DNA of 64,000 nt from positions 2,337,486 through 2,401,485 of the forward strand of contig NZ_CP118753.2 of the NCBI RefSeq assembly GCF_034480035.2, written 5' to 3'. Source of the stretch: Methanosphaera sp. ISO3-F5 (GTDB lineage Archaea; Methanobacteriota; Methanobacteria; Methanobacteriales; Methanobacteriaceae). The notes beneath the pieces are model-generated. The model searched no databases. It saw only the letters and a program-made list of their open reading frames with translations, and was not told where the DNA came from. Shown in pieces: positions 1-64,000 of the stretch (its first letter is position 1; the number at the start of each line of letters is the position of its first letter). Both the position numbers and the translations under genes were made by a program.

Positions 1-108
1 AGCTATAATCCCTATTATTAAAGCACAAATTGTTGGCCCGGTGTATAACATACCGAATAAATTAGGACCTACTGATTGTAAGAATGGTACTGTTGTTTCT
101 AAAACCAT
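1..108 (-). CDS. ehbJ: EhbJ, energy-converting hydrogenase B subunit J (5' part only)
   Basis: The first 36 codons of a membrane protein run off the left edge; the peptide begins MVLETTVPFL and contains a hydrophobic stretch (PTICALIIGIIA). An AGGAGG ribosome site lies just upstream and overlaps the stop of the preceding gene, so it is translated in the same operon. The name rests only on position: it directly follows the ehbA-ehbI series in the usual methanogen order. In the known complex the remaining subunits, including the NiFe hydrogenase subunits and polyferredoxin, come next, here outside the window. Confidence 0.6.
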   Translation of the reverse strand, partial: MVLETTVPFLQSVGPNLFGMLYTGPTICALIIGIIA

Positions 109-119
109 TAAAACTCCTC

Positions 120-605
120 CTAATCAATTTCCTCGTTATCTATGTAATCTCCTGCAAATTTAGTTACTCCGTAGAAGAGTATTACTAAAGTTGTTAATCC
201 GATAAATACTTTTACACCGATTGCGATGTTAAGGTATGGGATTATTCCTGCGTGTAATGCGTCAGGATAGTTTAACATAGATTGTAATCCTGCTGGTACT
301 AATCCGTAAATGTTTGTACCTACATTGTAAAGGAATGAGCCACCAGCAAATAATCCTACTAATCCTAGGCATATGTAAAGTAATGCTCCGCAACTTTCCA
401 CTAGGGACATTCTTGCGTGGGATAAGTTGAATGGATTATCTTTTAGTCCGTAAGCAAGTATACATAATATTGCTCCAGAAGCCATCATAGCTCCACCTTG
501 GAAACCTCCACCAGGTGTTATGTGACCACCGAGTATTGTCATTATACCATAGCCCATCATAATAAATGATACGGGGTATGCGATTAATTTAAGAAGATCA
601 CTCAT
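120..605 (-). CDS. ehbI: EhbI, MnhB-like membrane subunit of Ehb hydrogenase
   Basis: About 160 residues with four or more hydrophobic segments and the MnhB/MrpB signature region GGHITPGGGFQGGAM near the N-terminus. This family forms part of the Mrp-antiporter-like membrane arm that couples ion flow to hydrogenase. The open frame can be read from TTG at 620, but a GGAGGTGA site sits just before ATG 608 and ATG 605, so the true start is one of these. It overlaps the end of ehbH by a few bases, indicating translational coupling. Confidence 0.75.
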   Translation of the reverse strand: MSDLLKLIAYPVSFIMMGYGIMTILGGHITPGGGFQGGAMMASGAILCILAYGLKDNPFNLSHARMSLVESCGALLYICLGLVGLFAGGSFLYNVGTNIYGLVPAGLQSMLNYPDALHAGIIPYLNIAIGVKVFIGLTTLVILFYGVTKFAGDYIDNEEID

Positions 606-885
606 CATCGTCACCTCCAAGGTTTACTTTTCCTCTGCCGAATACTAACATTGTGGTTACTACTGCACTTACTAAGATAAATGCTTCTCCAAGGGTATCG
701 AATCCTCTGAAATCGAATACAATGTTTGTTACTAGGTTTGGTGCTATTGATACACCAAGTCCTTGGTATATGTAGTTGATACCAGGGAAGATCATTCCAC
801 TGAAGTTAACCATTGAGTTTAAGAATATTGCTGAGAATGCTGCTATAGCTAATATTAGTGCTATGTCTCTTATTGAAGCCTGCAT
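598..885 (-). CDS. ehbH: EhbH, small membrane subunit of Ehb hydrogenase
   Basis: A 95-residue protein with an N-terminal transmembrane helix, a middle region rich in Gly/Ile/Asn, a second hydrophobic helix and an acidic tail (GGDDDE). It resembles the short MbhE/MrpB-N-terminal type subunits of membrane hydrogenases. It sits between ehbG and ehbI with no gap (ehbG ends at 886) and a 3' overlap with ehbI, so it is part of one polycistron. The subunit letter follows from gene order. Confidence 0.7.
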   Translation of the reverse strand: MQASIRDIALILAIAAFSAIFLNSMVNFSGMIFPGINYIYQGLGVSIAPNLVTNIVFDFRGFDTLGEAFILVSAVVTTMLVFGRGKVNLGGDDDE

Positions 886-1218
886 CTAGAATACCCCCCA
901 GTAGAATACTATTGCAAATATTGCTAATGTTAATACTGCGTAGAACATCATGTTGTTGAAATCATCACTATGTTCTTTGTACAATTTAGGCATTATTGGT
1001 GTTGCGAACATGAATAATAACATTAATGCTACTACTACAACAATCATTAATGCTGGACTGACAAGTCTTATTGTTAATGCAGCTATTAGTAAGGATGCCA
1101 TTAACACTAATTCTGCAGACAGGATTGATGATGTTTTTGATCCGTTTACTAATGTTTTTTCTGGATCTTGCCCAAATGTACTTTTTAAAGTTTCTACGAA
1201 TTTGTCGTACATATTCAT
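886..1218 (-). CDS. ehbG: EhbG, small membrane subunit of Ehb hydrogenase
   Basis: A 110-residue protein with a soluble N-terminal third (about residues 1-35) followed by two to three transmembrane helices. No catalytic motif is seen. It is 12 bases downstream of ehbF and abuts ehbH. The assignment comes from its place in the conserved ehbA-J order and from its size and topology; the protein family itself is poorly characterised. Confidence 0.65.
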   Translation of the reverse strand: MNMYDKFVETLKSTFGQDPEKTLVNGSKTSSILSAELVLMASLLIAALTIRLVSPALMIVVVVALMLLFMFATPIMPKLYKEHSDDFNNMMFYAVLTLAIFAIVFYWGVF

Positions 1219-1230
1219 CTTATCACCTTA

Positions 1231-2751
1231 CTATAATGCAAATGCTGTTAGTGCTAATACACCTAATCTATTTACTACTAAACCAGGGAAGAGACCTATG
1301 ATTAAACATACGATTAAGAACACTACCATTACTGCTACTGTTGTTTTTGGTATTGGTGCAGATGATATTTCTAGATCGTCAGGTTTTTCTCTGAGGAATA
1401 TTGCGTATGCCATTTTGAGGAATGCGAGGAATGTTACAATACTTAATATTATCATTATTACTGCTAATTCTGGGATTCCTGCTGCGATTGCTGCTTGACA
1501 TAATAAGTATTTACTTTGGAATACGTTGAATGGAGGTACTCCTGCCATTGCGAATCCTGCAAGTACTGTTAGTAATGCTGCTGTTGGCATGGTTGGTAAT
1601 AATCCACCAAGTTTACTAATTTTACTTGTTCTGGTTTTGTATAATACTAATCCGAATCCTATGAATAGGAATGAAGTTACTACTAATTCGTTTACTGCTT
1701 GGAATAATCCTGCTGTAATACTGAGTGGTGTTGCTAATCCAATACCTACTCCTATGTAACCGAGTTCTCCTACTGCTAAGTATGCGATGATACGTTTGTA
1801 GTCATCTTGTACCATAGCCATACATATACCTAAGATCATTGCAACTACGCTTACTGCGAGCATTGCCATTTGTGCTGTAGGTAAGTATCCGAAGATTCTT
1901 ATGATTACTAATCCTATTGCGATACATGCTATTACGGAGAATGATTGTAATAACATTGATCCGCTAGGTAATCCTTTTGAATAGATTTCTGATTTAATTG
2001 CGTTGAATGGTGGTAATCCTGTTGCGTATAACCATCCATAAATTAACATACCTGCTGCAAATAATAATACTGGGTTTGTAGGGTCTACGAGTCCACTGTG
2101 TATCATCATTACTATATCGGTAATGTTTACGTTACCTGTTAATCCGAGGATTAATGCTATACCTAAGAGCATGAAGGATCCTCCAACTTCTCCAAGTAAC
2201 ATGTATTTTAAACCAGTTTCATAGTTTCCTTTTACTCTTGATACTAGTATAAGTCCTACTTGTACTAATGCTGCAATTTCAAAGAATACGTATAAGTTGA
2301 ATATATCGTCTGTTAATACGAATGCCATTAATGCTGCTGATAGCATGAATAACATGTATAAGTATACACCGGATGTTTTCTTTGTTTCAGCAATTGATAT
2401 GAATACTGCACACATTGCTACTAGTCCTAGTATGAAGAGTATTACTTGTTGTCCTGGACCGAATGCGTATGTAATTGCTGGGTGGAATAATTGAAGGAAT
2501 GCTCCTTTACCTGTTATTAAGGTGTTTATTGCACTTGGTATTGTTGCTGTTAATCCACCGTTTATTAGAGGTTTGTATCCACCAAAGAAGTGGTTTCCGT
2601 ATACTGCGATTATTGGAATTATTGGTAGACATATTGCTCCAATGTATCCGAAAAATTTGGTAACACCGCTGTGCTCATGTAATAAGTTTACTAATACAGC
2701 ACATATTATTGGAATAATTACCATTAATGGTATAAATATTGTTCCATCCAT
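1231..2751 (-). CDS. ehbF: EhbF, NuoN/MrpD-type ion-translocating subunit of Ehb hydrogenase
   Basis: A polytopic membrane protein of about 506 residues with some 13-14 hydrophobic helices. It belongs to the proton-conducting NuoL/M/N, MrpA/D family. Visible hallmarks are the helix carrying a buried Glu (NLYVFFEIAALVQ), the GLPPFNAIKSE segment, and the VQDDYKRIIAYLAVGELGY region, where a Lys lies in the half-channel helix. It is the presumed ion channel that lets Ehb use the membrane potential to drive ferredoxin reduction by H2. The frame opens at TTG 2757, but a GGGGGT site points to ATG 2751. Lies between ehbE and ehbG. Confidence 0.85.
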   Translation of the reverse strand: MDGTIFIPLMVIIPIICAVLVNLLHEHSGVTKFFGYIGAICLPIIPIIAVYGNHFFGGYKPLINGGLTATIPSAINTLITGKGAFLQLFHPAITYAFGPGQQVILFILGLVAMCAVFISIAETKKTSGVYLYMLFMLSAALMAFVLTDDIFNLYVFFEIAALVQVGLILVSRVKGNYETGLKYMLLGEVGGSFMLLGIALILGLTGNVNITDIVMMIHSGLVDPTNPVLLFAAGMLIYGWLYATGLPPFNAIKSEIYSKGLPSGSMLLQSFSVIACIAIGLVIIRIFGYLPTAQMAMLAVSVVAMILGICMAMVQDDYKRIIAYLAVGELGYIGVGIGLATPLSITAGLFQAVNELVVTSFLFIGFGLVLYKTRTSKISKLGGLLPTMPTAALLTVLAGFAMAGVPPFNVFQSKYLLCQAAIAAGIPELAVIMIILSIVTFLAFLKMAYAIFLREKPDDLEISSAPIPKTTVAVMVVFLIVCLIIGLFPGLVVNRLGVLALTAFAL

Positions 2752-2784
2752 TAGCAATTACCCCCTTTGGTTGTATTTATAGCA

Positions 2785-3177
2785 CTATTCATTGTTTTCC
2801 TCTCCTAATTTTTTATCGTTTAAAAGAGCGGTCGCACTAAGTGTTCCATGTCTTTTGTATAAAACTACAGAAAGTGCTAGCATTACTGCAAGTGTACTTG
2901 CACCAATTACGATACTGGTAAGTACTAATGCAAATGGTAATGGATATGATGCTTGACCTAAAAAGCTGTTTACATCCATATTTTGTAAGAACATATATGG
3001 AATTCCGTTTGCTCTGTAACCTAATGCGATTAATAATAGGTTTACACCGTCTCCAATAAATGCTGCTCCTATAATTTTCTTAAGAACATTGTCTAGGTAG
3101 ACTAATGCTATTAATCCGATAATCATTAAAAGTGCTGCTGTGAGTAATGCACCTAATTGAACAATTTCTACTGCCAT
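2785..3177 (-). CDS. ehbE: EhbE, NuoK/MrpC-like subunit of Ehb hydrogenase
   Basis: A 130-residue protein with three transmembrane helices in the NuoK/MnhC pattern: a first helix (LLTAALLMIIGLIALVYL), a second ending in GDGVNLLLIALG, and a third (ALVLTSIVIGASTLAVMLAL). In related complexes this subunit is part of the ion-translocation path. Its start overlaps the stop of ehbD as TAATG, evidence of translational coupling. The C-terminus carries a charged soluble tail. Confidence 0.8.
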   Translation of the reverse strand: MAVEIVQLGALLTAALLMIIGLIALVYLDNVLKKIIGAAFIGDGVNLLLIALGYRANGIPYMFLQNMDVNSFLGQASYPLPFALVLTSIVIGASTLAVMLALSVVLYKRHGTLSATALLNDKKLGEENNE

Positions 3178-3464
3178 TAGGAATCACCTTCCACTTCATC
3201 GGTTACAGGAGGTTCTCTAGTTTTTAATACTGAAAGACCAACTAGTGTTGGGACGATAGCTGCTCCTACTACAGCTTGTGTTAATGCTACATCTGGAGCT
3301 AATAATATTTGATGAATAGCTGCTATTGCAAATCCAGTTACACTGGTTAAAACTGCCATTTTAAGTAAATCTTTTTGTATTAAACATACAATAGCTCCTA
3401 ATATTGCGAAAACATATAATGCGATAGGTACAGCATTTTGTACTAAAATATTTACATCTATCAT
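3177..3464 (-). CDS. ehbD: EhbD, DUF4040/MbhD-like subunit of Ehb hydrogenase
   Basis: A 95-residue membrane protein with the DUF4040 pattern found in MbhD and in the C-terminal part of MrpA, notably the LAPDVALTQAVVGAAIVPTL motif. The frame is open from 3500, but ATG 3464 is chosen because a GGAG site lies 9 bases before it and it begins one base after the ehbC stop. It is a core piece of the antiporter-like module of membrane hydrogenases. Confidence 0.8.
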   Translation of the reverse strand: MIDVNILVQNAVPIALYVFAILGAIVCLIQKDLLKMAVLTSVTGFAIAAIHQILLAPDVALTQAVVGAAIVPTLVGLSVLKTREPPVTDEVEGDS

Positions 3465-3465
3465 T

Positions 3466-3777
3466 TTAATGCTCTCCTTGTTCTCCACGGTAATGTCCAC
3501 TTGCTATAGCGTGTGTTGCGAATGGTGCTAGTATAAAGTATACTACTCCTAATGCTGGTTCTCCAATTAATATTAAGATTAATACACTGACCATATCAAC
3601 TATACCTAAAATTTCTAATCTTCCAAATACAGCGTATTGTAATGCATCATCTGTATTTGATAATAATCCTTTTGCGGTAATTAATACGATAATACCTAGT
3701 ATAATAAAGACTATTCCTAAAATGATTGAAATTGGATCACCCATAGTTAAGGAAAGACTTAATCCTGCATCTGCCAT
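3466..3777 (-). CDS. ehbC: EhbC, MnhG-like subunit of Ehb hydrogenase
   Basis: A 103-residue protein with three helices in the MnhG/PhaG pattern: helix 1 (ISIILGIVFIILGIIVLI), the ALQYAVFGRLEILGIVDM connector and the C-terminal helix ending in TH.I. In Mrp antiporters MrpG is a small structural subunit of the membrane arm. The ATG overlaps the ehbB stop by one base (TAATG) and the gene ends one base before ehbD. Confidence 0.75.
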   Translation of the reverse strand: MADAGLSLSLTMGDPISIILGIVFIILGIIVLITAKGLLSNTDDALQYAVFGRLEILGIVDMVSVLILILIGEPALGVVYFILAPFATHAIASGHYRGEQGEH

Positions 3778-4043
3778 TATATTTCGCCTCCACCTAAAAC
3801 TGTAGCGGCTGCAATTGTTCCAACTGGGCTTAATATAATTAATGCAAATGCTATATCTCTACAGAATGTAACTCCTGTTAATGAGGTTACCATTGTAAGT
3901 ACTACTGCAAGAGCAATTGTGAATCCTGCTACCCCAGCTAATGCTGAACCAGTAGTTTTTCTTGCTGCTATTCTTAAAGTAGCAAACATGTAGATAACTA
4001 GACATAACATTAGGAACAATTCAGATATTGTTAAAAAATCCAT
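3777..4043 (-). CDS. ehbB: EhbB, MnhF-like subunit of Ehb hydrogenase
   Basis: An 88-residue, three-helix protein. The segment YMFATLRIAARKTTG joined to a Leu/Val-rich helix and the FCRDIAFALIILSPVGTIAAA ending match the MnhF/MrpF type. It lies 15 bases after ehbA and overlaps ehbC. Its role is inferred from the Mrp family: a small subunit in the membrane arm. Confidence 0.75.
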   Translation of the reverse strand: MDFLTISELFLMLCLVIYMFATLRIAARKTTGSALAGVAGFTIALAVVLTMVTSLTGVTFCRDIAFALIILSPVGTIAAATVLGGGEI

Positions 4044-4058
4044 CTCATCACCCTATGC

Positions 4059-4370
4059 TTATTCTAACATTTTCTTAATTGTTGACTCAAGAGGTATGAT
4101 GTCCTCACGTGAACGAGGAGTTAATGCAGATACTGTTAATACACCAGTTTCTTGGTTCATATCAATTGTGATTGTACCAGGTGTTAAGGTGATTGTGTTG
4201 GATAGTATTGCAAGAGATACTGGACGTTTAAGGTCTGGTATGATCTCCACTACCACAGGATCTACTTCACCCTTGAGACAGCAACTAGCAGTGCTTAGTA
4301 CTGCCTTAATTATTTCGACTACTAATCTTACGAAAAATTCAATTCCGTAGATTATTCTACTTAAAAACAT
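4059..4370 (-). CDS. ehbA: EhbA, MnhE-like first subunit of Ehb hydrogenase
   Basis: A 103-residue MnhE/MrpE-type protein: one N-terminal amphipathic/membrane segment (RIIYGIEFFVRLVVEIIKAVL), then a soluble domain with the family pattern LSNTITLTPGTITIDM. It is the first gene of the ehb series. A GGAG site lies about 8 bases before the ATG, and a TATA-like run lies around 4386-4397. In known methanogens Ehb supplies low-potential ferredoxin, mainly for biosynthesis; here it may be the main membrane hydrogenase, which this window cannot decide. Confidence 0.75.
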   Translation of the reverse strand: MFLSRIIYGIEFFVRLVVEIIKAVLSTASCCLKGEVDPVVVEIIPDLKRPVSLAILSNTITLTPGTITIDMNQETGVLTVSALTPRSREDIIPLESTIKKMLE

Positions 4371-4710
4371 AAATTAAACTCCGTTTTTATATATTGAACA
4401 TCATCCATAACATTATTATAGAATTCTCAGAGAATCATATACCATATAATCTCCAAGCCATCCCCCATTGTTCACCTGGGTTAATCTGACTCCTATTTCA
4501 AGCCAAATGTTAAGTTAAATTAATTAGCTACAAAAACTCCATACTTAAAAAAGAAAAACTTCACATTCAAGTATATAGTATGAATATATTTATGAGAAAC
4601 TACATATTTAATTGTTATGAATTATGTTTAGGCTAACTTAAAAAATACAAATAATTATAGACAAAATGTAACAAAAAAATAGAAACAAACAAAAAAAGAA
4701 AAAAAGGAAT
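4371..4710. promoter_or_regulatory. Upstream region of the ehb operon
   Basis: Non-coding 340-bp stretch between the ehbA start and the end of the next (-) gene. It contains a perfect 13-bp palindrome at 4423-4435 (ATTCTC-A-GAGAAT), a possible operator. A locally GC-richer stretch lies at 4450-4520. On the minus strand it contains a short frame of 13 residues at 4427-4468, preceded by AGGTGA. The side near 4670-4700 is A-rich on the plus strand, giving a U-rich tail for the upstream gene transcript. No tRNA or long ORF is seen. Confidence 0.4.
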
Positions 4711-5445
4711 TTAAATGATATAATTGAGGAAAGGCCGGAAAGTAAACAGTATATGACCAAACTCATTCACATAAGCAACTGCCAAAAACAGCCATATGCC
4801 AATAAAAACAAAAGCCAAACCCCTATGATACTCCCTGTCAGATAATGGCCAGAAAACTGCAAGACCAGACGGAGTCATCAAATCCAATATAAGATGACTG
4901 GAAGCACCAAGAAACAACATAATAAATATTAACCTCCAATCAATAACACTAATATTAACAGGTGCCAGGAAAAGACAAACCGCCAACAATATCTCATAAT
5001 AAGTAAGAACCCTCCTACTGACCACAAAATAACCAAGAAGTGACAACATCACAAAAATGGCAAGATTATTAGGCATCACATAATTAGCATAATCCGCCAA
5101 ACTAATAACCACGGGAAGAAAACCCATCATCATAAACAAGAAAAGAAAACATATGACCGTCACACCAATCAGCGAATGAGTTAAACCCCTATGCTTAGAA
5201 TAATAAAAAGTAACAGCAAGCAATATTATGATTAAACCAGACAATACCGAACCTTGAAGAATAAAAAGCAACAATGAAATTATTATACCAACAAGGAACA
5301 TAGAATTAACCTTATACTTATTATGCTTATGATCCATATCAGGAATAGAAGCACCAATAAGTGCAAAAAACAAATAAAAGAAGCTTGGAATAAACGGTAA
5401 TGCTAAAATAATTCCAGCTAATGCATGAGTCTTGTATGATGGCAT
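4711..5445 (-). CDS. YdjM/DUF457-family membrane metal-dependent hydrolase-like protein
   Basis: A 244-residue polytopic membrane protein. The N-terminus has the family motif THALAGIILA, then GASIPDMDHKHNK, and further in KHRGLTHSLIG and SSHLILDLMTPSGLAVFWPL. Together these give the His/Asp ligands typical of the YdjM (LexA-regulated, DUF457) group of putative membrane-bound metal-dependent hydrolases. The substrate is unknown. A GGGAGGG site lies 9 bases before the ATG. It lies 46 bases after the zinc-hydrolase gene and could be cotranscribed with it. Confidence 0.75.
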   Translation of the reverse strand: MPSYKTHALAGIILALPFIPSFFYLFFALIGASIPDMDHKHNKYKVNSMFLVGIIISLLLFILQGSVLSGLIIILLAVTFYYSKHRGLTHSLIGVTVICFLFLFMMMGFLPVVISLADYANYVMPNNLAIFVMLSLLGYFVVSRRVLTYYEILLAVCLFLAPVNISVIDWRLIFIMLFLGASSHLILDLMTPSGLAVFWPLSDREYHRGLAFVFIGIWLFLAVAYVNEFGHILFTFRPFLNYII

Positions 5446-5491
5446 ATCTTCAACCCTCCCACTTTAAGTTAAATGAATATATTAGTTAATA

Positions 5492-6229
5492 TTATATTAC
5501 ACCAAAATAATTTAAAAAACTAATTATTTGACTATAAGAAAAATCAACACTACCCACATCAATAAAGCCACACCGTGAAACACTCTCACAAGTAACAGCC
5601 GGAACACCCCTAATGTTTGATTCATCCTCAACAGCACCCCTTAAAACAGATCCCGCATCACCCACCGGCAAAATCCTGGATGAAGTATCCCTACAAATCC
5701 TTTGCGCTATCCTAACACTCTGAATAAGAGGCCTTACCGAACAGAATACTGAAGCAAAACCAGGCTTTTTACCAGGATCAGTAGTATGACAATCACAAAG
5801 AGCAGTTACATTATTATCCACAGCATAATCAACTATACTCCTAGTAACACCACACCTATGAGCATTACGATTCATATCCAAAGAATTAAACTCCCTAATA
5901 TTAAGCATTGTAGACTCCGGAATAGAAAAAGGCATTATATGAAGTTTACATTTAAGATTAATATTACCCATAATAATTTCATTCATCAAACATACCAATG
6001 CAGCCTGTGAAGATAATTCATCACCATGAACCCCACCAACCAACATCAAATCATAACGACCAGAACCAGTTGTGAAAACTATGGAACCATCAAGTGTTCT
6101 ATCAACACACCCCACCAATTCACTGTTTTTCCTGAAACCACTATTAATAAAATAACGATTCAAATGAGTATTAGCTAAAACATTACCACCAGTAGACGAA
6201 TCTATAGAAATAAAATCAAAATTAGACAT
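5492..6229 (-). CDS. AspA/AstE-family zinc carboxypeptidase-like hydrolase
   Basis: 245 residues with the M14-type zinc site of succinylglutamate desuccinylase/aspartoacylase proteins: GGVHGDELSSQ (His and Glu ligands) near residue 65, DMNRNAHR at about 120, and CDCHTT (third ligand His) near residue 150. A C-terminal Glu (VTCESVS) could be the catalytic base. The family cleaves acyl groups or peptides from small substrates; the substrate here cannot be told. An AGGATGGG site precedes the ATG. Confidence 0.75.
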   Translation of the reverse strand: MSNFDFISIDSSTGGNVLANTHLNRYFINSGFRKNSELVGCVDRTLDGSIVFTTGSGRYDLMLVGGVHGDELSSQAALVCLMNEIIMGNINLKCKLHIMPFSIPESTMLNIREFNSLDMNRNAHRCGVTRSIVDYAVDNNVTALCDCHTTDPGKKPGFASVFCSVRPLIQSVRIAQRICRDTSSRILPVGDAGSVLRGAVEDESNIRGVPAVTCESVSRCGFIDVGSVDFSYSQIISFLNYFGVI

Positions 6230-6340
6230 GAAAAAAACCCATCCTATTACTAAATGGTATGTTTAAAAAAATATTTAAAAGTAACACACAGGAAATAATA
6301 CCCAGAAAAAAAAATATAATCTGTAAACTATAATTTTCCC

Positions 6341-6368
6341 AAAAAAAAGATACTGGTATGAAGTACCA
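6341..6368 (-). terminator. Hairpin plus U-run after adhesin-like gene 1
   Basis: Read on the minus strand, a TGGTA-CTTCA-TACCA hairpin (6354-6368) is followed within a few bases by eight T (6341-6348). It lies about 60 bases beyond the adhesin stop codon, as expected for an intrinsic-like terminator. Confidence 0.6.
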
Positions 6369-6425
6369 CTAGTGTACCCCACACCTCACTACAAAAAAAG
6401 TAATAATCGGTTAAGATAACAAAAA

Positions 6426-9400
6426 TCATGCTAAAGTAACATTACTAGTCTTCTTATACGCATTATAATTTTTGTTACCATTATATGCTAGTGTTAAGGA
6501 TATTTTCTTAGTAGTGACTGGTTTTGTTATTGTGTATGTTCCTTCGGTGTTTGTTTTTGCAGTGTATGTTTTGTTGTTGATTGTGATTTTTACGTTACTG
6601 TTCATCAATACCTTATTGTTAGCATCCACCAGTTTACCTGTTATAGTAGCCTTTGCATTACTGTAACTGCTACCGGTTAATGTAACTTTAACGTTCTGTT
6701 TTGCAACTTTGAATGATGTCTTAGCAGTAGCCTTCTTATAATTCTTATTACCCTTATAGGACACTGAGACATTATTTACACCAATACTGGTTGCTTTTAG
6801 TGTTAAAGTGTACACTCCCTTGTTATTGGTTTTTGCAGTGTATGCTTTACCATTAATGTTAATATTTACTAGTGTGTTCATAATAACTTTACCATTAGCA
6901 TCAGTTAACTTACCAGTAACCTTGACAGTGTTTTTGTACTTTGTACTGGTAATCTTGTTTACTGTGATTTTCAGTCCCTGCTTATAGACTTTGAAAGTTT
7001 TCTTAGCAGAAACCCCGTTATAATTCTTATTACCATTATAAGATACTGTTACATTATTAGTGCCCACAGTCTTAGCAGCCACCGTGTATGTGAATTTACC
7101 GCCAGCAACAGTCTTAACCTTAACAGTCTTACCATTAATGTTCAAGTTCAAAAGAGTATTAGCAATAAGTTTACCATTAGCATCACTTAAAACACCCGTA
7201 ATTTTTACTTTATCACCATAATATACAGATTTAATACTATCAAGTTTTAGTACAAGATTCTGACGTGCCACCTTAAATGTAGTAGTGTTCTCAGCATAAT
7301 TATAATTATTATCAGCATCAAAAGACACAACAACACTATTATCACCAACAACAGAAGCACGAACAGTTAAATTATATACTCCATCTTTATCAGTGGTGAC
7401 TTTCTGAGCAATACCACCAACACTCACACTAACAGGACTAGAAGCAATAACATTACCATCACAATCACTAAGCTTACCAGAAATAGTGACGTTCTGACCA
7501 AACTTAGCACCAGGAATACTATTAACTGTTATAACAGCATCCTTAGCCATGTTATCTTCCAATTGTTTAAGAATAGCATCCAACTTATCATTCAACTGCT
7601 TATTCTGGTCCTGTAATGCTTTGTTTTGTTCTTGTAATGCCTTGTTAGCATCAGTTAAATTCTTAGCAGTACTGTCTAATTTATCATTTAACTCTTTGTT
7701 TTGTTCTTGTAAGTCCTTGTTTTGTTGTGTTAAATTATTTTTAGTATCATTTAACTGTTCTGATAAATCCTCATTATCTTTTGTTAAGTTATCAAGTTGT
7801 CCCTGTAAGTTCTTGTTCTGTTCTGTTAGGTTAGCTGTTTGATTAGCTAACTGTTCTTTAAGCTCATTATTAGCCTGAGTAATATTATCTAATTGTTCAC
7901 TAGTTTTATTGTTTTGTTCCTGTAATTGTTCTAGTTGTTCTCGTAGTTTATCATTTTCTTTCTGTAAGTCATCTAACCTGTTTAGTACTTCGTTCATTTC
8001 ACGATCAGTATCACGGATAGTAACATCCTTACTAGCACTACTTCCATAAACATCAACCGTACCGTCGAATGTTACGGTGAGACTGTTTACACCAAGGCAT
8101 GGAGTGTAAGTGTAAGTATATTCACCATCATTATTAGTAGTTACAATTACTTTAGAACCGTTAAGGTTTAATGTAAGATTAGCACCACCAATAGGAGTAT
8201 TCTTACTGTCCACAAGTTTACCAGTGATAACTAACTCTTCACCATACAACGGACTATTAGTCTCCAATGTAACAGTACTGTTTAACATCTGAGTAATTTT
8301 CACATTACGCACAAAATCATTATAATAATAACTGCCCGTAAAGTTAGCAACAAGATACTCGTCACTGTACCCCTCAGGAAGAGCAACATTAGATATGAAT
8401 TTACCATTACTTACCCTACCAGAAGCTAACTCCTGACCATCCAAAGTAGACAATACAATCCTACCATCAGTAACATTCACTCCTAAGTTATCACTTAAAG
8501 TTAACTCAACATCTGCAACATTACCATCCACACTTACCATAGGAGTCACGAGAACATCAGCCTTACTAGTATTCAAAGTGATAGTGGTAGAGTTTGTATT
8601 GTATGCATCAGTACTTGGGAAACTAACTGTAATCTTACCTGAATCTAACCATTCCTTAGTAACCATTTCATCTAATGTTGCAATACCATCAACCGTTTCA
8701 ACTGTGTAACTTGAACGTCCAACAGTGAAAGTAACATTAGTATCACTTACAGGATTACCATTCTGATTAAGGAAAGTAGCAGCAACTGTTGCTTTCTCGT
8801 TAAGTTTTGCAGTGAATTCATCAACAGTTATTGTTACATTGGATTTAACTACGTCAACATTTACTTTAGTTACATTGTCATTGTATTTAATCCCATCATA
8901 ATACCATACTTTAATAGGATAATTTCCAATAACATATGATGGTAATGTAACAGTTGTTTGACCATTAACTAAATCTTTCTTATCAATAAAGTATCCATCA
9001 TAATAAACTTCAACATAACCACTAGTAACAAGCATATTGTTATCAATATCATTAACTGTAACTGTAATTACTGGTGTATCATCAGCAAAGTACTGACTTT
9101 CACAACCAATACTTATCTGAGTACTATATGCAGGATTGTTATCCTCAACAATATTGTCACCACCAGTGACACTATAATCACCAAATGATGAACTGGCAAT
9201 CAAAGTATTATATCTAACATTATTATTGTTTGAATCATCATCAAAGATTATAGTATATTCAGCAGTAGTGTTTACTGTGTTATTTTCAAAAGTGTTAATT
9301 CTTGAGTTAACTATGTTAATTGAATTGGCAGAATTGAAAATGTTATTATTGAATATGTTATTACTAGTTGAATTTAATGTAACTTTACCATTAAAAGTAC

Positions 9401-11627
9401 AACCATCAAATATAATATAACTTTGATTAACAATTAAATCCTTATTGAAAGTACAATTATAGAAAGCTATATTACCAGTTTCAAAAATAACATCCCCATC
9501 AAATGTGATACTATTAAAGTTAGTTTCTTCAGAACCTGCAAGTAAATACACATTAGAAGTTAAACTAATATCACTCATATCTGTTAAATTTAACGCCTTG
9601 TTAATATACATGTCATTTAGATTAGAAGTATATATTAAGATATTAGATGATGAATTAACAGTATTTAAAAGATTACCATTATTATCAAATACTTGATTAA
9701 TTTTTACAGAAGTGAAAAGAATATACGTGTTATCTTTTGGATATTCATTCATTACAATAGAATCTATGTTAGTAAAATCTTCAGAGTTAACATATCTTGA
9801 GATTGATTGAACTGTTGAATTAATCAATAATAAATAGTTTCTTATTCCAGGTCCTTTACCTGTTGGACCAACTTCGTATGGTATTATTGAGTTTTTAACA
9901 GTTAAAAAAACTCCTGATACGCCGAAGTTAAATGTTGAAAGGAAAGTAGAATTCTCTATTACTAAGTCAACTGACCAATCGTTCCAATCTTCATCAAGAC
10001 TACTAATCTCATATTCTTTATCACTTAAATTAAATACTAAAATATCACCATCTTTAAAAACATCTGCTTTAAACATATACTCTTCAAACCAATCATCATA
10101 AGTGAAATATTCTTCAACATTACTATCATTTATATAGAACACCCTTGGCATTTTTACCTCTTCATTGTTGCCTTCAGATGTAAATTCAGTACTGTTACTT
10201 ATAGCATCTTCACCATAACCATTATTACTAAGTAACTTGTTATTAGTTAGAGTATTATTTTCACCAGTTATTTTTACTGCATATTCTTCATCAGAGTATA
10301 TTTCATTGTTATTTAATGTATTGTTATTACCGGTAACTGAAACTTGATTTGCAGTATTATTTTCAAATTTAACATTATTGTTTATTGTTACTGTATCTTT
10401 GAATGTGTTGTTGTATACTGTTGCTTGGTTAATTGTTGTTTTTGTGTAAAAAGTATTATTTGTTACTATTCCTGGGAAAGATATTTCTGCAGGTGTATGT
10501 GCTCCTTCAACCGCATTATAATCAGAATATGTTATAATATTGTTTTTAAAGGTTATTGAATCAACTTCTGTTACCACCCCATATTCAGCTTCTGCATATT
10601 GATTTTTTAGTGGGATAGATGTGTCAATATAATTGTTTTCTATTATATGTCCTTTACCTGATAATGCTAAACCATAACATGTTCCATAACCATACGTGTA
10701 AAATGAACGGATTGTGTTATTTCGAATTGTTATGTTAGTAGAAGAACCCCCACCATACGTGGTGATATATAATAAATTTCCTATTATTCCTTCACTTCCA
10801 TCTCCTTCAATGGTGTTGTTTTCAATAAAACAATTTTGTGAACCGGTAATTACTACATTACTGTGTCCACCATTTGCAAAAGTTTTAAAAAAACTGTTAG
10901 CAACAGTAATATTATTCGAATTATCACGGATAGTAAATGATCCAACACCAAAACCTATATTTGATTCACAAATTGCAGTAATATTATCAATATGTACATT
11001 TTCAGTATTGCTTATATTAATCCTAGTATTATGAAAAGTTATTCCAGTAATATTAGTTCCAGCACTTCCTTCCGTTAATTGGAAAATACCATTAGTATAA
11101 CTACCGGAAGTATCAGTAGAATGTGTATCCAAATCAATGTAAGCATCACCACTAGATGAAATAATATTTAACGGTTTATTAATATTTAAAGCATATCTTG
11201 GATTATCTAATTTACCTTGAATGTCAATAGTATCCCCTTCAGTTACATTTTCATTAAATTTACCATCAGTAATATATTCATCAAAGTTGTTTGAGTTTAG
11301 TGTGATTGTTTGTGCTTCTTTTTTTATATTATTTTTCTTATTTTTTGTAATGATTTTTTCATTAACACTGCTTGTTATTTCATTATCATTTTTAGATTTC
11401 TCTGTAAGATTAATTGTATTATTACTTTTTGTTGTGTACTTTTTAGTATGTGTTACTTGATCTGAATTATCACTGTCTACAGTATTAAGTGTAGTTTGAT
11501 CAATATTAACACTTTGTATTGCTACTTCATTTACAGTATCTTCAGATACTTCTGTTGCCATTGTTACTGACATACATAGTATTAGTAGCATTCCTAGTAG
11601 AATAGTCTTGAAAAACTTACTATTCAA
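6426..11627 (-). CDS. Adhesin-like protein 1 (beta-helix, Ig-like domains, coiled-coil stalk)
   Basis: About 1,733 residues, secreted. The frame opens at ATG 11642, but that ATG overlaps a GGAGG site; TTG 11627, 8 bases after GGAGG, starts a clean signal peptide (KFFKTILLGMLLILCMSVTMA). Order: Thr/Ser/Asn-rich linker; right-handed beta-helix region with NosD-like N-N-x-I/F repeats (about residues 110-870); several Ig-like domains (about 870-1200); a Gln/Asn/Leu-rich coiled coil (about 1213-1363); four Ig-like repeats of about 95 residues, each with the TGKLxDANGK and GNKNYN motifs, to the end. No C-terminal membrane anchor or sorting signal is evident. It belongs to the adhesin-like/Asn-Thr-rich surface proteins of gut Methanobacteriales. 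Binding target unknown. Confidence 0.85.
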   Translation of the reverse strand: MNSKFFKTILLGMLLILCMSVTMATEVSEDTVNEVAIQSVNIDQTTLNTVDSDNSDQVTHTKKYTTKSNNTINLTEKSKNDNEITSSVNEKIITKNKKNNIKKEAQTITLNSNNFDEYITDGKFNENVTEGDTIDIQGKLDNPRYALNINKPLNIISSSGDAYIDLDTHSTDTSGSYTNGIFQLTEGSAGTNITGITFHNTRINISNTENVHIDNITAICESNIGFGVGSFTIRDNSNNITVANSFFKTFANGGHSNVVITGSQNCFIENNTIEGDGSEGIIGNLLYITTYGGGSSTNITIRNNTIRSFYTYGYGTCYGLALSGKGHIIENNYIDTSIPLKNQYAEAEYGVVTEVDSITFKNNIITYSDYNAVEGAHTPAEISFPGIVTNNTFYTKTTINQATVYNNTFKDTVTINNNVKFENNTANQVSVTGNNNTLNNNEIYSDEEYAVKITGENNTLTNNKLLSNNGYGEDAISNSTEFTSEGNNEEVKMPRVFYINDSNVEEYFTYDDWFEEYMFKADVFKDGDILVFNLSDKEYEISSLDEDWNDWSVDLVIENSTFLSTFNFGVSGVFLTVKNSIIPYEVGPTGKGPGIRNYLLLINSTVQSISRYVNSEDFTNIDSIVMNEYPKDNTYILFTSVKINQVFDNNGNLLNTVNSSSNILIYTSNLNDMYINKALNLTDMSDISLTSNVYLLAGSEETNFNSITFDGDVIFETGNIAFYNCTFNKDLIVNQSYIIFDGCTFNGKVTLNSTSNNIFNNNIFNSANSINIVNSRINTFENNTVNTTAEYTIIFDDDSNNNNVRYNTLIASSSFGDYSVTGGDNIVEDNNPAYSTQISIGCESQYFADDTPVITVTVNDIDNNMLVTSGYVEVYYDGYFIDKKDLVNGQTTVTLPSYVIGNYPIKVWYYDGIKYNDNVTKVNVDVVKSNVTITVDEFTAKLNEKATVAATFLNQNGNPVSDTNVTFTVGRSSYTVETVDGIATLDEMVTKEWLDSGKITVSFPSTDAYNTNSTTITLNTSKADVLVTPMVSVDGNVADVELTLSDNLGVNVTDGRIVLSTLDGQELASGRVSNGKFISNVALPEGYSDEYLVANFTGSYYYNDFVRNVKITQMLNSTVTLETNSPLYGEELVITGKLVDSKNTPIGGANLTLNLNGSKVIVTTNNDGEYTYTYTPCLGVNSLTVTFDGTVDVYGSSASKDVTIRDTDREMNEVLNRLDDLQKENDKLREQLEQLQEQNNKTSEQLDNITQANNELKEQLANQTANLTEQNKNLQGQLDNLTKDNEDLSEQLNDTKNNLTQQNKDLQEQNKELNDKLDSTAKNLTDANKALQEQNKALQDQNKQLNDKLDAILKQLEDNMAKDAVITVNSIPGAKFGQNVTISGKLSDCDGNVIASSPVSVSVGGIAQKVTTDKDGVYNLTVRASVVGDNSVVVSFDADNNYNYAENTTTFKVARQNLVLKLDSIKSVYYGDKVKITGVLSDANGKLIANTLLNLNINGKTVKVKTVAGGKFTYTVAAKTVGTNNVTVSYNGNKNYNGVSAKKTFKVYKQGLKITVNKITSTKYKNTVKVTGKLTDANGKVIMNTLVNININGKAYTAKTNNKGVYTLTLKATSIGVNNVSVSYKGNKNYKKATAKTSFKVAKQNVKVTLTGSSYSNAKATITGKLVDANNKVLMNSNVKITINNKTYTAKTNTEGTYTITKPVTTKKISLTLAYNGNKNYNAYKKTSNVTLA
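7548..7996 (-). other. Coiled-coil stalk segment inside adhesin-like protein 1
   Basis: Codes for about 150 residues beginning MNEVLNRLDDLQKEN and continuing with heptad-like Leu spacing and repeats such as LQEQNK, LNDKLD and NLT. At the DNA level it is made of short imperfect repeats (ttgttcttgtaa and variants on the plus strand). It separates the beta-helix/Ig half from the four C-terminal Ig-like repeats, like a spacer rod or oligomerisation stalk. Confidence 0.75.
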
Positions 11628-11963
11628 GATGATTTCCTCCATTATTTTTTTAATGAATGATTATAAGTTCATTTTTAATTAATTTTTTATTATAATCATT
11701 GTGGAATTTCTTGTATTCTTGAATAAATGTGGTTTTGGTATTTGTGGGAATGTTTGATGAGTTTATGTAATTTTAATAATTGGGTTATTATTGAGTTTGT
11801 GTGTCTTATGTAATCTTAGTTTATATTTTTTTGTATTTTTTTGATTTATTCTTGAATATTCATTCCATAACTTAATAATATAGGAGAAAAAGAATAGTAA
11901 TTGTATTAATTTAGGAAAATATTATATTTTGGGTTTTATATATTTTCTAAGATTAATATGGAT

Positions 11964-12030
11964 TATAGTGACAATATTTTTTTATACATGTTTCATTTTG
12001 CAAATTTCTGTAATGTTTATTGTCACTATA
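11964..12030. repeat. 13-bp perfect inverted repeat pair
   Basis: TATAGTGACAATA (11964-11976) and TATTGTCACTATA (12018-12030) are exact reverse complements, 41 bp apart. The arms lie about 340-400 bp upstream of the adhesin start. They could be a two-site operator; the spacing looks long for an RNA hairpin. Confidence 0.6.
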
Positions 12031-12081
12031 TATTAATACTAGTTCTCGTTCTTCATTATTAAGTTAATATTATATTTGTCG

Positions 12082-12094
12082 CCCCCCCCCCCCC
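12082..12094. repeat. C13 homopolymer tract
   Basis: Thirteen consecutive C on the plus strand (G13 on the adhesin sense strand), about 455 bp upstream of the adhesin 1 start and about 530 bp before the ATPase pseudogene. Such tracts are prone to slippage. Confidence 0.9.
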
Positions 12095-12621
12095 TTTAAA
12101 CTATCGAAATTATTGTAAATCATAAAACTAGCCTATATTTATTCTTTTTGGTTAAAAATATTCCATGATTTTTCCTTTTTTATTATAATTTTGTATTAGT
12201 GGATTATTGAATAAACTGTTATTTTTTATCAATTTTTTCTTAATATTAAGTATTATGGTTGAGTATTTAGTGTAAAGTTTGTATGATTAAGGTAAGTGTG
12301 CTTAATTTTATCATTTTGTTATATCTTTATAACAATATATCTTATAATGTAAGAGTTAATTGTATATTTCTTTTTCCTGAAAAGTCTTAATTAACAAGTG
12401 ACTATTAATTGTTCTAGAAAATTGATTTACTGAGAAATGGTTATATTTAAGAGTTATTGGTTATATTTTGTTTTATCTGGATTATTGCGTGTTATATTAA
12501 TTATCTTGTTTTTATGAGTAAGATTTTTATTAATATATAACTTAAAATAATTATAGTAGTATATGTTCATTATGTATGTTCAATTGAATGAAAATTACTA
12601 AATATTATGTAATTTGGAAGG

Positions 12622-13837
12622 GTGGTACTGTTGTTAGATTATATTGATTATGATAGGGAAAGTCCTTTTGTGCCTGGAAAACCTGCTCCTCCTGATTTGT
12701 TCATAGGACGTAGAAATACCATTACAAAAATTTTAAGAAATATACCTAAAGTTAAAAAAGGGAATACACAACATTTTTTTTTAACAGGAAAAAGAAGAAT
12801 GGGCAAAACCTCAGTAACAGAGTATATTAAAAGATATGTTAAAAATAATTATGATATATTCGGAGCTTACGTATCTAATAAAGGTAATAATTCAGTAGAA
12901 ACATTAACTTCCATGATTATTGAATCTATTTTTAATGAAATGCCTCAAGATTCCTTGGCAAAAAAAGTTAAAAAATGCTTTGGAGATCATGTTGAAAGTA
13001 TTGAAGTTAAAGGTAATAAAATTAATATTAAAGCTGATGATTTACTGGAAAAATCATTTAAGGATAAATTTCCTGAACATCTATCCGAAATATATGAAAG
13101 AGAATTATCCGAGGAATATGCTGGTTTACTGATTATTATAGATGATATAAAATGGATTATCTGAATCAAAAGAGTTCGTAGATTGGTATAAGAAATTTGC
13201 TGATACAATAGCTGTGAACTATGATAATTTACCATTATATTTCTTACTAGCAGGGTATCCTGAAAAATTTGAAAATATGGTTCAACAAGAAGAATCATTC
13301 GGAAGTATATTTCACTATGATTACATTGATGCTTTAACAGATGAGGAAGTATCTTCATTTTTTGAAAGCTTGTTTAACCAGGAAGGATATGAGATTAAAA
13401 AAGAAGCTTTAAACTACATGGTTAAATATTCATCAGGATTACCCTTATTAATGCAGCAAATAGGAGACTCAATATTTTGGGAATGTGAAACAACATTTAT
13501 TGATGAAAATATTGCAATAAATGGTATTTTTAAAGCTGCTGATGAAATTGGAAATAAACAGATAAAACCTGTTCTAAGTCAAATTCAAAGTGAAAATTAT
13601 GAACCCTTACTCGAAAAACTAGTTGAATTAGAACTTAGTTCATTTAAACGATCAGAACTAATTAAAATAATGAAAAATACATCAGAAAATGTGATAAAAA
13701 ATTTCTTATATAAAATGGTGGATTTAGGCATATTTGAACAGGTAGGTCATAAAAATAGTGGCTTATATAAATTTAGTAACACATTATATTATATGTATTT
13801 TTTAATCAAGAAATTTAAAAAAGATCAAATGAGATAA
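12622..13837 (+). pseudogene. Archaeal (PF01637-type) AAA ATPase, broken by one frameshift
   Basis: Two overlapping-frame pieces of one ATPase. Piece 1 (to about 13148) has the archaeal ATPase opening FIGRRNTITKIL and the P-loop TGKRRMGKTS, then a Walker B strand LLIIIDDI; after this the frame reads into a stop at 13162. Removing one A from the AAAA run at 13149-13152 restores NGLSESKEFVDWYKKFAD and joins piece 2, which runs to 13837 and ends in a winged-helix-like domain. The start is GTG 12622 or, with better spacing to GGGTGG, TTG 12631. The family (MNS-clade P-loop NTPases) is common in archaeal accessory DNA; function unknown. The frameshift may be real decay or a sequencing error in a homopolymer. 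Confidence 0.8.
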
Positions 13838-14245
13838 TAAGTTCACATACCCTTCTACACACATCCCTTTTTTGTATAAATTTTATTCAAATATTGCTGA
13901 AAGAGAAAAATAAGCATATATTTCAATAAAACAAGAACTATCTTTCAACATTAAAAAGATTAGGAAAATTTAATCCAAACTAAAACATGATATTTTTAAA
14001 TAAACTTATTAGGGAGAATTATTTAAGTAAATAATTGTACTTAAATAAAGAGACTTAATGTAATTTTATATAAGAATAGGGATTATGAAAATATATTATA
14101 TTAAATAAAATATTTCAAGACAATACATTCTAATATGGCTTGTCGAAGGAATGTTTCCCATAACCAATTAGTTTTTAAGTATATTTAAATAGGATAACAT
14201 ATATTAAGTTAATATAAAACATTATATTTTTAGAGGTGAAATATT
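13838..14245. promoter_or_regulatory. Intergenic region with two inverted repeats upstream of the antitoxin-like gene
   Basis: The first about 75 bp (to 13914) belong to the duplicated segment also found at 15262-15342. Then come an 11-bp inverted repeat (TTATTTAAGTA, 14019-14029, with its complement at 14038-14048) and a 17-bp perfect palindrome at 14200-14216. The remainder is AT-rich without an ORF. Confidence 0.55.
14200..14216. promoter_or_regulatory. Palindromic operator candidate before the antitoxin-like gene
   Basis: TATATTAA-G-TTAATATA, perfect on both arms, 29 bp before the ATG at 14246. Toxin-antitoxin operons are typically autoregulated through such a site, so an antitoxin-type repressor binding here is the natural reading; it could also include the TATA element. 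Confidence 0.5.
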
Positions 14246-14776
14246 ATGGCTGAAGGTAGAATGATTACTATTCAATCCAATTTATGTCCCTTTATTGTTG
14301 ATGTTCCTAGTTATGTGAAGGATAATAATAAAGTAGATGTTGTAGATATTAAATTACAAATTTTACTAAAAAAATGTATTGACTTGTTAAACAACCCCTT
14401 AATTTCAAATACTACAATTGATGAAAATGAAAAATATTTCTTCGAATCAGTAATAAATATGTCCGATTACATTATGAATAATGATAAAACAGATCAAAAT
14501 GTGACTTTTCTTTATGATCTATTAATATCCTTTTTTGATTTTGTTGAAAAAATAATACAACATCATAACAAGTTAATAAAACAGGATAGGTATACCCAAT
14601 TATTTGATGAATACAATTCATTATTAATATCCCAAGAAGAGCTATTTAACAAAGAAATAATTTGTGAAGATCCTGAACCATCAGAAGAGTATTTTAACAA
14701 ACTTGATACTGAAAATAAAGAGTATACTTCTTTTGAAAGTTTTGATGAATTAAAACAATATATTGATGGTGAATAA
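14246..14776 (+). CDS. Antitoxin-like protein of a RelE-type cassette (unassigned family)
   Basis: A 176-residue acidic soluble protein with no family I recognise. The N-terminus (MITIQSNLCPFIVDVPSY) looks like a small beta-rich piece, the middle is helical, and the acidic C-terminus (YTSFESFDELKQYIDGE) resembles the toxin-neutralising tail of RelB-type antitoxins. A GAGGTGA ribosome site precedes the ATG, and the stop is 4 bases before the toxin ATG, the usual antitoxin-toxin arrangement. It is about twice the usual antitoxin length. The role is inferred from position and the C-terminus only. Confidence 0.5.
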   Translation: MAEGRMITIQSNLCPFIVDVPSYVKDNNKVDVVDIKLQILLKKCIDLLNNPLISNTTIDENEKYFFESVINMSDYIMNNDKTDQNVTFLYDLLISFFDFVEKIIQHHNKLIKQDRYTQLFDEYNSLLISQEELFNKEIICEDPEPSEEYFNKLDTENKEYTSFESFDELKQYIDGE

Positions 14777-14780
14777 AAAT

Positions 14781-15031
14781 ATGAAGATTTATTATGGTAA
14801 TTTAGCTTTATCATTTTTCAAGAAAAAAAATAAAATGTTAATTAATAGAATTCTAAAGAAAATAAAATATATTAGTCAAAATCCTTATGAAAATTTTCCA
14901 GTTTTAAAAGGGAAAATAAACAATTAAAAAAAGTGAGAGTTGGACAATATAGAATAATTTTTGAAATAACTGAGGAGAGTCTTATTATTAAAGATATTAA
15001 TCATAGAAGAAATATCTATGAAAAATATTAA
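14781..15031 (+). pseudogene. RelE/ParE-superfamily toxin, frameshifted
   Basis: The first frame gives 48 residues (MKIYYGNLALSFFKKKN to PVLKGKINN) and stops at 14925. From about 14928 the next frame continues KKVRVGQYRIIFEITEE, then IIKDINHRRNIYEKY to a stop at 15029-15031. Together these match the RelE pattern: LKG, then K-V-R-V-G-x-Y-R-I-I-F-E, ending in the D-I-x-H-R-x-x-I-Y core. Adding one A near AACAATTA restores the frame. The catalytic-type Arg/His/Tyr residues are all still present, so the mutation is recent or an artefact. The family cleaves mRNA on the ribosome. Confidence 0.8.
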
Positions 15032-15110
15032 TCATAACCATAGTCATATCATATCAAGTGTATATTTAAGTAAAGTATTATGAGAACCATTTATCCATAG
15101 GGTTAACTAT

Positions 15111-15342
15111 TCATCAGAAAAATGTGATAAAAAAATTTCTTATATAAAATGGTGGATAATGGCATATTTGAACAGGTAGGTCATAAAAATAGTGGCTTAT
15201 ATAAATTTAGTAACACATTATATTACAGGCATTTCTTGATCAAGAAATTTAAAAAAGAGTAAATGACATAATAAGTACACATACCCTTCTACACACATCT
15301 TTTTTTATAATTTTTTTCAAGTATTGTTGAAAGAGAAAATTG
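15111..15342 (+). repeat. Duplicate of the ATPase 3' end and its flank
   Basis: This stretch repeats 13680-13914 closely: the last about 50 codons of the ATPase (GIFEQVGHKNSGLYKF and on) plus about 80 bp of downstream DNA including tacccttctacacacatc. Indels in A-runs break the frame, so the copy is a gene remnant. The two copies are direct repeats flanking the toxin-antitoxin cassette. Confidence 0.85.
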
Positions 15343-15493
15343 AGATATATGAAAAAGTTATTTAATCAATTCTTTTGCTTTGTGTATAAATTCTTCGGTT
15401 TGTTATAATTTTAAAGTGATAGTCTTTATTTAATAAATTAGAACAAATCTTTAATTAAAAAGGAGTTTTATAAAATATTTTATTGGAAAAATA

Positions 15494-15551
15494 TTTTATT
15501 CAATAGAATGAATAAAAAACATACCTATTTTATTCTATGAAATGAATAAAA
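15494..15551. repeat. Pair of 24-bp palindromes, 34 bp apart
   Basis: TTTTATTC-N8-GAATAAAA occurs at 15494-15517 and again at 15528-15551. Both arms are perfect in each copy. They sit in the 715-bp gene-free stretch 15032-15747, with the duplicated ATPase tail on one side and the end of the next ATPase gene on the other. They are therefore not directly upstream of any intact gene. The rest of the stretch is AT-rich with no ORF. Confidence 0.7.
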
Positions 15552-15747
15552 ATTTATTTATAAAATAAAAAAAAAGTAAATGATTAATTACTTAAATATA
15601 TACATACTTTTTCGAGAAAAGAAGAATTAAATAAATTTGATAAATTAAAAATATTATATAATAAATGTTATAATAACTTTTTAGATAAAAATTATTATAT
15701 ACATAATATATTTTTAAACCTGAACCCAATATTAAAACATGCTTATT

Positions 15748-17190
15748 TTAAATTAAGGAGAATGTTGTGTATGGGATATAAATTATGTTTTCATCTTTTA
15801 TTATAGAATCTGTTTTATCTGAGATTATTATTCCAATATCAGCATTATACTTTTTAATTGCTGATTTGATTTGTTTTTTATTTTTTTTACCTATTCCCAC
15901 TTCTATGGGTACTGGTTTGTTTGTTAAATCTTTGATTATGAAGTCTACTCCCCCTTTTTTAGGATCATAATATATTTCTATACTGTCTCCGTGTTGTTTT
16001 ATTAATTTAAAAAGTGTTGATGCTATATAATTTTCCAGTAAAATTCCAAGGTATTGTTTGTAATTGCTGGCCACATCTCCTTTCATTAAGAAAAAAGATG
16101 CTTTTATTTGTGTGGACAGAAAATAATATTCTTTTGATTTTTTTTCTCGTTTAGATGTTGAACCATATGCTTCAATAGGGAATATGAGTTGTGTTTTTTC
16201 TAATATTTCCAGTATATTTTTAACTGTATTTTTATCTATATCTAAGTTGCTTGCTAGGTTATTATTGGATAGTGTTCCAGGTTTTTGTTTTGCAATGATA
16301 TTTATTAAGCTTAATGCAGAAGTTATTGTTTTAGTATTGAAAGAATCAATTAATAGCATGTCTCTTTCTATTACCCTGTCTTTTATTTCTGAAGTCTCTT
16401 TAATGAGATCTATATGTTTTTTATATAACCCGAAGGGTAAATCACCGTATTGTATGAAAGTTTCCCATTCTTTTTTCAAGTCATTTGGCAATTTTTGAGC
16501 TATGTTAATTTGAAATGCTTTTTCTATTTTTGTGATTTTATGTGTATTTGGTGAAAATAACATTTCATATATTGTTTCTTCCATATTATAAGAAAAATCT
16601 AAATTGTATTTTATATTAAGGTATTCCTGGAAGTTTAAGGGATATATTTCTTTTTTAATAGAACGTCTTGCCATATCTGCATTCATTTCTAAATTTAATG
16701 CATTTGATCCTGTGAATATTGTAAAGACATTTACATTTTCATCAAAGACTATTTTTCCTGCAGATGCCCAATTAGGATCATATTGTGATTCATCTACAAA
16801 AATAAATAATGCTTCATCGGTGAATTGGTATTTTTCGTTTATTATCTTTATAAAAACATCAAAGAATTTCAGTAAGTTTAGATTAGGTTCATCTTTTAAT
16901 CTTTCTAAATCTAAGTATAGTACTTTTGTTGATTCAATATTTTTAGTATTTATAAGATAATCATATAATTGGTATAATATTGTTGTTTTTCCTACTCCCC
17001 TAAGTCCCGGCATTACAAAGAATTTATCAGTATTTATTTCATTTAAGAAGTTATCAATGTATTCTTTCATTTCGAAATATTCTTTTCTTTGTCTTAGATA
17101 TTTATATTCGTATTTTAATTTTGATTCTATTAATTTTGGATTGCTATTTATAAGATTTAATATGTAAGTTCTAATTTCAAATTCATCCAT
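15748..17190 (-). CDS. AAA-type ATPase with PD-(D/E)XK-like C-terminal domain (copy A)
   Basis: About 480 residues. The frame is open from 17268, but ATG 17190 has an AGGTGG site 6 bases upstream and gives the normal N-terminus MDEFEIRTY. P-loop GLRGVGKT at residues 62-69, Walker B LFIFVDESQ near 140, an arginine-rich sensor region (ADMARRSIKKEIYPL), a helix-turn-helix-like part (NNLASNLDIDKNTVKNILE), then a C-terminal domain with GGVDFII...PIEVGIGKK. That spacing matches the D...E-x-K core of DUF4143-like restriction-endonuclease folds, but the E-x-K Lys is Gly here. It is a clear paralogue of the 17870-19321 gene. Function unknown; likely cytosolic. Confidence 0.7.
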   Translation of the reverse strand: MDEFEIRTYILNLINSNPKLIESKLKYEYKYLRQRKEYFEMKEYIDNFLNEINTDKFFVMPGLRGVGKTTILYQLYDYLINTKNIESTKVLYLDLERLKDEPNLNLLKFFDVFIKIINEKYQFTDEALFIFVDESQYDPNWASAGKIVFDENVNVFTIFTGSNALNLEMNADMARRSIKKEIYPLNFQEYLNIKYNLDFSYNMEETIYEMLFSPNTHKITKIEKAFQINIAQKLPNDLKKEWETFIQYGDLPFGLYKKHIDLIKETSEIKDRVIERDMLLIDSFNTKTITSALSLINIIAKQKPGTLSNNNLASNLDIDKNTVKNILEILEKTQLIFPIEAYGSTSKREKKSKEYYFLSTQIKASFFLMKGDVASNYKQYLGILLENYIASTLFKLIKQHGDSIEIYYDPKKGGVDFIIKDLTNKPVPIEVGIGKKNKKQIKSAIKKYNADIGIIISDKTDSIIKDENIIYIPYTTFSLI

Positions 17191-17236
17191 ATTATACCAC
17201 CTATTATTATTGTTTGTTATTACACAATAAAATAAT

Positions 17237-17291
17237 TTAGTGAAAAAAATCACCAAAAATATTAACAATTAGTGAAAAAAATCACCAAAAA
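17237..17291. repeat. Two identical 23-bp repeats with internal dyad, 32 bp apart
   Basis: The 23-bp units 17237-17259 and 17269-17291 are identical. Each holds GTGA and TCAC separated by an A-run, a short dyad, followed by CACCAAAAA. A degenerate third part (ATCGCCAAAAA) begins at 17301. They start about 47 bp upstream of the copy A ATG, so autoregulation or a binding site for its own product is plausible. Confidence 0.75.
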
Positions 17292-17382
17292 AATATTGTT
17301 ATCGCCAAAAATCTAATTTTAGATAATACAGTCCTCAAGCAAATTTCCATAAAATTACTCTTTTTCTGCATTTTAATAGGAT

Positions 17383-17484
17383 TCAATTTGAAAATAAAAT
17401 ATCCAATAAACCATTAAATTGCTTCTTAGAAAGCCCACGAACAAGAATACTCTTAGTCAAACACAAATTATCATCAACACACAT
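17383..17484 (-). pseudogene. Possible gene fragment, 33 codons
   Basis: An ATG frame of 33 residues (contains LVRGLSKKQFNGLLDILF) with ordinary protein-like composition, unlike the low-complexity surroundings. No ribosome site is evident. It could be a remnant of a larger gene; no family is recognised. Confidence 0.2.
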
Positions 17485-17869
17485 AACAAATAACTAAAAA
17501 AAAATTCACCCCTTATTATTCCACTTTTATAAAAAAAAATCATAAAAGAGTAAACAATAACATAAAATATAAAATATACTTATAATTTATAAAATTATTG
17601 AATAAACTTATGATTTTATAATAATATTCTATACAAATACATATATAAATGTAATCCAGACATGATAACAAATAAAAGGGGGGAACTGATAACTAATATA
17701 AATCCCATAATTAAATACATATAAAATAAACAAAAAAATGTCAAAATGATAAAAAGTATTACAAAAAGACAAAAAAAGATAATTTTGTCAGATACTCATA
17801 CTTTAAAAAATTTAAAATTGCGCATTGATTAACCGATTCATAAGGTGTTCTGGTTTGTATTATTTATTA

Positions 17870-19321
17870 TTATAGTATGGCAAATGTTTTTGATGGTATG
17901 TATATTATGTTATCCTTTTTTTCTATTTTTTGTGATGTATTTGATATTATTATCCCATATTCTGCATTATATGTGTCTATTGCTGTTGTAATCTGTTTTT
18001 TATCCTTTTTTCCTTTTCCTACTTCTATTGGTATTGCATTATTGAATTCTTCTTTTATTATGAAATCTACATTGATTTTATTTGAATCATAGAATAAATT
18101 ATAATATCCATAACTTTTTTCGCATATTTCATGTAGTTTTGATGCAGTCATGTTTTCTAATAATATTCCTTCATATTTTTCTTTGTTTCTATAGTTATGC
18201 CCAGTTTTTTTAGATAATACATGTTTGATACTACTGGTTGCAAAATAGTATTTCCACGGTTTCCTACTTTTTCTAGAAGAGTTACCATATGCTTCACAAT
18301 GAAAAATTAGATGAGTGGTTTCCAGTACTTTTAATATGTTTTCAACATTTGTTGCTGATGTTTTTAAATATTTGGATATTTTATTGTAGGATACATCTGC
18401 TGATTCCTGTAATGAAAGGTATCTTAATATTCTATTGGCATTTATCTGATTTTCTAATGTGAAATTTTTAATTTGAATCATGTCCGTGTTGATTACTTTA
18501 TTTGTCATTTCTTCAATTTTATTGATTATTAGGTTATTGTCTTCTTCATTATAGTATGCGGGGAAACCGCCATATAAGAGGTAATCGTACCAGTCATTTC
18601 CAGAGTAGTTTTGATTTTTCAGTATTGTGTTTGTTCCTTTTTCTTCAATTTTTTTGGCTTCTTCTATTTTAGCATTAAATAATAACTCTTTTAATGCTTT
18701 TTTTGTTTGATCAATTTCTATTCCATATTTTAGTTTTAAGTGGTGTGCATATGTTAATGGTGGAATAGCTTGTTTACATGTTCTTCTGGCTGTATCTGCA
18801 TTATATTCTAAGTTTAGAGCTGATGAACCTGTAAATATCATGAATATGTTTGGTGTTTTATCATATAATATTTTTCCTGCTATTGCCCAATTTTTATCAT
18901 ATTGTGCTTCGTCTATTAATAAGTAAATTTTCTTGTTTAGAGTACTTATACTCGTATTATGGAAATTGTTTATGTATTGTTCAATTAAGTTAACTATGTT
19001 GCAGTCTGTTATATAATTTAGGTTTTCAGTAGAAAAATATAATATGTTATGATGGGGTATGTTTTTTGTATAAAATAAATATTCATATATTTGATATAGG
19101 AGTGTGGTCTTCCCTACTCCTCTAATCCCAGGCATTACTATAAGTCGGTTTATGCTTTCTTTTTCTTGAAATTGGTCAATGTATTTGATTATTTGATAAT
19201 ATTCGTTTCGGTGGGTAAACTTATGGTTATTGTTTTTGGTTAATCTTTTAACATATTCGGGCATTATATTTATTTGTTCTTCTAGAAAATTATTTAATAT
19301 GTCCTCTTTATTTTTTGTCAT
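17870..19321 (-). CDS. AAA-type ATPase with PD-(D/E)XK-like C-terminal domain (copy B)
   Basis: About 483 residues, same architecture as copy A: P-loop GIRGVGKT at residues 65-72, Walker B YLLIDEAQYD near 140, the motif ADTARRTCKQAIPPL, and a C-terminal part FYDSNKINVDFIIKEE...IPIEVGKGKKDKKQ. Again E-V-G replaces E-x-K at the expected nuclease site, with Lys one position later. The frame opens at TTG 19336, but ATG 19321 gives MTKNKEDIL and is preceded by GAGAG. Upstream (19367-19441) are several AAATATTTG/AAATATTTT palindromic runs, less regular than the repeats before the other ATPases. Function unknown. Confidence 0.7.
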   Translation of the reverse strand: MTKNKEDILNNFLEEQINIMPEYVKRLTKNNNHKFTHRNEYYQIIKYIDQFQEKESINRLIVMPGIRGVGKTTLLYQIYEYLFYTKNIPHHNILYFSTENLNYITDCNIVNLIEQYINNFHNTSISTLNKKIYLLIDEAQYDKNWAIAGKILYDKTPNIFMIFTGSSALNLEYNADTARRTCKQAIPPLTYAHHLKLKYGIEIDQTKKALKELLFNAKIEEAKKIEEKGTNTILKNQNYSGNDWYDYLLYGGFPAYYNEEDNNLIINKIEEMTNKVINTDMIQIKNFTLENQINANRILRYLSLQESADVSYNKISKYLKTSATNVENILKVLETTHLIFHCEAYGNSSRKSRKPWKYYFATSSIKHVLSKKTGHNYRNKEKYEGILLENMTASKLHEICEKSYGYYNLFYDSNKINVDFIIKEEFNNAIPIEVGKGKKDKKQITTAIDTYNAEYGIIISNTSQKIEKKDNIIYIPSKTFAIL

Positions 19322-19553
19322 ATGTATTTCTCTCAATAATGTTTTCTTAAAAAGAATAATTTATAAAAATATTTGTTTAAAACAATATTTTTTTTACAAA
19401 AATATTTTTATAAAATTCATACTATGATACACAAATATTTGTGTAAAGTATTATATATAATTTATAATCAGGATGTCCATCAAAACTTATTTCCTCATCA
19501 AATAAGTTCAAATTTATTATATGATACTTTTATAATTGTACTTAATTACATAT

Positions 19554-20840
19554 TCATTTTAAAACACCAATTGGTATGACTTTAACACCATCTTCTCGTG
19601 TATATGCCATTTGTCCCCCTGTGATAACTGCTAAAAAACTAGGTTCTTCCAATTCTATTTTATTATTTTTAACACTCTCTTTAATTAATCTTTTTAATTT
19701 TAATAAGTTTTGTGCACCCTTATCTATTTCTTTATTTCCTAATTTGAATTCTATCAGAGCATATCTGCCATCATTTAAATATATAACTGCATCAGCTTCA
19801 AGTCCACCATCATCATTATAGTATAATATTTCCCCACCTACTTTGCTAGAATATACTAATAAGTCCCGTATGCATAGATTTTCAAATATGAATCCAAATG
19901 TTTCAAAGTCTTTTAATAATTTTTCAGGTGTTAGATTAAGACTTGCTACGGCTATTGATGGATCAATAAATTCTTTTTTGTATGATTTTCGGATAGTGTT
20001 AACTGACCTGATATTTGGAGACCATGCAGGAATATTTTGTATAACATATAATTTTTCTAGTGCATCAATGTATGAATTATATGTAGGTAATGAAATGTCA
20101 CCGTATTCTGTTTTAACATCTTTCATAAGTGTTTTCTTAGTTGCTAATGTTGATATATTTCGAGAATATGATTTTAGGATTGCTTTTACTCTTTGTGGGC
20201 TACGTTTAATTCCATCAATTTCTGACACGTCAGTGTTACAGATTATGTCAATATAATCAGATACTATTGCTAGTTGGTATTTTTTATTTTTTTTTGTTAA
20301 TGATTCCGGCCATCCACCTCGACAAGTTGCAAATATTAATTCCTTAATTGTTAAATTTGACGTGATTCCATCTATGTTTAATGTATTATTATTAAATAAA
20401 TCCATTAAGGATATTTTTCCGGTTGATTCTCCACTTTCGTACAAACTCATAGGGCGCATGACTATTCTTTTAATTCTACCTGCTCCGGAATGCATTATTT
20501 TATTTTCATCTACTATTGTTGAACCAGTCAATATGTACAGGCCATCTTCATCAGATTCATCAACTAAATATCTGACTGTGTCCCATAGTTCTGGTGCCAT
20601 TTGCCATTCATCTATTAATAATGGTTTTTCATCATTTAATAATTCTATTGGATTTGTGTCTGCAAGTTTTAAATATGATTTACCATATATTGGATGTTGT
20701 AATTCTCTTATGCTTTTTGATTGTTGTTTTGCTGTTGTGGTTTTACCGCACCATTTTGGACCAGTGATTAATACTGCACCCATATATTCTAATGATTCTT
20801 TTAGTTCTTGATCAGTGTACCTGGGCAGATATTTTTTCAT
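19554..20840 (-). CDS. AAA_14/DUF4143 ATPase with PD-(D/E)XK-like domain (copy C)
   Basis: 428 residues. N-terminal AAA_14 ATPase: P-loop GPKWCGKT at residues 27-34, Walker B PLLIDEWQ near 80, sensor segment ILTGSTIV and the arginine region GAGRIKRIVMRPMSLYESGES typical of the family. A winged-helix-like middle follows. The C-terminal DUF4143 domain has GGLEADAVIYLNDGRYALIEFKLG, a complete D...E-x-K nuclease-fold core. The family is widespread and variable in bacteria and archaea and has no settled role. The copy at 20971-22257 has the same length and is similar throughout. A 23-bp-period array lies directly upstream. Confidence 0.8.
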   Translation of the reverse strand: MKKYLPRYTDQELKESLEYMGAVLITGPKWCGKTTTAKQQSKSIRELQHPIYGKSYLKLADTNPIELLNDEKPLLIDEWQMAPELWDTVRYLVDESDEDGLYILTGSTIVDENKIMHSGAGRIKRIVMRPMSLYESGESTGKISLMDLFNNNTLNIDGITSNLTIKELIFATCRGGWPESLTKKNKKYQLAIVSDYIDIICNTDVSEIDGIKRSPQRVKAILKSYSRNISTLATKKTLMKDVKTEYGDISLPTYNSYIDALEKLYVIQNIPAWSPNIRSVNTIRKSYKKEFIDPSIAVASLNLTPEKLLKDFETFGFIFENLCIRDLLVYSSKVGGEILYYNDDGGLEADAVIYLNDGRYALIEFKLGNKEIDKGAQNLLKLKRLIKESVKNNKIELEEPSFLAVITGGQMAYTREDGVKVIPIGVLK

Positions 20841-20848
20841 AATATCAC

Positions 20849-20915
20849 ATCTATTTCGTACTTTTCATCCTATTTATTTTATACTTTTCACCACATTTAT
20901 TTTATACTTTTCATC
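20849..20915. repeat. Three tandem 23-bp repeats upstream of copy C
   Basis: The core TACTTTTCA recurs at 20859, 20882 and 20905, exactly 23 bp apart, each preceded by TATTT(TA/CG). Units 2 and 3 are almost identical and unit 1 has changes. On the gene's strand each unit reads GAAAAGTATAAAATA, close to an archaeal BRE/TATA pattern, so repeated promoter elements are one explanation. The array ends about 10 bp before the copy C start. Confidence 0.8.
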
Positions 20916-20970
20916 AAGAATATATATTCATCATAGAAAGTAGGTCGAAGATGAAAGAAGGAAAGATGTT

Positions 20971-22257
20971 TCAATCTTTCAAACAAGCAATTGGAATTAC
21001 TTTAACCCCATCCTTACGAGTATATGCAAAACCACTACCTGTTATTACAGCTAAAAAACTTGGTTCAGGGATATGTGTTTCTCCTTTTTCTTTTTTATCA
21101 ATGATTATTGACTTTAATTTAAGTAAATTCTTTGCACCTTTATCAATTTCCCTAGTTCCAAGTTTGAATTCAATCAAAGCATAGTTTCCATCATCTAACT
21201 CCAAAACACAATCAGCTTCTAAACCATATTTATCATTATAATAACGAACAACCCCATCCAAACTAGTGGAATAAACTCTTAAATCCCTTACACATAATGT
21301 TTCAAATATAAATCCTAATGTTTCAAAGTCATTTAATAACTTTTCAGGACTTAAATTTAAGCTTGCCACAGCAATTGATGGATCTATAAATTCTTTTTTA
21401 TGTGTTTTTCTCATTGCTGAAGCAGAACGGATATTGGGAGTCCATGCTTCAACATTATAAATCAAGAATATTTTTTTAAATGCCTCCAAATATCTGTAAT
21501 ATGTTTTTTCATCAATAGATCGGAAATTAGCTGTTATATCCTTAAGAATTGTTTTATCTGTAGCTAAAGTTGATATGTTCCTAGCATAAGATTTTAATAT
21601 TTGTTTTGCTATATTTGAATCCCTTTTAACCCCATCTACCCGTGAAATATCACTATTACATATGACATCAATATACGATTTTGCTACACGCAATTTACTT
21701 TTTCTTTTATTTTTAGTTGTGATTATAGGCCAACCTCCACGACAAATAGCAAATATTAATTCTTCAAATGATAAATTAGAAGTTATACCATCAATATTTA
21801 AATCCGGGTTATGGAATAGGTCCTTTAAGGATATTAAACCATTTGATTCTCTGCTTTCATATAAACTCATCGGCATCATTAACATCCTATGAATTCTACC
21901 TGCTCCTGAATGTTGTATTTCTTCTTCATTAACAACTGTTGAACCGGTTAGAATATAATTACCCATTGTTCCCAAATCATCAACACTATTGCGTACCATA
22001 TCCCAAATCATAGGAATTACTTGCCATTCATCAATCAATCTTGGTTTGTCTCCATCAAGCAGTTTTTGGGGATTAAATTCTGCAATTTGATAATAATATT
22101 CTTTTCGATTTGACTCAAGTTTTATGATACTTTTAGCTTGTTGTTTGGCAGATGTTGTTTTTCCACACCATTTTGGACCAACAATTAAAATAGCACCCAT
22201 ATCTTCAAGATACTCCTCTATTTCTTTATCAATAATTCTTGGATAATATTCATTCAA
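20971..22257 (-). CDS. AAA_14/DUF4143 ATPase with PD-(D/E)XK-like domain (copy D)
   Basis: 428 residues, tandem paralogue of copy C. P-loop GPKWCGKT at 27-34, PRLIDEWQ near 80, GAGRIHRMLMMPMSLYESRES, and C-terminal YGLEADCVLELDDGNYALIEFKLG with intact D...E-x-K. Divergence from copy C is spread over the whole length, suggesting an old duplication kept under selection. Both genes have their own upstream repeat array rather than forming an operon (130-bp gap). The ATG has GGGGTGT about 12 bases upstream. Confidence 0.8.
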   Translation of the reverse strand: MNEYYPRIIDKEIEEYLEDMGAILIVGPKWCGKTTSAKQQAKSIIKLESNRKEYYYQIAEFNPQKLLDGDKPRLIDEWQVIPMIWDMVRNSVDDLGTMGNYILTGSTVVNEEEIQHSGAGRIHRMLMMPMSLYESRESNGLISLKDLFHNPDLNIDGITSNLSFEELIFAICRGGWPIITTKNKRKSKLRVAKSYIDVICNSDISRVDGVKRDSNIAKQILKSYARNISTLATDKTILKDITANFRSIDEKTYYRYLEAFKKIFLIYNVEAWTPNIRSASAMRKTHKKEFIDPSIAVASLNLSPEKLLNDFETLGFIFETLCVRDLRVYSTSLDGVVRYYNDKYGLEADCVLELDDGNYALIEFKLGTREIDKGAKNLLKLKSIIIDKKEKGETHIPEPSFLAVITGSGFAYTRKDGVKVIPIACLKD

Positions 22258-22438
22258 TTATTAAACACCCCTTTTAAAATAATAATTAGTTATATATTTG
22301 TCATTTTGATGATGATATTTTCATAGATTAAATTTAACATTTTACATACATATATTTAACAATTATACATAGATATATTTAACCATTTAAATACTCTTAT
22401 TTGACTATATCTTGTTTTTGAGAAGATTTTAAAAATTT

Positions 22439-22615
22439 AATCCCAAAATTTTACCAAAAACAATCCCAAAATTTTACCAAAAACAATCCCAAAATTTTAC
22501 CAAAAACAATCCCAAAATTTTACCAAAAACAATCCCAAAATTTTACCAAAAACAATCCCAAAATTTTACCAAAAACAATCCCAAAATTTTACCAAAAACA
22601 ATCCCAAAATTTTAC
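22439..22615. repeat. Eight tandem 23-bp repeats upstream of copy D
   Basis: Units start at 22439, 22462, 22485, 22508, 22531, 22554, 22577 and 22600. Seven are identical over the whole 23 bp and the last is cut after AATCCCAAAATTTTAC. Each holds a central AAAATTTT palindrome between CCC and ACC. The gene's-strand form TTTTTGGTAAAATTTT shares TTTTTGGT with the twin repeats before copy A. The array is about 180 bp from the copy D start. There are no spacers, so it is not CRISPR. Confidence 0.9.
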
Positions 22616-22884
22616 TTGAAACAGTATCCCAATATATAAAAAACAATTTTAGAATAAACAAAACAATCAGACATTAACATCAACAGGAGAACATTGACAA
22701 AAAACTAATAATTAGTTTAATGAAAGTAAATCAATAATTGAACTGTATGCTTTAATTATATCCAATATTCTAGTAATAAAAAACTATGAATAGAGAATAT
22801 TTAGATATAATATGAAAAGAGATTGAGTTATAGGAGATAATTATAAACTTCATCATAAATATGACTTAAACTAATTTGTATTTT

Positions 22885-22910
22885 TTTCGTTATAGTACAG
22901 TATAACGAAA
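22885..22910. promoter_or_regulatory. Perfect 10-bp-arm inverted repeat
   Basis: TTTCGTTATA (22885-22894), six bases, then TATAACGAAA (22901-22910). It lies about 130 bp before the first structured-RNA element and could be an operator or a hairpin; its transcription is unknown. Confidence 0.6.
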
Positions 22911-23088
22911 CACAATTTTTAAAAAAATAATTAAAAAAATAAAAAATATTATAATAAATAACGAGAATAATAGAAAAAAAAGTAATACTTAAATAATAAA
23001 TTTAATAAAAGTAATAGTAGTGATTATTTAAATCATTATCCTGACAGGATTTTACATAGCTGGAAGTAATAGATTGTTAGAACTAAAC

Positions 23089-23128
23089 TTGGAGAACGTA
23101 AAACTAACTTACACTCCAATTTTTTTTT
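23089..23128 (+). terminator. Attenuator-like hairpin and T-run in element copy 1
   Basis: TTGGAG (23089-23094) pairs with CTCCAA (23114-23119), with GTAA/TTAC inside, and nine T follow at once. It lies about 140 bp before the peptide start and is repeated identically in copy 2 at 23689-23728. Confidence 0.55.
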
Positions 23129-23265
23129 ATAAAAATATTTCTAAATGGTGTCTATACCATGAAAAAAGAGCATTGCTATGCCACTATAAAAATGACCCAG
23201 CCGTAAAAATGCTTAATGGAAGCTTATTTTCTTTCTTCCATTTCCTGTCCAAGGAGGTGAATAAT

Positions 23266-23373
23266 ATGTTCAAAGAAATAGTACTAATATTAATAGTACT
23301 AAATCTTGGAGCATTTGAGTTCTTCTTAAGACTCATTTGTTTTAAGATAAACATGTTTTCATTCCAACTCTAA
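23266..23373 (+). CDS. 35-residue hydrophobic peptide, type I toxin-like (copy 1)
   Basis: ATG 8 bases after a strong AAGGAGGTGA site. The peptide begins MFKEIVLILIVLNLGAFEFF and continues with a hydrophobic stretch ending in a short basic/polar tail: one membrane helix. Size, single helix, strong ribosome site, long structured leader, a 3' hairpin and tandem duplication all resemble type I toxins (Fst/TxpA/holin-like), but sequence relationship to those families is not shown. The in-frame upstream extension to 99 residues is not conserved in copy 2 and is rejected. Confidence 0.65.
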   Translation: MFKEIVLILIVLNLGAFEFFLRLICFKINMFSFQL

Positions 23374-23637
23374 TAAAATATGAAAACATTTAACAGTGGA
23401 AAGCAAAAAGCTCATATTGGCTAGATGCCACATATACCACGTTACATAATAATATGTAACCTCTGGTATATAAACCTTTAACTATTTTTAAAACAAGAGG
23501 AAAATATGATTAACCCTATTTATTTAGAGAAAAATAAACTTATTTATTTAATAATCTACCAAAAAAATTTTACTCTAATAATATTATGAAAAATAGAAAT
23601 TTAATAAAAACTAATAGTAGTGATTAATTAAATCATC

Positions 23638-24069
23638 ATCCTGACAGGATTTTACATAACTGGAAGTAGTAAATTGTTAGAACTAAACTTGGAGAACGTA
23701 AAACTAACTTACACTCCAATTTTTTTTTATAAAAATATTTCTAAATGGTGTCTATACCATGAAAAAAGAGCATTGCTATGCCACTATAAAAATGACCCAG
23801 CCGTAAAAATGCTTAATGGAAGCTTATTTTCTTTCTTCCATTTCCTGTCCAAGGAGGTGAAAATATGTTCAAAGAAATAGTACTACTATCAATAGTACTA
23901 AATCTTGGAGCATTTGAGTTCTTCTTAAGACTCATCTGTTTTAAGATCAACATGTTTTCATCACATTTCTAAACCAATATGAAAACATTTAACAGTGAAA
24001 AGCAAAAAGCTCATACGGGCCAATTGCCATATACCCTGTCACATAATAATATGTAACCTCTGGTATATA
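23638..24069 (+). ncRNA. Structured RNA element with peptide gene, copy 2
   Basis: Second copy, offset 600 bp from the first. The leader hairpins and the T-run are the same; from about 23684 to 23860 the two copies are essentially identical. The 3' hairpin (about 24029-24068) keeps ATATACC and TGGTATAT but has a C:A mismatch in the inner stem. It ends about 300 bp before argG; the remaining stretch to 24364 is AT-rich and no other gene is seen. Confidence 0.6.
23865..23972 (+). CDS. 35-residue hydrophobic peptide, type I toxin-like (copy 2)
   Basis: Same length as copy 1 and the same start MFKEIV; then LLSIVLNLGAFEFF, with the C-terminus FSSHF in place of FSFQL. Several differences from copy 1 are silent (for example ATT to ATC and ATA to ATC), which supports real coding. 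A 2-base deletion between GGAGGTGA and ATG puts the upstream frame out of register while keeping ribosome-site spacing (7 bases) acceptable. Role unknown; see copy 1. Confidence 0.65.
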   Translation: MFKEIVLLSIVLNLGAFEFFLRLICFKINMFSSHF

Positions 24070-24364
24070 AACCTTTAACTATTTTTAAAAACAAGCAAAA
24101 AACATGATTAACCATAATTATTATAAGTAATATAACAAAAATTTATCCTAATGAAATTATATGAAAAATTTCCAGTTTACATCATATAAGATTATACTCT
24201 CTTCTTATCAGCACCATTTATGGGAATAGTTCCAAATCAGAATTCATATATAATCATTAAACTTATTAAAAAATAACAATATAATATATATTAAGAATAA
24301 ATCCTAATTTAATAAATTAATAATAAAAAATTTTAATTAAAACAATAAAACCAGGAAAGGTGAA

Positions 24365-25552
24365 ATGATGGAAAAATGTGTACTAGCATTTAGTGGAGGA
24401 TTAGACACATCAGTATGTGTAAAACTCCTAGAAGAAAAATATGATATGGAAGTTATAACAGCTTGTGTAGATGTAGGTCAACCAGAAGATGAAATAAAAA
24501 GACCACAAGAAGCTGCAGAAAAAATAGGTTCAAGTAAACATTATACAATTGATGCAAAAGATGAATTTGCAAAAGATTACGCATTCAGATGTATAAAAAC
24601 AAATGCATTATATGAAGGATATCCACTCAGTACAGCATTTGCAAGACCACTTATTGCTAAAAAAATTGTTGAAATCGCAGAAAAAGAAAATGCTACAACA
24701 ATTGCTCATGGCTGTACAGGTAAAGGAAATGATCAGTTCAGATTTGAAGCAACAATCCGTTCAGAATCAGACTTCAACATTGTTGCACCTGTAAGAGATT
24801 ATAATCTAACACGTACTGAAGAACAGGAATATGCAAGAGAACATGGAATACCATTACCATCCGAGAAAATTTACAGTATCGATGAAAACATTTGGGGAAG
24901 ATCCATTGAGGGAGGATTACTGGAAGATCCTGCTACACCAGGTCCTGAAGATATTTATGCTTGGACTAAATCAACAATAGATGCACCTGATGAACCACAA
25001 ATTGTGAAAATAGAATTTGTGAATGGTGAACCAGTAAAACTTGATGATGAAGAATTAAATCCTGTAAGTTTAATCAGAAAAGCAAATGAAATTGCTGGTG
25101 AACATGGTATTGGAAGAATTGACATGATTGAAGACAGAATAATTGGTCTTAAATCACGTGAAAACTATGAAACACCTGGTGCAATATTATTAATTACTGC
25201 TCATTCTGCATTAGAAAAACTCATATTCAGTCGTGAAGAAATCAAGTTCTGTGAAAGATTAAGTGAAAAATATGCAGAACTTGTTTATAATGGTTTATGG
25301 AATGAGCCATTAAGAGAAGATTTAGATGTGATTAATGATCATATGCAAAAAAGAGTTAATGGTGTTGTAGAAGTAAGATTACATAAAGGTTCCATGAAAG
25401 TTATCACTAAACAATCACCATGTGCATTATACAATGAAGAAACTGTATCCTTTGATGATAAAGAGTTAATTGATCAAAGAGAAATGATTGGTATGGTTAA
25501 ATACCATGACATTCAAGGTGCAGAATATCATAAAGTTTGTAAAAGAAACTAA
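24365..25552 (+). CDS. argG: Argininosuccinate synthase
   Basis: 395 residues, normal length. It joins citrulline and aspartate with ATP in arginine synthesis (cytosol). The N-terminal PP-loop [10 protein letters not shown] is at residues 8-17; further family motifs are [29 protein letters not shown] and the Asp/Glu-rich [11 protein letters not shown] segment. An AAAGGTGAA site precedes the ATG; a second ATG follows at once (24368), so either is possible. It stands alone between the structured-RNA elements and the dehydrogenase; T-rich DNA follows the stop. Confidence 0.95.
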
Positions 25553-25856
25553 GTTCTCACATTTTTAATCCCCAACTATTTTTTTTAATTTTTTTTTGTT
25601 ACAAAGTTTTTGAGTTATTTTCCAATAGTAACGGAAACATATTTCTGATTAGTATTAGAAAATTAATAAAAAAACATCATTTTATTAATGAATTATATAA
25701 AATAAATAGCAGATATGAAATAGAATATTATTAAATGTTTAATATTATTAATATTAACAAAGTATATTAATTAATAATGATAAATCATGATATATAAAGT
25801 GAATAAAATTCACAAAAAAATATTTTAAAATATTTATATAAACAGGAGAAAATAAA
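25553..25856. promoter_or_regulatory. argG 3' region and promoter region of the dehydrogenase
   Basis: 304 bp. T-runs at about 25580-25600 fit argG termination. A TATA-like run (TATTTATATAAA) at 25831-25842 is close to the AGGAG site (25844-25848) of the next gene. No ORF. Confidence 0.35.
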
Positions 25857-26627
25857 ATGAATGATTTATTTGATTTAAAAGGACAAGTAGCATTAGTAAG
25901 TGGAGCATCATCCGGTATTGGAGTAGACATGGCAAAAGCATACGCAAGATACGGAGCAAACATCGTAGTAACCGGAAGAAGAAAAGAAAGATTAGATCAA
26001 GTAGCAGAAGAAATCAAAGAAATCGGAGTAGACTGCATAGGAGTAGTATGTGACGTAACAGACACAGAAAGTGTAGACAACTGTGTAAAAGAAGTAATGG
26101 ACCACTTCGGAAGAATCGACATCCTCCACAACAACGCAGGATACGGAGCAACCAAAGAAGCAGAACTCTTAACAGACGATGAATGGAACAAAACAGTAGA
26201 CGTAGACCTCACAGGTACATTCAAAATGTCAAGAGCAGTAGCACGTGAAGCAATGATACCACAAAAATACGGACGTATCATAAACACCGCATCAATGTTC
26301 GGATTAGTAGGAACAATGGCAACACCAACCTCACCATACGCAGCAGCAAAAGGTGGAGTAGTAAACCTCACAAGACAATTAGCAGCTGAATGGGCAAAAT
26401 ACAACATCACCGTAAACGCAATCTGTCCAGGTACATTCCCAACAGAATTAACCCGTTCAACAATCGACAACGACGAATACAAAGCATATACAAAAACAGT
26501 AGTACCAGTAGGAAGATCCGGTGTTGACGGAGAACTAGATTCAACAGTAGTATACTTAGCATCACCTAAATCAAGTTACGTAACTGGTCAAGCTATCGCA
26601 GTAGATGGTGGATACACCTGTATATAA
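25857..26627 (+). CDS. Short-chain dehydrogenase/reductase
   Basis: 256 residues of the classical SDR family. NAD(P)-binding SGASSGIG near residue 17, NNAG near 92, catalytic Ser in NTAS, Tyr and Lys in YAAAK near 160, and the C-terminal VTGQAIAVDGGYT. The length and ending fit gluconate 5-dehydrogenase or 3-oxoacyl-ACP-reductase relatives; the substrate cannot be fixed. Synonymous sites favour A and C (AAC, ATC, GTA, GGA) more than in argG beside it, which suggests high expression or a different origin. A hairpin terminator overlaps the stop. Confidence 0.85.
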   Translation: MNDLFDLKGQVALVSGASSGIGVDMAKAYARYGANIVVTGRRKERLDQVAEEIKEIGVDCIGVVCDVTDTESVDNCVKEVMDHFGRIDILHNNAGYGATKEAELLTDDEWNKTVDVDLTGTFKMSRAVAREAMIPQKYGRIINTASMFGLVGTMATPTSPYAAAKGGVVNLTRQLAAEWAKYNITVNAICPGTFPTELTRSTIDNDEYKAYTKTVVPVGRSGVDGELDSTVVYLASPKSSYVTGQAIAVDGGYTCI

Positions 26628-26659
26628 GTAGGATTCTCCTCTTATATTAATTTTTTTTT
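26623..26659 (+). terminator. Terminator after the short-chain dehydrogenase
   Basis: TATAAG.AGGA (26623-26633) pairs with TCCT.CTTATA (26637-26646), followed by nine T at 26651-26659. The stem includes the stop codon. Confidence 0.7.
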
Positions 26660-26756
26660 AATAAACTAAGCTCCAAAAAAAAACTAGAACAAATACTAAT
26701 TCTAAAAAAAAATAATCATAAAAAAAATAGTTAAAAAAGATAGATTTTAAAATCTA

Positions 26757-28337
26757 CTAGTTAATAAGACCCTGTTGTCTTAAATATTCAGTGAAAGAAA
26801 CTTTTTCTTCACCAGAATCTTCAGATTCATCTACAGTATCTTCAACTTCCTCTTCAGCAGTTTCTTCAACCTCTTCTTCAGCAGCTGCTTCAACTTCCTC
26901 ACCAGTAGTTTCTTCAACCTCTTCTTCAGCAATTTCTTCAACTTCTTCGTTTTCTGGTTCAGAAGGTTCTTCTTCTATTTTTCCTTCTGCCTTGAGTTCA
27001 TCAATTTTTTCAAGTATTTCTTCAGCTGCCTGAGCTATAGGGTCAGTTACCTGGGATACTGGTGGTGCATATGAGAATTCCATTGATACAACATCATCAC
27101 ATGTGAGTTTTTGTGACATTATTGCTGTCATTGTATCTACTCTTTCTGCTACTGCTTCCTGGCCGAACATTTGACATCCAATTATTGTTCCATCTGTTTT
27201 TGCTATGAGTTTGATGTGTAATGGTTTACTTCCAGGATAGTATCTTGCTCTGCTTAGTGAGTCAATACTGCTTATAACAACATCTATGCCTTTTTTCTCT
27301 GCTTCTTGTTGTGTGATTCCTACTGCTCCCATTTCCATGTTACCAATTTGTGATACTGTTGAGTTTAGTACTGGTTGGAAGTCTATTTCGTGTCCTGCTA
27401 GGTTTTTTGCAAGGATTATTCCCTGTCTTACTGCGGTTGTTCCTAGTGGTGAGAGGGTTATTTCTCCTGTAATTGCATTTGTTACTTCCACACAATCTCC
27501 TGCAGCGTATACGTTTGGTACGGTTGTTTCCATGTGTGGGGTTACTTTTATTGCGAATTGTCCTAGTTCACATCCTATGCTTTCTGCTAGTTCTGTTTGT
27601 GGTCTTACCCCGGTGGATAGTATTACCATATCTGCTGGTTTTTCTTCTCCATCTATTGTTACTGATTCTACTTTTGTTTCCCCGTTTATTGATTGTACTG
27701 CTGATCCTGTTAGTATTTCTATGTTGTTGCTTTGTAGGTGTTCTTGGAATTTGTCTGACATTTCTTGGTCGAATGATCTTGGGAATAATTGTGGCATCAT
27801 TTCAGCGATGGTTACGTTGATTCCTTTGTTTGCTAGTTCTGATCCTAGTTCTAATCCGATTGCTCCTCCACCGACTAGTGTTACGTTTTTACAGTTTTGT
27901 GAGTATGCTAGGATTTCTTCTCCGTCTTCTACTGTTCTGACTTTGAATACTCCTTCCAGGTCTTTTCCTGGTATTGGTGGTATTAATGGTTTTCCTCCTG
28001 TTGCGATTACGAGTTTATCGTATTTGAGGTTTTGTTTGTTTCCTTTTTTGTCTTCGTAGGTTAGTTCTGTGATGTCATTGTTGATTTCGACTACCTGGGT
28101 TTCTGTGAATATTTTTATGTTTTTTCTCAGGTAGTCTGTTGGTTTGTGCATTATGATATCTTCGAATGTGTCTATGTGTCCACCTATTACGTATGGTATT
28201 GCACATGGAGAGTATGCTACATGTTTTTGTGTTGTAAATACTATTATTTGTGATTCTTCATCATATTTTCTTATATTTGATGCGGCAGTTAATCCTGATG
28301 CTCCTGCCCCGATTATTACTATATTCAAGGGATTCAC
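26757..28337 (-). CDS. CoA-disulfide reductase/NADH oxidase-type flavoprotein with acidic tail
   Basis: 526 residues. N-terminal FAD site GAGASGLTAASNIRK (residues 10-24) and the single redox Cys in YSPCAIPYVIGG (Cys45) identify the CoA-disulfide reductase/NADH oxidase/NADH peroxidase family. A second dinucleotide site is GGGAIGLELGSELA (about 155-170), and AAGDCVEV is the FAD ribityl motif. The family is about 450 residues; here some 70 extra C-terminal residues are almost all Glu/Ala/Val repeats (EEEVEETA type), ending SFTEYLRQQGLIN. It probably handles oxygen or disulfide stress using NAD(P)H. It lies 97 bp after cfbD. Confidence 0.8.
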   Translation of the reverse strand: MNPLNIVIIGAGASGLTAASNIRKYDEESQIIVFTTQKHVAYSPCAIPYVIGGHIDTFEDIIMHKPTDYLRKNIKIFTETQVVEINNDITELTYEDKKGNKQNLKYDKLVIATGGKPLIPPIPGKDLEGVFKVRTVEDGEEILAYSQNCKNVTLVGGGAIGLELGSELANKGINVTIAEMMPQLFPRSFDQEMSDKFQEHLQSNNIEILTGSAVQSINGETKVESVTIDGEEKPADMVILSTGVRPQTELAESIGCELGQFAIKVTPHMETTVPNVYAAGDCVEVTNAITGEITLSPLGTTAVRQGIILAKNLAGHEIDFQPVLNSTVSQIGNMEMGAVGITQQEAEKKGIDVVISSIDSLSRARYYPGSKPLHIKLIAKTDGTIIGCQMFGQEAVAERVDTMTAIMSQKLTCDDVVSMEFSYAPPVSQVTDPIAQAAEEILEKIDELKAEGKIEEEPSEPENEEVEEIAEEEVEETTGEEVEAAAEEEVEETAEEEVEDTVDESEDSGEEKVSFTEYLRQQGLIN

Positions 28338-28434
28338 CTGTGTACAAAATTCTATTGTTAATATATATTTAATTTATAATTATTATATTTTGGTTTGTTT
28401 TTGTTTGTTTTTTTATTAATTGTTTAATTTTCTA

Positions 28435-29499
28435 TTATTCTAACAGTCCTCTTATTGTTTGTGCGAATTCAGATTCAACTATGCTTTTTGCTCCTAGTGT
28501 TTTTGAATGCGCATCTAGTTCTGTTACTACATTGTCAAAGCCCATTTGTCTTAAGGGTTCAACTAGTCGTGGCCCGTCTGTTACTGCTATTGTTTCTCCG
28601 GGTACATTGGTTACTTCTACTGCGTGTGGTACTCCTAGTATTATTGTCAGGTCTGGCTTTATGTTGTTTAGTATTTCTTCTGCTTTTATTCCTGTTACTG
28701 GGTATTCATCGAGTCCTCCTGTGATGTGGTCTGGTTTTTTGTAGATTGTGTTGTTTACTGTTTGTGCATGATGTTTTATGTATGGTAATCCTATGTTTTC
28801 ATCAGTGTTTGCTATGATTATTGGCTGGTTTTCGGGTGAATGTTTTGTCCAGTTTATTGTCATTATGTCTGCGAATAGGTAGCTTGTCTCTTTTTTAGCA
28901 TTCAGTACTATTGCAACCTTTTTTCCTTCTTTTATTGTGTTTATGACTTTTTTTGCTATTGTTACTTTGTTGTCTCCGTAGTCTGGTTGTATGTATGTTC
29001 CCTTTGCCATTCCTCGTGTTTTTTCTAGTTCTGTTGCTTTTTGCAGCATTTCTGATTGTCTGTCTACTTCTTCTTGGCTGATTATTCCTGCTGTATTTGC
29101 TGCTTTAAGTGCTTGAATTGCTCCTGCTGTGTTGTCTCCTGCTTCGTATCCTCCGTGTGTTTCTACTATGATTATGTTAGCATTTATGCCTGCTTCTTGG
29201 GCGTTGTTTTTCATGTTTTCGCCTATGATCATACTGGCACATGTTCCTACTATTCCTATTGTTTCTGGGTGGAATGTTTCTTCTACTTCTCTTATTGTTT
29301 CCACTAGTTTTTCTCCTGCTCCGAATATGAAGTCGTTTTCGTTCATTGCTGTTGTTATTACTCTTATTCCTTCATCTTCGAGTAGTCTTCCTGTTCTGAA
29401 GCAGCATCCTGCTGGTCCGTGCATTATTATTACATCTACTTCAAGGTCTCTTAGCGTGTATAGTGCTGCTGCTATTGGGCTTGGTCGTGGATGTATCAT
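28435..29499 (-). CDS. cfbD: Ni-sirohydrochlorin a,c-diamide reductive cyclase, catalytic subunit CfbD
   Basis: 354 residues of the nitrogenase NifD-like family in coenzyme F430 synthesis. With the NifH-like CfbC it reduces and cyclises Ni-sirohydrochlorin a,c-diamide on the way to the methyl-coenzyme M reductase cofactor. Signature [19 protein letters not shown] at the start, then [16 protein letters not shown] and [13 protein letters not shown] with Cys residues for the iron-sulfur cluster. The ATG overlaps the stop of the upstream gene (ATGA), so the two are translationally coupled. No cfbC is in the window. Confidence 0.9.
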
Positions 29500-30662
29500 A
29501 ACATTTCACCTTCTTTTAGTCTGTATTGTCCTACACTACTGTATTTTACGTTTTCATATTTTTCTGAGTCTAGTATTGGCAGTGCTGTTATTATTACTTT
29601 TTCTATTTTTTCTGGGTCGAGTTGTCTGTATTCTGGTGTGTCTGTCATTACTATTATACAATCTGCATTGTATGCTTCTTCTAGTGTTATTTTTTTGGCG
29701 TTGTGTTCTTCTATGATTTCTGCTGGTATTTTATCATCATGCACCCATACTTCCACGTCTCGGCTTACAAAGTCATCTATTAGTGTGAGTGATGCATTGT
29801 CTTTTTGTGTTTGTAATGTTTCATCCTCTGTTACTCCTAGTATTGCTACTGTTGTTTCGAACATTGCCAGGTGTTCTTTGAGGTATAGTTCTTTTTCTGC
29901 CATGTATGCCATGTGGTATGCTACGTAATTGTTTGTGTTTCGTGCTGTTTCTGATAGTTGTGATGGTTCTCCGTATTCGTTGGCTATTTTGTTTACTTCG
30001 TCTGCGTCTCTTGTTACTTCATTTTTTAGTATTGGTTTTGGGTAGAGTAGGTGTATGTCTTCTCCGGTGTTTGCCACGTCTATTGCTTCGATTAGGTCTA
30101 TTGTTATTGCCTCTGATAGTATTGCCATTTGGTTGGATAGTGCTACTAGTGTGTCTTTGTATGCGTTTTGTAGTATTGGTATGAATTCTGCTGTTTGTAT
30201 GTGTTTTACTGTTGTTATTTGTTCAGGTAATGTTTTGTATAGTTGTGTTGTTTTTTCTTGGCATTGTTCGTTTTTTCCGGCTATTATTCTCTGGTTGTTG
30301 TTGATTACTGTTGTGTATGCTAGTTTTATGTCTGGGATTAAACCGTATTCATCTATTATTTTGGACATTTTCAGAACGGTTCTTGGTGGTACTTTTGTGT
30401 CAAATATTAGCAGTACTTCATCTAGTACTGTGTCTTGTAGTTTGGTGCATGCTTCTTCTAGTTTTTTTGTATTGTATTCACCGTTTATTATGCAGTTTTG
30501 TGTGAAAATTACTGCATCGACCTGGGAGAATGTTGACATGTCGCTTGTCTTTTCTAGTGTTGTGTTTATTGTGGAGTTTTCATCGTATACTAGGATTTCT
30601 GAGTTTAGTTTTTCGTATTGTTCCAGGTTTGTTTCGTTATCTGGGTAAATTAATGTTTTCAT
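29496..30662 (-). CDS. Nucleotide-sugar dehydrogenase-like protein coupled to cfbD
   Basis: 388 residues. The C-terminal two thirds resemble UDP-glucose/GDP-mannose dehydrogenases: an all-alpha middle domain with [13 protein letters not shown] and a C-terminal Rossmann-like domain with [18 protein letters not shown], ending [12 protein letters not shown]. The usual N-terminal NAD-binding glycine motif and catalytic Cys region are not evident, so it may have lost enzyme activity or changed role. It overlaps cfbD by 4 bases and follows ychF by 12 bases. The coupling hints at a link to F430 synthesis, but that is inference. Confidence 0.6.
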
Positions 30663-30674
30663 GTTTAATTCACC

Positions 30675-31865
30675 TTATTTGTTTGCTATTATGCTTATGA
30701 TGTCTGATTGTTTTAGTTCTTGTTCACTGGATATTCTCATGTTTCGTCTTGCATCGATTGCATGTGTGAATCCGTCGCCTATATCTGTGTGTATGCAGTA
30801 TGCTAGGTCTCGTGGGTTGGATCCTTTTGGTACTAGAAGTGCGTCTGGGAGTATGTTTCCTTTCTGGTCGGAGTATTTGTGTTCATCCTCTACTGGGTAT
30901 ACTACTATGTTTTCTAGTGTTTCATATACTGCTTTGTTGATTGTTTCTTGTATTCCCGTGGATCCATACTTTTTAAGAACGTTCTCGTCTATGTATTGTA
31001 GTGCCATTTTCTGTTTATCTGATAGTTTAGTGTCATCTATTATTTCGAAGTGGTCTTCTCCTGACACGTATTTTATTAGTCCTGCTTTTTGTGCATTTAC
31101 TAGTGCTAGTTCTGATTCTGCACTTGTTGGGATGACCTGATCATACTGTTCTTTTAGTCTTCGAATGTTTTCTTCGGCTTGTGGTGTATCTATTTTGTTG
31201 GCTACGATGATGATTGGCTTTGCTGATTCAAGTATTTTATCTATGAATTTAAGCATGTCTTCTTGTTCCCATTTATCGTATTCATCATTCATTATACGTT
31301 CTGCTTCGAGTACGTCATCTAATAGTACTCCTGCTCCGGTTAGTTGTTCAGAGATTACTTTTGCAAAGTTTAAGTGTTCGCTCATTACTTTTCTTATGAG
31401 TCTTGGCCAGTTTCTTTCGAGTATGGAGTACACCCACATTGTTACCTCGTGTTTTAAGAAGTTCACATCATCCAGGGGGTCATGTGTTCCTGCTTCACAC
31501 GGATTTCCTTCAGCATCTGTTCCTCCTGAAGCGTCTATTATATGTATTAATGCTCTTGCTTGACTAAGGTCGTCAAGGAATTTGTTTCCTAAACCTTTTC
31601 CTTCATAAGCTCCAGGAACTAATCCTGCAACATCTATCAGTTCTACTGGAATATATCTTATTCCGTCTTCACATTTGCCTGTTCTTGGGTTGCATGTTAA
31701 TTCTAATTCTTTACATGGACATTCAGCTGTCACGTATGCTATTGCAGCATTTGCATCTATTGTTGTGAATGGATAGTTTGCTACTTCTGCCTCGGATAGT
31801 GTTGCTGAATTAAAAAATGATGATTTTCCCACATTTGGTTTTCCAGTTACAGCGATTTGTAACAT
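30675..31865 (-). CDS. ychF: YchF/Obg-family GTPase (archaeal type) with TGS domain
   Basis: 396 residues. G1 GKPNVGKSS near residue 8, G2/G3 region PFTTIDAN and [13 protein letters not shown]4 IIVANKID near 215, and a C-terminal TGS-type end. An insertion with several Cys ([15 protein letters not shown]) at about residues 50-65 is typical of the archaeal form and could bind metal. YchF proteins act with ribosomes and in stress control. First gene of an apparent operon with the dehydrogenase-like gene and cfbD. Confidence 0.85.
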
Positions 31866-32036
31866 ATCATTACTCCTATAAGTTGTTAAAATAATTAAAG
31901 AATATGTTAAAATAATTATTTTCGATAAATAAATTCATTAATATATTATTAATATATGTTTTTTTTAGATAATTAATTTAATCAAAAAAATAGAATAAGA
32001 TGTGGAATTGTTAAAATAAATAAAAAATAGAATAGG

Positions 32037-32660
32037 TTAAATGATTACTACACACATGTAGCCAAAGTCCATATTCTTAGCTTCGCCAAGCGTTACTTGA
32101 ACTATTTGTTCATCAGGATAACTTAATTTTTCACATATTGTTATTTCATGTTCTGGACTGTAACCATGATCTATAAGATATTCTGCGAGTTCACTTATGT
32201 GCCTATTTGGCAATACAATGTTTGGCCTTGTATTATCTAGTTTTTCCAGCAAATCCTCAGTTGGTGCTCTTCCACCATGTATTGTTAAAAGATTTGCAGT
32301 ATCCCAAGGTATCTGTACTTTAGCAGCAGCTAACTGAACAGAACTAATACCCGGTATTACATTAACCTTTGTTTTTGGAGATAACTTTTGCATAGTTTTA
32401 AGCATTCCACTAAAACCAGGATCACCCGTTGATAATACAGATACTTTTAATCCATCATCAAGATAAGAAACTGCCATTTTAACAGTTTTTGGAATATCTC
32501 TTGGCTCTAATACAACCATTTTAGCATCAACATAATCAAATAAGTCAAGAGACCTTTGACTACCAACCAATACATCTGAATTTTCAATAGTTTCAATAGC
32601 ACCCAATGTTAAATATTCACGGTCCCCAGGACCAATACCTACAATATTCATTTTATTCAT
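32037..32660 (-). CDS. cbiE: Cobalt-precorrin-7 (C5)-methyltransferase
   Basis: 207 residues of the tetrapyrrole methyltransferase family. N-terminal GIGPGDREYLTLGA, then the SAM-binding VLSTGDPGFSGM near residue 80 and PGISSVQLAAAK near 105, match CbiE. It methylates C5 of the corrin ring in anaerobic cobamide synthesis. A GGTGAT site lies 7 bases before ATG 32660. It is a single gene with gaps on both sides; the partner decarboxylating methyltransferase CbiT is not in the window. Confidence 0.85.
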   Translation of the reverse strand: MNKMNIVGIGPGDREYLTLGAIETIENSDVLVGSQRSLDLFDYVDAKMVVLEPRDIPKTVKMAVSYLDDGLKVSVLSTGDPGFSGMLKTMQKLSPKTKVNVIPGISSVQLAAAKVQIPWDTANLLTIHGGRAPTEDLLEKLDNTRPNIVLPNRHISELAEYLIDHGYSPEHEITICEKLSYPDEQIVQVTLGEAKNMDFGYMCVVII

Positions 32661-32805
32661 AACAGAATCACCAACTTACTAATTTAGTTTTAAGTATTAA
32701 TAATATATTTGAAGTAACAATGTAATATATTTTCTAAATATATATACCTAATTTTAAGAAGAAATAAGAATGGTTAAAAAAAAAATGAAAAAAAAGAATT
32801 AAATA

Positions 32806-34095
32806 TTAAATCATTTGAAGGATTGCTGGAAGCATTCCATAGAGTATGAGAACTAATAGTATAGCTATTAATATGTAACTGAAAGTTCTTACAATGAATT
32901 GTACTTTTTCATCACTTATTTCATGATTATGTAAGAAGTCCAGTAAGTTGTTAAATCTTCTGCTTATCCAGCATCTGACACTTAATGGTAATGGCCTTGT
33001 CCACCAGTTAAGAGTATTGTTAAAATCTTTTCGTCTATCTTCTCTTATCCTGTAACCTACTATTTCTTCCAGTATTAAACCACCATCTAATGGTTTCATA
33101 GGTAGTAAGTTAAATGTTCCCACTGCAAAGTTTAACAGGAATACAAGATAGAACAGTTCCCTTAGTTGTGTTAGTATCCATGGGATAAATGTTCCATATT
33201 TACTATTTGCTTCCGGGGTTACTATTACATGCTCTTTTGATCTGACACCAATATAGGCTCTGCTGTTATTGTTAGGATTTTCTCTTGCAACTACATGATA
33301 CGTTCCAGTATCTGTTGTGATTGTAACGTTTTCACCTATCTTGTTTTTGTCCATTATTTTCATGTAGCTTTTTGTATTAACTACTGATTGGTTATTAACC
33401 TGTTTTATTATCATCCCATTGGATAATACTCCTTCAGATGGACTTGCCGGCACTACACTTGTTATTTCCATACCATCTGTTGTGTAGAAGTCTCCCGCCG
33501 TTATAAGTCCGCCTACAAGTAGCATTAATACTATTCCTATTACTGCTAGTCCCATGTTAAACATTGGACCTGCAAAGTATACTCTTAGTTTACTTATTCC
33601 ATTAACTTTTTTAAGTTCTTCCTCGTTCGGTTCTACGAATGCTCCAGGGATTATTAGAAACAAGAGTAATCCTACTGAGTCTATGGCTACGTTTTCTACT
33701 CTTGCCAGTACTCCATGTCCTCCTTCATGTATTATGAGTACTGTTGCTAATGCAAGCATTCCAGTACCGAATGGTATGTAAAGGGGAGATCCTGGAACAT
33801 CTACTCCAGGCAGTATAAGTGATACTGTTGGCATTTCAAACATTAATTGTAATGACCAAACGAGTGATACCAGCATCAGAATCATTAGGAAGAACCCTAC
33901 TGGTATTCCAATGTTCATATATGCTTTCCAGAATCTTGGAGCCTTTTTTGCTATTTTATCGATAATATCATGTAATCGTTCTGTTTTAAGCATTAACACT
34001 ATTCCTTCAACGGTAATATTGTATTTGCCTTTAAGTAGGAATGCTAATACCCATATTATTATGAATCCTATTACATAATACCATAGTGCGTTCAT
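32806..34095 (-). CDS. Site-2 protease family (M50) membrane metalloprotease
   Basis: About 429 residues with several membrane helices. Zinc site HEGGH (HExxH) in the third helix region and the second motif FNLLPMKPLDGG (LDG Asp ligand) identify intramembrane proteases that cut membrane-bound regulators. A PDZ-like insert (VPASPSEGVLSNGMIIKQVN) lies between them. The frame is open from 34122, but ATG 34095 has a GGAAGG site 8 bases upstream. It follows purL by 33 bases. Confidence 0.85.
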   Translation of the reverse strand: MNALWYYVIGFIIIWVLAFLLKGKYNITVEGIVLMLKTERLHDIIDKIAKKAPRFWKAYMNIGIPVGFFLMILMLVSLVWSLQLMFEMPTVSLILPGVDVPGSPLYIPFGTGMLALATVLIIHEGGHGVLARVENVAIDSVGLLLFLIIPGAFVEPNEEELKKVNGISKLRVYFAGPMFNMGLAVIGIVLMLLVGGLITAGDFYTTDGMEITSVVPASPSEGVLSNGMIIKQVNNQSVVNTKSYMKIMDKNKIGENVTITTDTGTYHVVARENPNNNSRAYIGVRSKEHVIVTPEANSKYGTFIPWILTQLRELFYLVFLLNFAVGTFNLLPMKPLDGGLILEEIVGYRIREDRRKDFNNTLNWWTRPLPLSVRCWISRRFNNLLDFLHNHEISDEKVQFIVRTFSYILIAILLVLILYGMLPAILQMI

Positions 34096-34128
34096 TACTT
34101 TAACCTTCCAGAGGGTGGGCATTTATTT

Positions 34129-36300
34129 TTATGCCATTTGATTTTCTATTGTGGTTGTGTTTGCTTCTACTAACTTGTCTACTTCGATGTTAACTATTTC
34201 TTCAGATGAATTGTTTATGATGAAGTTTCCACTTGTAACTTCCCCAATAACGGAGAATGCTATGTTATCTTCTTTTAACACTTCTTCTATTGTGTTTATT
34301 TTATCCTGTTTTACTGTGATTATGAATCTGCTGTTTGATTCTGAGAATAGTTTTTCATCCTGTGTTAATTCCACATTTGATGGTATGTCTGATATGTTGA
34401 CTGTTACTGATTTGTCTGATTTTATTGTCATTAATGCTAGTGCTGTTATTAATCCTCCCTTGGATATGTCATGTACTGCTGTTATTTCATCATTGTATTC
34501 GTTGATTAATTTTTGTATTTCCATGGATACTTCATAGTTTTCTTCTAATCTTATTTCTGGTGGGTATCCCTGTACTACGTCATGTATTTCTTTGTAGTAT
34601 TGTGATCCGTCTAGTTCTGGGTAAGTGTTTCCTATGAGTATTACTGCATCTTTTTCTTCTTTGAGTGTCATTGTTTTTATGTGTTTGTTGTCAAGTACTC
34701 CTACAGTTCCTACAATTGGTGATGGATTTACTGTTACTCCTTCTGTTTCATTGTAGAAGCTTACGTTTCCGCTGATGAATGCTGTGTTGAATTTGTTTGC
34801 CACATCACTCATACCTGTTACTGCTTGTTTGAATTGCCAGAAGACTTCAGGTTTTTCTGGGTTTCCAAAGTTTAAGCAGTCTACTAATGCTATTGGTCTT
34901 GCTCCCATACTTATTGCATTATTTATAGATTCCAGTACGGCTGCTGCTGCTCCCTGGTATGGGTCTAGTAGTACGTGTGTACTGTTACAGTCTGTTCCTA
35001 TTGTGAATGATGTGTCATTGTCTACTTTTATTACTGCTGCGTCGTCACCAGGTTTTACTACTGTTCTTAGTTGTACTTCGTGGTCGTATTGACTGTATAC
35101 CCATTTTTTGCTTGTTATGTTTTCTGATGCGAGTAGTGTTAATAGTGCTTCTTCTGGGTTTGTTTCTGGTATTGTTACTTCTTTTATGATTTTTTCTGGT
35201 TCTTTTGCTTCTCTTTCTATTATTGGTGCATCTGTGAATAGTATGTTTGGTGCATGACAGATTTCTTTGTCTCCATCTTTTATGATGAATTCTCGTTTGT
35301 CTATTATTTCTCCTATTACTGCGTGTGATAGGTCGTGTTTTTCACATATTTGTGATGCTTTTTCCACGTCTTCAGGTGAGATTGCAAATACCATACGTTC
35401 TTGGGATTCTGATAGCATTATTTCGTATGGTGTCATGTTTTCTTCTCTTAGAGGGATTTTGTTCAGGTCTATTAGTGAACCGTTTCCTCCTTTGTCTGCC
35501 ATTTCTGATAGGCAGCATGTTAGTCCTCCTCCTCCAAGGTCTTTTACTCCGTGTATGTCTAGTGTTTCTAGTAGTTCGTAGGTTGCTTCCATTACTCTTT
35601 TTTTGGTGAATGGGTCTGCTACTTGTACTGCTGGTCTGTCTTCTATTTCTGAGTTGCTTGTTAGTTCTTCGGATGCGAATGTTACTCCGTGTATTCCGTC
35701 ACGGCCTGTTGTTCCTCCCATTAATAGGTAGACGTCTCCTACTATTGGTGCGCTTCCGTAGACTATTTCGTCTTTTTTTACTAGTCCTGCGCATACTACG
35801 TTTACCATTGGGTTGTATTGGAAGTTGTCGTCGAATTCTATTTCTCCTCCTACTGTTGGTACTCCGATTCTGTTTCCGTAGTCGGATATTCCTTTTACCA
35901 CGTAGTCGAAGATGTATTTGGATCTTTGGTCGCTCATGTGTCCGAATCGTAGTGCGTCTAGGAGTACTACTGGTTTTGCTCCCATACTTATTATGTCTCT
36001 TACTATTCCACCTATTCCTGTTCCGGCTCCACCGTATGGTTCTACAGCGGATGGGTGGTTGTGGCTTTCCATTCCTATTGCTAGTGCGTATTCTTCGGTT
36101 AGGTTGACTATTCCTGCATCATCCCCTGGTCCTAGTATTACATCTGGTCCATCTGTGGGGAAGTTTTTTAGGATTGGTCTGCTGCTTTTGTAGGAGCAGT
36201 GTTCGGAGAACATTACATCCATCATGCCCAGTTCTAGTTCGTTAGGTTCTCGTCCTAGTACTTCTTTTATATATTTTAATTCATCATCAGTTAAAACCAT
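34129..36300 (-). CDS. purL: Phosphoribosylformylglycinamidine synthase subunit PurL
   Basis: About 723 residues, the small-type PurL that works with PurQ and PurS. It converts FGAR to FGAM with ATP and ammonia (fourth step of purine synthesis). Visible motifs: [14 protein letters not shown] near residue 35, [23 protein letters not shown], and DLGGGGL. The frame opens at TTG 36312; ATG 36300 gives the usual MVLTDDEL start. It lies 53 bases after ileS and before the site-2 protease. Confidence 0.95.
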
Positions 36301-36353
36301 AAACTCATACAACCTTTTACAATTTTTTTTTATTTTGTTTAAAATTTTTTTAT

Positions 36354-39300
36354 TTATTCTTTTATGAATATTTTAAGTTGTTCTTCTTCTATTTTCCATT
36401 CTTTAGTGTATCCTTCTGATGAAGTGATATTTTCGAATTCTAGGTTTTCAGTACGTACTTCGTTGGATATGTAGTCCTGGTGTGGTAGTACTGCTTCTTT
36501 GAATTCTTTGCTGCATTCTACTATTACTTGTATGTTTGCTTCTACGTTTAGGTCGAGGTCTTTACGCATGTCTTGTATACGACGGATTAGTTCTCTTGCC
36601 ATTGCTTCGGAGTAGATTTCTGGTGTTACTTCTGTGTCTACGTAGACGCTTCCGTTTTCAAAGTCACAGCTTACGAGGTTTTCTGGTACTTCTTTTTCGA
36701 ATAGTATTTCTTCTTCGACTAGTGTTATGTCTTTGTCTTCGAAGTGGATTGTGTATTCTCCGTTTTGTGTGACTTCTTCCATTATTTTACTTGCGTCTGT
36801 GTCTTCTGCTTCGAAGTATTTTTTTACTCTTCCAAGGTCTCCTCTTAGTTTTGGTCCTAGTATTGCCATGTTTGGTTTTGCTATGATTATTGCATTTTCT
36901 AGTTCTGTTTCTATTGTTATTTTCTTGGAGTTTGCTTGTTCGAGGAGTACGTTTTCTAGTGAGTTTATTGCCTGTGTTACTTCATCTTTTTCTGTTACTA
37001 CTGTTATGTTTTGTACTGGCCATCTTAGTTTGAATCTTGCCACGTCTCTTGCATGTGCACTTGCTTCGATTATGTCACGGATGTGGGTCATGTTTTCTTC
37101 TAGTGTTGTGTCGATTTCGTTTTCATCGTATTTCCAGTCTAGCATGTGTACGCTTTCTGGTGCTTCTGTTTCTACTCCTCTTATGAGGTTTTGATATATT
37201 TCTTCTGTTACGTGTGGTGCTATTGGTGCAAGTACTCTTATAAGATCTTTTAGTGTGTAGTATAGTGTGTAGTATGCTCCTAGTTTGTCTGGGTCGTCAC
37301 TTTCTACCCATGTTCTTCCACGTATTAGTCTTACGTACCATCTGCTTAGGTCTTCTAGTACGAATTCTGTGATTTTTTCTGTTGCTCTGTTAAATAGTAG
37401 TGATTCTATGTCTTCTCCTACTGATTTTATGAGTGTGTTTATTCTTGATCTTATCCATAGGTCTTCTTGTCTGAATTTTAGGTCTTTTTTGTTGTGTTTT
37501 GTTGGGTCGAAGTTGTCTAGGCTCATGTATGTTGTGCTGAAGTAGTATACGTTCCATAGTATGTTGAATAGTTTTGATGAGTTCTGTACTTCGTCCCAGT
37601 TGAATTTTAGGTCGTCCCATGGCTTGTTTGCGTCTAGCAGGTAGAATCTTAGTGTGTCTGCTGAGTATTTTTCTATTACTTCTTCTGGGCTTACTACGTT
37701 TCCTATGGATTTACTCATTTTTTGTCCTTTGTCGTCGAGTGTGAATCCGTGCATTAATACTTTCTTGTATGGTGCTTTTCCGAATGCTGCTACTCCTAGT
37801 CCTAGTTGTGAGTAGAACCATCCTCTTGTTTGGTCGTGTCCTTCTGTTATGAAGTCGTATGGGAACCATTCTTCGAAGTTTTCTGATGGGTCTTGTGGGT
37901 AGTGTAGTGCTGCCCATCCTGCTACTCCTGAGTCTATCCATACGTCTAGTACGTCTGGTACTCTGTGCATGTCGTGTCCGCATTCGCATGGTATTGTTAT
38001 GTTATCTACGTGTGGTCTGTGTACAAAGTCTCCTGTGAGTGTTTGGTCTCCGGATAGGTCTCGTAGTTCTTGTTTTGATCCGACTACTACTTTTTTGTCA
38101 CATTCTGGACAGGTCCATATTGGTATTGGTATTCCCCAGTATCTTTGTCTGGATATTGTCCAGTCTCTTGCGTTGGATACCCAGTCTTTGAATCTGCTTT
38201 CTCCAGCCCATGATGGTACCCATTCTACTTGGTCTACTTGTTCTAGCATTTGGTCTTTGATTTCTGTTACTTTGATAAACCATTGTTTTGTTGCTATGTA
38301 GATGATTGGTGTTTTACATCTCCAGCATAATCCTACTCTGTGGTCTATTGTTCCTTCTTTTAGTAGTGCGTTGTGATGGTATAGGTCGTGTGTTATTTCA
38401 GGGTTTGCTTCTTTAACGCCTTTGTCTGCATATTTTCCTGCTTCACTGGTGTAGCAACCGTTTTCTCCTACTGGACAGAATACTTCTATGCCATTTTTTA
38501 CTCCTACTTCGTAGTCTTCTGGTCCGTGTCCTGGTGCTGTGTGTACACATCCTGTACCATCTTCTAGTGTTACGTGTTCTCCGAGTATTATTTTGTGTGG
38601 GAATTGTGCTTGTAATGGTACTTCTTCTCTTAGTGGATGGTAGTATTCTGTGTCTTTTAATGATTCTCCGGTGACTGTTTTAAGTGTTTCGTATTCGTTT
38701 TCTTCGAATAGTGAGTTGATTAGTCCTGTTGCCATGAGGAGTACTTCTTGGTCTCCGTCTTTGTTTGTTATTTTGATGTAAGAGTATTCGAATTCTGGGT
38801 GTACGCTTACTGCCATGTTTGCTGGTATGGTCCATGGTGTGGTTGTCCATATTAGCACGTAGCTTGGTGCGTCGAATTCTTGGTTTACTAGTTTGAATTT
38901 TACGTATATTGATGGGTCTTGTTTTTCGTCGTATTCTATTTCTGCGTTTGCTAGTGCGGTTTCACATTGTGGGCACCATGTGATTACTCTTTTGTCTTGT
39001 ACTAGTAAGTTTCTTTCGTCTGCTTTTTTTAGTGTCCACCAGCATGATTCCATGTAACTGTTGTCGTAGGTTACGTATGGGTCTTCCCAGTCCATCCATA
39101 TTCCCATGCTTTTGAACTGTTCGGTCATGTCTTCTTTGTTTTTTATTGCGAATTCTTTACATTTTTCTACGAAGTTGTCTATTCCGTATTTTTCTTCGAT
39201 TTCTTGTTTGCTTTGTATTTCTAGTATTTGTTCTACTTTGTGTTCTATTGGTAATCCGTGTGTGTCCCATCCTGCTTGTCTTCTTAGACTGTATCCGGAC

Positions 39301-39521
39301 ATGCTTTTGTATCTTAGGAATGAGTCTTTTATGGTTTTGTTCCATGCTGTTCCTAGGTGTATTCTTCCACTGCAGTATGGTGGTCCGTCTAGGAATGAGT
39401 ATTTTGGTTTGTTTTCTCTTTGTTTGCTTGTTTTGTTGTATATGTTCTGTTCTTGCCAGAATCTTTGTATTTTATTTTCTAATGCTTTATTATATCCCTG
39501 TTCTACCTCATTTATTGGCAT
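36354..39521 (-). CDS. ileS: Isoleucyl-tRNA synthetase
   Basis: 1,055 residues, class I synthetase charging tRNA-Ile. HIGH-type motif HLGT at residues 55-58 within [12 protein letters not shown], the editing domain with [13 protein letters not shown] and [12 protein letters not shown], and KMSKS near residue 600. The C-terminal part carries the anticodon-binding and terminal domains of the long archaeal/eukaryotic form. The coding strand is very rich in A and C at synonymous sites. Probable first gene of ileS-purL-protease. Confidence 0.97.
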
Positions 39522-39691
39522 ACAGTATCTCCTTTTAATTTATTTTTGTATGGGTTTTTTTATCATATTGAGTTTATGGTATTTTTTTTGATGAATTAAA
39601 CCCCTTTTTTGTTATAATTGTTTCATAATGGTAGATTATGTAACATTATATTAATTTATATTTTTGTCATTACTTACAGTAATATTTACCT

Positions 39692-39699
39692 ATGTTATG
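39692..39699 (+). repeat. Left 8-bp target site duplication of the IS
   Basis: ATGTTATG directly before the left end of the element; the same 8 bp follow the right end at 41227-41234. Confidence 0.8.
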
Positions 39700-39736
39700 G
39701 GTGTTGTCAAAATGTGTGGTGAAGTTACCTTTTCCA

Positions 39737-41053
39737 TCATAAAATTGCGTTTCGAGAATCCCATCTTTTAAGCTTCAAATTTAGTCTAGATAAAAATCCA
39801 CGTAATGTTTTAAATTTATTTTTTAAAGATTTAGGTGCTAAATCACCAAAAATACGTTCAATCCAATTACTAGTACGTTCAATAAAACTATCTTCAAGAA
39901 ACATAGTTAAATAACGAGAATAAGGACGAATCTTTTTATCAATAATCTCATTAATAACATCCGGAAACTCTTCACGCCTACCAGAGAGATTATCCAATAT
40001 ATCTAAAACTTCAAATCTATTGTTTGATTCATAAATTTGATAAATTTCTTCTAAATATTTTTTATATTCCTTATGAGTCTTTTTTGAGATATTGTTCTCT
40101 TTTACATGATTATATAAGTATTTGTTGATGTTTTGTTTGGTGTGGAATTCACAAAATTGGTGTTTGAATCCTAAATCTTGTATTGGTTTTCGATAAGCAA
40201 TATGTAAGTCAGTTGTAATTGCTTTACGGGGTTGATTAAGAGTAGCATTTCGTAAGAAATTATAAACTTCCGTACTATTTTCTTCTTCAACTATTTTATA
40301 ATCCACCAATGTTCTATGATGTACATCAAATAATGCAAAGAAATAAACATAATTATCACTAATTTCATCTATTTTAACCCATAAACTATCAAACACATAA
40401 TATCCAGAATAAGTTTCCAAATTAGACTCATATTTAATAATATAATCGACTATAATGTCCTGTACTTCCTGATAAGATACGCATACATTATGTATTCTTT
40501 TCATGATCTCCTGTATTCTGCGAACGGGAGTACCACAAATAGCATAATAATTCTGTATTATCTTCATAATACGCTTGGAAACACTGAATTTTCTATCAAC
40601 TACACTGCTAATATCTGCAGAAAAACCTTTACCACAATTACGACATTCATAACGTTTAATACGAGCATCAACATTACCAAAAACATTTAAAACAAGCTTT
40701 TTAGGATAATAACCATCTTCAACAACATGTTTAGAACCACAATGAGGACAATAACTCCTAAATTGAGTAAAAACAACACCATCTTTAGTTTCAAAAACTT
40801 TCAAATTATCCGCAATCCGAGATAGCTTAGATTTCACATAATCCTCAGCACAGGAAACTGGAAGATCATCATCAAAATAATTATCCAAATAATCTACAAT
40901 CAAATCTTTACAATCAACAGATAATAAATTTACACATTCATCATCAGTATTATCTTTTCTAATAACATCAACCAATGGTTCACTAAAAAAACCGTCAAGT
41001 TTAAGTTGATGACCAACATAATTAATAATAGGAGAGTTATTTTGTACTTTCAT
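39737..41053 (-). CDS. DDE transposase with zinc ribbon
   Basis: 438 residues. An N-terminal zinc ribbon (CPHCGSKHVVEDGYY and later CRNCGKGF, about residues 117-160), a helix-turn-helix-like part, then a DDE domain: first Asp in YVFDSLWVKID, second in TTDLHIAY, and Glu in SFIERTSNWIERIFG. The basic C-terminus (LRGFLSRLNLKLKRW) probably binds DNA. It fills the insertion sequence; the IS family cannot be named with certainty, though 8-bp duplications and this layout occur in ISNCY/IS6-like archaeal elements. Probably active. Confidence 0.85.
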   Translation of the reverse strand: MKVQNNSPIINYVGHQLKLDGFFSEPLVDVIRKDNTDDECVNLLSVDCKDLIVDYLDNYFDDDLPVSCAEDYVKSKLSRIADNLKVFETKDGVVFTQFRSYCPHCGSKHVVEDGYYPKKLVLNVFGNVDARIKRYECRNCGKGFSADISSVVDRKFSVSKRIMKIIQNYYAICGTPVRRIQEIMKRIHNVCVSYQEVQDIIVDYIIKYESNLETYSGYYVFDSLWVKIDEISDNYVYFFALFDVHHRTLVDYKIVEEENSTEVYNFLRNATLNQPRKAITTDLHIAYRKPIQDLGFKHQFCEFHTKQNINKYLYNHVKENNISKKTHKEYKKYLEEIYQIYESNNRFEVLDILDNLSGRREEFPDVINEIIDKKIRPYSRYLTMFLEDSFIERTSNWIERIFGDLAPKSLKNKFKTLRGFLSRLNLKLKRWDSRNAIL

Positions 41054-41112
41054 AATATAATATCTCTCCTTTTTACTATAAAAACTTTATTATCGCTTAT
41101 TTTTTAAAACAC

Positions 41113-41126
41113 GCCCCAAGGGGCGA
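41113..41126 (-). promoter_or_regulatory. GC-rich hairpin inside the IS upstream of the transposase
   Basis: CGCCCC-AA-GGGGCG, a perfect six-base-pair GC stem 60 bp before the transposase ATG. In AT-rich DNA it would be a very stable RNA hairpin. IS elements often use such a structure to block transcripts entering from outside. Confidence 0.55.
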
Positions 41127-41226
41127 ATAAAACTAGTAAAAATTAACATTTAAAAAGAATTAAAAAAGTATTACTTTTTTGCTAAAAAGTAACTGAAAAT
41201 TCATCACCACACATTCTGACTACATC

Positions 41227-41234
41227 ATGTTATG
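41227..41234 (+). repeat. Right 8-bp target site duplication of the IS
   Basis: ATGTTATG, identical to 39692-39699. Confidence 0.8.
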
Positions 41235-41346
41235 GTAGTGGAGTGTTGTTTATTTTTTATTTGTGAGTAATAGCAAATTGTTTTAAAATAGCTTTTTATT
41301 ATGTGTTTTTGCTATAAATTGTTTTTTAAAAATAGTGTTTTTGTTT

Positions 41347-41369
41347 AAAAAAAAATGAGGCATCCTCAG
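41347..41369 (-). terminator. Terminator after the giant adhesin-like gene
   Basis: On the minus strand TGAGG-ATG-CCTCA (41356-41368) is followed directly by nine T (41347-41355), about 60 bp beyond the stop codon. Confidence 0.7.
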
Positions 41370-41429
41370 AGTATTTATCTTTCTCTAAGGATTACCTCTT
41401 AATTATTTGGATTTTATGTGTTTTAGCAT

Positions 41430-44400
41430 TTAACTTGTTGTAATATCAGTTGTTGTTTCCCTAGCTGCATGATATGATTGTCTTTCACCAGTAACTATCA
41501 TTACTGAATGAACTTTTTCGCCAGGGGACAATTTTAATCCACTTAAATTAACTTTACCATTTACTATGTTGAAGTATTTGGCTTTACCATTTTCCTGGTA
41601 AGTTCTTCCATTAATTTTTATGGCTATTGTACTGTTTCCAACCAGATTATTACCTTTGTAGTCTGTCATTGTTGCTTTTACGCTTAACTTTGTTCCTTTT
41701 ACGGTTGTTTTTACAAAGTTAATTGTTACATCACTTTTATCTACGTGGAATACTGTTTTGTTTCTAGTGTCTGGGTAGAATGATGGGTTATCATATACTG
41801 CTTCTAGGCTGTAGTGTCTGATACTTCCATTTTTGTAGACGCTAGCTGTTCCAGGTTCTACGTAGTAAGTGTATGTTGCAACATTGTTTATTACATCTAC
41901 ATGTATTTGTGAACCGCTTTCATCCTTGATTGTGTTACCGTTTACTTTGAATATCACTGTTCCATCTGTTGATAGGCTTGTTTTATTCTTAGCGTTGTGG
42001 GTAACATCTTTTAGGTATGCTTTGAAGATAATGTTATTATCTTGTTTTCCTAGTGTTGGAACGGTTGTCACAGTTAGTGTAGCTCTGCGTTTTTGTATTT
42101 GTGCAGTTACCACACTTGACGTGCTTGCCTCGTATTTATAACTACCACTGTATGATGCTGTGAGGTTTTTAACGTTGCGTAGGTAAAGATCTGCTGTGAG
42201 TGTCACGGTTACTTTACCATTCACTACTTTGAATTTAAGTGGTGCTGCTTTGCTGTCGAACCTGTAGTCTTCTCTTAATGTTTTACCATTTAGTTTGAAT
42301 ACTAGGTTTCCTCCAGTTATGTTTTTACCGTTTGTATCGGTTACATGTGCAGTTAGGGTAATCTTTTCTCCAACAATTCCACTTATTTCGTCAACTTTTA
42401 CTTTTGTGTTGTATTTGCTGACTACTTGTGTTGTATTGAGCAATACTTTGTTGTAAGTATCGTTTCCAGAGTATGTTACAGTTACTGGGTTTGTTCCTGC
42501 TCTTACGTCTGGTATTGCTGCAGTGTATTTACCGTTACTGTCGGTTTTTACTACTTTGGTAGTGTTTGCATATTTTACAGTAACTTCTGCGTTTGGTATT
42601 GGTTTGCCATTGGAATCTTTTAAGGTTCCTGTGACTGTTGTTGTATCATCAACTTTTGCTGGTGTTAACTTATTGGTTGTGATGGTTGTATTTACTTTAG
42701 GCACGTCTACCGTGAATGATTTTGTGCTTGGTGTGTAATTGTCGCCATCATATTTTACTTTATAAGTTTGTGTACCAGGAGTTGTTGGAACTGTTACGTT
42801 AACTTTTCCATCTTTGACAGGAGCTTTAATAGTTTTGCCGTCAGGAGTGGTTATTGTTACTGTTCCTGTAGATACAGGTTTACCATTTTCATCTGTGATG
42901 TTTGCAACTATGTTACTGTTACCTGCATCAACTTTTGGCATTGCAACATCAACGACAACATCAACAGTGTCTACATTAAACTTCTTAGCATTATTAATCA
43001 GGTAGTGTTCACCATCACCTGCATATGTTACTGTGACATTGTTTACGCCGGCAGTTGTTGTTGGATTGTTCAATACATAAACACCTTTACTGTTAGTTGT
43101 GGTGTTATATTCTTTTCCATTAACTGTTACTTTGATTGGCTTGTTACTTACTGGTTTATTGTTTTCATCCAGCAAAGTTCCAGTAATGTTAACGTTTCCT
43201 ACTTTTGCCGGACTTGATACATTTAATGTTAATATTGTGTCAAGTTTATCAACTAATAATACTCCAGTATTGTCTGTTGCCCTGTACGTTTCGTTACCAG
43301 CATAACTTACTATTATATTATTAATTCCAACTTTTGTAGGTGTTGTTGTTACTGAATATTTACCATTCTTATCTGTTGTAGCATTTAATGTTTTATCTCC
43401 TACTTTAACAGTTACTTTTGCGTTTGGAACTGCTTTTCCATATTGATCCACTAATATACCATTGATTGTGGATGGTAATCCTAGTTTAATGGTACTTGGT
43501 GTTTCAAATGTTATAGTAGTTATTAATGGACTTACTGTGAAGTTGTACTTGTATTCAACTTTATGTACTTCATCTTCAAATGAAACTGTTATATTGTTGG
43601 TTCCAGTTGAATTTGTAGGATATGAGTATGAATATGTTCCGTTTTCATCAGTTTTTACCGGTACGGTTTCACCATTTACTGTTACATTAATTTCAGTATT
43701 TGCTATTGGTCTATTGTTTTCATCAACTACTTTACCACTGACATTGAATGTTTCTCCGATTACTACTGGTTTAATAGGATCAGGAATAACTGTAATGTTA
43801 TGTTTAGGTATTTGTGTTTCTTCGATTTTGCTTGATGAATTTCCATAAACGGTTGTTCCATCATAAACAACATCCAAGTTGTATGTTTTACCAGCTTCTG
43901 TTGGTACTGATATTGTAACTGTACCATTTATGACTCTGCCGGTACCAATAACTTTATCACCATCTTTAATTTCAACGGTTCCTTCAGTTACTGGTTTACC
44001 TTCACTATCAGTTACTTTTACATCTACTAAGCTTGTTCCAGGTTTTGGAGTAATTTCTGCAACAACATTTGTTTCTTCCTTAGATACGTTGAATGTTGTT
44101 TTGTTACTTGTTCCGATTAGGTTATTGTCTCCAATAAATGTTACGGTTACATTGTTTACTCCGGTTAATCCGGTTAAGTAGTTATATGAGTATTCTCCGT
44201 TTTCATCAGTGGTTGTTGTGTAGTTTTTACCGTTTACTGTGATTATTACATCAACATCACTTACTTTTAATCCAAATTCATCAGTTAAAGTTCCGTTTAT
44301 TTTTACTATATCACCTGTTGTGACACTAGTTAATGTTGGAACTGTGATGTTAGTATGGACTGGTTTTACGTTGAATGTTGTGTTCATAGTTAATGGTGCA

Positions 44401-47400
44401 TATGTTTCATCACCTGCAAAGTTAACCACTACTAATTTATCACCTGTAGTGATAGGATTATATGTTACACTGTAATTACCCTTATCTCCTGTTTTTACTT
44501 TTGCTATTTCTATACCGTTTACGGTTATAGTTATGTTAGCATTAGTGATTGGATTATTGTTTTCATCGACAAGTAATCCTGTGATATTTGTACTGTTGTG
44601 TACAATAGTATCATTCACAGTTTCTAATGATAATTTTGCATCATACTTAGGAACGTCTAATATTATTGTTTTATTAAATGATGTGCTGTTAGTTGTACCA
44701 TTGTATACTATTGTAATGTTATGTGGTCCAGGTGGTAGTGTAATATTTGTTGTTAGGTTACCGTTTTCGTCAATGGTTCCATTACCTATTACAGTACCGT
44801 TTTCATCTGTGATGTTTACAAATCCGCCAGGAATTGCATTACCACCTTCATCGGTAACATTAACTGTAATATTTACTTTACCATTTTCGATGTCACTAAC
44901 GTTAACTTCCACATGACTGCTGTGTTCTTCTACTATGAATTTACCTGTATTATTGGATTCAATGTATACATCTGTTCCATTGTAGAATACTTTAACTTTG
45001 TAGTCTCCAACTGTTGTACCAGTAACATTTAGTGTGTAGAAACCGTTACTATCTGTTGTAGCGGTGTACTTAGTATCATCACCTTCAACTGTGATGTTTA
45101 TCACTGCATCTTTGATAGGGTTTCCTCTGCCATCAACGAGTGTACCGTTAATTGTAGTGTTACTTCCTACCTTAATTGGACTAATTGTACTTACAGTTAA
45201 TCCTGTGAACATCTTATCAACTATGAAGTTAGTTGTTCTGTTTACTGCAGTGTAATTATCATTACCAGCAAACTCTACAGTTACATTGTTAAGACCAACA
45301 ACACTACCAGTTACATTATAACTGTAATAACCTTCCTCGGTTGTTGCGTTATATACGTTTACACCATTGACTGTTATAGTTACGTTTACATCGCTGATAG
45401 CTTCACCAGTTTCATCAACAAGACGACCACTAATAGTAGTGTTATTTCCTACAACTATAGGAGTATCGGCTGTAACATTTATTACACTGAATAACTTGTC
45501 TACTGTGAAGTTGTACTTGTATTCGAGTGGTTCGTATCCTTCTCCAGTGTAGGATACTGTTACGTTGTTGATGCCTGTGGTGTTTGTTGTGTATGGAAGT
45601 TCGTATTTTCCGTTTTCATCTGTTGTAACCGGTTTTGTTTCACCATTAACTGTTATGTTAATTTGTGTGTTTGCTAGTGGTTCGTTGTTTTCGTTTACAA
45701 TTGTACCAGTTATTTCTGTTTCTGTTCCAAGTTTTGTTGGAACGGTAGCATCTGGTATTACACTGAGTATGTGTTCTGGTATTGTTATGTTGAATTTGTA
45801 TGATGATTCTTCGTATACGCTTGTCTGGTTGTATACTATTGTGAAGTTGTATTCTCGGCCAGCTTCCAGATCAGATACTGGTATGTATGCTGTTCCGTTG
45901 ATTACTTGACCAATAGTTATTACTTCACCTTCATCATTTCTTACTTCAACAGGACCATAGGTCACATTTAATCCACTGATTGTCTCGGTAACATTTACTT
46001 CAATAATATTAGCACCAACACGAGGACTGGATATATTAGCCCTTGTAGTAGTGTTAATACGTGTTACATTGAAACTAGTACTGTTAACTGTTCCAATAAT
46101 GTTATTGTCACCAATAAAGGTCACGGTAACATTATTTACGCCAGCAGTACCTGTTGTGTAATTGTAACTGTAATTACCATACTCATCAGTAGTAGCAGTA
46201 TAGTTTTTACCATTTACTGTTATGATTACTTCAACATTGCTCATGTTAAATCCGAGTTCATCTACAAGAGTACCGTTAATGTTCACAACACCACCAATAG
46301 TAATGTTATCAATATCTGATACTGTGATGTTAGTATGAACAGGACCTACATTGAATGTTTTGTTTACACTTAATGGAGCGTATGTATCATCACCAGCAAA
46401 GTTAACAATTACCTGTTTTTCACCAACTGTTGTAGCATTATATGTTACACTGTAGTTACCATCTTCACCAGTAATTACTTTAGCTATTTCTAATCCGTCA
46501 ACGGTTATTGTTATGTTAGCATTAGTGATTGGATTATTGTTTTCATCTACAAGTAATCCTGTGATATTTGTACTGTTGTGTACAATTGTATTGTTGATGT
46601 CTTCTAATGATAATTTTGCATCATATTTTGGAACATCTAATCTGATTGTTTTATTATATGATGTGCTGTTAGTTGTACCATTGTATACTATTGTAATGTT
46701 ATGTGGTCCAGGTGGTAGTGTAATATTTGTTGTTAGGTTACCGTTTTCGTCAATGGTTCCATTTCCTATTACGTTACCGTTTTCATCTGTGATGTTTACA
46801 AATCCGCCAGGAATTGCATTACCACCTTCATCGGTAACATTAACTGTAATATTTACTTTACCATTTTCGATGTCACTAACGTTAACTTCTACATTTGTGC
46901 TGTGTTCTTCTACTATGAATTTACCTGTATTATTGGATTCAATGTATACTTCGCTTCCATTGTAGAATACTTTGACTTTGTAGTCTCCTACTGTTGTACC
47001 AGTAACGTTTAGTGTGTAGTAACCATCATTGTCTGTTGTAGCATTGTACTTATCACTATCTCCGACTGTAATGTTTATCACAGCATCAGTTATACCGTTT
47101 CCTCTGCCATCAACGAGACGACCACTAATTGTTGTATTACTGCCCACTTTAACAGGACTGACAGTTGTTACATTCACTGCAGTGAACATCTTATCAACAT
47201 AGTAATATGTTGTAGTATTTACTGCTGTGTAAGTACTGTTTCCACTATAAACAACAGTTACATTGTTAAGTCCTAGAGTATCAGTCACAACACTTAAAGT
47301 ATAATTACCTTCACTATCAGTAGTCACGGTATCATTTAGTTCTCCATTTATCCAAACTTCAACACTTGCACCACTAATACTATTACCTTTTTCATCTTTT

Positions 47401-50400
47401 AACACACCAGTAATCGTGGTAGTATTATTGATTACTATAGGACTTGTAGCATTAGCAGTTATTTGTGTAAATATTGGACTTACAGTGAAATTAAATGAAA
47501 CACTGCTACCATTATAGGTATCGTTACCATCATAAACGATTGTTACATTATTTATACCAGTAATGTTTGTAGTGTTAGTGTAAGTAAACTTACCATCAAC
47601 ATCAACAGGAACTGTTGCATTTATTCCATTAATACTAATATTCACAGTTGCAGGACCTACAGGATTATTGAATTGATCCACAAGAGTACCATTAACTATG
47701 ATAGTATCATTAATTTTAACAGCATTAACTGCTCCTGGAATAATTGTAGTGTTAAGTTTTGGTATGTTTTTGGTTGTGGTTGTTGTTGAGTTTTCGTAAA
47801 TATCTGTTCCATCGTATTTGACTGTGAATGTGTATTCTTTTCCAGCCTCTGTTGGTACGGATATTATTGCTGTACCATTAACTATTTTACCAGTTGCTAT
47901 GGTTACTGTTCCATCTGTTACTGTTATTGGACCGTCTGTTACGTTCTGTCCAAATTCGTCTGTAACATTTACTGTGATTAAACTTATACCAGCAACTGTG
48001 GTGATTACTTCCGCAGTTGTGGTTGTTTTAATTCTTGTTACGTTGAAAGTTGATGTGTTTGTAAATGCACTTATTGTATTGTTTCCTTCGAATGTTACGG
48101 TTATGTTGTTTTCTCCTACAACGTGTGCTGTGAGTGTGATGTTGTATCCTCCAGTACTGTTTGTTGTAGTTGTGTAATTTCTACCGTTTACTGTTAGGAT
48201 AATTTCAGCATCTGCTACTATGTTATTGAATTCATCGGTTACTGTACCGTTTATGTTGGTAGTGTTTCCTATTGTGATGTTTTCAATTTCTGTGATTGTT
48301 GCATTTGCTGTTAATTGTCTTGCTTCGAAGGTTTTGTTAACTTCTACTGCTTCGTAGGTTGCATTTCCTTCGTATACTACCCGTACAGTGTTTAGAACTG
48401 TGGTTGTTGCATTGTATTCATAATTATATGTTCCATCAGTTACTGTTGCATTTGTTACAAACTTGTTGTTAACATATATTGATACGATAACATTGTCTAA
48501 GTTGTTACCATCAGTATCTTTTAATGTACCTGTAATGTTAGTTGTGTTACGTACTATTGTGTTGTTAATATCTTCAAGTGTGAGGTTAATTCCATATTTT
48601 GGTACATTCAGTACTATTGTTGTATTGTATGGTGTGCTGTTTGTTGTACCGTTGTATGAAATTGTGATGTTATGTGGTCCAGGTGGTAGTGTAATATTTG
48701 TTGTTAGGTTACCGTTTTCGTCAATGGTTCCATTACCAATTACAGTACCGTTTTCATCTGTGATGTTTACAAATCCACCAGGAATTGCATTACCACTCTC
48801 ATCAGTAACATTAACTGTTATGTTAACTTTACCATTCACAATATCAGATACGTTAATTGCTACATTACTACTGTGTTCTTCTACTATGAATTTACCTGTA
48901 TTATTGGATTCAATGTATACATCTGTTCCATTGTAGAATACTTTGACTTTGTAGTCTCCAACTGTTGTACCAGTAACATTTAGTGTGTAGTAACCATCAT
49001 TGTCTGTTGTAGCAGTATACTTAGTATCATCACCTTCAACTGTGATGTTTACCACTGCATCTTTGATAGGGTTTCCTCTGCCATCAACGAGACGACCACT
49101 AATAGTAGTGTTAGTTCCTACTTTTATTGGACTAATAGTTGTTACATTCACTGCTGTGAACATCTTATCAACATAGTAATTGGTTGTTGTGTTAACAGGT
49201 GTGTAAGTATCATTACCTTTGTAGATAACTGTTACATTATTTAGTCCTAGAGTATCAGTCACAACACTTAAAGTATAATTACCTTCACTATCAGTAGTCA
49301 CGGTATCATTTAGTTCTCCATTTATCCAAACTTCAACACTTGCACCACTAATACTATTACCTTTTTCATCTTTTAACACACCAGTAATCGTGGTAGTATT
49401 ATTGATTACTATAGGACTTGTAGCATTAGCAGTTATTTGTGTAAATATTGGACTTACAGTGAAATTAAATGAAACACTGCTACCATTATAGGTATCGTTA
49501 CCATCATAAACGATTGTTACATTATTTATACCAGTAATGTTTGTAGTGTTAGTGTAAGTAAACTTACCATCAACATCAACAGGAACTGTTGCATTTATTC
49601 CATTAATACTAATATTCACAGTTGCAGGACCTACAGGATTATTGAATTGATCCACAAGAGTACCATTAACTATGATAGTATCATTAATTTTAACAGCACT
49701 AACTGCTTCAGGAATAATTGTAGTGTTAATTTTAGGTATTGTTACTGTGTATATTGTACTGTTAGCTGAGTACTTGGTTATTCCTTCATATGTTATGTTT
49801 AGTGCGTGTTCTCCAGGGTTTAGTACTATTGCTGTTACTAATTCTCCGTTAATAATGATTCCATTACCAAGTTCTTTGTCACCTTCTTTGATAGTGACTT
49901 TTCCTGTGGTTACATTATTATTCTTTTCATCAGTAACGTTGATAGTTATGAGATTGTTTCCTGGGCGTGGGTTTGTAATATTTGCAGTTATATTTGTTGG
50001 ATGTGCTGTTACATTAAACGTGGTACTGTTAGCTGTACTGTTAAATGTGTTGTTTCCAGCATAGTATACTGTAATATTATTTTCGCCTACAACACTTGTT
50101 GTGTATTCAATGTAATAGTTTCCATTATCATCAGTAGTGTTTGTATAGTTTACACCATTAATTTCTATGGTTACTGGTGCGTTTGGAATTATGATGTCAA
50201 ATTCATCAACGAGTGTTCCATTAATTATTACAGGATAGTCAACGGTTATGTTTTCTATGTTTGTAATATTAATGTTTGAGATGATCTTGTTAACTGTGAA
50301 GTTTCCTGTTGCTTCTATTCTGGAATGTGTACTGTTTCCTGCAAAGACTACGAGCACTTCTTTGAATCCAGAGGTTGTTGCATTGTATTGACAGGAATAG

Positions 50401-53400
50401 TTACCATCTTCACCAGTGGTTACATTAGCTATTGCTATTCCATCAACATATATTGTCAAATTTTCTCCAATGATAGGATTATGTTCTGCATCTTCATAGT
50501 AGAGGAATCCTGTTATGTTTGTGGAGTTTCTGACTTTTGTATCGTTTATGTCATTTATTGTGATGTTTAAGTTGTATAATGGAACTTCAAGTGTTACAAC
50601 GGTTCTTGAAGATTTGTATAATTCTTCTGTTCCATTGTAGACTATTATGATGTCCTGTACTCCAGGTTCTAGTGGAACACTTATTTCCACTGTACCATTT
50701 TCTCCAACTGTACCATTACCTATTGGTTCACCATCTTCATCATAATAAACAAGTACTGTTCCTTCTGGAATTGGGTCACCGTTTTCATCAGTTACATTTA
50801 CAAGTATTGTAGCATTACCTGCTTTAACACTTGTTACATTAGTTGTGATGAACACATCAAGTTTATCCACTGTGAATGTCACATAGTCATCCACTGGTTC
50901 TTGTGAATAGTTTCCTGCATAACTGAGTGTTATGTTGTTTAATCCAAGTTGTGTTGAATTGTATTCGAAACTGAAACGTCCACGATTATCTGTTTTAACA
51001 GTTTTTGTTGTGGATTCGTTACCGTTTAATGTTACATTAAATTCTGTGTTAGCTAGTCCACGTCTTGATTCATCTATCAAGTAACCTATTACTGTAGTGT
51101 TTTGTCCAAGTTCCACATTTGTTGCTTCGAGTTGATCGAAGTGTGTGTATATTTTTATGACATTTACTTGGTAAGTGTTATTTGATGAGTAGTACTTGTC
51201 TGTACCATTGAATCTGAATGTGATGTTCTGTAATCCTACTTCATTAGCAGTAACGGTATAGTTCACATCACCTAATCCACGTGTACTGGTATTTAATTTT
51301 TCAATTCCGTTCATGTATACTGTGATGATTTGACGATCTAATACATTACCATATTCATCAAATAGTATTCCCTTTACAAGTATTTTATCTCCATAGTTAA
51401 CTGGAGATATTCCTGTGATGTTAATGTGTGTGATGACTTTTTCCACTTTTATTTGATAGGTGTCAAATGATTTCAGATATTTGTTGTCACCAGTGAAATT
51501 TACTGTAATGTTGTAAATTCCATCTTTTGCTTGAGTGAAATTAAATTCGTAACTACCATCATAGTCTGTAGTATCATGAGCTACTACTACTCCATTTATT
51601 GTTAGGTTAACTATTTTGTTTCCTAGTTTGTTTCCAAATTCATCCTCGAGTATTCCAGTTATAGTGGTTGTGTCACCGACTTTGATTAGTCTGTCAGCAC
51701 TTACTGAAATATCAGTGACATATGGTTTTACAATAAATGTTGCAGTATCATGACTACCCCAGTATACATTATTTGTTTCAAATACAACCCTTACATCATT
51801 TCTTCCTAAAACACTAGTAGTGTAGTTATAATAGTAGTAACCTTCTTCATTGGTTCGTAGGTTGATTGCTTCGGCTGCATTGTTTATATACATTTGTACT
51901 GTTGCATTAACTATTGGAGTACCGTTATGTAATACAAGGTATCCTCCTAGTTGAGTTACGTTTCCTACTAAAACAGGAGTTTCAGATGTAACATTTAGCA
52001 TTGAATCTAATCTTAGTACTTGTATTATGTCCTTAGTATATGAGTTTAAGTAGAATAATGATCCTTTGAATTCAGCGGTAACATTTTTTGTTCCATATGT
52101 TGTGTAAAATACTGGTATGCTTATTGTACCGTTTTCATCAGTGATGAATGTGTCTTGATGTTCATGGTCATTAGCTATTATTGATTCGTTAGCTAATGGG
52201 TTTCCATCAATATCCTTTAAAGTTATGTTAATTGTTACATTATCATAAACATGTATTGGTGATGGTACTGTTATTGTTGTAATTGTTCTTTGTTTTACTG
52301 TTATTTGATGAGTATTACTTGATGAGTTATAATAATCATCCCCATCAAATTTTACGGTTATATTGTTTAATGCAACCTTATCGAAGGATACAAATAATCT
52401 TACCGTACCGTTACTGTCTGTTGTTAGATTAGATTCTGTGTAATCTGTTCCATTTATTGTGATTATTAATGTTTTATTTGCTAATTGTTCTCCTTTTTCA
52501 TCAGATAAAGAGAATAATATGCTTTCTTCTGTTCCAACTGTTGTTCTTTCAATAGTTGATATTGTTACTGTTGTGTTTTTGAAGGAAGTGATTCTTATTG
52601 TTCCGGTTTCTGCTTGACTTTCATAGAATACATTATTAGTATTATATAGTGCTCGAATATTGTATCTACCATAATCTGCTTCAAGAACTTCTAACTTATC
52701 TGTAACAAGTTCATATTTACCATTAACTACTGTTACATTACCCAGTTCTATTCTTTCACGAAGACCTGTGGTAAAATTAGTATATTCTGCAGTTAATGTC
52801 ACATTTCCAATGTTTATTGACGGATAACCTTCACTTGTTACGTTTCCTACAATAACTGTTTTTGTATCAAGGTTTTCTGTTACAGCTATACTTGTAACTG
52901 TTGCAGCACGGAATACTGTGAATGTTGCCGTAGCCGATGAGGCTGCATGATGTTCATCACCTGCATAACTTACTGATACCTGTACAGTAGTTCGTTCAGG
53001 CCATGTCCAAGGAATCTCATAGTATACTTCTCCATTGATAACATTTAGTTCTAGAGGTTCATGTTCCCCTACTGTTAAATTAACCTTTCCAGTTAATGGA
53101 GTGTTTCCGTTTTCTTCAAGGTTAATTCGTACAACACTTGTCCTGTTAACATATGTGTTATTAGGACTTACTGCAACCCAAGTAGTATTTTTACCTAATA
53201 ATAGATGAACAGGTAATGAAGAGTTTCTGTACTTGTAATCTTCAAGACAGTATGCTGTTATAGTCACATTATCATTTGTATTTATGGTGACATTAACAGT
53301 ATAAGATGCTAGGTCATCAGTTTTAACAACAATAGACTCTATTACCGTACCATTTTTAATTGTGGTTATGTTAATAGTCTTATTTTTAATTAAATTATGA

Positions 53401-56400
53401 TCTATGTCATATAATGTGAATGTAATATTTACATCCCCACCACCAGAAGGTAAAGCAGTAGTATTACTGTGGAAGTGTGTAGGATATCTTTCAATAAAGA
53501 GTTGTCCACTTACTTCTGCAGGTATTGCATATTGATCACTTGATTCATGCACTGATGCTACTACTTGTATATGCCCATTTTCATAAGCTTTGAATAAGTA
53601 GGTGATATTACCGTTTTCATCTGGTACTTTTACAATTCCTGTTTTGTTTGTTACATTTAATGTTATGTTGAATACTCTGAGTGTACTGTTGTTTCTTGAA
53701 TCATACAAGGTTACATTTATGTATCCTTCATCATCAGGATGTGAGACATTGTTTGGTAGTGTTAATACCATGTGAGTTGGGATTTTTATTATTTCTATTG
53801 TCCCTGTGGTATTAGAGTTAACATGAGAACTGTTACCTTCAAATGATGCATTCATTGGATAATTACCATAAATAGGGAAACTGATATTTTGTATAACTAC
53901 GTATCCATTTTCACCAGTGTTTCTAGTGTATTTTGTACCATTGATGTAAACTGTTATGTTTGCATTCTTTAGCAGAGTGTTATTCTCGATTTCATATAAT
54001 GAAACTGTGACATTTATTTTGTCATCAACATATGTCTGATTTATAGGTGAAATAACAATTCTTGTTGGTTTACCCATATGTACCTCAGTTTTAACATTCA
54101 TGTCCTGATAATGATGACTTAATGATTGATAAACGGCTGTTGCATTAGTTAATGATTTTTTAATTGAAGGTCTGTATATTCTTACACTAGCATTACCATC
54201 AATAACTCGTCCTTCACCAATACGATTGAACTCTTCATCGTATAAGTAGACTGTACCATTTCTTACTGTGTCATTATAAATGTTTCTTAAATTAACAGTA
54301 ACATTAACAAAATATTCCAGTACCTCAAGTGGCACATCTATTAAAACAGGAATATCTATTGTATCATTAAGATAATTGTCAATATAAGTGTTTCCTGTGA
54401 TACTTTGTGGTTGAACCTCACCTAGAAGCATGTCTCTTGTAAGATCAGTGTTTGAATCAAATAAGTTATTAACAATTGTTGCAGAAACAACACTGTTAAG
54501 TATAACATATCCTGTTGGACTTGTTACTTTATTATTTGATACTGTATTATCAGTTAGTGTTAAAACTCCTAGATTTAGTATAACTGATTTTGTTCCAATG
54601 TTTGAATCGATTGTTGATTCAGTTATGGTTACATTACCACGATTTTCAAGAACTGCCCCGTCAGGTGCATTGTTTAATGTGAATTCATCATTATTTGCTG
54701 TGAAGTTTGCATCTGCAACATTGTATAACACTCCACCACTAGCGGTTGCTGTATCCTTAGTATATATGTTACCAGTGGAATTAATGTTTCCCCTGTTATA
54801 GAATACCCCACCATAGTTTGCAGTGTTATCAGTGTATGTGTCACTTCCAAGAACATTTACTGTTGCTCCCTGAGTCACATACATCACTCCACCATCATTT
54901 GATGCCCGGTTATGTCCATATGTACTGCCAGTAGTGTTTACTTCAGCATTTCCATCAAGATATAATACTCCACCCTCTGTAGCATTGTTTTGGTTAAACA
55001 TTGATGATGAAATATTTGCCTTGGAATCGTTTGACACATATATTGCTCCACCCTGTGTTGCTTTATTTGATGAGAAAGTATCATGTTGTGAGTTATATAT
55101 TACTTCATCAAGATATATTGCTCCACCCTGTGTAGCATTGTTTTGTGTGAAAGTTACTGTTGAAGTATTTAAGTCTGATTTAGTATAAATAGCAGCCCCT
55201 TTACTTGCAGTGTTGTTAGTGTATTGACCACTGGATAAGGATACTGTTACTCCTTCATCAATATATAATGCACCATTATCTGCATTATTTTTAATGAACT
55301 GGTTTCCATTAGTGATTAACTGGCTGCCTTTTTGTGCATATATTGCACTACCATTTGTAGCATTACCATTTTTATAGATACCGTTTGTAGAATTAAGAAC
55401 TACTGTATCATTCAGGTATATTGCTCCACCAAGTGTTGCCTTGTTTGAATCAAATGTTGTACTTGTTTTAACTGTTACAGTATTGTTTGCTTGTGCATAT
55501 ATTGCACCACCCATACTTGCATTGTTATTTATGAACTCGTCAGCACTTGTGGTAATATTACTCTGATTACCCAAGTATACTGCTCCTCCAAGAATTGCAC
55601 TGTTATTCACGTATTTTACATCACGTGATGAAGTTATTACAACATTTTCTTCGGTAAATATTGCTCCACCATTTTGGCCTGCAGTATTTCCATCAACTTC
55701 TATTTGTTGAATAACTATGTTCCTATCGGAACAGGCGTATATTGCACCACCATTCTCCAAAGCAGTATTGTTGTAGTAATTGTTTCCTCTTCCACTAAAG
55801 GTACCATTATCTATTAATGCTCCACCATTTGTAGCACTGTTTGCTATGAAAGTGTTGGAATTGGCTGATACTGTTGCATTGTTATATAATACACCAGCAC
55901 TGGTTGCATTATTATTTTTGAAAATATTGCCTTCTGATGTAATCATACCATTATTGAATACTACTCCACCAATTGTAGCATTATTTTCTTCAAAAGTACT
56001 GTCCCTTGCAGTTAAAGTACCATTATTGTATATTGCACCCCCTATAGGTGCTGTGTTATTAATATTAGTACCTGATCTTTTTATGATTGTACCATTTTCA
56101 GAGTTGAATGTGGCACCACCATATAATGTTGCAGTATTGTTAATTAACTTATTGTTAATACTCTCTATAGTACCATTTAGGTTGTAGATTGCTCCACCAA
56201 TCTGTGCGGTGTTGTTTAGGTAGATTTCATCTTCTGTATCAACCATACCTGCTTCAACATATAATACTCCACCATATTCTAGTGCTTTGTTGTCTGTATA
56301 ATTTGATCCTTCTGATTCAATTGCCCTATTTGTCTGGTTTACATAGAATACTCCACCACGAGTAGCCGTGTTATTATATGAATGGTCATAATTTGTGTCA

Positions 56401-57995
56401 AATTTACCATTGTTTTCTATGTAGAATACTCCACCTAGGGTAGCATTGTTATTTCTGAATACACCCCTACCCGATATTAATTCTGCCCTATTTGTAAGGT
56501 AAACCACACCACCATTTTCTGCAGTGTTATTTTCATAAATATCATCAGATCCTACGAAATTAGAATCAGCTCCTGTAAGGAATAATGCACCACCATTGGT
56601 AGCACTTAAATTATAGTAGCCGCTATTAATTGATGTTATTGTACCTTCTGAATAAACTGCAGCACCATTCACAGCACTGTTGTTGTTGAATGTTTCATTA
56701 TTCAATTGGATGCCAGCATTTACACCAACAGCTAATGCTCCACCATTATTTGCAGTGTTATTTTCGTATTTGTTTCCAGTTAAACGACCTTCAACACCAG
56801 CTTTGATAAGTATAGCTCCACCACTTGTTGCTGAGTTATTAACAAAAGTGTTGTTTTCTATGATTAAATCTAGAGCTCTGTTAACTGCTATTGCTGCTCC
56901 ACTTGTAGCATTGTTGTTACTGAATGTGTTGTTAATTATTGTCCTTATTTGACCATAATTTGTATTATAAATGTATATTGCTCCTTCGTTTGCTGCAGTG
57001 TTGTTGATGAAAGTGTTATTTTCTAGATATAAACTTTCACCTTGAGCCATATAAATAGCACTATCCATTCCATTATTATTTAGTGAGGTACCATTGATGA
57101 AGTTAGTATTGGTAATTTTTACATTACCCTGTGCATCATAAACAATTGCTGCTCCCTTAGGACTTTTGGAATCTATGAAAGTAACATTATCTATTGTGAG
57201 GTTTGCATAGTCAGTTCCTACCCTAATAGCTCCACCGTCACTAGCTGCTGTAGAATTTATAAATACTGAATCAATGATTGTTAAATCACCCCTATGAATC
57301 AGTATTGCTCCTCCTTGGTTAGCCGATGAATTTATAAATGTACAATTGGAGATATAAACGGTTGGTTTATGAATTCCATATATAACTCCTCCCATTACGT
57401 TATTATTAGAAGGATAACAATTTTGAAAAGTTAAATTTGTAACATTTAATGTAAAGAAAATACCAGTATCTCTGTTTCCACCAACATGTAAAAACCTATT
57501 CTTATTTTTACCATCAATTATAGCACCGTTACCTATAATTGTAAGATTTCTTAAAGCAACTTCTTGCCTCCAAGTTAGCTGTTCATAAGTGATTTCATAT
57601 GTTTTAGTTTCAAATATGAACGTAGAATTTTCAGTGGCTGTTCTTAAATTGTTCATGAAATCATTCCAGGTATGTATGTTATATACTGACTGGGCTTGTT
57701 TTAGTGTTTTGGTGTTTGTGTTTTTTTGTATTGTTTTGGCGTTTGTGTTGTTGTTTGTAGTTGTTTTGTTGTTTGTCGTTGTTGTATTGGATGTCTGACT
57801 AGTATTTTTTTCGCCTATTCTATTTGTAGTGACTGATTTACTAGTATCTAAGTCACTATTGATTTTTTTATTTTCGTTTTTGTTTGTTTGTACGTTATTT
57901 GTTGCATGTGTTGTTTGTGTTGTTATGGTTGTGTCTGTTTGGTTTGTGTTGTCGTTCTGGTTTGTTGCTGTGGTTGCTGTTAGGCTGCATAACAA
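41430..57995 (-). CDS. Giant adhesin-like surface protein 2 (about 5,520 residues)
   Basis: The first standard start in frame is TTG 57995, but it cuts the signal peptide. Fifteen codons upstream, ACG at 58040, placed 8 bases after GGAGG, would give TLNKKIIFLTCVIILLLCSLTATTA, a full signal peptide. Order: Thr/Asn/Gln linker (about 20-140); a long region of GGAIY/GGVFY...N.A.NGG repeats as in polymorphic outer membrane (PMP/ChlamPMP) beta-helix proteins (to about residue 1190, nt 54430); then about 40 Ig-like repeats of about 95 residues with GxLVDExGNPI and GNDTYN motifs to the end. No C-terminal membrane anchor is seen. Very many N-x-S/T sites could be glycosylated. Likely binds other cells or surfaces; target unknown. 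Confidence 0.85.
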   Translation of the reverse strand: MLCSLTATTATNQNDNTNQTDTTITTQTTHATNNVQTNKNENKKINSDLDTSKSVTTNRIGEKNTSQTSNTTTTNNKTTTNNNTNAKTIQKNTNTKTLKQAQSVYNIHTWNDFMNNLRTATENSTFIFETKTYEITYEQLTWRQEVALRNLTIIGNGAIIDGKNKNRFLHVGGNRDTGIFFTLNVTNLTFQNCYPSNNNVMGGVIYGIHKPTVYISNCTFINSSANQGGAILIHRGDLTIIDSVFINSTAASDGGAIRVGTDYANLTIDNVTFIDSKSPKGAAIVYDAQGNVKITNTNFINGTSLNNNGMDSAIYMAQGESLYLENNTFINNTAANEGAIYIYNTNYGQIRTIINNTFSNNNATSGAAIAVNRALDLIIENNTFVNNSATSGGAILIKAGVEGRLTGNKYENNTANNGGALAVGVNAGIQLNNETFNNNSAVNGAAVYSEGTITSINSGYYNLSATNGGALFLTGADSNFVGSDDIYENNTAENGGVVYLTNRAELISGRGVFRNNNATLGGVFYIENNGKFDTNYDHSYNNTATRGGVFYVNQTNRAIESEGSNYTDNKALEYGGVLYVEAGMVDTEDEIYLNNTAQIGGAIYNLNGTIESINNKLINNTATLYGGATFNSENGTIIKRSGTNINNTAPIGGAIYNNGTLTARDSTFEENNATIGGVVFNNGMITSEGNIFKNNNATSAGVLYNNATVSANSNTFIANSATNGGALIDNGTFSGRGNNYYNNTALENGGAIYACSDRNIVIQQIEVDGNTAGQNGGAIFTEENVVITSSRDVKYVNNSAILGGAVYLGNQSNITTSADEFINNNASMGGAIYAQANNTVTVKTSTTFDSNKATLGGAIYLNDTVVLNSTNGIYKNGNATNGSAIYAQKGSQLITNGNQFIKNNADNGALYIDEGVTVSLSSGQYTNNTASKGAAIYTKSDLNTSTVTFTQNNATQGGAIYLDEVIYNSQHDTFSSNKATQGGAIYVSNDSKANISSSMFNQNNATEGGVLYLDGNAEVNTTGSTYGHNRASNDGGVMYVTQGATVNVLGSDTYTDNTANYGGVFYNRGNINSTGNIYTKDTATASGGVLYNVADANFTANNDEFTLNNAPDGAVLENRGNVTITESTIDSNIGTKSVILNLGVLTLTDNTVSNNKVTSPTGYVILNSVVSATIVNNLFDSNTDLTRDMLLGEVQPQSITGNTYIDNYLNDTIDIPVLIDVPLEVLEYFVNVTVNLRNIYNDTVRNGTVYLYDEEFNRIGEGRVIDGNASVRIYRPSIKKSLTNATAVYQSLSHHYQDMNVKTEVHMGKPTRIVISPINQTYVDDKINVTVSLYEIENNTLLKNANITVYINGTKYTRNTGENGYVVIQNISFPIYGNYPMNASFEGNSSHVNSNTTGTIEIIKIPTHMVLTLPNNVSHPDDEGYINVTLYDSRNNSTLRVFNITLNVTNKTGIVKVPDENGNITYLFKAYENGHIQVVASVHESSDQYAIPAEVSGQLFIERYPTHFHSNTTALPSGGGDVNITFTLYDIDHNLIKNKTINITTIKNGTVIESIVVKTDDLASYTVNVTINTNDNVTITAYCLEDYKYRNSSLPVHLLLGKNTTWVAVSPNNTYVNRTSVVRINLEENGNTPLTGKVNLTVGEHEPLELNVINGEVYYEIPWTWPERTTVQVSVSYAGDEHHAASSATATFTVFRAATVTSIAVTENLDTKTVIVGNVTSEGYPSINIGNVTLTAEYTNFTTGLRERIELGNVTVVNGKYELVTDKLEVLEADYGRYNIRALYNTNNVFYESQAETGTIRITSFKNTTVTISTIERTTVGTEESILFSLSDEKGEQLANKTLIITINGTDYTESNLTTDSNGTVRLFVSFDKVALNNITVKFDGDDYYNSSSNTHQITVKQRTITTITVPSPIHVYDNVTINITLKDIDGNPLANESIIANDHEHQDTFITDENGTISIPVFYTTYGTKNVTAEFKGSLFYLNSYTKDIIQVLRLDSMLNVTSETPVLVGNVTQLGGYLVLHNGTPIVNATVQMYINNAAEAINLRTNEEGYYYYNYTTSVLGRNDVRVVFETNNVYWGSHDTATFIVKPYVTDISVSADRLIKVGDTTTITGILEDEFGNKLGNKIVNLTINGVVVAHDTTDYDGSYEFNFTQAKDGIYNITVNFTGDNKYLKSFDTYQIKVEKVITHINITGISPVNYGDKILVKGILFDEYGNVLDRQIITVYMNGIEKLNTSTRGLGDVNYTVTANEVGLQNITFRFNGTDKYYSSNNTYQVNVIKIYTHFDQLEATNVELGQNTTVIGYLIDESRRGLANTEFNVTLNGNESTTKTVKTDNRGRFSFEYNSTQLGLNNITLSYAGNYSQEPVDDYVTFTVDKLDVFITTNVTSVKAGNATILVNVTDENGDPIPEGTVLVYYDEDGEPIGNGTVGENGTVEISVPLEPGVQDIIIVYNGTEELYKSSRTVVTLEVPLYNLNITINDINDTKVRNSTNITGFLYYEDAEHNPIIGENLTIYVDGIAIANVTTGEDGNYSCQYNATTSGFKEVLVVFAGNSTHSRIEATGNFTVNKIISNINITNIENITVDYPVIINGTLVDEFDIIIPNAPVTIEINGVNYTNTTDDNGNYYIEYTTSVVGENNITVYYAGNNTFNSTANSTTFNVTAHPTNITANITNPRPGNNLITINVTDEKNNNVTTGKVTIKEGDKELGNGIIINGELVTAIVLNPGEHALNITYEGITKYSANSTIYTVTIPKINTTIIPEAVSAVKINDTIIVNGTLVDQFNNPVGPATVNISINGINATVPVDVDGKFTYTNTTNITGINNVTIVYDGNDTYNGSSVSFNFTVSPIFTQITANATSPIVINNTTTITGVLKDEKGNSISGASVEVWINGELNDTVTTDSEGNYTLSVVTDTLGLNNVTVIYKGNDTYTPVNTTTNYYVDKMFTAVNVTTISPIKVGTNTTISGRLVDGRGNPIKDAVVNITVEGDDTKYTATTDNDGYYTLNVTGTTVGDYKVKVFYNGTDVYIESNNTGKFIVEEHSSNVAINVSDIVNGKVNITVNVTDESGNAIPGGFVNITDENGTVIGNGTIDENGNLTTNITLPPGPHNITISYNGTTNSTPYNTTIVLNVPKYGINLTLEDINNTIVRNTTNITGTLKDTDGNNLDNVIVSIYVNNKFVTNATVTDGTYNYEYNATTTVLNTVRVVYEGNATYEAVEVNKTFEARQLTANATITEIENITIGNTTNINGTVTDEFNNIVADAEIILTVNGRNYTTTTNSTGGYNITLTAHVVGENNITVTFEGNNTISAFTNTSTFNVTRIKTTTTAEVITTVAGISLITVNVTDEFGQNVTDGPITVTDGTVTIATGKIVNGTAIISVPTEAGKEYTFTVKYDGTDIYENSTTTTTKNIPKLNTTIIPGAVNAVKINDTIIVNGTLVDQFNNPVGPATVNISINGINATVPVDVDGKFTYTNTTNITGINNVTIVYDGNDTYNGSSVSFNFTVSPIFTQITANATSPIVINNTTTITGVLKDEKGNSISGASVEVWINGELNDTVTTDSEGNYTLSVVTDTLGLNNVTVVYSGNSTYTAVNTTTYYYVDKMFTAVNVTTVSPVKVGSNTTISGRLVDGRGNGITDAVINITVGDSDKYNATTDNDGYYTLNVTGTTVGDYKVKVFYNGSEVYIESNNTGKFIVEEHSTNVEVNVSDIENGKVNITVNVTDEGGNAIPGGFVNITDENGNVIGNGTIDENGNLTTNITLPPGPHNITIVYNGTTNSTSYNKTIRLDVPKYDAKLSLEDINNTIVHNSTNITGLLVDENNNPITNANITITVDGLEIAKVITGEDGNYSVTYNATTVGEKQVIVNFAGDDTYAPLSVNKTFNVGPVHTNITVSDIDNITIGGVVNINGTLVDELGFNMSNVEVIITVNGKNYTATTDEYGNYSYNYTTGTAGVNNVTVTFIGDNNIIGTVNSTSFNVTRINTTTRANISSPRVGANIIEVNVTETISGLNVTYGPVEVRNDEGEVITIGQVINGTAYIPVSDLEAGREYNFTIVYNQTSVYEESSYKFNITIPEHILSVIPDATVPTKLGTETEITGTIVNENNEPLANTQINITVNGETKPVTTDENGKYELPYTTNTTGINNVTVSYTGEGYEPLEYKYNFTVDKLFSVINVTADTPIVVGNNTTISGRLVDETGEAISDVNVTITVNGVNVYNATTEEGYYSYNVTGSVVGLNNVTVEFAGNDNYTAVNRTTNFIVDKMFTGLTVSTISPIKVGSNTTINGTLVDGRGNPIKDAVINITVEGDDTKYTATTDSNGFYTLNVTGTTVGDYKVKVFYNGTDVYIESNNTGKFIVEEHSSHVEVNVSDIENGKVNITVNVTDEGGNAIPGGFVNITDENGTVIGNGTIDENGNLTTNITLPPGPHNITIVYNGTTNSTSFNKTIILDVPKYDAKLSLETVNDTIVHNSTNITGLLVDENNNPITNANITITVNGIEIAKVKTGDKGNYSVTYNPITTGDKLVVVNFAGDETYAPLTMNTTFNVKPVHTNITVPTLTSVTTGDIVKINGTLTDEFGLKVSDVDVIITVNGKNYTTTTDENGEYSYNYLTGLTGVNNVTVTFIGDNNLIGTSNKTTFNVSKEETNVVAEITPKPGTSLVDVKVTDSEGKPVTEGTVEIKDGDKVIGTGRVINGTVTISVPTEAGKTYNLDVVYDGTTVYGNSSSKIEETQIPKHNITVIPDPIKPVVIGETFNVSGKVVDENNRPIANTEINVTVNGETVPVKTDENGTYSYSYPTNSTGTNNITVSFEDEVHKVEYKYNFTVSPLITTITFETPSTIKLGLPSTINGILVDQYGKAVPNAKVTVKVGDKTLNATTDKNGKYSVTTTPTKVGINNIIVSYAGNETYRATDNTGVLLVDKLDTILTLNVSSPAKVGNVNITGTLLDENNKPVSNKPIKVTVNGKEYNTTTNSKGVYVLNNPTTTAGVNNVTVTYAGDGEHYLINNAKKFNVDTVDVVVDVAMPKVDAGNSNIVANITDENGKPVSTGTVTITTPDGKTIKAPVKDGKVNVTVPTTPGTQTYKVKYDGDNYTPSTKSFTVDVPKVNTTITTNKLTPAKVDDTTTVTGTLKDSNGKPIPNAEVTVKYANTTKVVKTDSNGKYTAAIPDVRAGTNPVTVTYSGNDTYNKVLLNTTQVVSKYNTKVKVDEISGIVGEKITLTAHVTDTNGKNITGGNLVFKLNGKTLREDYRFDSKAAPLKFKVVNGKVTVTLTADLYLRNVKNLTASYSGSYKYEASTSSVVTAQIQKRRATLTVTTVPTLGKQDNNIIFKAYLKDVTHNAKNKTSLSTDGTVIFKVNGNTIKDESGSQIHVDVINNVATYTYYVEPGTASVYKNGSIRHYSLEAVYDNPSFYPDTRNKTVFHVDKSDVTINFVKTTVKGTKLSVKATMTDYKGNNLVGNSTIAIKINGRTYQENGKAKYFNIVNGKVNLSGLKLSPGEKVHSVMIVTGERQSYHAARETTTDITTS
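44500..49720 (-). repeat. About 1.97-kb super-repeat inside adhesin-like gene 2
   Basis: The same block of Ig-like domains recurs with a period of 1,980 and 1,971 bp: the marker ATGTGGTCCAGGTGG lies at 44721, 46701 and about 48672. Segments are almost identical in DNA: 47270-47727 and 49243-49700 appear to match over about 458 bp. Other parts have diverged, so it is mosaic, as expected from unequal crossing-over or gene conversion. Confidence 0.8.
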
Positions 57996-58486
57996 CAGTA
58001 TTATGACACATGTTAAGAAAATTATTTTCTTGTTTAACGTGACTTATACCTCCATTTTTGGACAAAAATTACCCTTGTCTTGTATATTTGTTTTGTTAAG
58101 TATTTATAATTTGGTTAATTATCAAATTATATGTTGCATGGCTTGTTATTGTTTTTTTATATTTTGTTTAATGTTTGGTGTGTTTGGTTTGTGTGTTGTT
58201 ATTTGTTGTTTTTTGTTTTTTTTTAGTGTATTGGTGTATATATAGTGTATTTAAATTTTTATAAATTAACAATGTTATATAATTTTTTTCTGAACAATGT
58301 TTAAAATAAACATGAAAAAACTTATTGAAAAATCAATAATTTTAAGTATCTTAAGAGAATTGGAAAATATTATCAAATTTCCTTACATAATAAGAATTAT
58401 TTTAAAATAAATCTGTTAATAAAAAAAGCAGCATTTCAAACTATATGCAATTAAAAAGAATAAGAGTAATGGATTTGAATCCATTA
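57996..58486. promoter_or_regulatory. Leader of adhesin-like gene 2 and 3' side of metK
   Basis: The piece 57996-58040 continues the adhesin frame with the signal-peptide codons from ACG; an in-frame TAA stands at 58044-58046 just before it. The ribosome site GGAGG is at 58049-58053. A TATA-like run (CACTATATATACACC on the minus strand) lies near 58235-58250 and could be the promoter. The remainder is AT-rich; the metK terminator is at 58467-58486. Confidence 0.5.
58467..58486 (-). terminator. metK terminator hairpin
   Basis: TAATGGATT (58467-58475), two bases, then AATCCATTA (58478-58486): a perfect nine-base-pair stem abutting the metK stop and followed on the minus strand by a T-rich stretch. 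Confidence 0.65.
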
Positions 58487-59710
58487 TTAGAATGTTCTGA
58501 GTTTTCCTTCGAGCATGAAGTCTTTGATGTCTGTGATGTTTCCCAACCATTTGTCAATGATTTTTGTTACATCTTCTTCCACATCGTCTATGCTGTATCC
58601 TTCTTCTGTTGTGATGTGTGCTGTTGCTGTTCTTGGCTGGTCGATTGGTTTTCCGATTTGGCTGAGTATTATCATGTCGATGTTTTTTACACCTTCCACG
58701 TCACTTACTACTTCTCTTGTGATTTCATTGGATAGGAGGTTGTATATTTTTCCCACGTGGTTGATTGGGTTTTTTCCACTGGTTGCTTCCATACTCATTG
58801 GCCTGTTTGGTGTGATGAGTCCGTTTGCTCTGTTTCCTCTTCCTACTGATCCGTCGTCTCCCATTTCTGCGCTTGTTCCTGTTACTGTTAGGTAGTATCC
58901 TGATTCGTCTTTTTTGGTTTCGTCATCTGCTGTGTTTATGAGTGTTTCTACGTTGAGGTCTGTGGTTTTTGCTGCTAGGTCTTTTACTATGTCGATGAGT
59001 TCTTCTTTTCCGCTGAGGTATGCGTCTCTGTCATCTACGTATTTGGATACGAATGCTGCTGCGATTGTGAGTGTGATGTCGTCTCTTTCTCTTAGTCCCA
59101 TTACTTTTATGTCTTCTCCTACGAATGGGTGTTGTTTTTTGAATGATTTGCTGTTTAGTAGTTCTTCTGTTTTGAGTACTAGGTTTTCTGTTTCGCTGAA
59201 TGGTGCGAATCCTACTCCGAATGATGTGTCGTTGGATGATGGTATTTCGTTTGGTCTTTGGAATACATCTCTTAGGTCTGCGCTTCCTTCTCCTATTTTA
59301 CATTCTACTACTGTTCCGTATTCTACGTCTAGGTTTATGATTGTGTCTTGTAGGAATTCTTTTGCTGCTTCTATTGCTATTGTGTCTACTCCTACTTTGT
59401 GTGTTTCTCCGTTTGGTAGTGTGAATTGGTTTGCTGCTCTTCCTGTTAGTAGTATTTCTATTGGTTTTATGATTTGTCCGCCACCGAATTTTGGGTCGGA
59501 TTCTCCTGCTGTGATTTGTACTTCGTCTGTGTTGTGGTGTAGTACGTGTCCTACTTTTTCTTTGTATGTTTGAGATAGTACTCTGCTTACTGCTTCTGCT
59601 ATTCCGTCACTTATACTGTCTGGGTGACCTATTCCTTTTCTTTCTACTATTTCTATTTCGTTTAGTTCTACTGGTCTTTGTATTGCTTTTTCGATTTTTA
59701 TATTTCTCAT
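58487..59710 (-). CDS. metK: S-adenosylmethionine synthetase, archaeal type
   Basis: 407 residues of the archaeal MAT family, distinct from bacterial MetK. It makes SAM from methionine and ATP. The N-terminal [38 protein letters not shown] near residue 75, and [24 protein letters not shown] near 290 are family hallmarks. AGGTGT lies before the ATG. It is a single gene, with strong A/C preference on the coding strand as in ileS. SAM is used by cbiE and other methyltransferases. Confidence 0.93.
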
Positions 59711-59966
59711 GTGTACACCTAATATTTATTTATTTGTTTTTGATAATCGAATTATAGTTATAACTAGTTTTTTATATGAGTTTTGATGTTTTTTGGTTTT
59801 TGTTATGACATCTCATATTATTTTTTTTGATTATTAAAAAATTATACTGGTTATATATATGTTTATCAAATATTTAATAGTTATTTATTAATTTTTCAGT
59901 ATAATTTAAAAATTTTTGATTAAAAATATATAAATATTATAAAGTTTATAATTATATTAGAATATT

Positions 59967-60347
59967 ATGTATATAATTAAAATATATAACAATAAAAATG
60001 AACAAAAATCAAAGATTGGAAACATTTCTTGTGCAGATACCTTCACCAAAAGATTACTAGGATTAATGGGAAAAAACAAATTTAATGGATTAATATTCAA
60101 ACAAAAACATCAATCAAAGTATTACAACAGCATCCATACAAGTTTTATGAAAGTTCCAATAGATATACTATATATAAACAATCAAATGAAAATACATGAA
60201 CTAACAACATTAAAACCCTGGCAATTATATATACCCAAAAAAGGAAATATAAAACACATTATTGAATTACCTGAAAAAAGTATTAACAAACATAACATAA
60301 AAATTAATGACAAGGTAGTGATAACCCATGAAAGACAGAAAAATTGA
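59967..60347 (+). CDS. DUF192 family protein
   Basis: 126 residues with the DUF192 pattern: AxTFTKRLLGLMGK (residues 23-36), SIHTSFMKVPIDILYIN at about 50-68 and IELPEKSINKHNIKINDKV near the end. The family has a small beta fold and unknown role; many bacterial members carry a signal peptide, which this lacks. It overlaps the following phosphoesterase gene by 20 bases and probably shares its transcript. The 256-bp upstream gap is AT-rich. Confidence 0.8.
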   Translation: MYIIKIYNNKNEQKSKIGNISCADTFTKRLLGLMGKNKFNGLIFKQKHQSKYYNSIHTSFMKVPIDILYINNQMKIHELTTLKPWQLYIPKKGNIKHIIELPEKSINKHNIKINDKVVITHERQKN

Positions 60348-61164
60348 TAAACCAAAAGGAATGATACAAACTGCCATGAACAAAACCAGAAAAAAATTAC
60401 ATAAAGGTAATTTCAAAAAAAAATTATTCAAAATAGTACCACTCACAATAACAAGCGACAAACTAGACCCAATATTCAACGATTATAAAATAGTACACAT
60501 AACAGACATCCACATCGGCCAATGGATTACAAAAGAAAAACTTGACGGCGTAGTAAAACTAATTAACGACCTAAAACCAGACACAATAGTAATAACCGGA
60601 GACTACGTATCATACAAAGCAGAAGAATACATACAAGACCTAGAAGAATGTCTTAAAAAATTAGAAGCAAAAGACGATATCATATCAGTACTGGGAAACC
60701 ATGACTACTGGACAAACCCCGAAGCCATCAAACAAATGCTAAAAGACAGCAACATAATCAACTTAGAAAATGAGATACATATCATTGAACGAAACAACAA
60801 AAAACTACAAATTGCCGGAATAGACTGTGTAACAGTAGGAAAAGATAACATAGGCAAAATAGAAGAAAAACTTGACTATGACTCCCCAGCAATCATGCTA
60901 GTACATGAACCAGACTTTGCAGACACAACATGCAAACTAGAACCATTCATACTCCAACTGTCAGGACATAGCCATGGAGGCCAGTTCTCAATTCCATACA
61001 TAAGAACACCCGTCAGAGGAAAAAACTTTATAAAATATCCTAAGGGAAGTTATGAAGTTGATGACATGATCCAATACACAAATAGTGGAATAGGTACAAA
61101 CATGTTCTGGTTTAGAATAAACTGTCCCCCAGAAATAACCGAAATAAAACTAAAGGTAGAATAA
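60328..61164 (+). CDS. Calcineurin-like metallophosphoesterase (YaeI type)
   Basis: 278 residues. All five metal-binding blocks are visible: VHITDIHIG, VITGDYVS, LGNHDYW, LVHEPD and SGHSHGGQ. The layout fits the YaeI/UDP-2,3-diacylglucosamine-hydrolase-like group of membrane-associated phosphoesterases. The N-terminus (about 50 residues) is basic with no clear membrane helix. The substrate is unknown. It starts inside the DUF192 gene and ends 2 bases before the flavoprotein gene. Confidence 0.88.
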   Translation: MKDRKIDKPKGMIQTAMNKTRKKLHKGNFKKKLFKIVPLTITSDKLDPIFNDYKIVHITDIHIGQWITKEKLDGVVKLINDLKPDTIVITGDYVSYKAEEYIQDLEECLKKLEAKDDIISVLGNHDYWTNPEAIKQMLKDSNIINLENEIHIIERNNKKLQIAGIDCVTVGKDNIGKIEEKLDYDSPAIMLVHEPDFADTTCKLEPFILQLSGHSHGGQFSIPYIRTPVRGKNFIKYPKGSYEVDDMIQYTNSGIGTNMFWFRINCPPEITEIKLKVE

Positions 61165-61166
61165 AT

Positions 61167-61868
61167 ATGAAGATACTGTGGGCAATAACAGGTGCCGGAC
61201 ACTTACTAAAAGAAAGTATACATGTAATAGACGAACTATCACAAAAACATGAAATAACAATAGCCCTATCAAATGCAGGATTAGAAGTAGTTAAAAAATA
61301 TGGTTACATGACCAAACTTGAAGAAATCAGGGACAAAAAACCAGAAAACATGATAGTATGTGATGAGGATGAAAAATATTCATACCCGCTGAGTGGAAAA
61401 ATTACCCATGAAAAATATGACCTAATCATTGTAAGCCCCACAACAGCAAACACAACAGCAAAAATAGTTCATGCAATAGCAGACACACTTGTAACAAATA
61501 TAGTTGCACAATCAGGAAAAGGCAGAATACCACTACTAATCGTACCCGTAGACCAAAAAGAAGGAATCATCACAACAAAGATACCACCATACATTAAAAA
61601 AGATGCATGCCAAAAATGTGAAGAATGCAAACCCGGAAACATATGCCCCAAAAAAGCAATCAACCCCCCAAACATAAACACCATACAATGCATAAACTGT
61701 ATGAAATGCAGAAATAAATGTCCACATAATGCCCTAATAACAGACAAAGAAATAGAATTATATATCAGAAAAATTGATGCAGAAAACACTGCCAAACTTG
61801 AAGAAATCGAAAATATAAAAACAATATTCCATCCAGAAGATATATTAGAGGAAGATGTGTTGAACTAA
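61167..61868 (+). CDS. Flavoprotein-ferredoxin fusion (archaeoflavoprotein/dihydromethanopterin reductase-like)
   Basis: 233 residues. The N-terminal two thirds form a flavodoxin-like flavoprotein fold of the AfpA/DmrB type (WAITGAGHLLKESI; VSPTTANTTAKIVHAIADTL). The C-terminus binds two [4Fe-4S] clusters: CQKCEECKPGNICP and CINCMKCRNKCP. Related archaeal proteins pass electrons from ferredoxin to a pterin or other acceptor. The exact partner cannot be read from sequence. Last gene of the three-gene operon; its end overlaps the convergent gene by 4 bases. Confidence 0.75.
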   Translation: MKILWAITGAGHLLKESIHVIDELSQKHEITIALSNAGLEVVKKYGYMTKLEEIRDKKPENMIVCDEDEKYSYPLSGKITHEKYDLIIVSPTTANTTAKIVHAIADTLVTNIVAQSGKGRIPLLIVPVDQKEGIITTKIPPYIKKDACQKCEECKPGNICPKKAINPPNINTIQCINCMKCRNKCPHNALITDKEIELYIRKIDAENTAKLEEIENIKTIFHPEDILEEDVLN

Positions 61869-63997
61869 TCATCATCCCAACATTTCAATAACTCTTTTTT
61901 AAAGAATTTATGCACATTTTCTGCACCAACAATCTCCTCATCCAACACCCACCATGATGGATAAAGAATAAATGGTTCCTGTTGAGTTCCACCAATACCT
62001 CCATGACTACCAATAAGCTCCTCAAAAGCGTATACTTCACCATTAGATGAATCATATTCACTATTAACCAATATATCCGGAACATGGTCAAAATTATCTG
62101 TTCTTTTAAGATGATCCACTACATGTTCACCATACTTTTCCAGAAAATTACTTCCAACAATTTTATCATCATCCAAATAATACACATCATTATCTGATAG
62201 GACCATAGTACCAAGTATCTCCGATTTTACCATTACAAATCCTATACCCTCATGATTAGCAAGACCATTTATTAATCCCGGAAAAGCATCCTCCATCTGT
62301 TCATAGGTTAACCTACCAGGCCAGTCAGTAAAGTATATGAGGCCAAGATTACCTGATGCCAATACTATTGTCTGAGGAGTTTCATCCTTCACCAACTCTT
62401 CACTCACAAGGTCTACGCCTATATCATACTTATCAGATAATTTCTGTAATCTGTCAAGAATAGGATCCTTTTCTTTAATATAATCCCTTTTTTCTTTTAT
62501 TTCCTTAACAATTTTCTTATTAGATGCATTCTCCTTTGCATTGCCAAATATCTCCCTAGCATGACTAATCTTTTCTTGTAACTTTTCCCTATTTTCTCTT
62601 GCAATAGGACGTATAGTGAAGTTTTCTCCGAAGTGATCCTGGTTTGAATAAAGAATACTGTGAATTGTAATATTATCAGGCAAATAAGAACTTACAAGAT
62701 CATTTAGTGATACACCATACTTTTGTTTAAATGTAGGTCCATTAGATTGTCCATGATCAGATAAAACAATAATATTATATTTACGCTTTGAATCAAGCAC
62801 AGCCCTATGTACACGTTTAATCTGAGTATCAACCTGTCTTAGAGCATGAAAAGAATCCTTATCCCTAATTCCTGAATGATGAGCAATTTCATCATAACCC
62901 ATATAAGTAGCATACATAGTATTAAACCGGCCAGCATACACATCACCTATCAGAGTGTATGTTGTAGCCTCCCTCATAACAATATTTGCACCACTTCTTG
63001 AAACAAAATAATAGAATCCTCTCTTAATCCTAGGCCGAATATCCCTAACAGTATGTTCTACTCGTGATAACAATTCAAGAAACATATCCGCCATAAACAA
63101 TACCAGTATCCTTGTAATAATATAAGGTGAAGAATACAGGTAATACCATGTTTTAGTATAAAAATCAGATAGCTTGGTTAATTTACTATAGGTTAACAGA
63201 CAGTCCTCAGCATCACCCGAAAACAGGTTACTTCGACTAGCCCCCACGTTTGACAATAAACCATCACCATCAGATATTCTTCTTTCAATACTGATTGCAT
63301 CAGACAAAGTATTTGAAGAAACTATCTTGTTATCATTTTCTTTTTCAACCCAACGAAAAGCAGGTATGTTAGAATTATTTCCATGCAATATTCCTGCCTG
63401 TGAAGAACTTGTCTGACTTGAAAGATCAGTTTGCCATTTTGTAAGCTTATGACTACCATCATCAAGAAATCTTTTCAAGTAAGGCATACTACCATTATTT
63501 AATGCTTCAATCAATACATCATATGCCAATCCATCAATTTCCAGGAATATGAAACCTTCCTTGTCAATATTTTTATTTGGCTGAATTTGTCTTCGTAACA
63601 CATACCTGTAATATGTAGAGTCCTCATCAATATCCATTATTAAGGAAATTATAGAGTTTATAAGGCCTAACAATAATGGTATTGAAAATAGTGAAATTCC
63701 TTCAATTGAAAAGGCAGGAAATATTATACTTATCACATAAAGTATAATTCCATCCAGTAGGAAAGTTCCAAAACCTAAAGTGAAAACTATAAACTTTAAC
63801 GAAATATATGACAATACTGGCCATAATACAGCATTTATTATTGATAATAATGAAATCACTATTAATGCTGTTGTAAAATCAGGTAAGTTTATTCCGCCAA
63901 TAGTTTGGGTTATTATAAAGAATATTAGCACTTCTAAAAATAGGAATATTAATGTTTTAATTATTCTGGTAAAATTCTCTCTAAAAAAATCATACAT
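61865..63997 (-). CDS. Membrane protein: phage-holin-like domain plus alkaline-phosphatase-superfamily hydrolase
   Basis: 710 residues to an ATG almost at the window edge (an earlier start outside is possible). Residues 1-125 have four helices of the Phage_holin_4_2 (YvlD-like) type. The rest is a type I phosphodiesterase/alkaline-phosphatase fold: EIDGLAYDVL (metal Asp), LSSQTSSSQAGILHG (Ser/Thr nucleophile), YDEIAHHSG, VVLSDHGQSNG and GSHGGIGGTQQEPF (metal ligands). A coiled-coil-like charged segment lies at about 470-500. It may act on phospholipid headgroups or nucleotide-linked substrates at the membrane. Confidence 0.8.
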   Translation of the reverse strand: MYDFFRENFTRIIKTLIFLFLEVLIFFIITQTIGGINLPDFTTALIVISLLSIINAVLWPVLSYISLKFIVFTLGFGTFLLDGIILYVISIIFPAFSIEGISLFSIPLLLGLINSIISLIMDIDEDSTYYRYVLRRQIQPNKNIDKEGFIFLEIDGLAYDVLIEALNNGSMPYLKRFLDDGSHKLTKWQTDLSSQTSSSQAGILHGNNSNIPAFRWVEKENDNKIVSSNTLSDAISIERRISDGDGLLSNVGASRSNLFSGDAEDCLLTYSKLTKLSDFYTKTWYYLYSSPYIITRILVLFMADMFLELLSRVEHTVRDIRPRIKRGFYYFVSRSGANIVMREATTYTLIGDVYAGRFNTMYATYMGYDEIAHHSGIRDKDSFHALRQVDTQIKRVHRAVLDSKRKYNIIVLSDHGQSNGPTFKQKYGVSLNDLVSSYLPDNITIHSILYSNQDHFGENFTIRPIARENREKLQEKISHAREIFGNAKENASNKKIVKEIKEKRDYIKEKDPILDRLQKLSDKYDIGVDLVSEELVKDETPQTIVLASGNLGLIYFTDWPGRLTYEQMEDAFPGLINGLANHEGIGFVMVKSEILGTMVLSDNDVYYLDDDKIVGSNFLEKYGEHVVDHLKRTDNFDHVPDILVNSEYDSSNGEVYAFEELIGSHGGIGGTQQEPFILYPSWWVLDEEIVGAENVHKFFKKELLKCWDDD

Positions 63998-64000
63998 TTT

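Follow-up and report, generated by a model that had tools for sequence, protein, structure and literature searches.

According to a 2025 survey, which names no archaeal case, type I toxin-antitoxin systems had been found in Proteobacteria, Firmicutes and Tenericutes alone until its cyanobacterial example was added (PMC12390103). A CRISPR-regulated RNA toxin-antitoxin system, CreTA, is known from archaea (PMC8501985). With RNA-controlled toxic peptides known from few bacterial phyla, the Methanosphaera family described here is a concrete, testable candidate that methanogens of gut and rumen carry in many natural variants. The family also makes a clear case of RNA structure being selected within a coding region, through amino-acid replacements.

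Here ‘the window’ refers to the whole 64,000-nucleotide stretch of Methanosphaera DNA that was analysed, in whose positions coordinates are given unless stated otherwise. The twin elements that a sequence-only reading had noticed in it belong to a real, apparently undescribed Methanosphaera family that combines an RNA and a peptide.

Twin copies in the window

A 500-nt unit occurs twice in the window (22991-23490 and 23591-24090). The two copies are ~94% identical overall and lie ~600 bp apart, with identities of 96% in the leader, 90% in the ORF and 95% in the 3′ part. Each comprises a probable promoter, a structured leader of ~245 nt and, behind a strong ribosome site, a hydrophobic ORF of 35 codons, as well as 3′ hairpins (Table 1). 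The parts listed in the sequence-only reading, namely the T-run hairpin, further hairpins, strong ribosome site, 35-codon hydrophobic ORF and 3′ hairpin, are present in both copies. The spacing it gave as exactly 600 bp holds for the leader; small indels bring it down to 599 in the ORF and 597 in the 3′ part. The leader palindrome ATCCTGACAGGAT is found only in the window's species and is no feature of the family, as relatives read ATCCTAAAAGATGC or similar, and it is probably incidental.

Table 1 Features of the two copies and their upstream region
Feature	Position	Strand	Remark
24-bp palindrome TTCGTTATAGTACAGTATAACGAA (TTCGTTATA-N6-TATAACGAA)	22886-22909	.	5′ of copy 1
Other exact sites of the 24-bp palindrome	G000 C1:179499, 379561, 720098; C2:54837, 70024		
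Copy 1 TATA-like box CTTAAATA	22988-22995	+	~31 nt 5′ of P1
Copy 1 P1, 5′ hairpin	23018-23038, stem 23018-23023 / 23033-23038	+	compensatory changes
Leader palindrome ATCCTGACAGGAT	~23038-23050		confined to window's species
Copy 1 P3 hairpin (23089-23119), then 9 T	23089-23128	+	terminator-like attenuator candidate
Copy 1 P4 hairpin, short loop	23145-23160	+	compensatory changes
Copy 1 P5, small hairpin AGC-ATT-GCT	23169-23177	+	95% of cells paired, only one-sided changes
Copy 1 P6 hairpin, directly 5′ of ribosome site	23215-23242	+	both-sided changes in four pairs
Copy 1 Shine-Dalgarno (SD) GGAGGTGA	23253-23260	+	
Copy 1 ORF, 35 codons, MFKEIVLILIVLNLGAFEFFLRLICFKINMFSFQL	23266-23373	+	
Copy 1 P7 within ORF, TAGTACTA repeat	23281-23302	+	outer pair differs among other species (G-C, A-U or U-A)
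Copy 1 P8 within ORF	23317-23334	+	pairing kept as E/L changes to V/Y
Copy 1 P9 around stop codon, TGTTTTCAT / ATGAAAACA	23354-23388	+	invariant across all copies
Copy 1 P10, 3′ hairpin	23433-23470	+	likely transcript end
Candidate antisense-RNA TATA box GGTTTATATACC	23465-23476	-	overlaps P10 arm
Copy 2 P1 hairpin	23618-23638	+	
Copy 2 P3 hairpin and T-run (9 T)	23689-23728	+	
Copy 2 P4-P6	23745-23842	+	
Copy 2 SD GGAGGTGA	23853-23860	+	
Copy 2 ORF, 35 codons, MFKEIVLLSIVLNLGAFEFFLRLICFKINMFSSHF	23865-23972	+	
Copy 2 P9 around stop codon	23953-23987	+	
Copy 2 P10, 3′ hairpin	24030-24067	+	

Distribution and copy number

Homologues were searched for with two covariance models, R1 of the 117 nt 5′ of the ORF and R2 of the 3′ part. 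R1 gave 22 places, spread over 8 of the 20 Methanosphaera genomes, R2 gave 26 in the same 8, and neither found a homologue in 131 other Methanobacteriales genomes. The covariance-model search of Methanobacteriales that had been suggested at the outset thus does yield homologues. When 61 genomes were searched at the DNA level, strong matches were confined to Methanosphaera; weak BLAST matches in other genera were short and AT-rich, and were dismissed as homologues. No match to the element turned up in collections of phages and plasmids or in viral contigs.

Of the six R1 matches in the window's genome, contig 1 carries two and the 174-kb contig 2 the other four. Copies commonly form tandem arrays of 2-3 at a distance of ~640 nt, so the tandem arrangement first noticed in the window is frequent among homologues. 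A second genome of this species carries just one copy, again at the argG locus, from which we conclude that copy number varies between strains.

RNA structure and compensatory changes

In nine folds the RNAs came out 3.3-6.7 SD lower than their dinucleotide shuffles; five of these folds used only the portion from ~54 nt 5′ of the ribosome site onward. In the leader helices P4-P6, 96% of cells are paired and 7 pairs have changed on both sides. The covariation score of P4-P6 was equalled by none of 500 shuffles, a control that ignores relatedness, and the signal was lost when pairing partners were slid by 1-3 columns, a control that allows for it. P1 covaries too, with compensatory changes among homologous copies. 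P3 has diverged in sequence, yet a stable hairpin with a T-rich stretch was obtained in all eight full leaders folded, and this terminator-like hairpin suggests attenuation. Between P5 and P6 there is an almost invariant, unpaired CCAC..AAA.ATGACCCAG.

Pairing is maintained inside the ORF as well. Where the P8 codons read GTA/TAC (V, Y) instead of GAG/CTC (E, L), pairing survives two amino-acid changes, and the outer pair of P7 varies with species (Table 1). On the other hand, P9 is invariant and P10 barely covaries, so the covariation test says little for these two stems. Compensatory changes in the stems of homologues, which had been set beforehand as a test, were therefore found in leader and ORF stems. 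Because the RNAs fold below dinucleotide shuffles and copies of other species carry compensatory changes, the RNA structure and the conserved copies are more than chance.

The SD is predicted to be mostly paired in 6/9 folds and partly open in 2/9 (that of G003 and that of one contig-2 copy). We also considered that a short leader RNA pairs with the rest of the mRNA. This was rejected, as pairing was no better than in shuffles for 6/8 copies and the site is not conserved.

Open reading frame and peptide

An ORF of 32-36 codons is present in 19 of the 23 copies with a scorable start region; one intact ORF, in G001, has a shifted C-terminus. The reading frame is open in 13/13 distinct intact copies, compared with 0 and 5 for frames 1 and 2, and the observed substitutions, if placed at random, interrupt it in 63-86% of pairwise comparisons. 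Conservation is highest at codon position 2 (permutation p 0.013, and 0.04 when unpaired codons are taken). Judging from the intact frames and this codon pattern, the peptide is probably real. The ORF's dN/dS of ~1, which alone gives no support for selection on the protein and is attributed to RNA constraint acting on synonymous sites, was set aside as uninformative coding evidence.

AlphaFold predicts a single helix at residues 2-34 (mean pLDDT 88), and all intact peptides are hydrophobic by composition, in agreement with the single-helix hydrophobic peptide proposed earlier. In four copies the ORF is broken while the RNA is kept, by a stop at codon 2, by truncation to 19 or 26 residues, or by a frameshift after 17. 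Some of these may be errors of draft assemblies, notably the frameshift, which concerns one T in a short T-run.

The CreTA toxin is reportedly a mini-ORF of rare codons with a strong ribosome site. A CreT-like rare-codon trap that sequesters tRNA was ruled out for the present ORF, as its codons are common in the genome (per thousand, ATA 50, GTA 32, CTA 17 and AGA 17).

Promoter and transcript ends

A TATA-like box lies ~31 nt 5′ of the first hairpin in most full-length copies, and because this distance is near-constant, the RNA probably begins at P1. In the window, the TATA-like box of copy 2 is weak, and one contig-2 copy lacks the spacing. Most relatives have T-rich sequence 3′ of P10 (mean T 0.50, A 0.30), but the window copies have A-rich sequence there; a terminator at P10 thus fits the family better than the window's two copies.

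P10 contains a TATA-like sequence (TATATA) on the minus strand in most copies, with no conservation of the flank expected to hold a BRE, and this box may merely reflect pairing of the P10 arms. Because motif discovery in the AT-rich genome of the window yielded no promoter model, the antisense promoter remains a candidate.

The 24-bp palindrome 5′ of copy 1 has six exact genomic sites, all intergenic, versus none for a backwards-pattern control, and related half-sites occur upstream of most copies in other genomes. It is a possible operator. As an operator shared by the genes at the six exact sites it was rejected, since these genes have no common theme.

Genomic surroundings

The copies adjoin AAA_14/DUF4143 ATPases, which PADLOC lists as the defence candidate PDC-S01; their other neighbours are an integrase and PIN-domain proteins accompanied by a small partner gene. 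Ten of the 16 places examined lie within 3 kb of such a gene, compared with 1.8% of random points, in a comparison that is partly circular, as these loci supplied the query proteins, and in which some places belong to one locus. The 2.68-Mb genome as a whole has 16 DUF4143 and 3 PIN matches, yet 2/3 loci in the window's own genome adjoin a DUF4143 gene. This fits a location in variable, defence-rich regions and is no proof of function. The genes adjoining the copies show no consistent pathway.

Several other observations were made along the way. Three AAA_14/DUF4143 ATPase genes follow one another at 17870-22257 (minus strand), and the two nearest the element match PDC-S01. Between the ATPase gene and copy 1, eight 23-bp units AATCCCAAAATTTTACCAAAAAC are arrayed in tandem at 22439-22620; the species' second genome has only about three. 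A single open frame of 5521 codons occupies 41430-57995 (minus strand), possibly encoding an adhesin-like surface protein. In L046 (7219-7548, minus strand), the element's 3′ module is fused in frame with a truncated ORF for a C5 cytosine DNA methylase, by recombination, insertion or chimeric assembly.

Proposed function and alternatives

The family that the sequence-only reading did not recognise has no match in Rfam, Pfam or NCBIfam. Rfam gave nothing credible at curated and permissive thresholds, Pfam only DUF4083 at 16.5 bits (under its cut-off of 25.4), and NCBIfam no match to the peptide. The models that the three databases have for described type I toxins and antitoxins did not match either; those in Pfam presumably include Hok, Ldr, Fst, Ibs and TisB. 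Among the titles and abstracts that literature searches on Methanosphaera small RNAs or toxin-antitoxin systems returned, none describes the element.

We conceived, with moderate confidence, that the element is a type I toxin-like membrane-peptide gene whose folded mRNA restrains translation and whose leader has a terminator-like attenuator. This reading fits best because of the hydrophobic peptide, the very strong ribosome site and the mRNA folded over its coding region, together with the tandem and unstable copy number, the decay specific to the ORF and the restriction to one genus. The DUF4143 and PIN neighbours were likewise counted in its favour. The locus shares traits of type I toxin-antitoxin loci, whose defining toxicity and antitoxin RNA are hypothetical here. 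Counted against it are the dN/dS of ~1, the SD partly open in 2/9 folds and the lack of a match to known-toxin models. More tentatively, these could be the first archaeal type I toxin-like loci, with an ORF-folded mRNA of ~450 nt and a toxic membrane peptide under both attenuation and antisense RNA.

The proposed course is as follows. Each copy would be a free-standing gene with a structured mRNA of ~450 nt that encodes a hydrophobic, single-helix peptide of 32-36 residues, which would insert in the membrane and be harmful if made freely. Transcription would start at the first hairpin, as the TATA box at near-constant distance suggests, and the T-run hairpin ~110 nt into the RNA would stop many transcripts. 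In those that read through, folding is predicted to hamper the very strong ribosome site, unequally among copies; the site would then be opened by processing or by a ligand, or once a repressor is lost. The antitoxin may be an antisense RNA, whose start could lie in the 3′ hairpin.

Alternatively, the product could be a small, non-toxic membrane peptide, such as a modulator of stress or of a transporter, with the long structured leader as attenuator or sensor and no antitoxin needed. A terminator-like P3 in every full leader folded, the maintained frame, and the unpaired stretch between P5 and P6, as a putative binding site would show, are all consistent with this. We nevertheless consider it unlikely, since patchy occurrence, tandem arrays, a copy number that varies between strains and decay of the ORF only are unusual for a housekeeping regulator, and no consistent pathway adjoins the copies.

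In another course, function would reside in the RNA, as a regulatory RNA, and the peptide would be secondary or serve as a sensor of translation. What keeps a peptide-coding regulatory RNA viable is that conservation of the RNA structure equals or exceeds that of the peptide: pairs are kept through amino-acid changes, dN/dS is ~1 and the RNA is kept where the ORF is broken. However, the strong SD, the open frame with its codon periodicity and the hydrophobicity of every intact peptide speak for a translated product, and a short leader RNA has no conserved pairing to the remaining transcript, making this improbable in our view. The weakest alternative, a selfish MITE-like repeat, spread by transposition or recombination and of no use to the host, would account for multiple copies, truncated copies, copies on two contigs and the lone 3′ module at the methylase fragment, but it is very improbable given strong selection on RNA structure and frame and the mainly local tandem arrays. 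In the copies and flanks read, no transposase partner, terminal repeats or target-site duplications were seen. For comparison with an empty site, the species' second genome holds one copy, not none.

Comparison with known systems

The type I toxin-like gene that we prefer can be set against three kinds of described system. Attenuated leaders and riboswitches likewise have a hairpin and T-run 5′ of an ORF (8/8 full leaders here) and conserved unpaired segments. Unlike them, the Methanosphaera element has no Rfam match, its structure also covers the ORF and the 3′ part, and its ORF is tiny and monocistronic. CreTA is similar in being archaeal with a small ORF and a strong ribosome site. Its antitoxin is CRISPR-repeat-like and lies beside cas, whereas no CRISPR or cas stood out among the scanned neighbours of the copies examined, and the Methanosphaera ORF encodes a conserved hydrophobic peptide.

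With the bacterial type I loci (Hok/Sok, Ldr/Rdl, Ibs/Sib, Fst, TxpA/RatA and TisB/IstR-1), the family has in common a peptide of ~35 residues with one hydrophobic helix, a structured mRNA, tandem copies (as in ldr and ibs), narrow distribution and decay of the toxin ORF. It differs in being archaeal, in having an antisense RNA only as a candidate, and in the lack of a Pfam or Rfam sequence match, and also in what it has in addition, namely compensatory structure through the ORF and a terminator-like hairpin in the leader.

Follow-up and report, generated by a model that had tools for sequence, protein, structure and literature searches.

A Shine-Dalgarno sequence followed by ACG in a giant adhesin gene of Methanosphaera: a probable near-cognate start codon

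The bacterial gene infC starts at AUU and is autoregulated by the initiation factor that it encodes. It is named as a gene with a non-canonical start in the passages of PMC5472188 on sigR of Streptomyces, which starts at GTC behind the ribosome-binding site AGGAGGTG and is repressed by IF3. Within the archaea, an ATC start was inferred from an alignment for L12ae of Staphylothermus marinus (PMC2678158), and PMC6237735 reports that aIF1 discriminates against non-canonical starts. Adhesin-like proteins (ALPs) are described for Methanosphaera stadtmanae and for Methanobrevibacter smithii in PMC11532034, where an N-terminal membrane anchor is given for 39 of the 42 M. stadtmanae ALPs. No paper on the start codons of methanogen adhesins was found among the literature matches listed.

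The window, by which we mean the whole 64,000-nt stretch of DNA analysed, comes from Methanosphaera sp. ISO3-F5 (genome G000) and gave no plasmid match. It encodes two adhesins of concern here, of which adhesin 2 has orthologues in another Methanosphaera species (G015) and in a third genome (G018). The features of the start region are as follows.

58487..59710, minus strand: metK (S-adenosylmethionine synthetase), upstream neighbour of adhesin 2, syntenic in G015
41430..58040, minus strand: adhesin 2, giant adhesin-like ORF read from ACG (Pfam and ORF reading)
58055-58053, minus strand: ATG in the adhesin 2 leader, opening the four-codon ORF ATG GAG GTA TAA
58048..58053, minus strand: Shine-Dalgarno (SD) GGAGGT, 14 nt to ACG in the AGGAGG register
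58044..58046, minus strand: in-frame TAA ending that four-codon ORF and excluding upstream starts of adhesin 2
58043-58041, minus strand: GTC between the TAA and the ACG
58038..58040, minus strand: ACG, proposed near-cognate start of adhesin 2, the same in G015 and TTC in G018
57960..58037, minus strand: part coding for the signal sequence (LNKKIIFLTCVIILLLCSLTATTATN), also conserved in G015 and G018
57993..57995, minus strand: TTG, first in-frame canonical start codon, leaving only part of the signal sequence
6426..11642, minus strand: adhesin 1, starting ATG GAG GAA ATC ATC TTG

Counted from the ACG, adhesin 2 is 16,611 nt (16.6 kb) or 5,536 codons with zero internal stops. The signal sequence is followed by a T/N-rich linker, beta-helix-like repeats (an assessment made by eye on the repeat pattern) and Ig-like repeats, and Pfam places Big_3_5, Big_1 and CarboxypepD_reg above cut-off in the region 49000-58040. 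It thus has two ALP traits, namely long repeats, which are Ig-like by Pfam (Big_3_5, Big_1), and an N-terminal signal or anchor, a hydrophobic segment after LNKK that is complete only from the ACG.

The first-pass annotation had remarked that ACG stands where the start codon of adhesin 2 should be, and it does, behind GGAGGT (58053-58048). The leader said to be common to the two adhesins is likewise present, as ATGGAGG plus 8 nt plus TTG in adhesin 1 (at 11642) and plus ACG in adhesin 2. The TTG start of adhesin 1 is uncertain because its leader ATG is itself in frame with the ORF. In adhesin 2, the spacing is normal: the 14 nt are counted from the A of the AGGAGG register, and 24 of 34 SD-placed ATG codons lie at 13-16. 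It was further held that the TAA bars all starts upstream and that TTG 57995 clips the signal. Both points stand up to inspection of the frame, in which no ATG, GTG or TTG occurs from the TAA (58046-58044) down to that TTG, 16 codons past the TAA and within the signal sequence, and no canonical start can yield the full protein. One refinement is that GTC 58043 is a second candidate for a non-canonical start, at a poorer spacing to the SD than the ACG.

A start at TTG 57995 or at a later codon, which would truncate the signal of the protein, has a slim probability. This codon is in frame, is also the first canonical codon in the G015 orthologue, and was the start chosen by the ORF lister. However, no SD was seen by eye ahead of it, whereas the ACG is preceded by GGAGGT; the codons upstream of it are kept as signal sequence in three species (G000, G015 and G018); and the first canonical codon of G018 is a later ATG, at codon 21 of its frame.

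The comparison with relatives, most of which are draft assemblies, centers on a short conserved block.

58033..58074, minus strand: block of 42 nt with no difference in G015 (5' leader, SD, ACG and first ORF bases)
58101..58108, minus strand: TATA-box-like TATAAATA, 26 nt ahead of the 42-nt block

In G015 the orthologue also follows metK and has the same ACG, in 42 identical nt amid diverged DNA. A TATA-like TATATATA lies at the equal distance of 26 nt from the block there; both boxes are putative promoter elements. As for a structured RNA leader, predicted folding showed no clear gain over shuffles (z -1.02 and -0.95). The idea that the leader is a repeated site of recombination or inversion was unsupported: an 18-mer from it has a single exact occurrence in each of G000 and G015, and its near matches (up to 3 mismatches, in 14 of 20 genomes) are mostly not at gene starts, the exceptions being apparent ATG starts, one in G005 and one in G010. 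Since one base decides the matter, a sequencing or assembly error might be considered. It is very improbable, given the identical base in an identical 42-nt context in a separate genome and a G000 assembly of 2 contigs that is 99.99% complete.

The first-pass annotation had posed a choice between use of the ACG and silencing of the gene by a single T-to-C change. The choice was a sensible one, and the sequences better support use of the ACG. The single-change arm is disfavoured by the G015 ACG at the same locus, by the open frame, and by the lack of an ATG form of the leader in 138 family genomes searched with up to 3 mismatches; matches were found in two, both with ACG. Comparison of the codon, proposed as a check for other strains and made here with relatives, gave a divided answer, with ACG in two of the three orthologues (G000 and G015) and TTC, which is not near-cognate, in G018. 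More broadly, the ACG could be non-initiating and mark an off allele here and in G015, perhaps switched by a point change or an exchange of 5' ends. The TTC at the matching place in G018 is in its favour, as is the variability of adhesin loci; two adhesin-like matches in G000 contain internal stops, and in G018 the interval from metK to ileS lacks an adhesin. Still, we regard it as unlikely, since two species carry ACG at the same locus with an identical leader and an open frame, which in G015 runs for at least 2,964 codons, as far as the contig end. Had adhesin 2 decayed neutrally to the divergence seen in metK, about 30 stops would be expected in it. None is present in its 5,536 codons, which makes a silencing as old as the G000/G015 species split unlikely. 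The ACG looks like a kept feature rather than a broken gene.

Candidate starts of this kind are rare in the part of this genome that was sampled and recur among the adhesins of the genus. In a 344-kb sample (the window and 14 stretches of 20 kb; ORFs of at least 120 codons), a uniform rule flagged 3 of 225 ORFs. Two were judged spurious, and adhesin 2 is the sole convincing case in the sample. In 49 fetched adhesins with an SD run of at least 5 and a canonical start, positions 2-7 comprise 294 codons, of which 0 are ACG. Across Methanosphaera, 8 of 111 signal-bearing adhesin-like ORFs have no ATG, GTG or TTG before the signal, a count that leaves out L125, L143 and L231, dropped by eye as an ATG precedes the presumed true signal. 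In three of the eight (L184, L195 and L149), what resembles an SD is a G-rich stretch whose run is shorter than 5. Not among the eight are L192 (CTG) and L193 (ATA), which look SD-placed and have canonical codons upstream; L252 of G016 (ATT) has TTG at its SD and is outside the counted set. With an SD run of at least 5, the uniform rule picked 7 of 111 adhesins versus 2 of 224 controls (p = 0.007), where two are likely false on each side, three adhesin rows are the adhesin 2 orthologue group, and the rows are non-independent.

Two other adhesin groups carry such candidate starts across species. Group A has AUU in G019 and G009 and AUC in G015; group B has AUC in G000, G010 and G015 and AUU in G014 and G012. 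In four of the five group B members, the first ATG, GTG or TTG is 49-175 codons in, and G010 has a GTG within its SD. Paralogues and more distant relatives of both groups have ATG (L231, L294, L295, L277, L247 and L248). The genome_contigs collection, which may omit records near the genome of the window, gave no confirmed named orthologue of adhesin 2 and six group B loci, three of them Methanosphaera or Methanobacteriaceae records with first codons as in G010, G015 and G014. The remaining three loci lie in records of bacteria and match partially, over short stretches.

The AUU and AUC starts in these two groups would not be expected from a recent off switch and bear on two further explanations. 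The tiny ORF ATG GAG GTA TAA might be translated over the SD, with a restart at GTC or ACG; G015 has the same four codons as G000, and 3 nt separate their stop from the ACG. However, no SD was seen before its ATG, and no such ORF occurs in the leaders shown for groups A and B, so that termination-reinitiation has a slimmer chance than the TTG start. Alternatively, the ACG, one transition from AUG and common to two species, might become AUG by C-to-U editing of the mRNA. That would leave the AUU and AUC starts unexplained, and we know of no mRNA editing of this kind in archaea; we consider it the least probable explanation of all.

We therefore return to the ACG (58040-58038) as probably a start codon in use, weak and SD-driven, with low but real output. 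The strong SD would position the ribosome, and the initiator tRNA would pair with ACG as a near-cognate codon, one mismatch from AUG. The result would be low synthesis of a giant secreted adhesin that carries the complete signal sequence. The arrangement would probably act as a translational throttle, its leak set by start-codon discrimination, which in archaea involves aIF1. Because aIF1 reportedly discriminates against non-canonical starts, the ACG may be nearly silent. The aIF1 gene was detected in 15 of 20 genus genomes including G000, and was not found in G014 and G015, both incomplete. The sequences show the layout, an ACG common to two species and the recurrence in other adhesin genes, whereas initiation at ACG, low output and any regulation of adhesin 2 are inferred. 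This gene would fit a wider pattern in which some Methanosphaera adhesin-like genes combine an SD-like stretch with AUU, AUC or ACG. More tentatively, and somewhat against the odds as we judge them, Methanosphaera may keep near-cognate starts behind SDs in several adhesin groups as a throttle, possibly aIF1-responsive, holding part of the surface adhesin repertoire low and adjustable, while standard annotation misses the starts and clips the signals.

A passage of a 2021 review gives non-canonical translation in archaea as demonstrated solely in elongation and termination (PMC8211752). If proven, conserved near-cognate adhesin starts would add initiation and provide ready test genes. If true, ORF callers would shorten such adhesins, as with the four group B members above, and a gut archaeon would have a simple way to restrict synthesis of 5,500-residue surface proteins.

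Of the described systems, infC has a conserved non-canonical start, as adhesin groups A and B would have, but it is autoregulated by its own initiation factor product, and the adhesins encode none. The sigR gene shares with adhesin 2 a strong SD and has a conserved non-canonical start, to which the ACG of G000 and G015, though not the TTC of G018, would correspond; in sigR, canonical codons raise output, and the start is misannotated in genomes (PMC5472188). It differs in being a bacterial regulator with an experimentally demonstrated start, whereas adhesin 2 is an archaeal surface protein known from sequence alone, and the factor concerned is IF3 for sigR and aIF1, not IF3, in archaea. L12ae is likewise an archaeal gene without a valid start codon for which AUC is inferred, but it is a single gene, with no gene-family pattern in the passages of PMC2678158 on it. 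Finally, the term 'start codon' occurs 0 times in the main text of the ALP paper (PMC11532034), and it is the ALPs that adhesin 2 resembles in its great length, its repeats and its N-terminal membrane anchor.

The 5′ end of the giant adhesin gene (adhesin 2) reads as follows.

58055 downward, minus strand: 5′ end in codon order, ATG GAG GTA TAA GTC ACG TTA AAC AAG AAA
58053-58048, minus strand: Shine-Dalgarno (SD) sequence GGAGGT
58046-58044, minus strand: in-frame TAA upstream of the ACG
58040-58038, minus strand: ACG, the proposed start
57995, minus strand: TTG, the first in-frame ATG, GTG or TTG after the ACG

From the ACG to 41430, the frame spans 16,611 nt with 0 internal stops. The first-pass annotation had described the upstream TAA and TTG 57995 as the next canonical start (ATG, GTG or TTG), and reading the frame from the sequence bears this out. 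Its claim that adhesin 1 (6426..11642, minus strand) has the leader ATGGAGG followed by 8 nt and TTG also agrees with the sequence. The ATG of that leader and the TTG share a reading frame, which makes a start of adhesin 1 at the TTG questionable.

The genome of the window (G000) comprises 2 contigs and 2,680,162 bases. We sampled 344 kb of it, made up of the window and 14 further stretches, each of 20 kb; this sample contains 225 ORFs that are 120 codons or longer. Of 34 in-frame ATG codons with an SD run of at least 6 nearby, 24 have a spacing of 13–16 nt, measured from the A in the AGGAGG register; the spacing of the ACG of adhesin 2 is 14 nt. A uniform rule (an SD run no shorter than 5, a non-canonical codon 12–16 nt off, and no ATG, GTG or TTG until five codons beyond) flagged 3 of the 225 ORFs: adhesin 2 and two of 121 and 413 codons. 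The latter two were judged spurious; in the 413-codon ORF, an ATG comes next with an SD-like stretch of its own. At codons 2–7 of adhesins with canonical starts, ACG occurs in 0/294, and ATT, ATC and ATA make up 17%.

A protein search of 20 genomes of the genus found clear relatives of the N-terminal region, among the matches listed, in G015 (47%) and G018 (42%). The G015 relative lies downstream of metK, as in G000. DNA identity is 90% in metK and 81% across the matched 5′ region of adhesin 2, and the two genomes share 42 identical nt, from GGGTAATT to ACGTTAAA. The chance of 42 consecutive matches is ~1e-4 at 81% identity and ~1e-2 if the 90% identity seen in metK is taken instead. From metK to this block, the intergenic sequences of G000 and G015 for the most part do not match. 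A TATA-like box lies 26 nt upstream of the block in both genomes, and therefore the block may be a transcribed leader. The G018 relative (L106, on contig C88) reads AAAGGAGGTATTTTC TTC AAT AAG AAA, with TTC, behind AAAGGAGGT, at the place matching the ACG; no canonical start precedes its signal. It sits at a different locus from that in G000, and the metK–ileS interval of G018 contains no adhesin. The same-species genome G010 carries the 3′ end of the adhesin 2 gene at 99% identity; neither the 5′ end nor metK appeared among its matches listed, so the closest comparison for the start is missing.

The signal sequence NKK-IFLTC is kept in G000, G015 and G018, including the codons ahead of TTG 57995. 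The frame is open for 5,536 codons in G000 and for at least 2,964 in G015, where it reaches the contig end. Simulated random substitution of the ORF at half the metK distance gave a mean of 30 stops and a lowest count of 22 in 20 runs. If the ACG is older than the split of the G000 and G015 species, the gene would have been kept open with the ACG in place.

About 200 bp past the adhesin 2 stop is an insertion-sequence-like element (39702-41224) with terminal inverted repeats of 21 nt (90%). Its 438-aa ORF has weak similarity, below cut-offs, to IS256/ISH6 transposases. The element is missing at the matching place in G010, where similar stretches occur on several contigs.

For a survey of starts, 5′ regions were fetched for 120 adhesin-like ORFs among matches listed best-first, 36 of them from G000. 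Leaving out 4 ORFs open at the 5′ end and adding three adhesin 2 relatives gave 119, and excluding 8 with no signal or an early stop left 111. Among these matches listed, a canonical start precedes the first hydrophobic segment in 100/111 and is absent in 11/111; three of the 11 (L125, L143 and L231) were removed by eye. The remaining 8 have ATT (L147 in G009, L184 in G019, L149 in G002), ATC (L195 in G015, L235 in G000) or, in the adhesin 2 group, ACG (G000, G015) and TTC (G018); G000 itself holds 2/8. L147, L184 and L195 are mutual orthologues, and the SD-like run is below 5 in L184, L195 and L149. Without the adhesin 2 group, which defined the search, 5/108 among the matches listed lack a canonical start. 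By the uniform rule, with its minimum SD run of 5, adhesins score 7/111 vs 2/224 controls (Fisher, p = 0.007), and with a run of at least 6, 5/111 vs 0/224 (p = 0.004); these p values are indicative only, because the rows, which include orthologues and same-species pairs, are not independent. In this adhesin family, a weak start paired with a strong SD may be a common arrangement. Four adhesins on G000 contig C1 (L207, L221, L226, L227) have apparent GTG starts behind GGAGG-type SDs and similar N-termini. Two G000 adhesin-like matches, C2:41944-42474 and C1:1874581-1875945, contain in-frame stops (1 TGA; 2 TAA).

Two orthologue groups other than that of adhesin 2 have AUU or AUC at the start. 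Group A has ATC in G015 and ATT in G019 and G009, with ATG in more distant relatives (G007, G001). Group B, the orthologues of L235, has ATC in G000, G010 and G015 (two consecutive ATC codons in the last) and ATT in G014 and G012, behind SD runs of 6–8 at a spacing of 13–15 nt. Its first canonical codon comes 92 (G000), 175 (G015), 49 (G014) and 87 (G012) codons in. ATG is found in its paralogs L231 and L294 (G000) and L295 (G010), and in the G007 relative L277. The AUU or AUC might alternatively be a conserved internal isoleucine of a longer protein. In G010, a GTG lies within the group B SD. In G015, G014 and G012, the group B SD shares bases with an in-frame TGA, which prevents any start further upstream, and these stops exclude the internal-isoleucine reading there. 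L235/L274 (G000:C1:1775145-1776230) is a second G000 adhesin with no ATG, GTG or TTG in its first 92 codons and an ATC at the SD-defined start.

For a near-cognate start at the ACG, we infer that a strong SD would hold the 30S subunit at a codon with one mismatch, which would then still start translation at a low rate. SDs are present on many archaeal mRNAs, and non-AUG starts are disfavoured by aIF1 (PMC6237735). A SUI1/aIF1 gene is present in G000 and in 15/20 genomes of the genus, with no match in G002, G005, G006, G014 and G015, which are listed as 70–91% complete. Among the papers listed in literature searches, none on recurrent AUU, AUC or ACG starts in archaeal adhesin genes turned up, and the term "start codon" is absent from the main text of a survey of adhesin-like proteins in M. 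smithii and M. stadtmanae (PMC11532034). Ribosome profiling of M. mazei gave, for unannotated small ORFs, ATG at 56%, TTG and GTG at about 20% each and CTG at 5% (PMC11456600). An archaeal AUC start has been inferred in one case, L12ae of S. marinus (PMC2678158). Non-canonical starts are already known in bacteria, and the closest worked example is Streptomyces sigR, in which a GTC start behind AGGAGGTG is held down by IF3 (PMC5472188).
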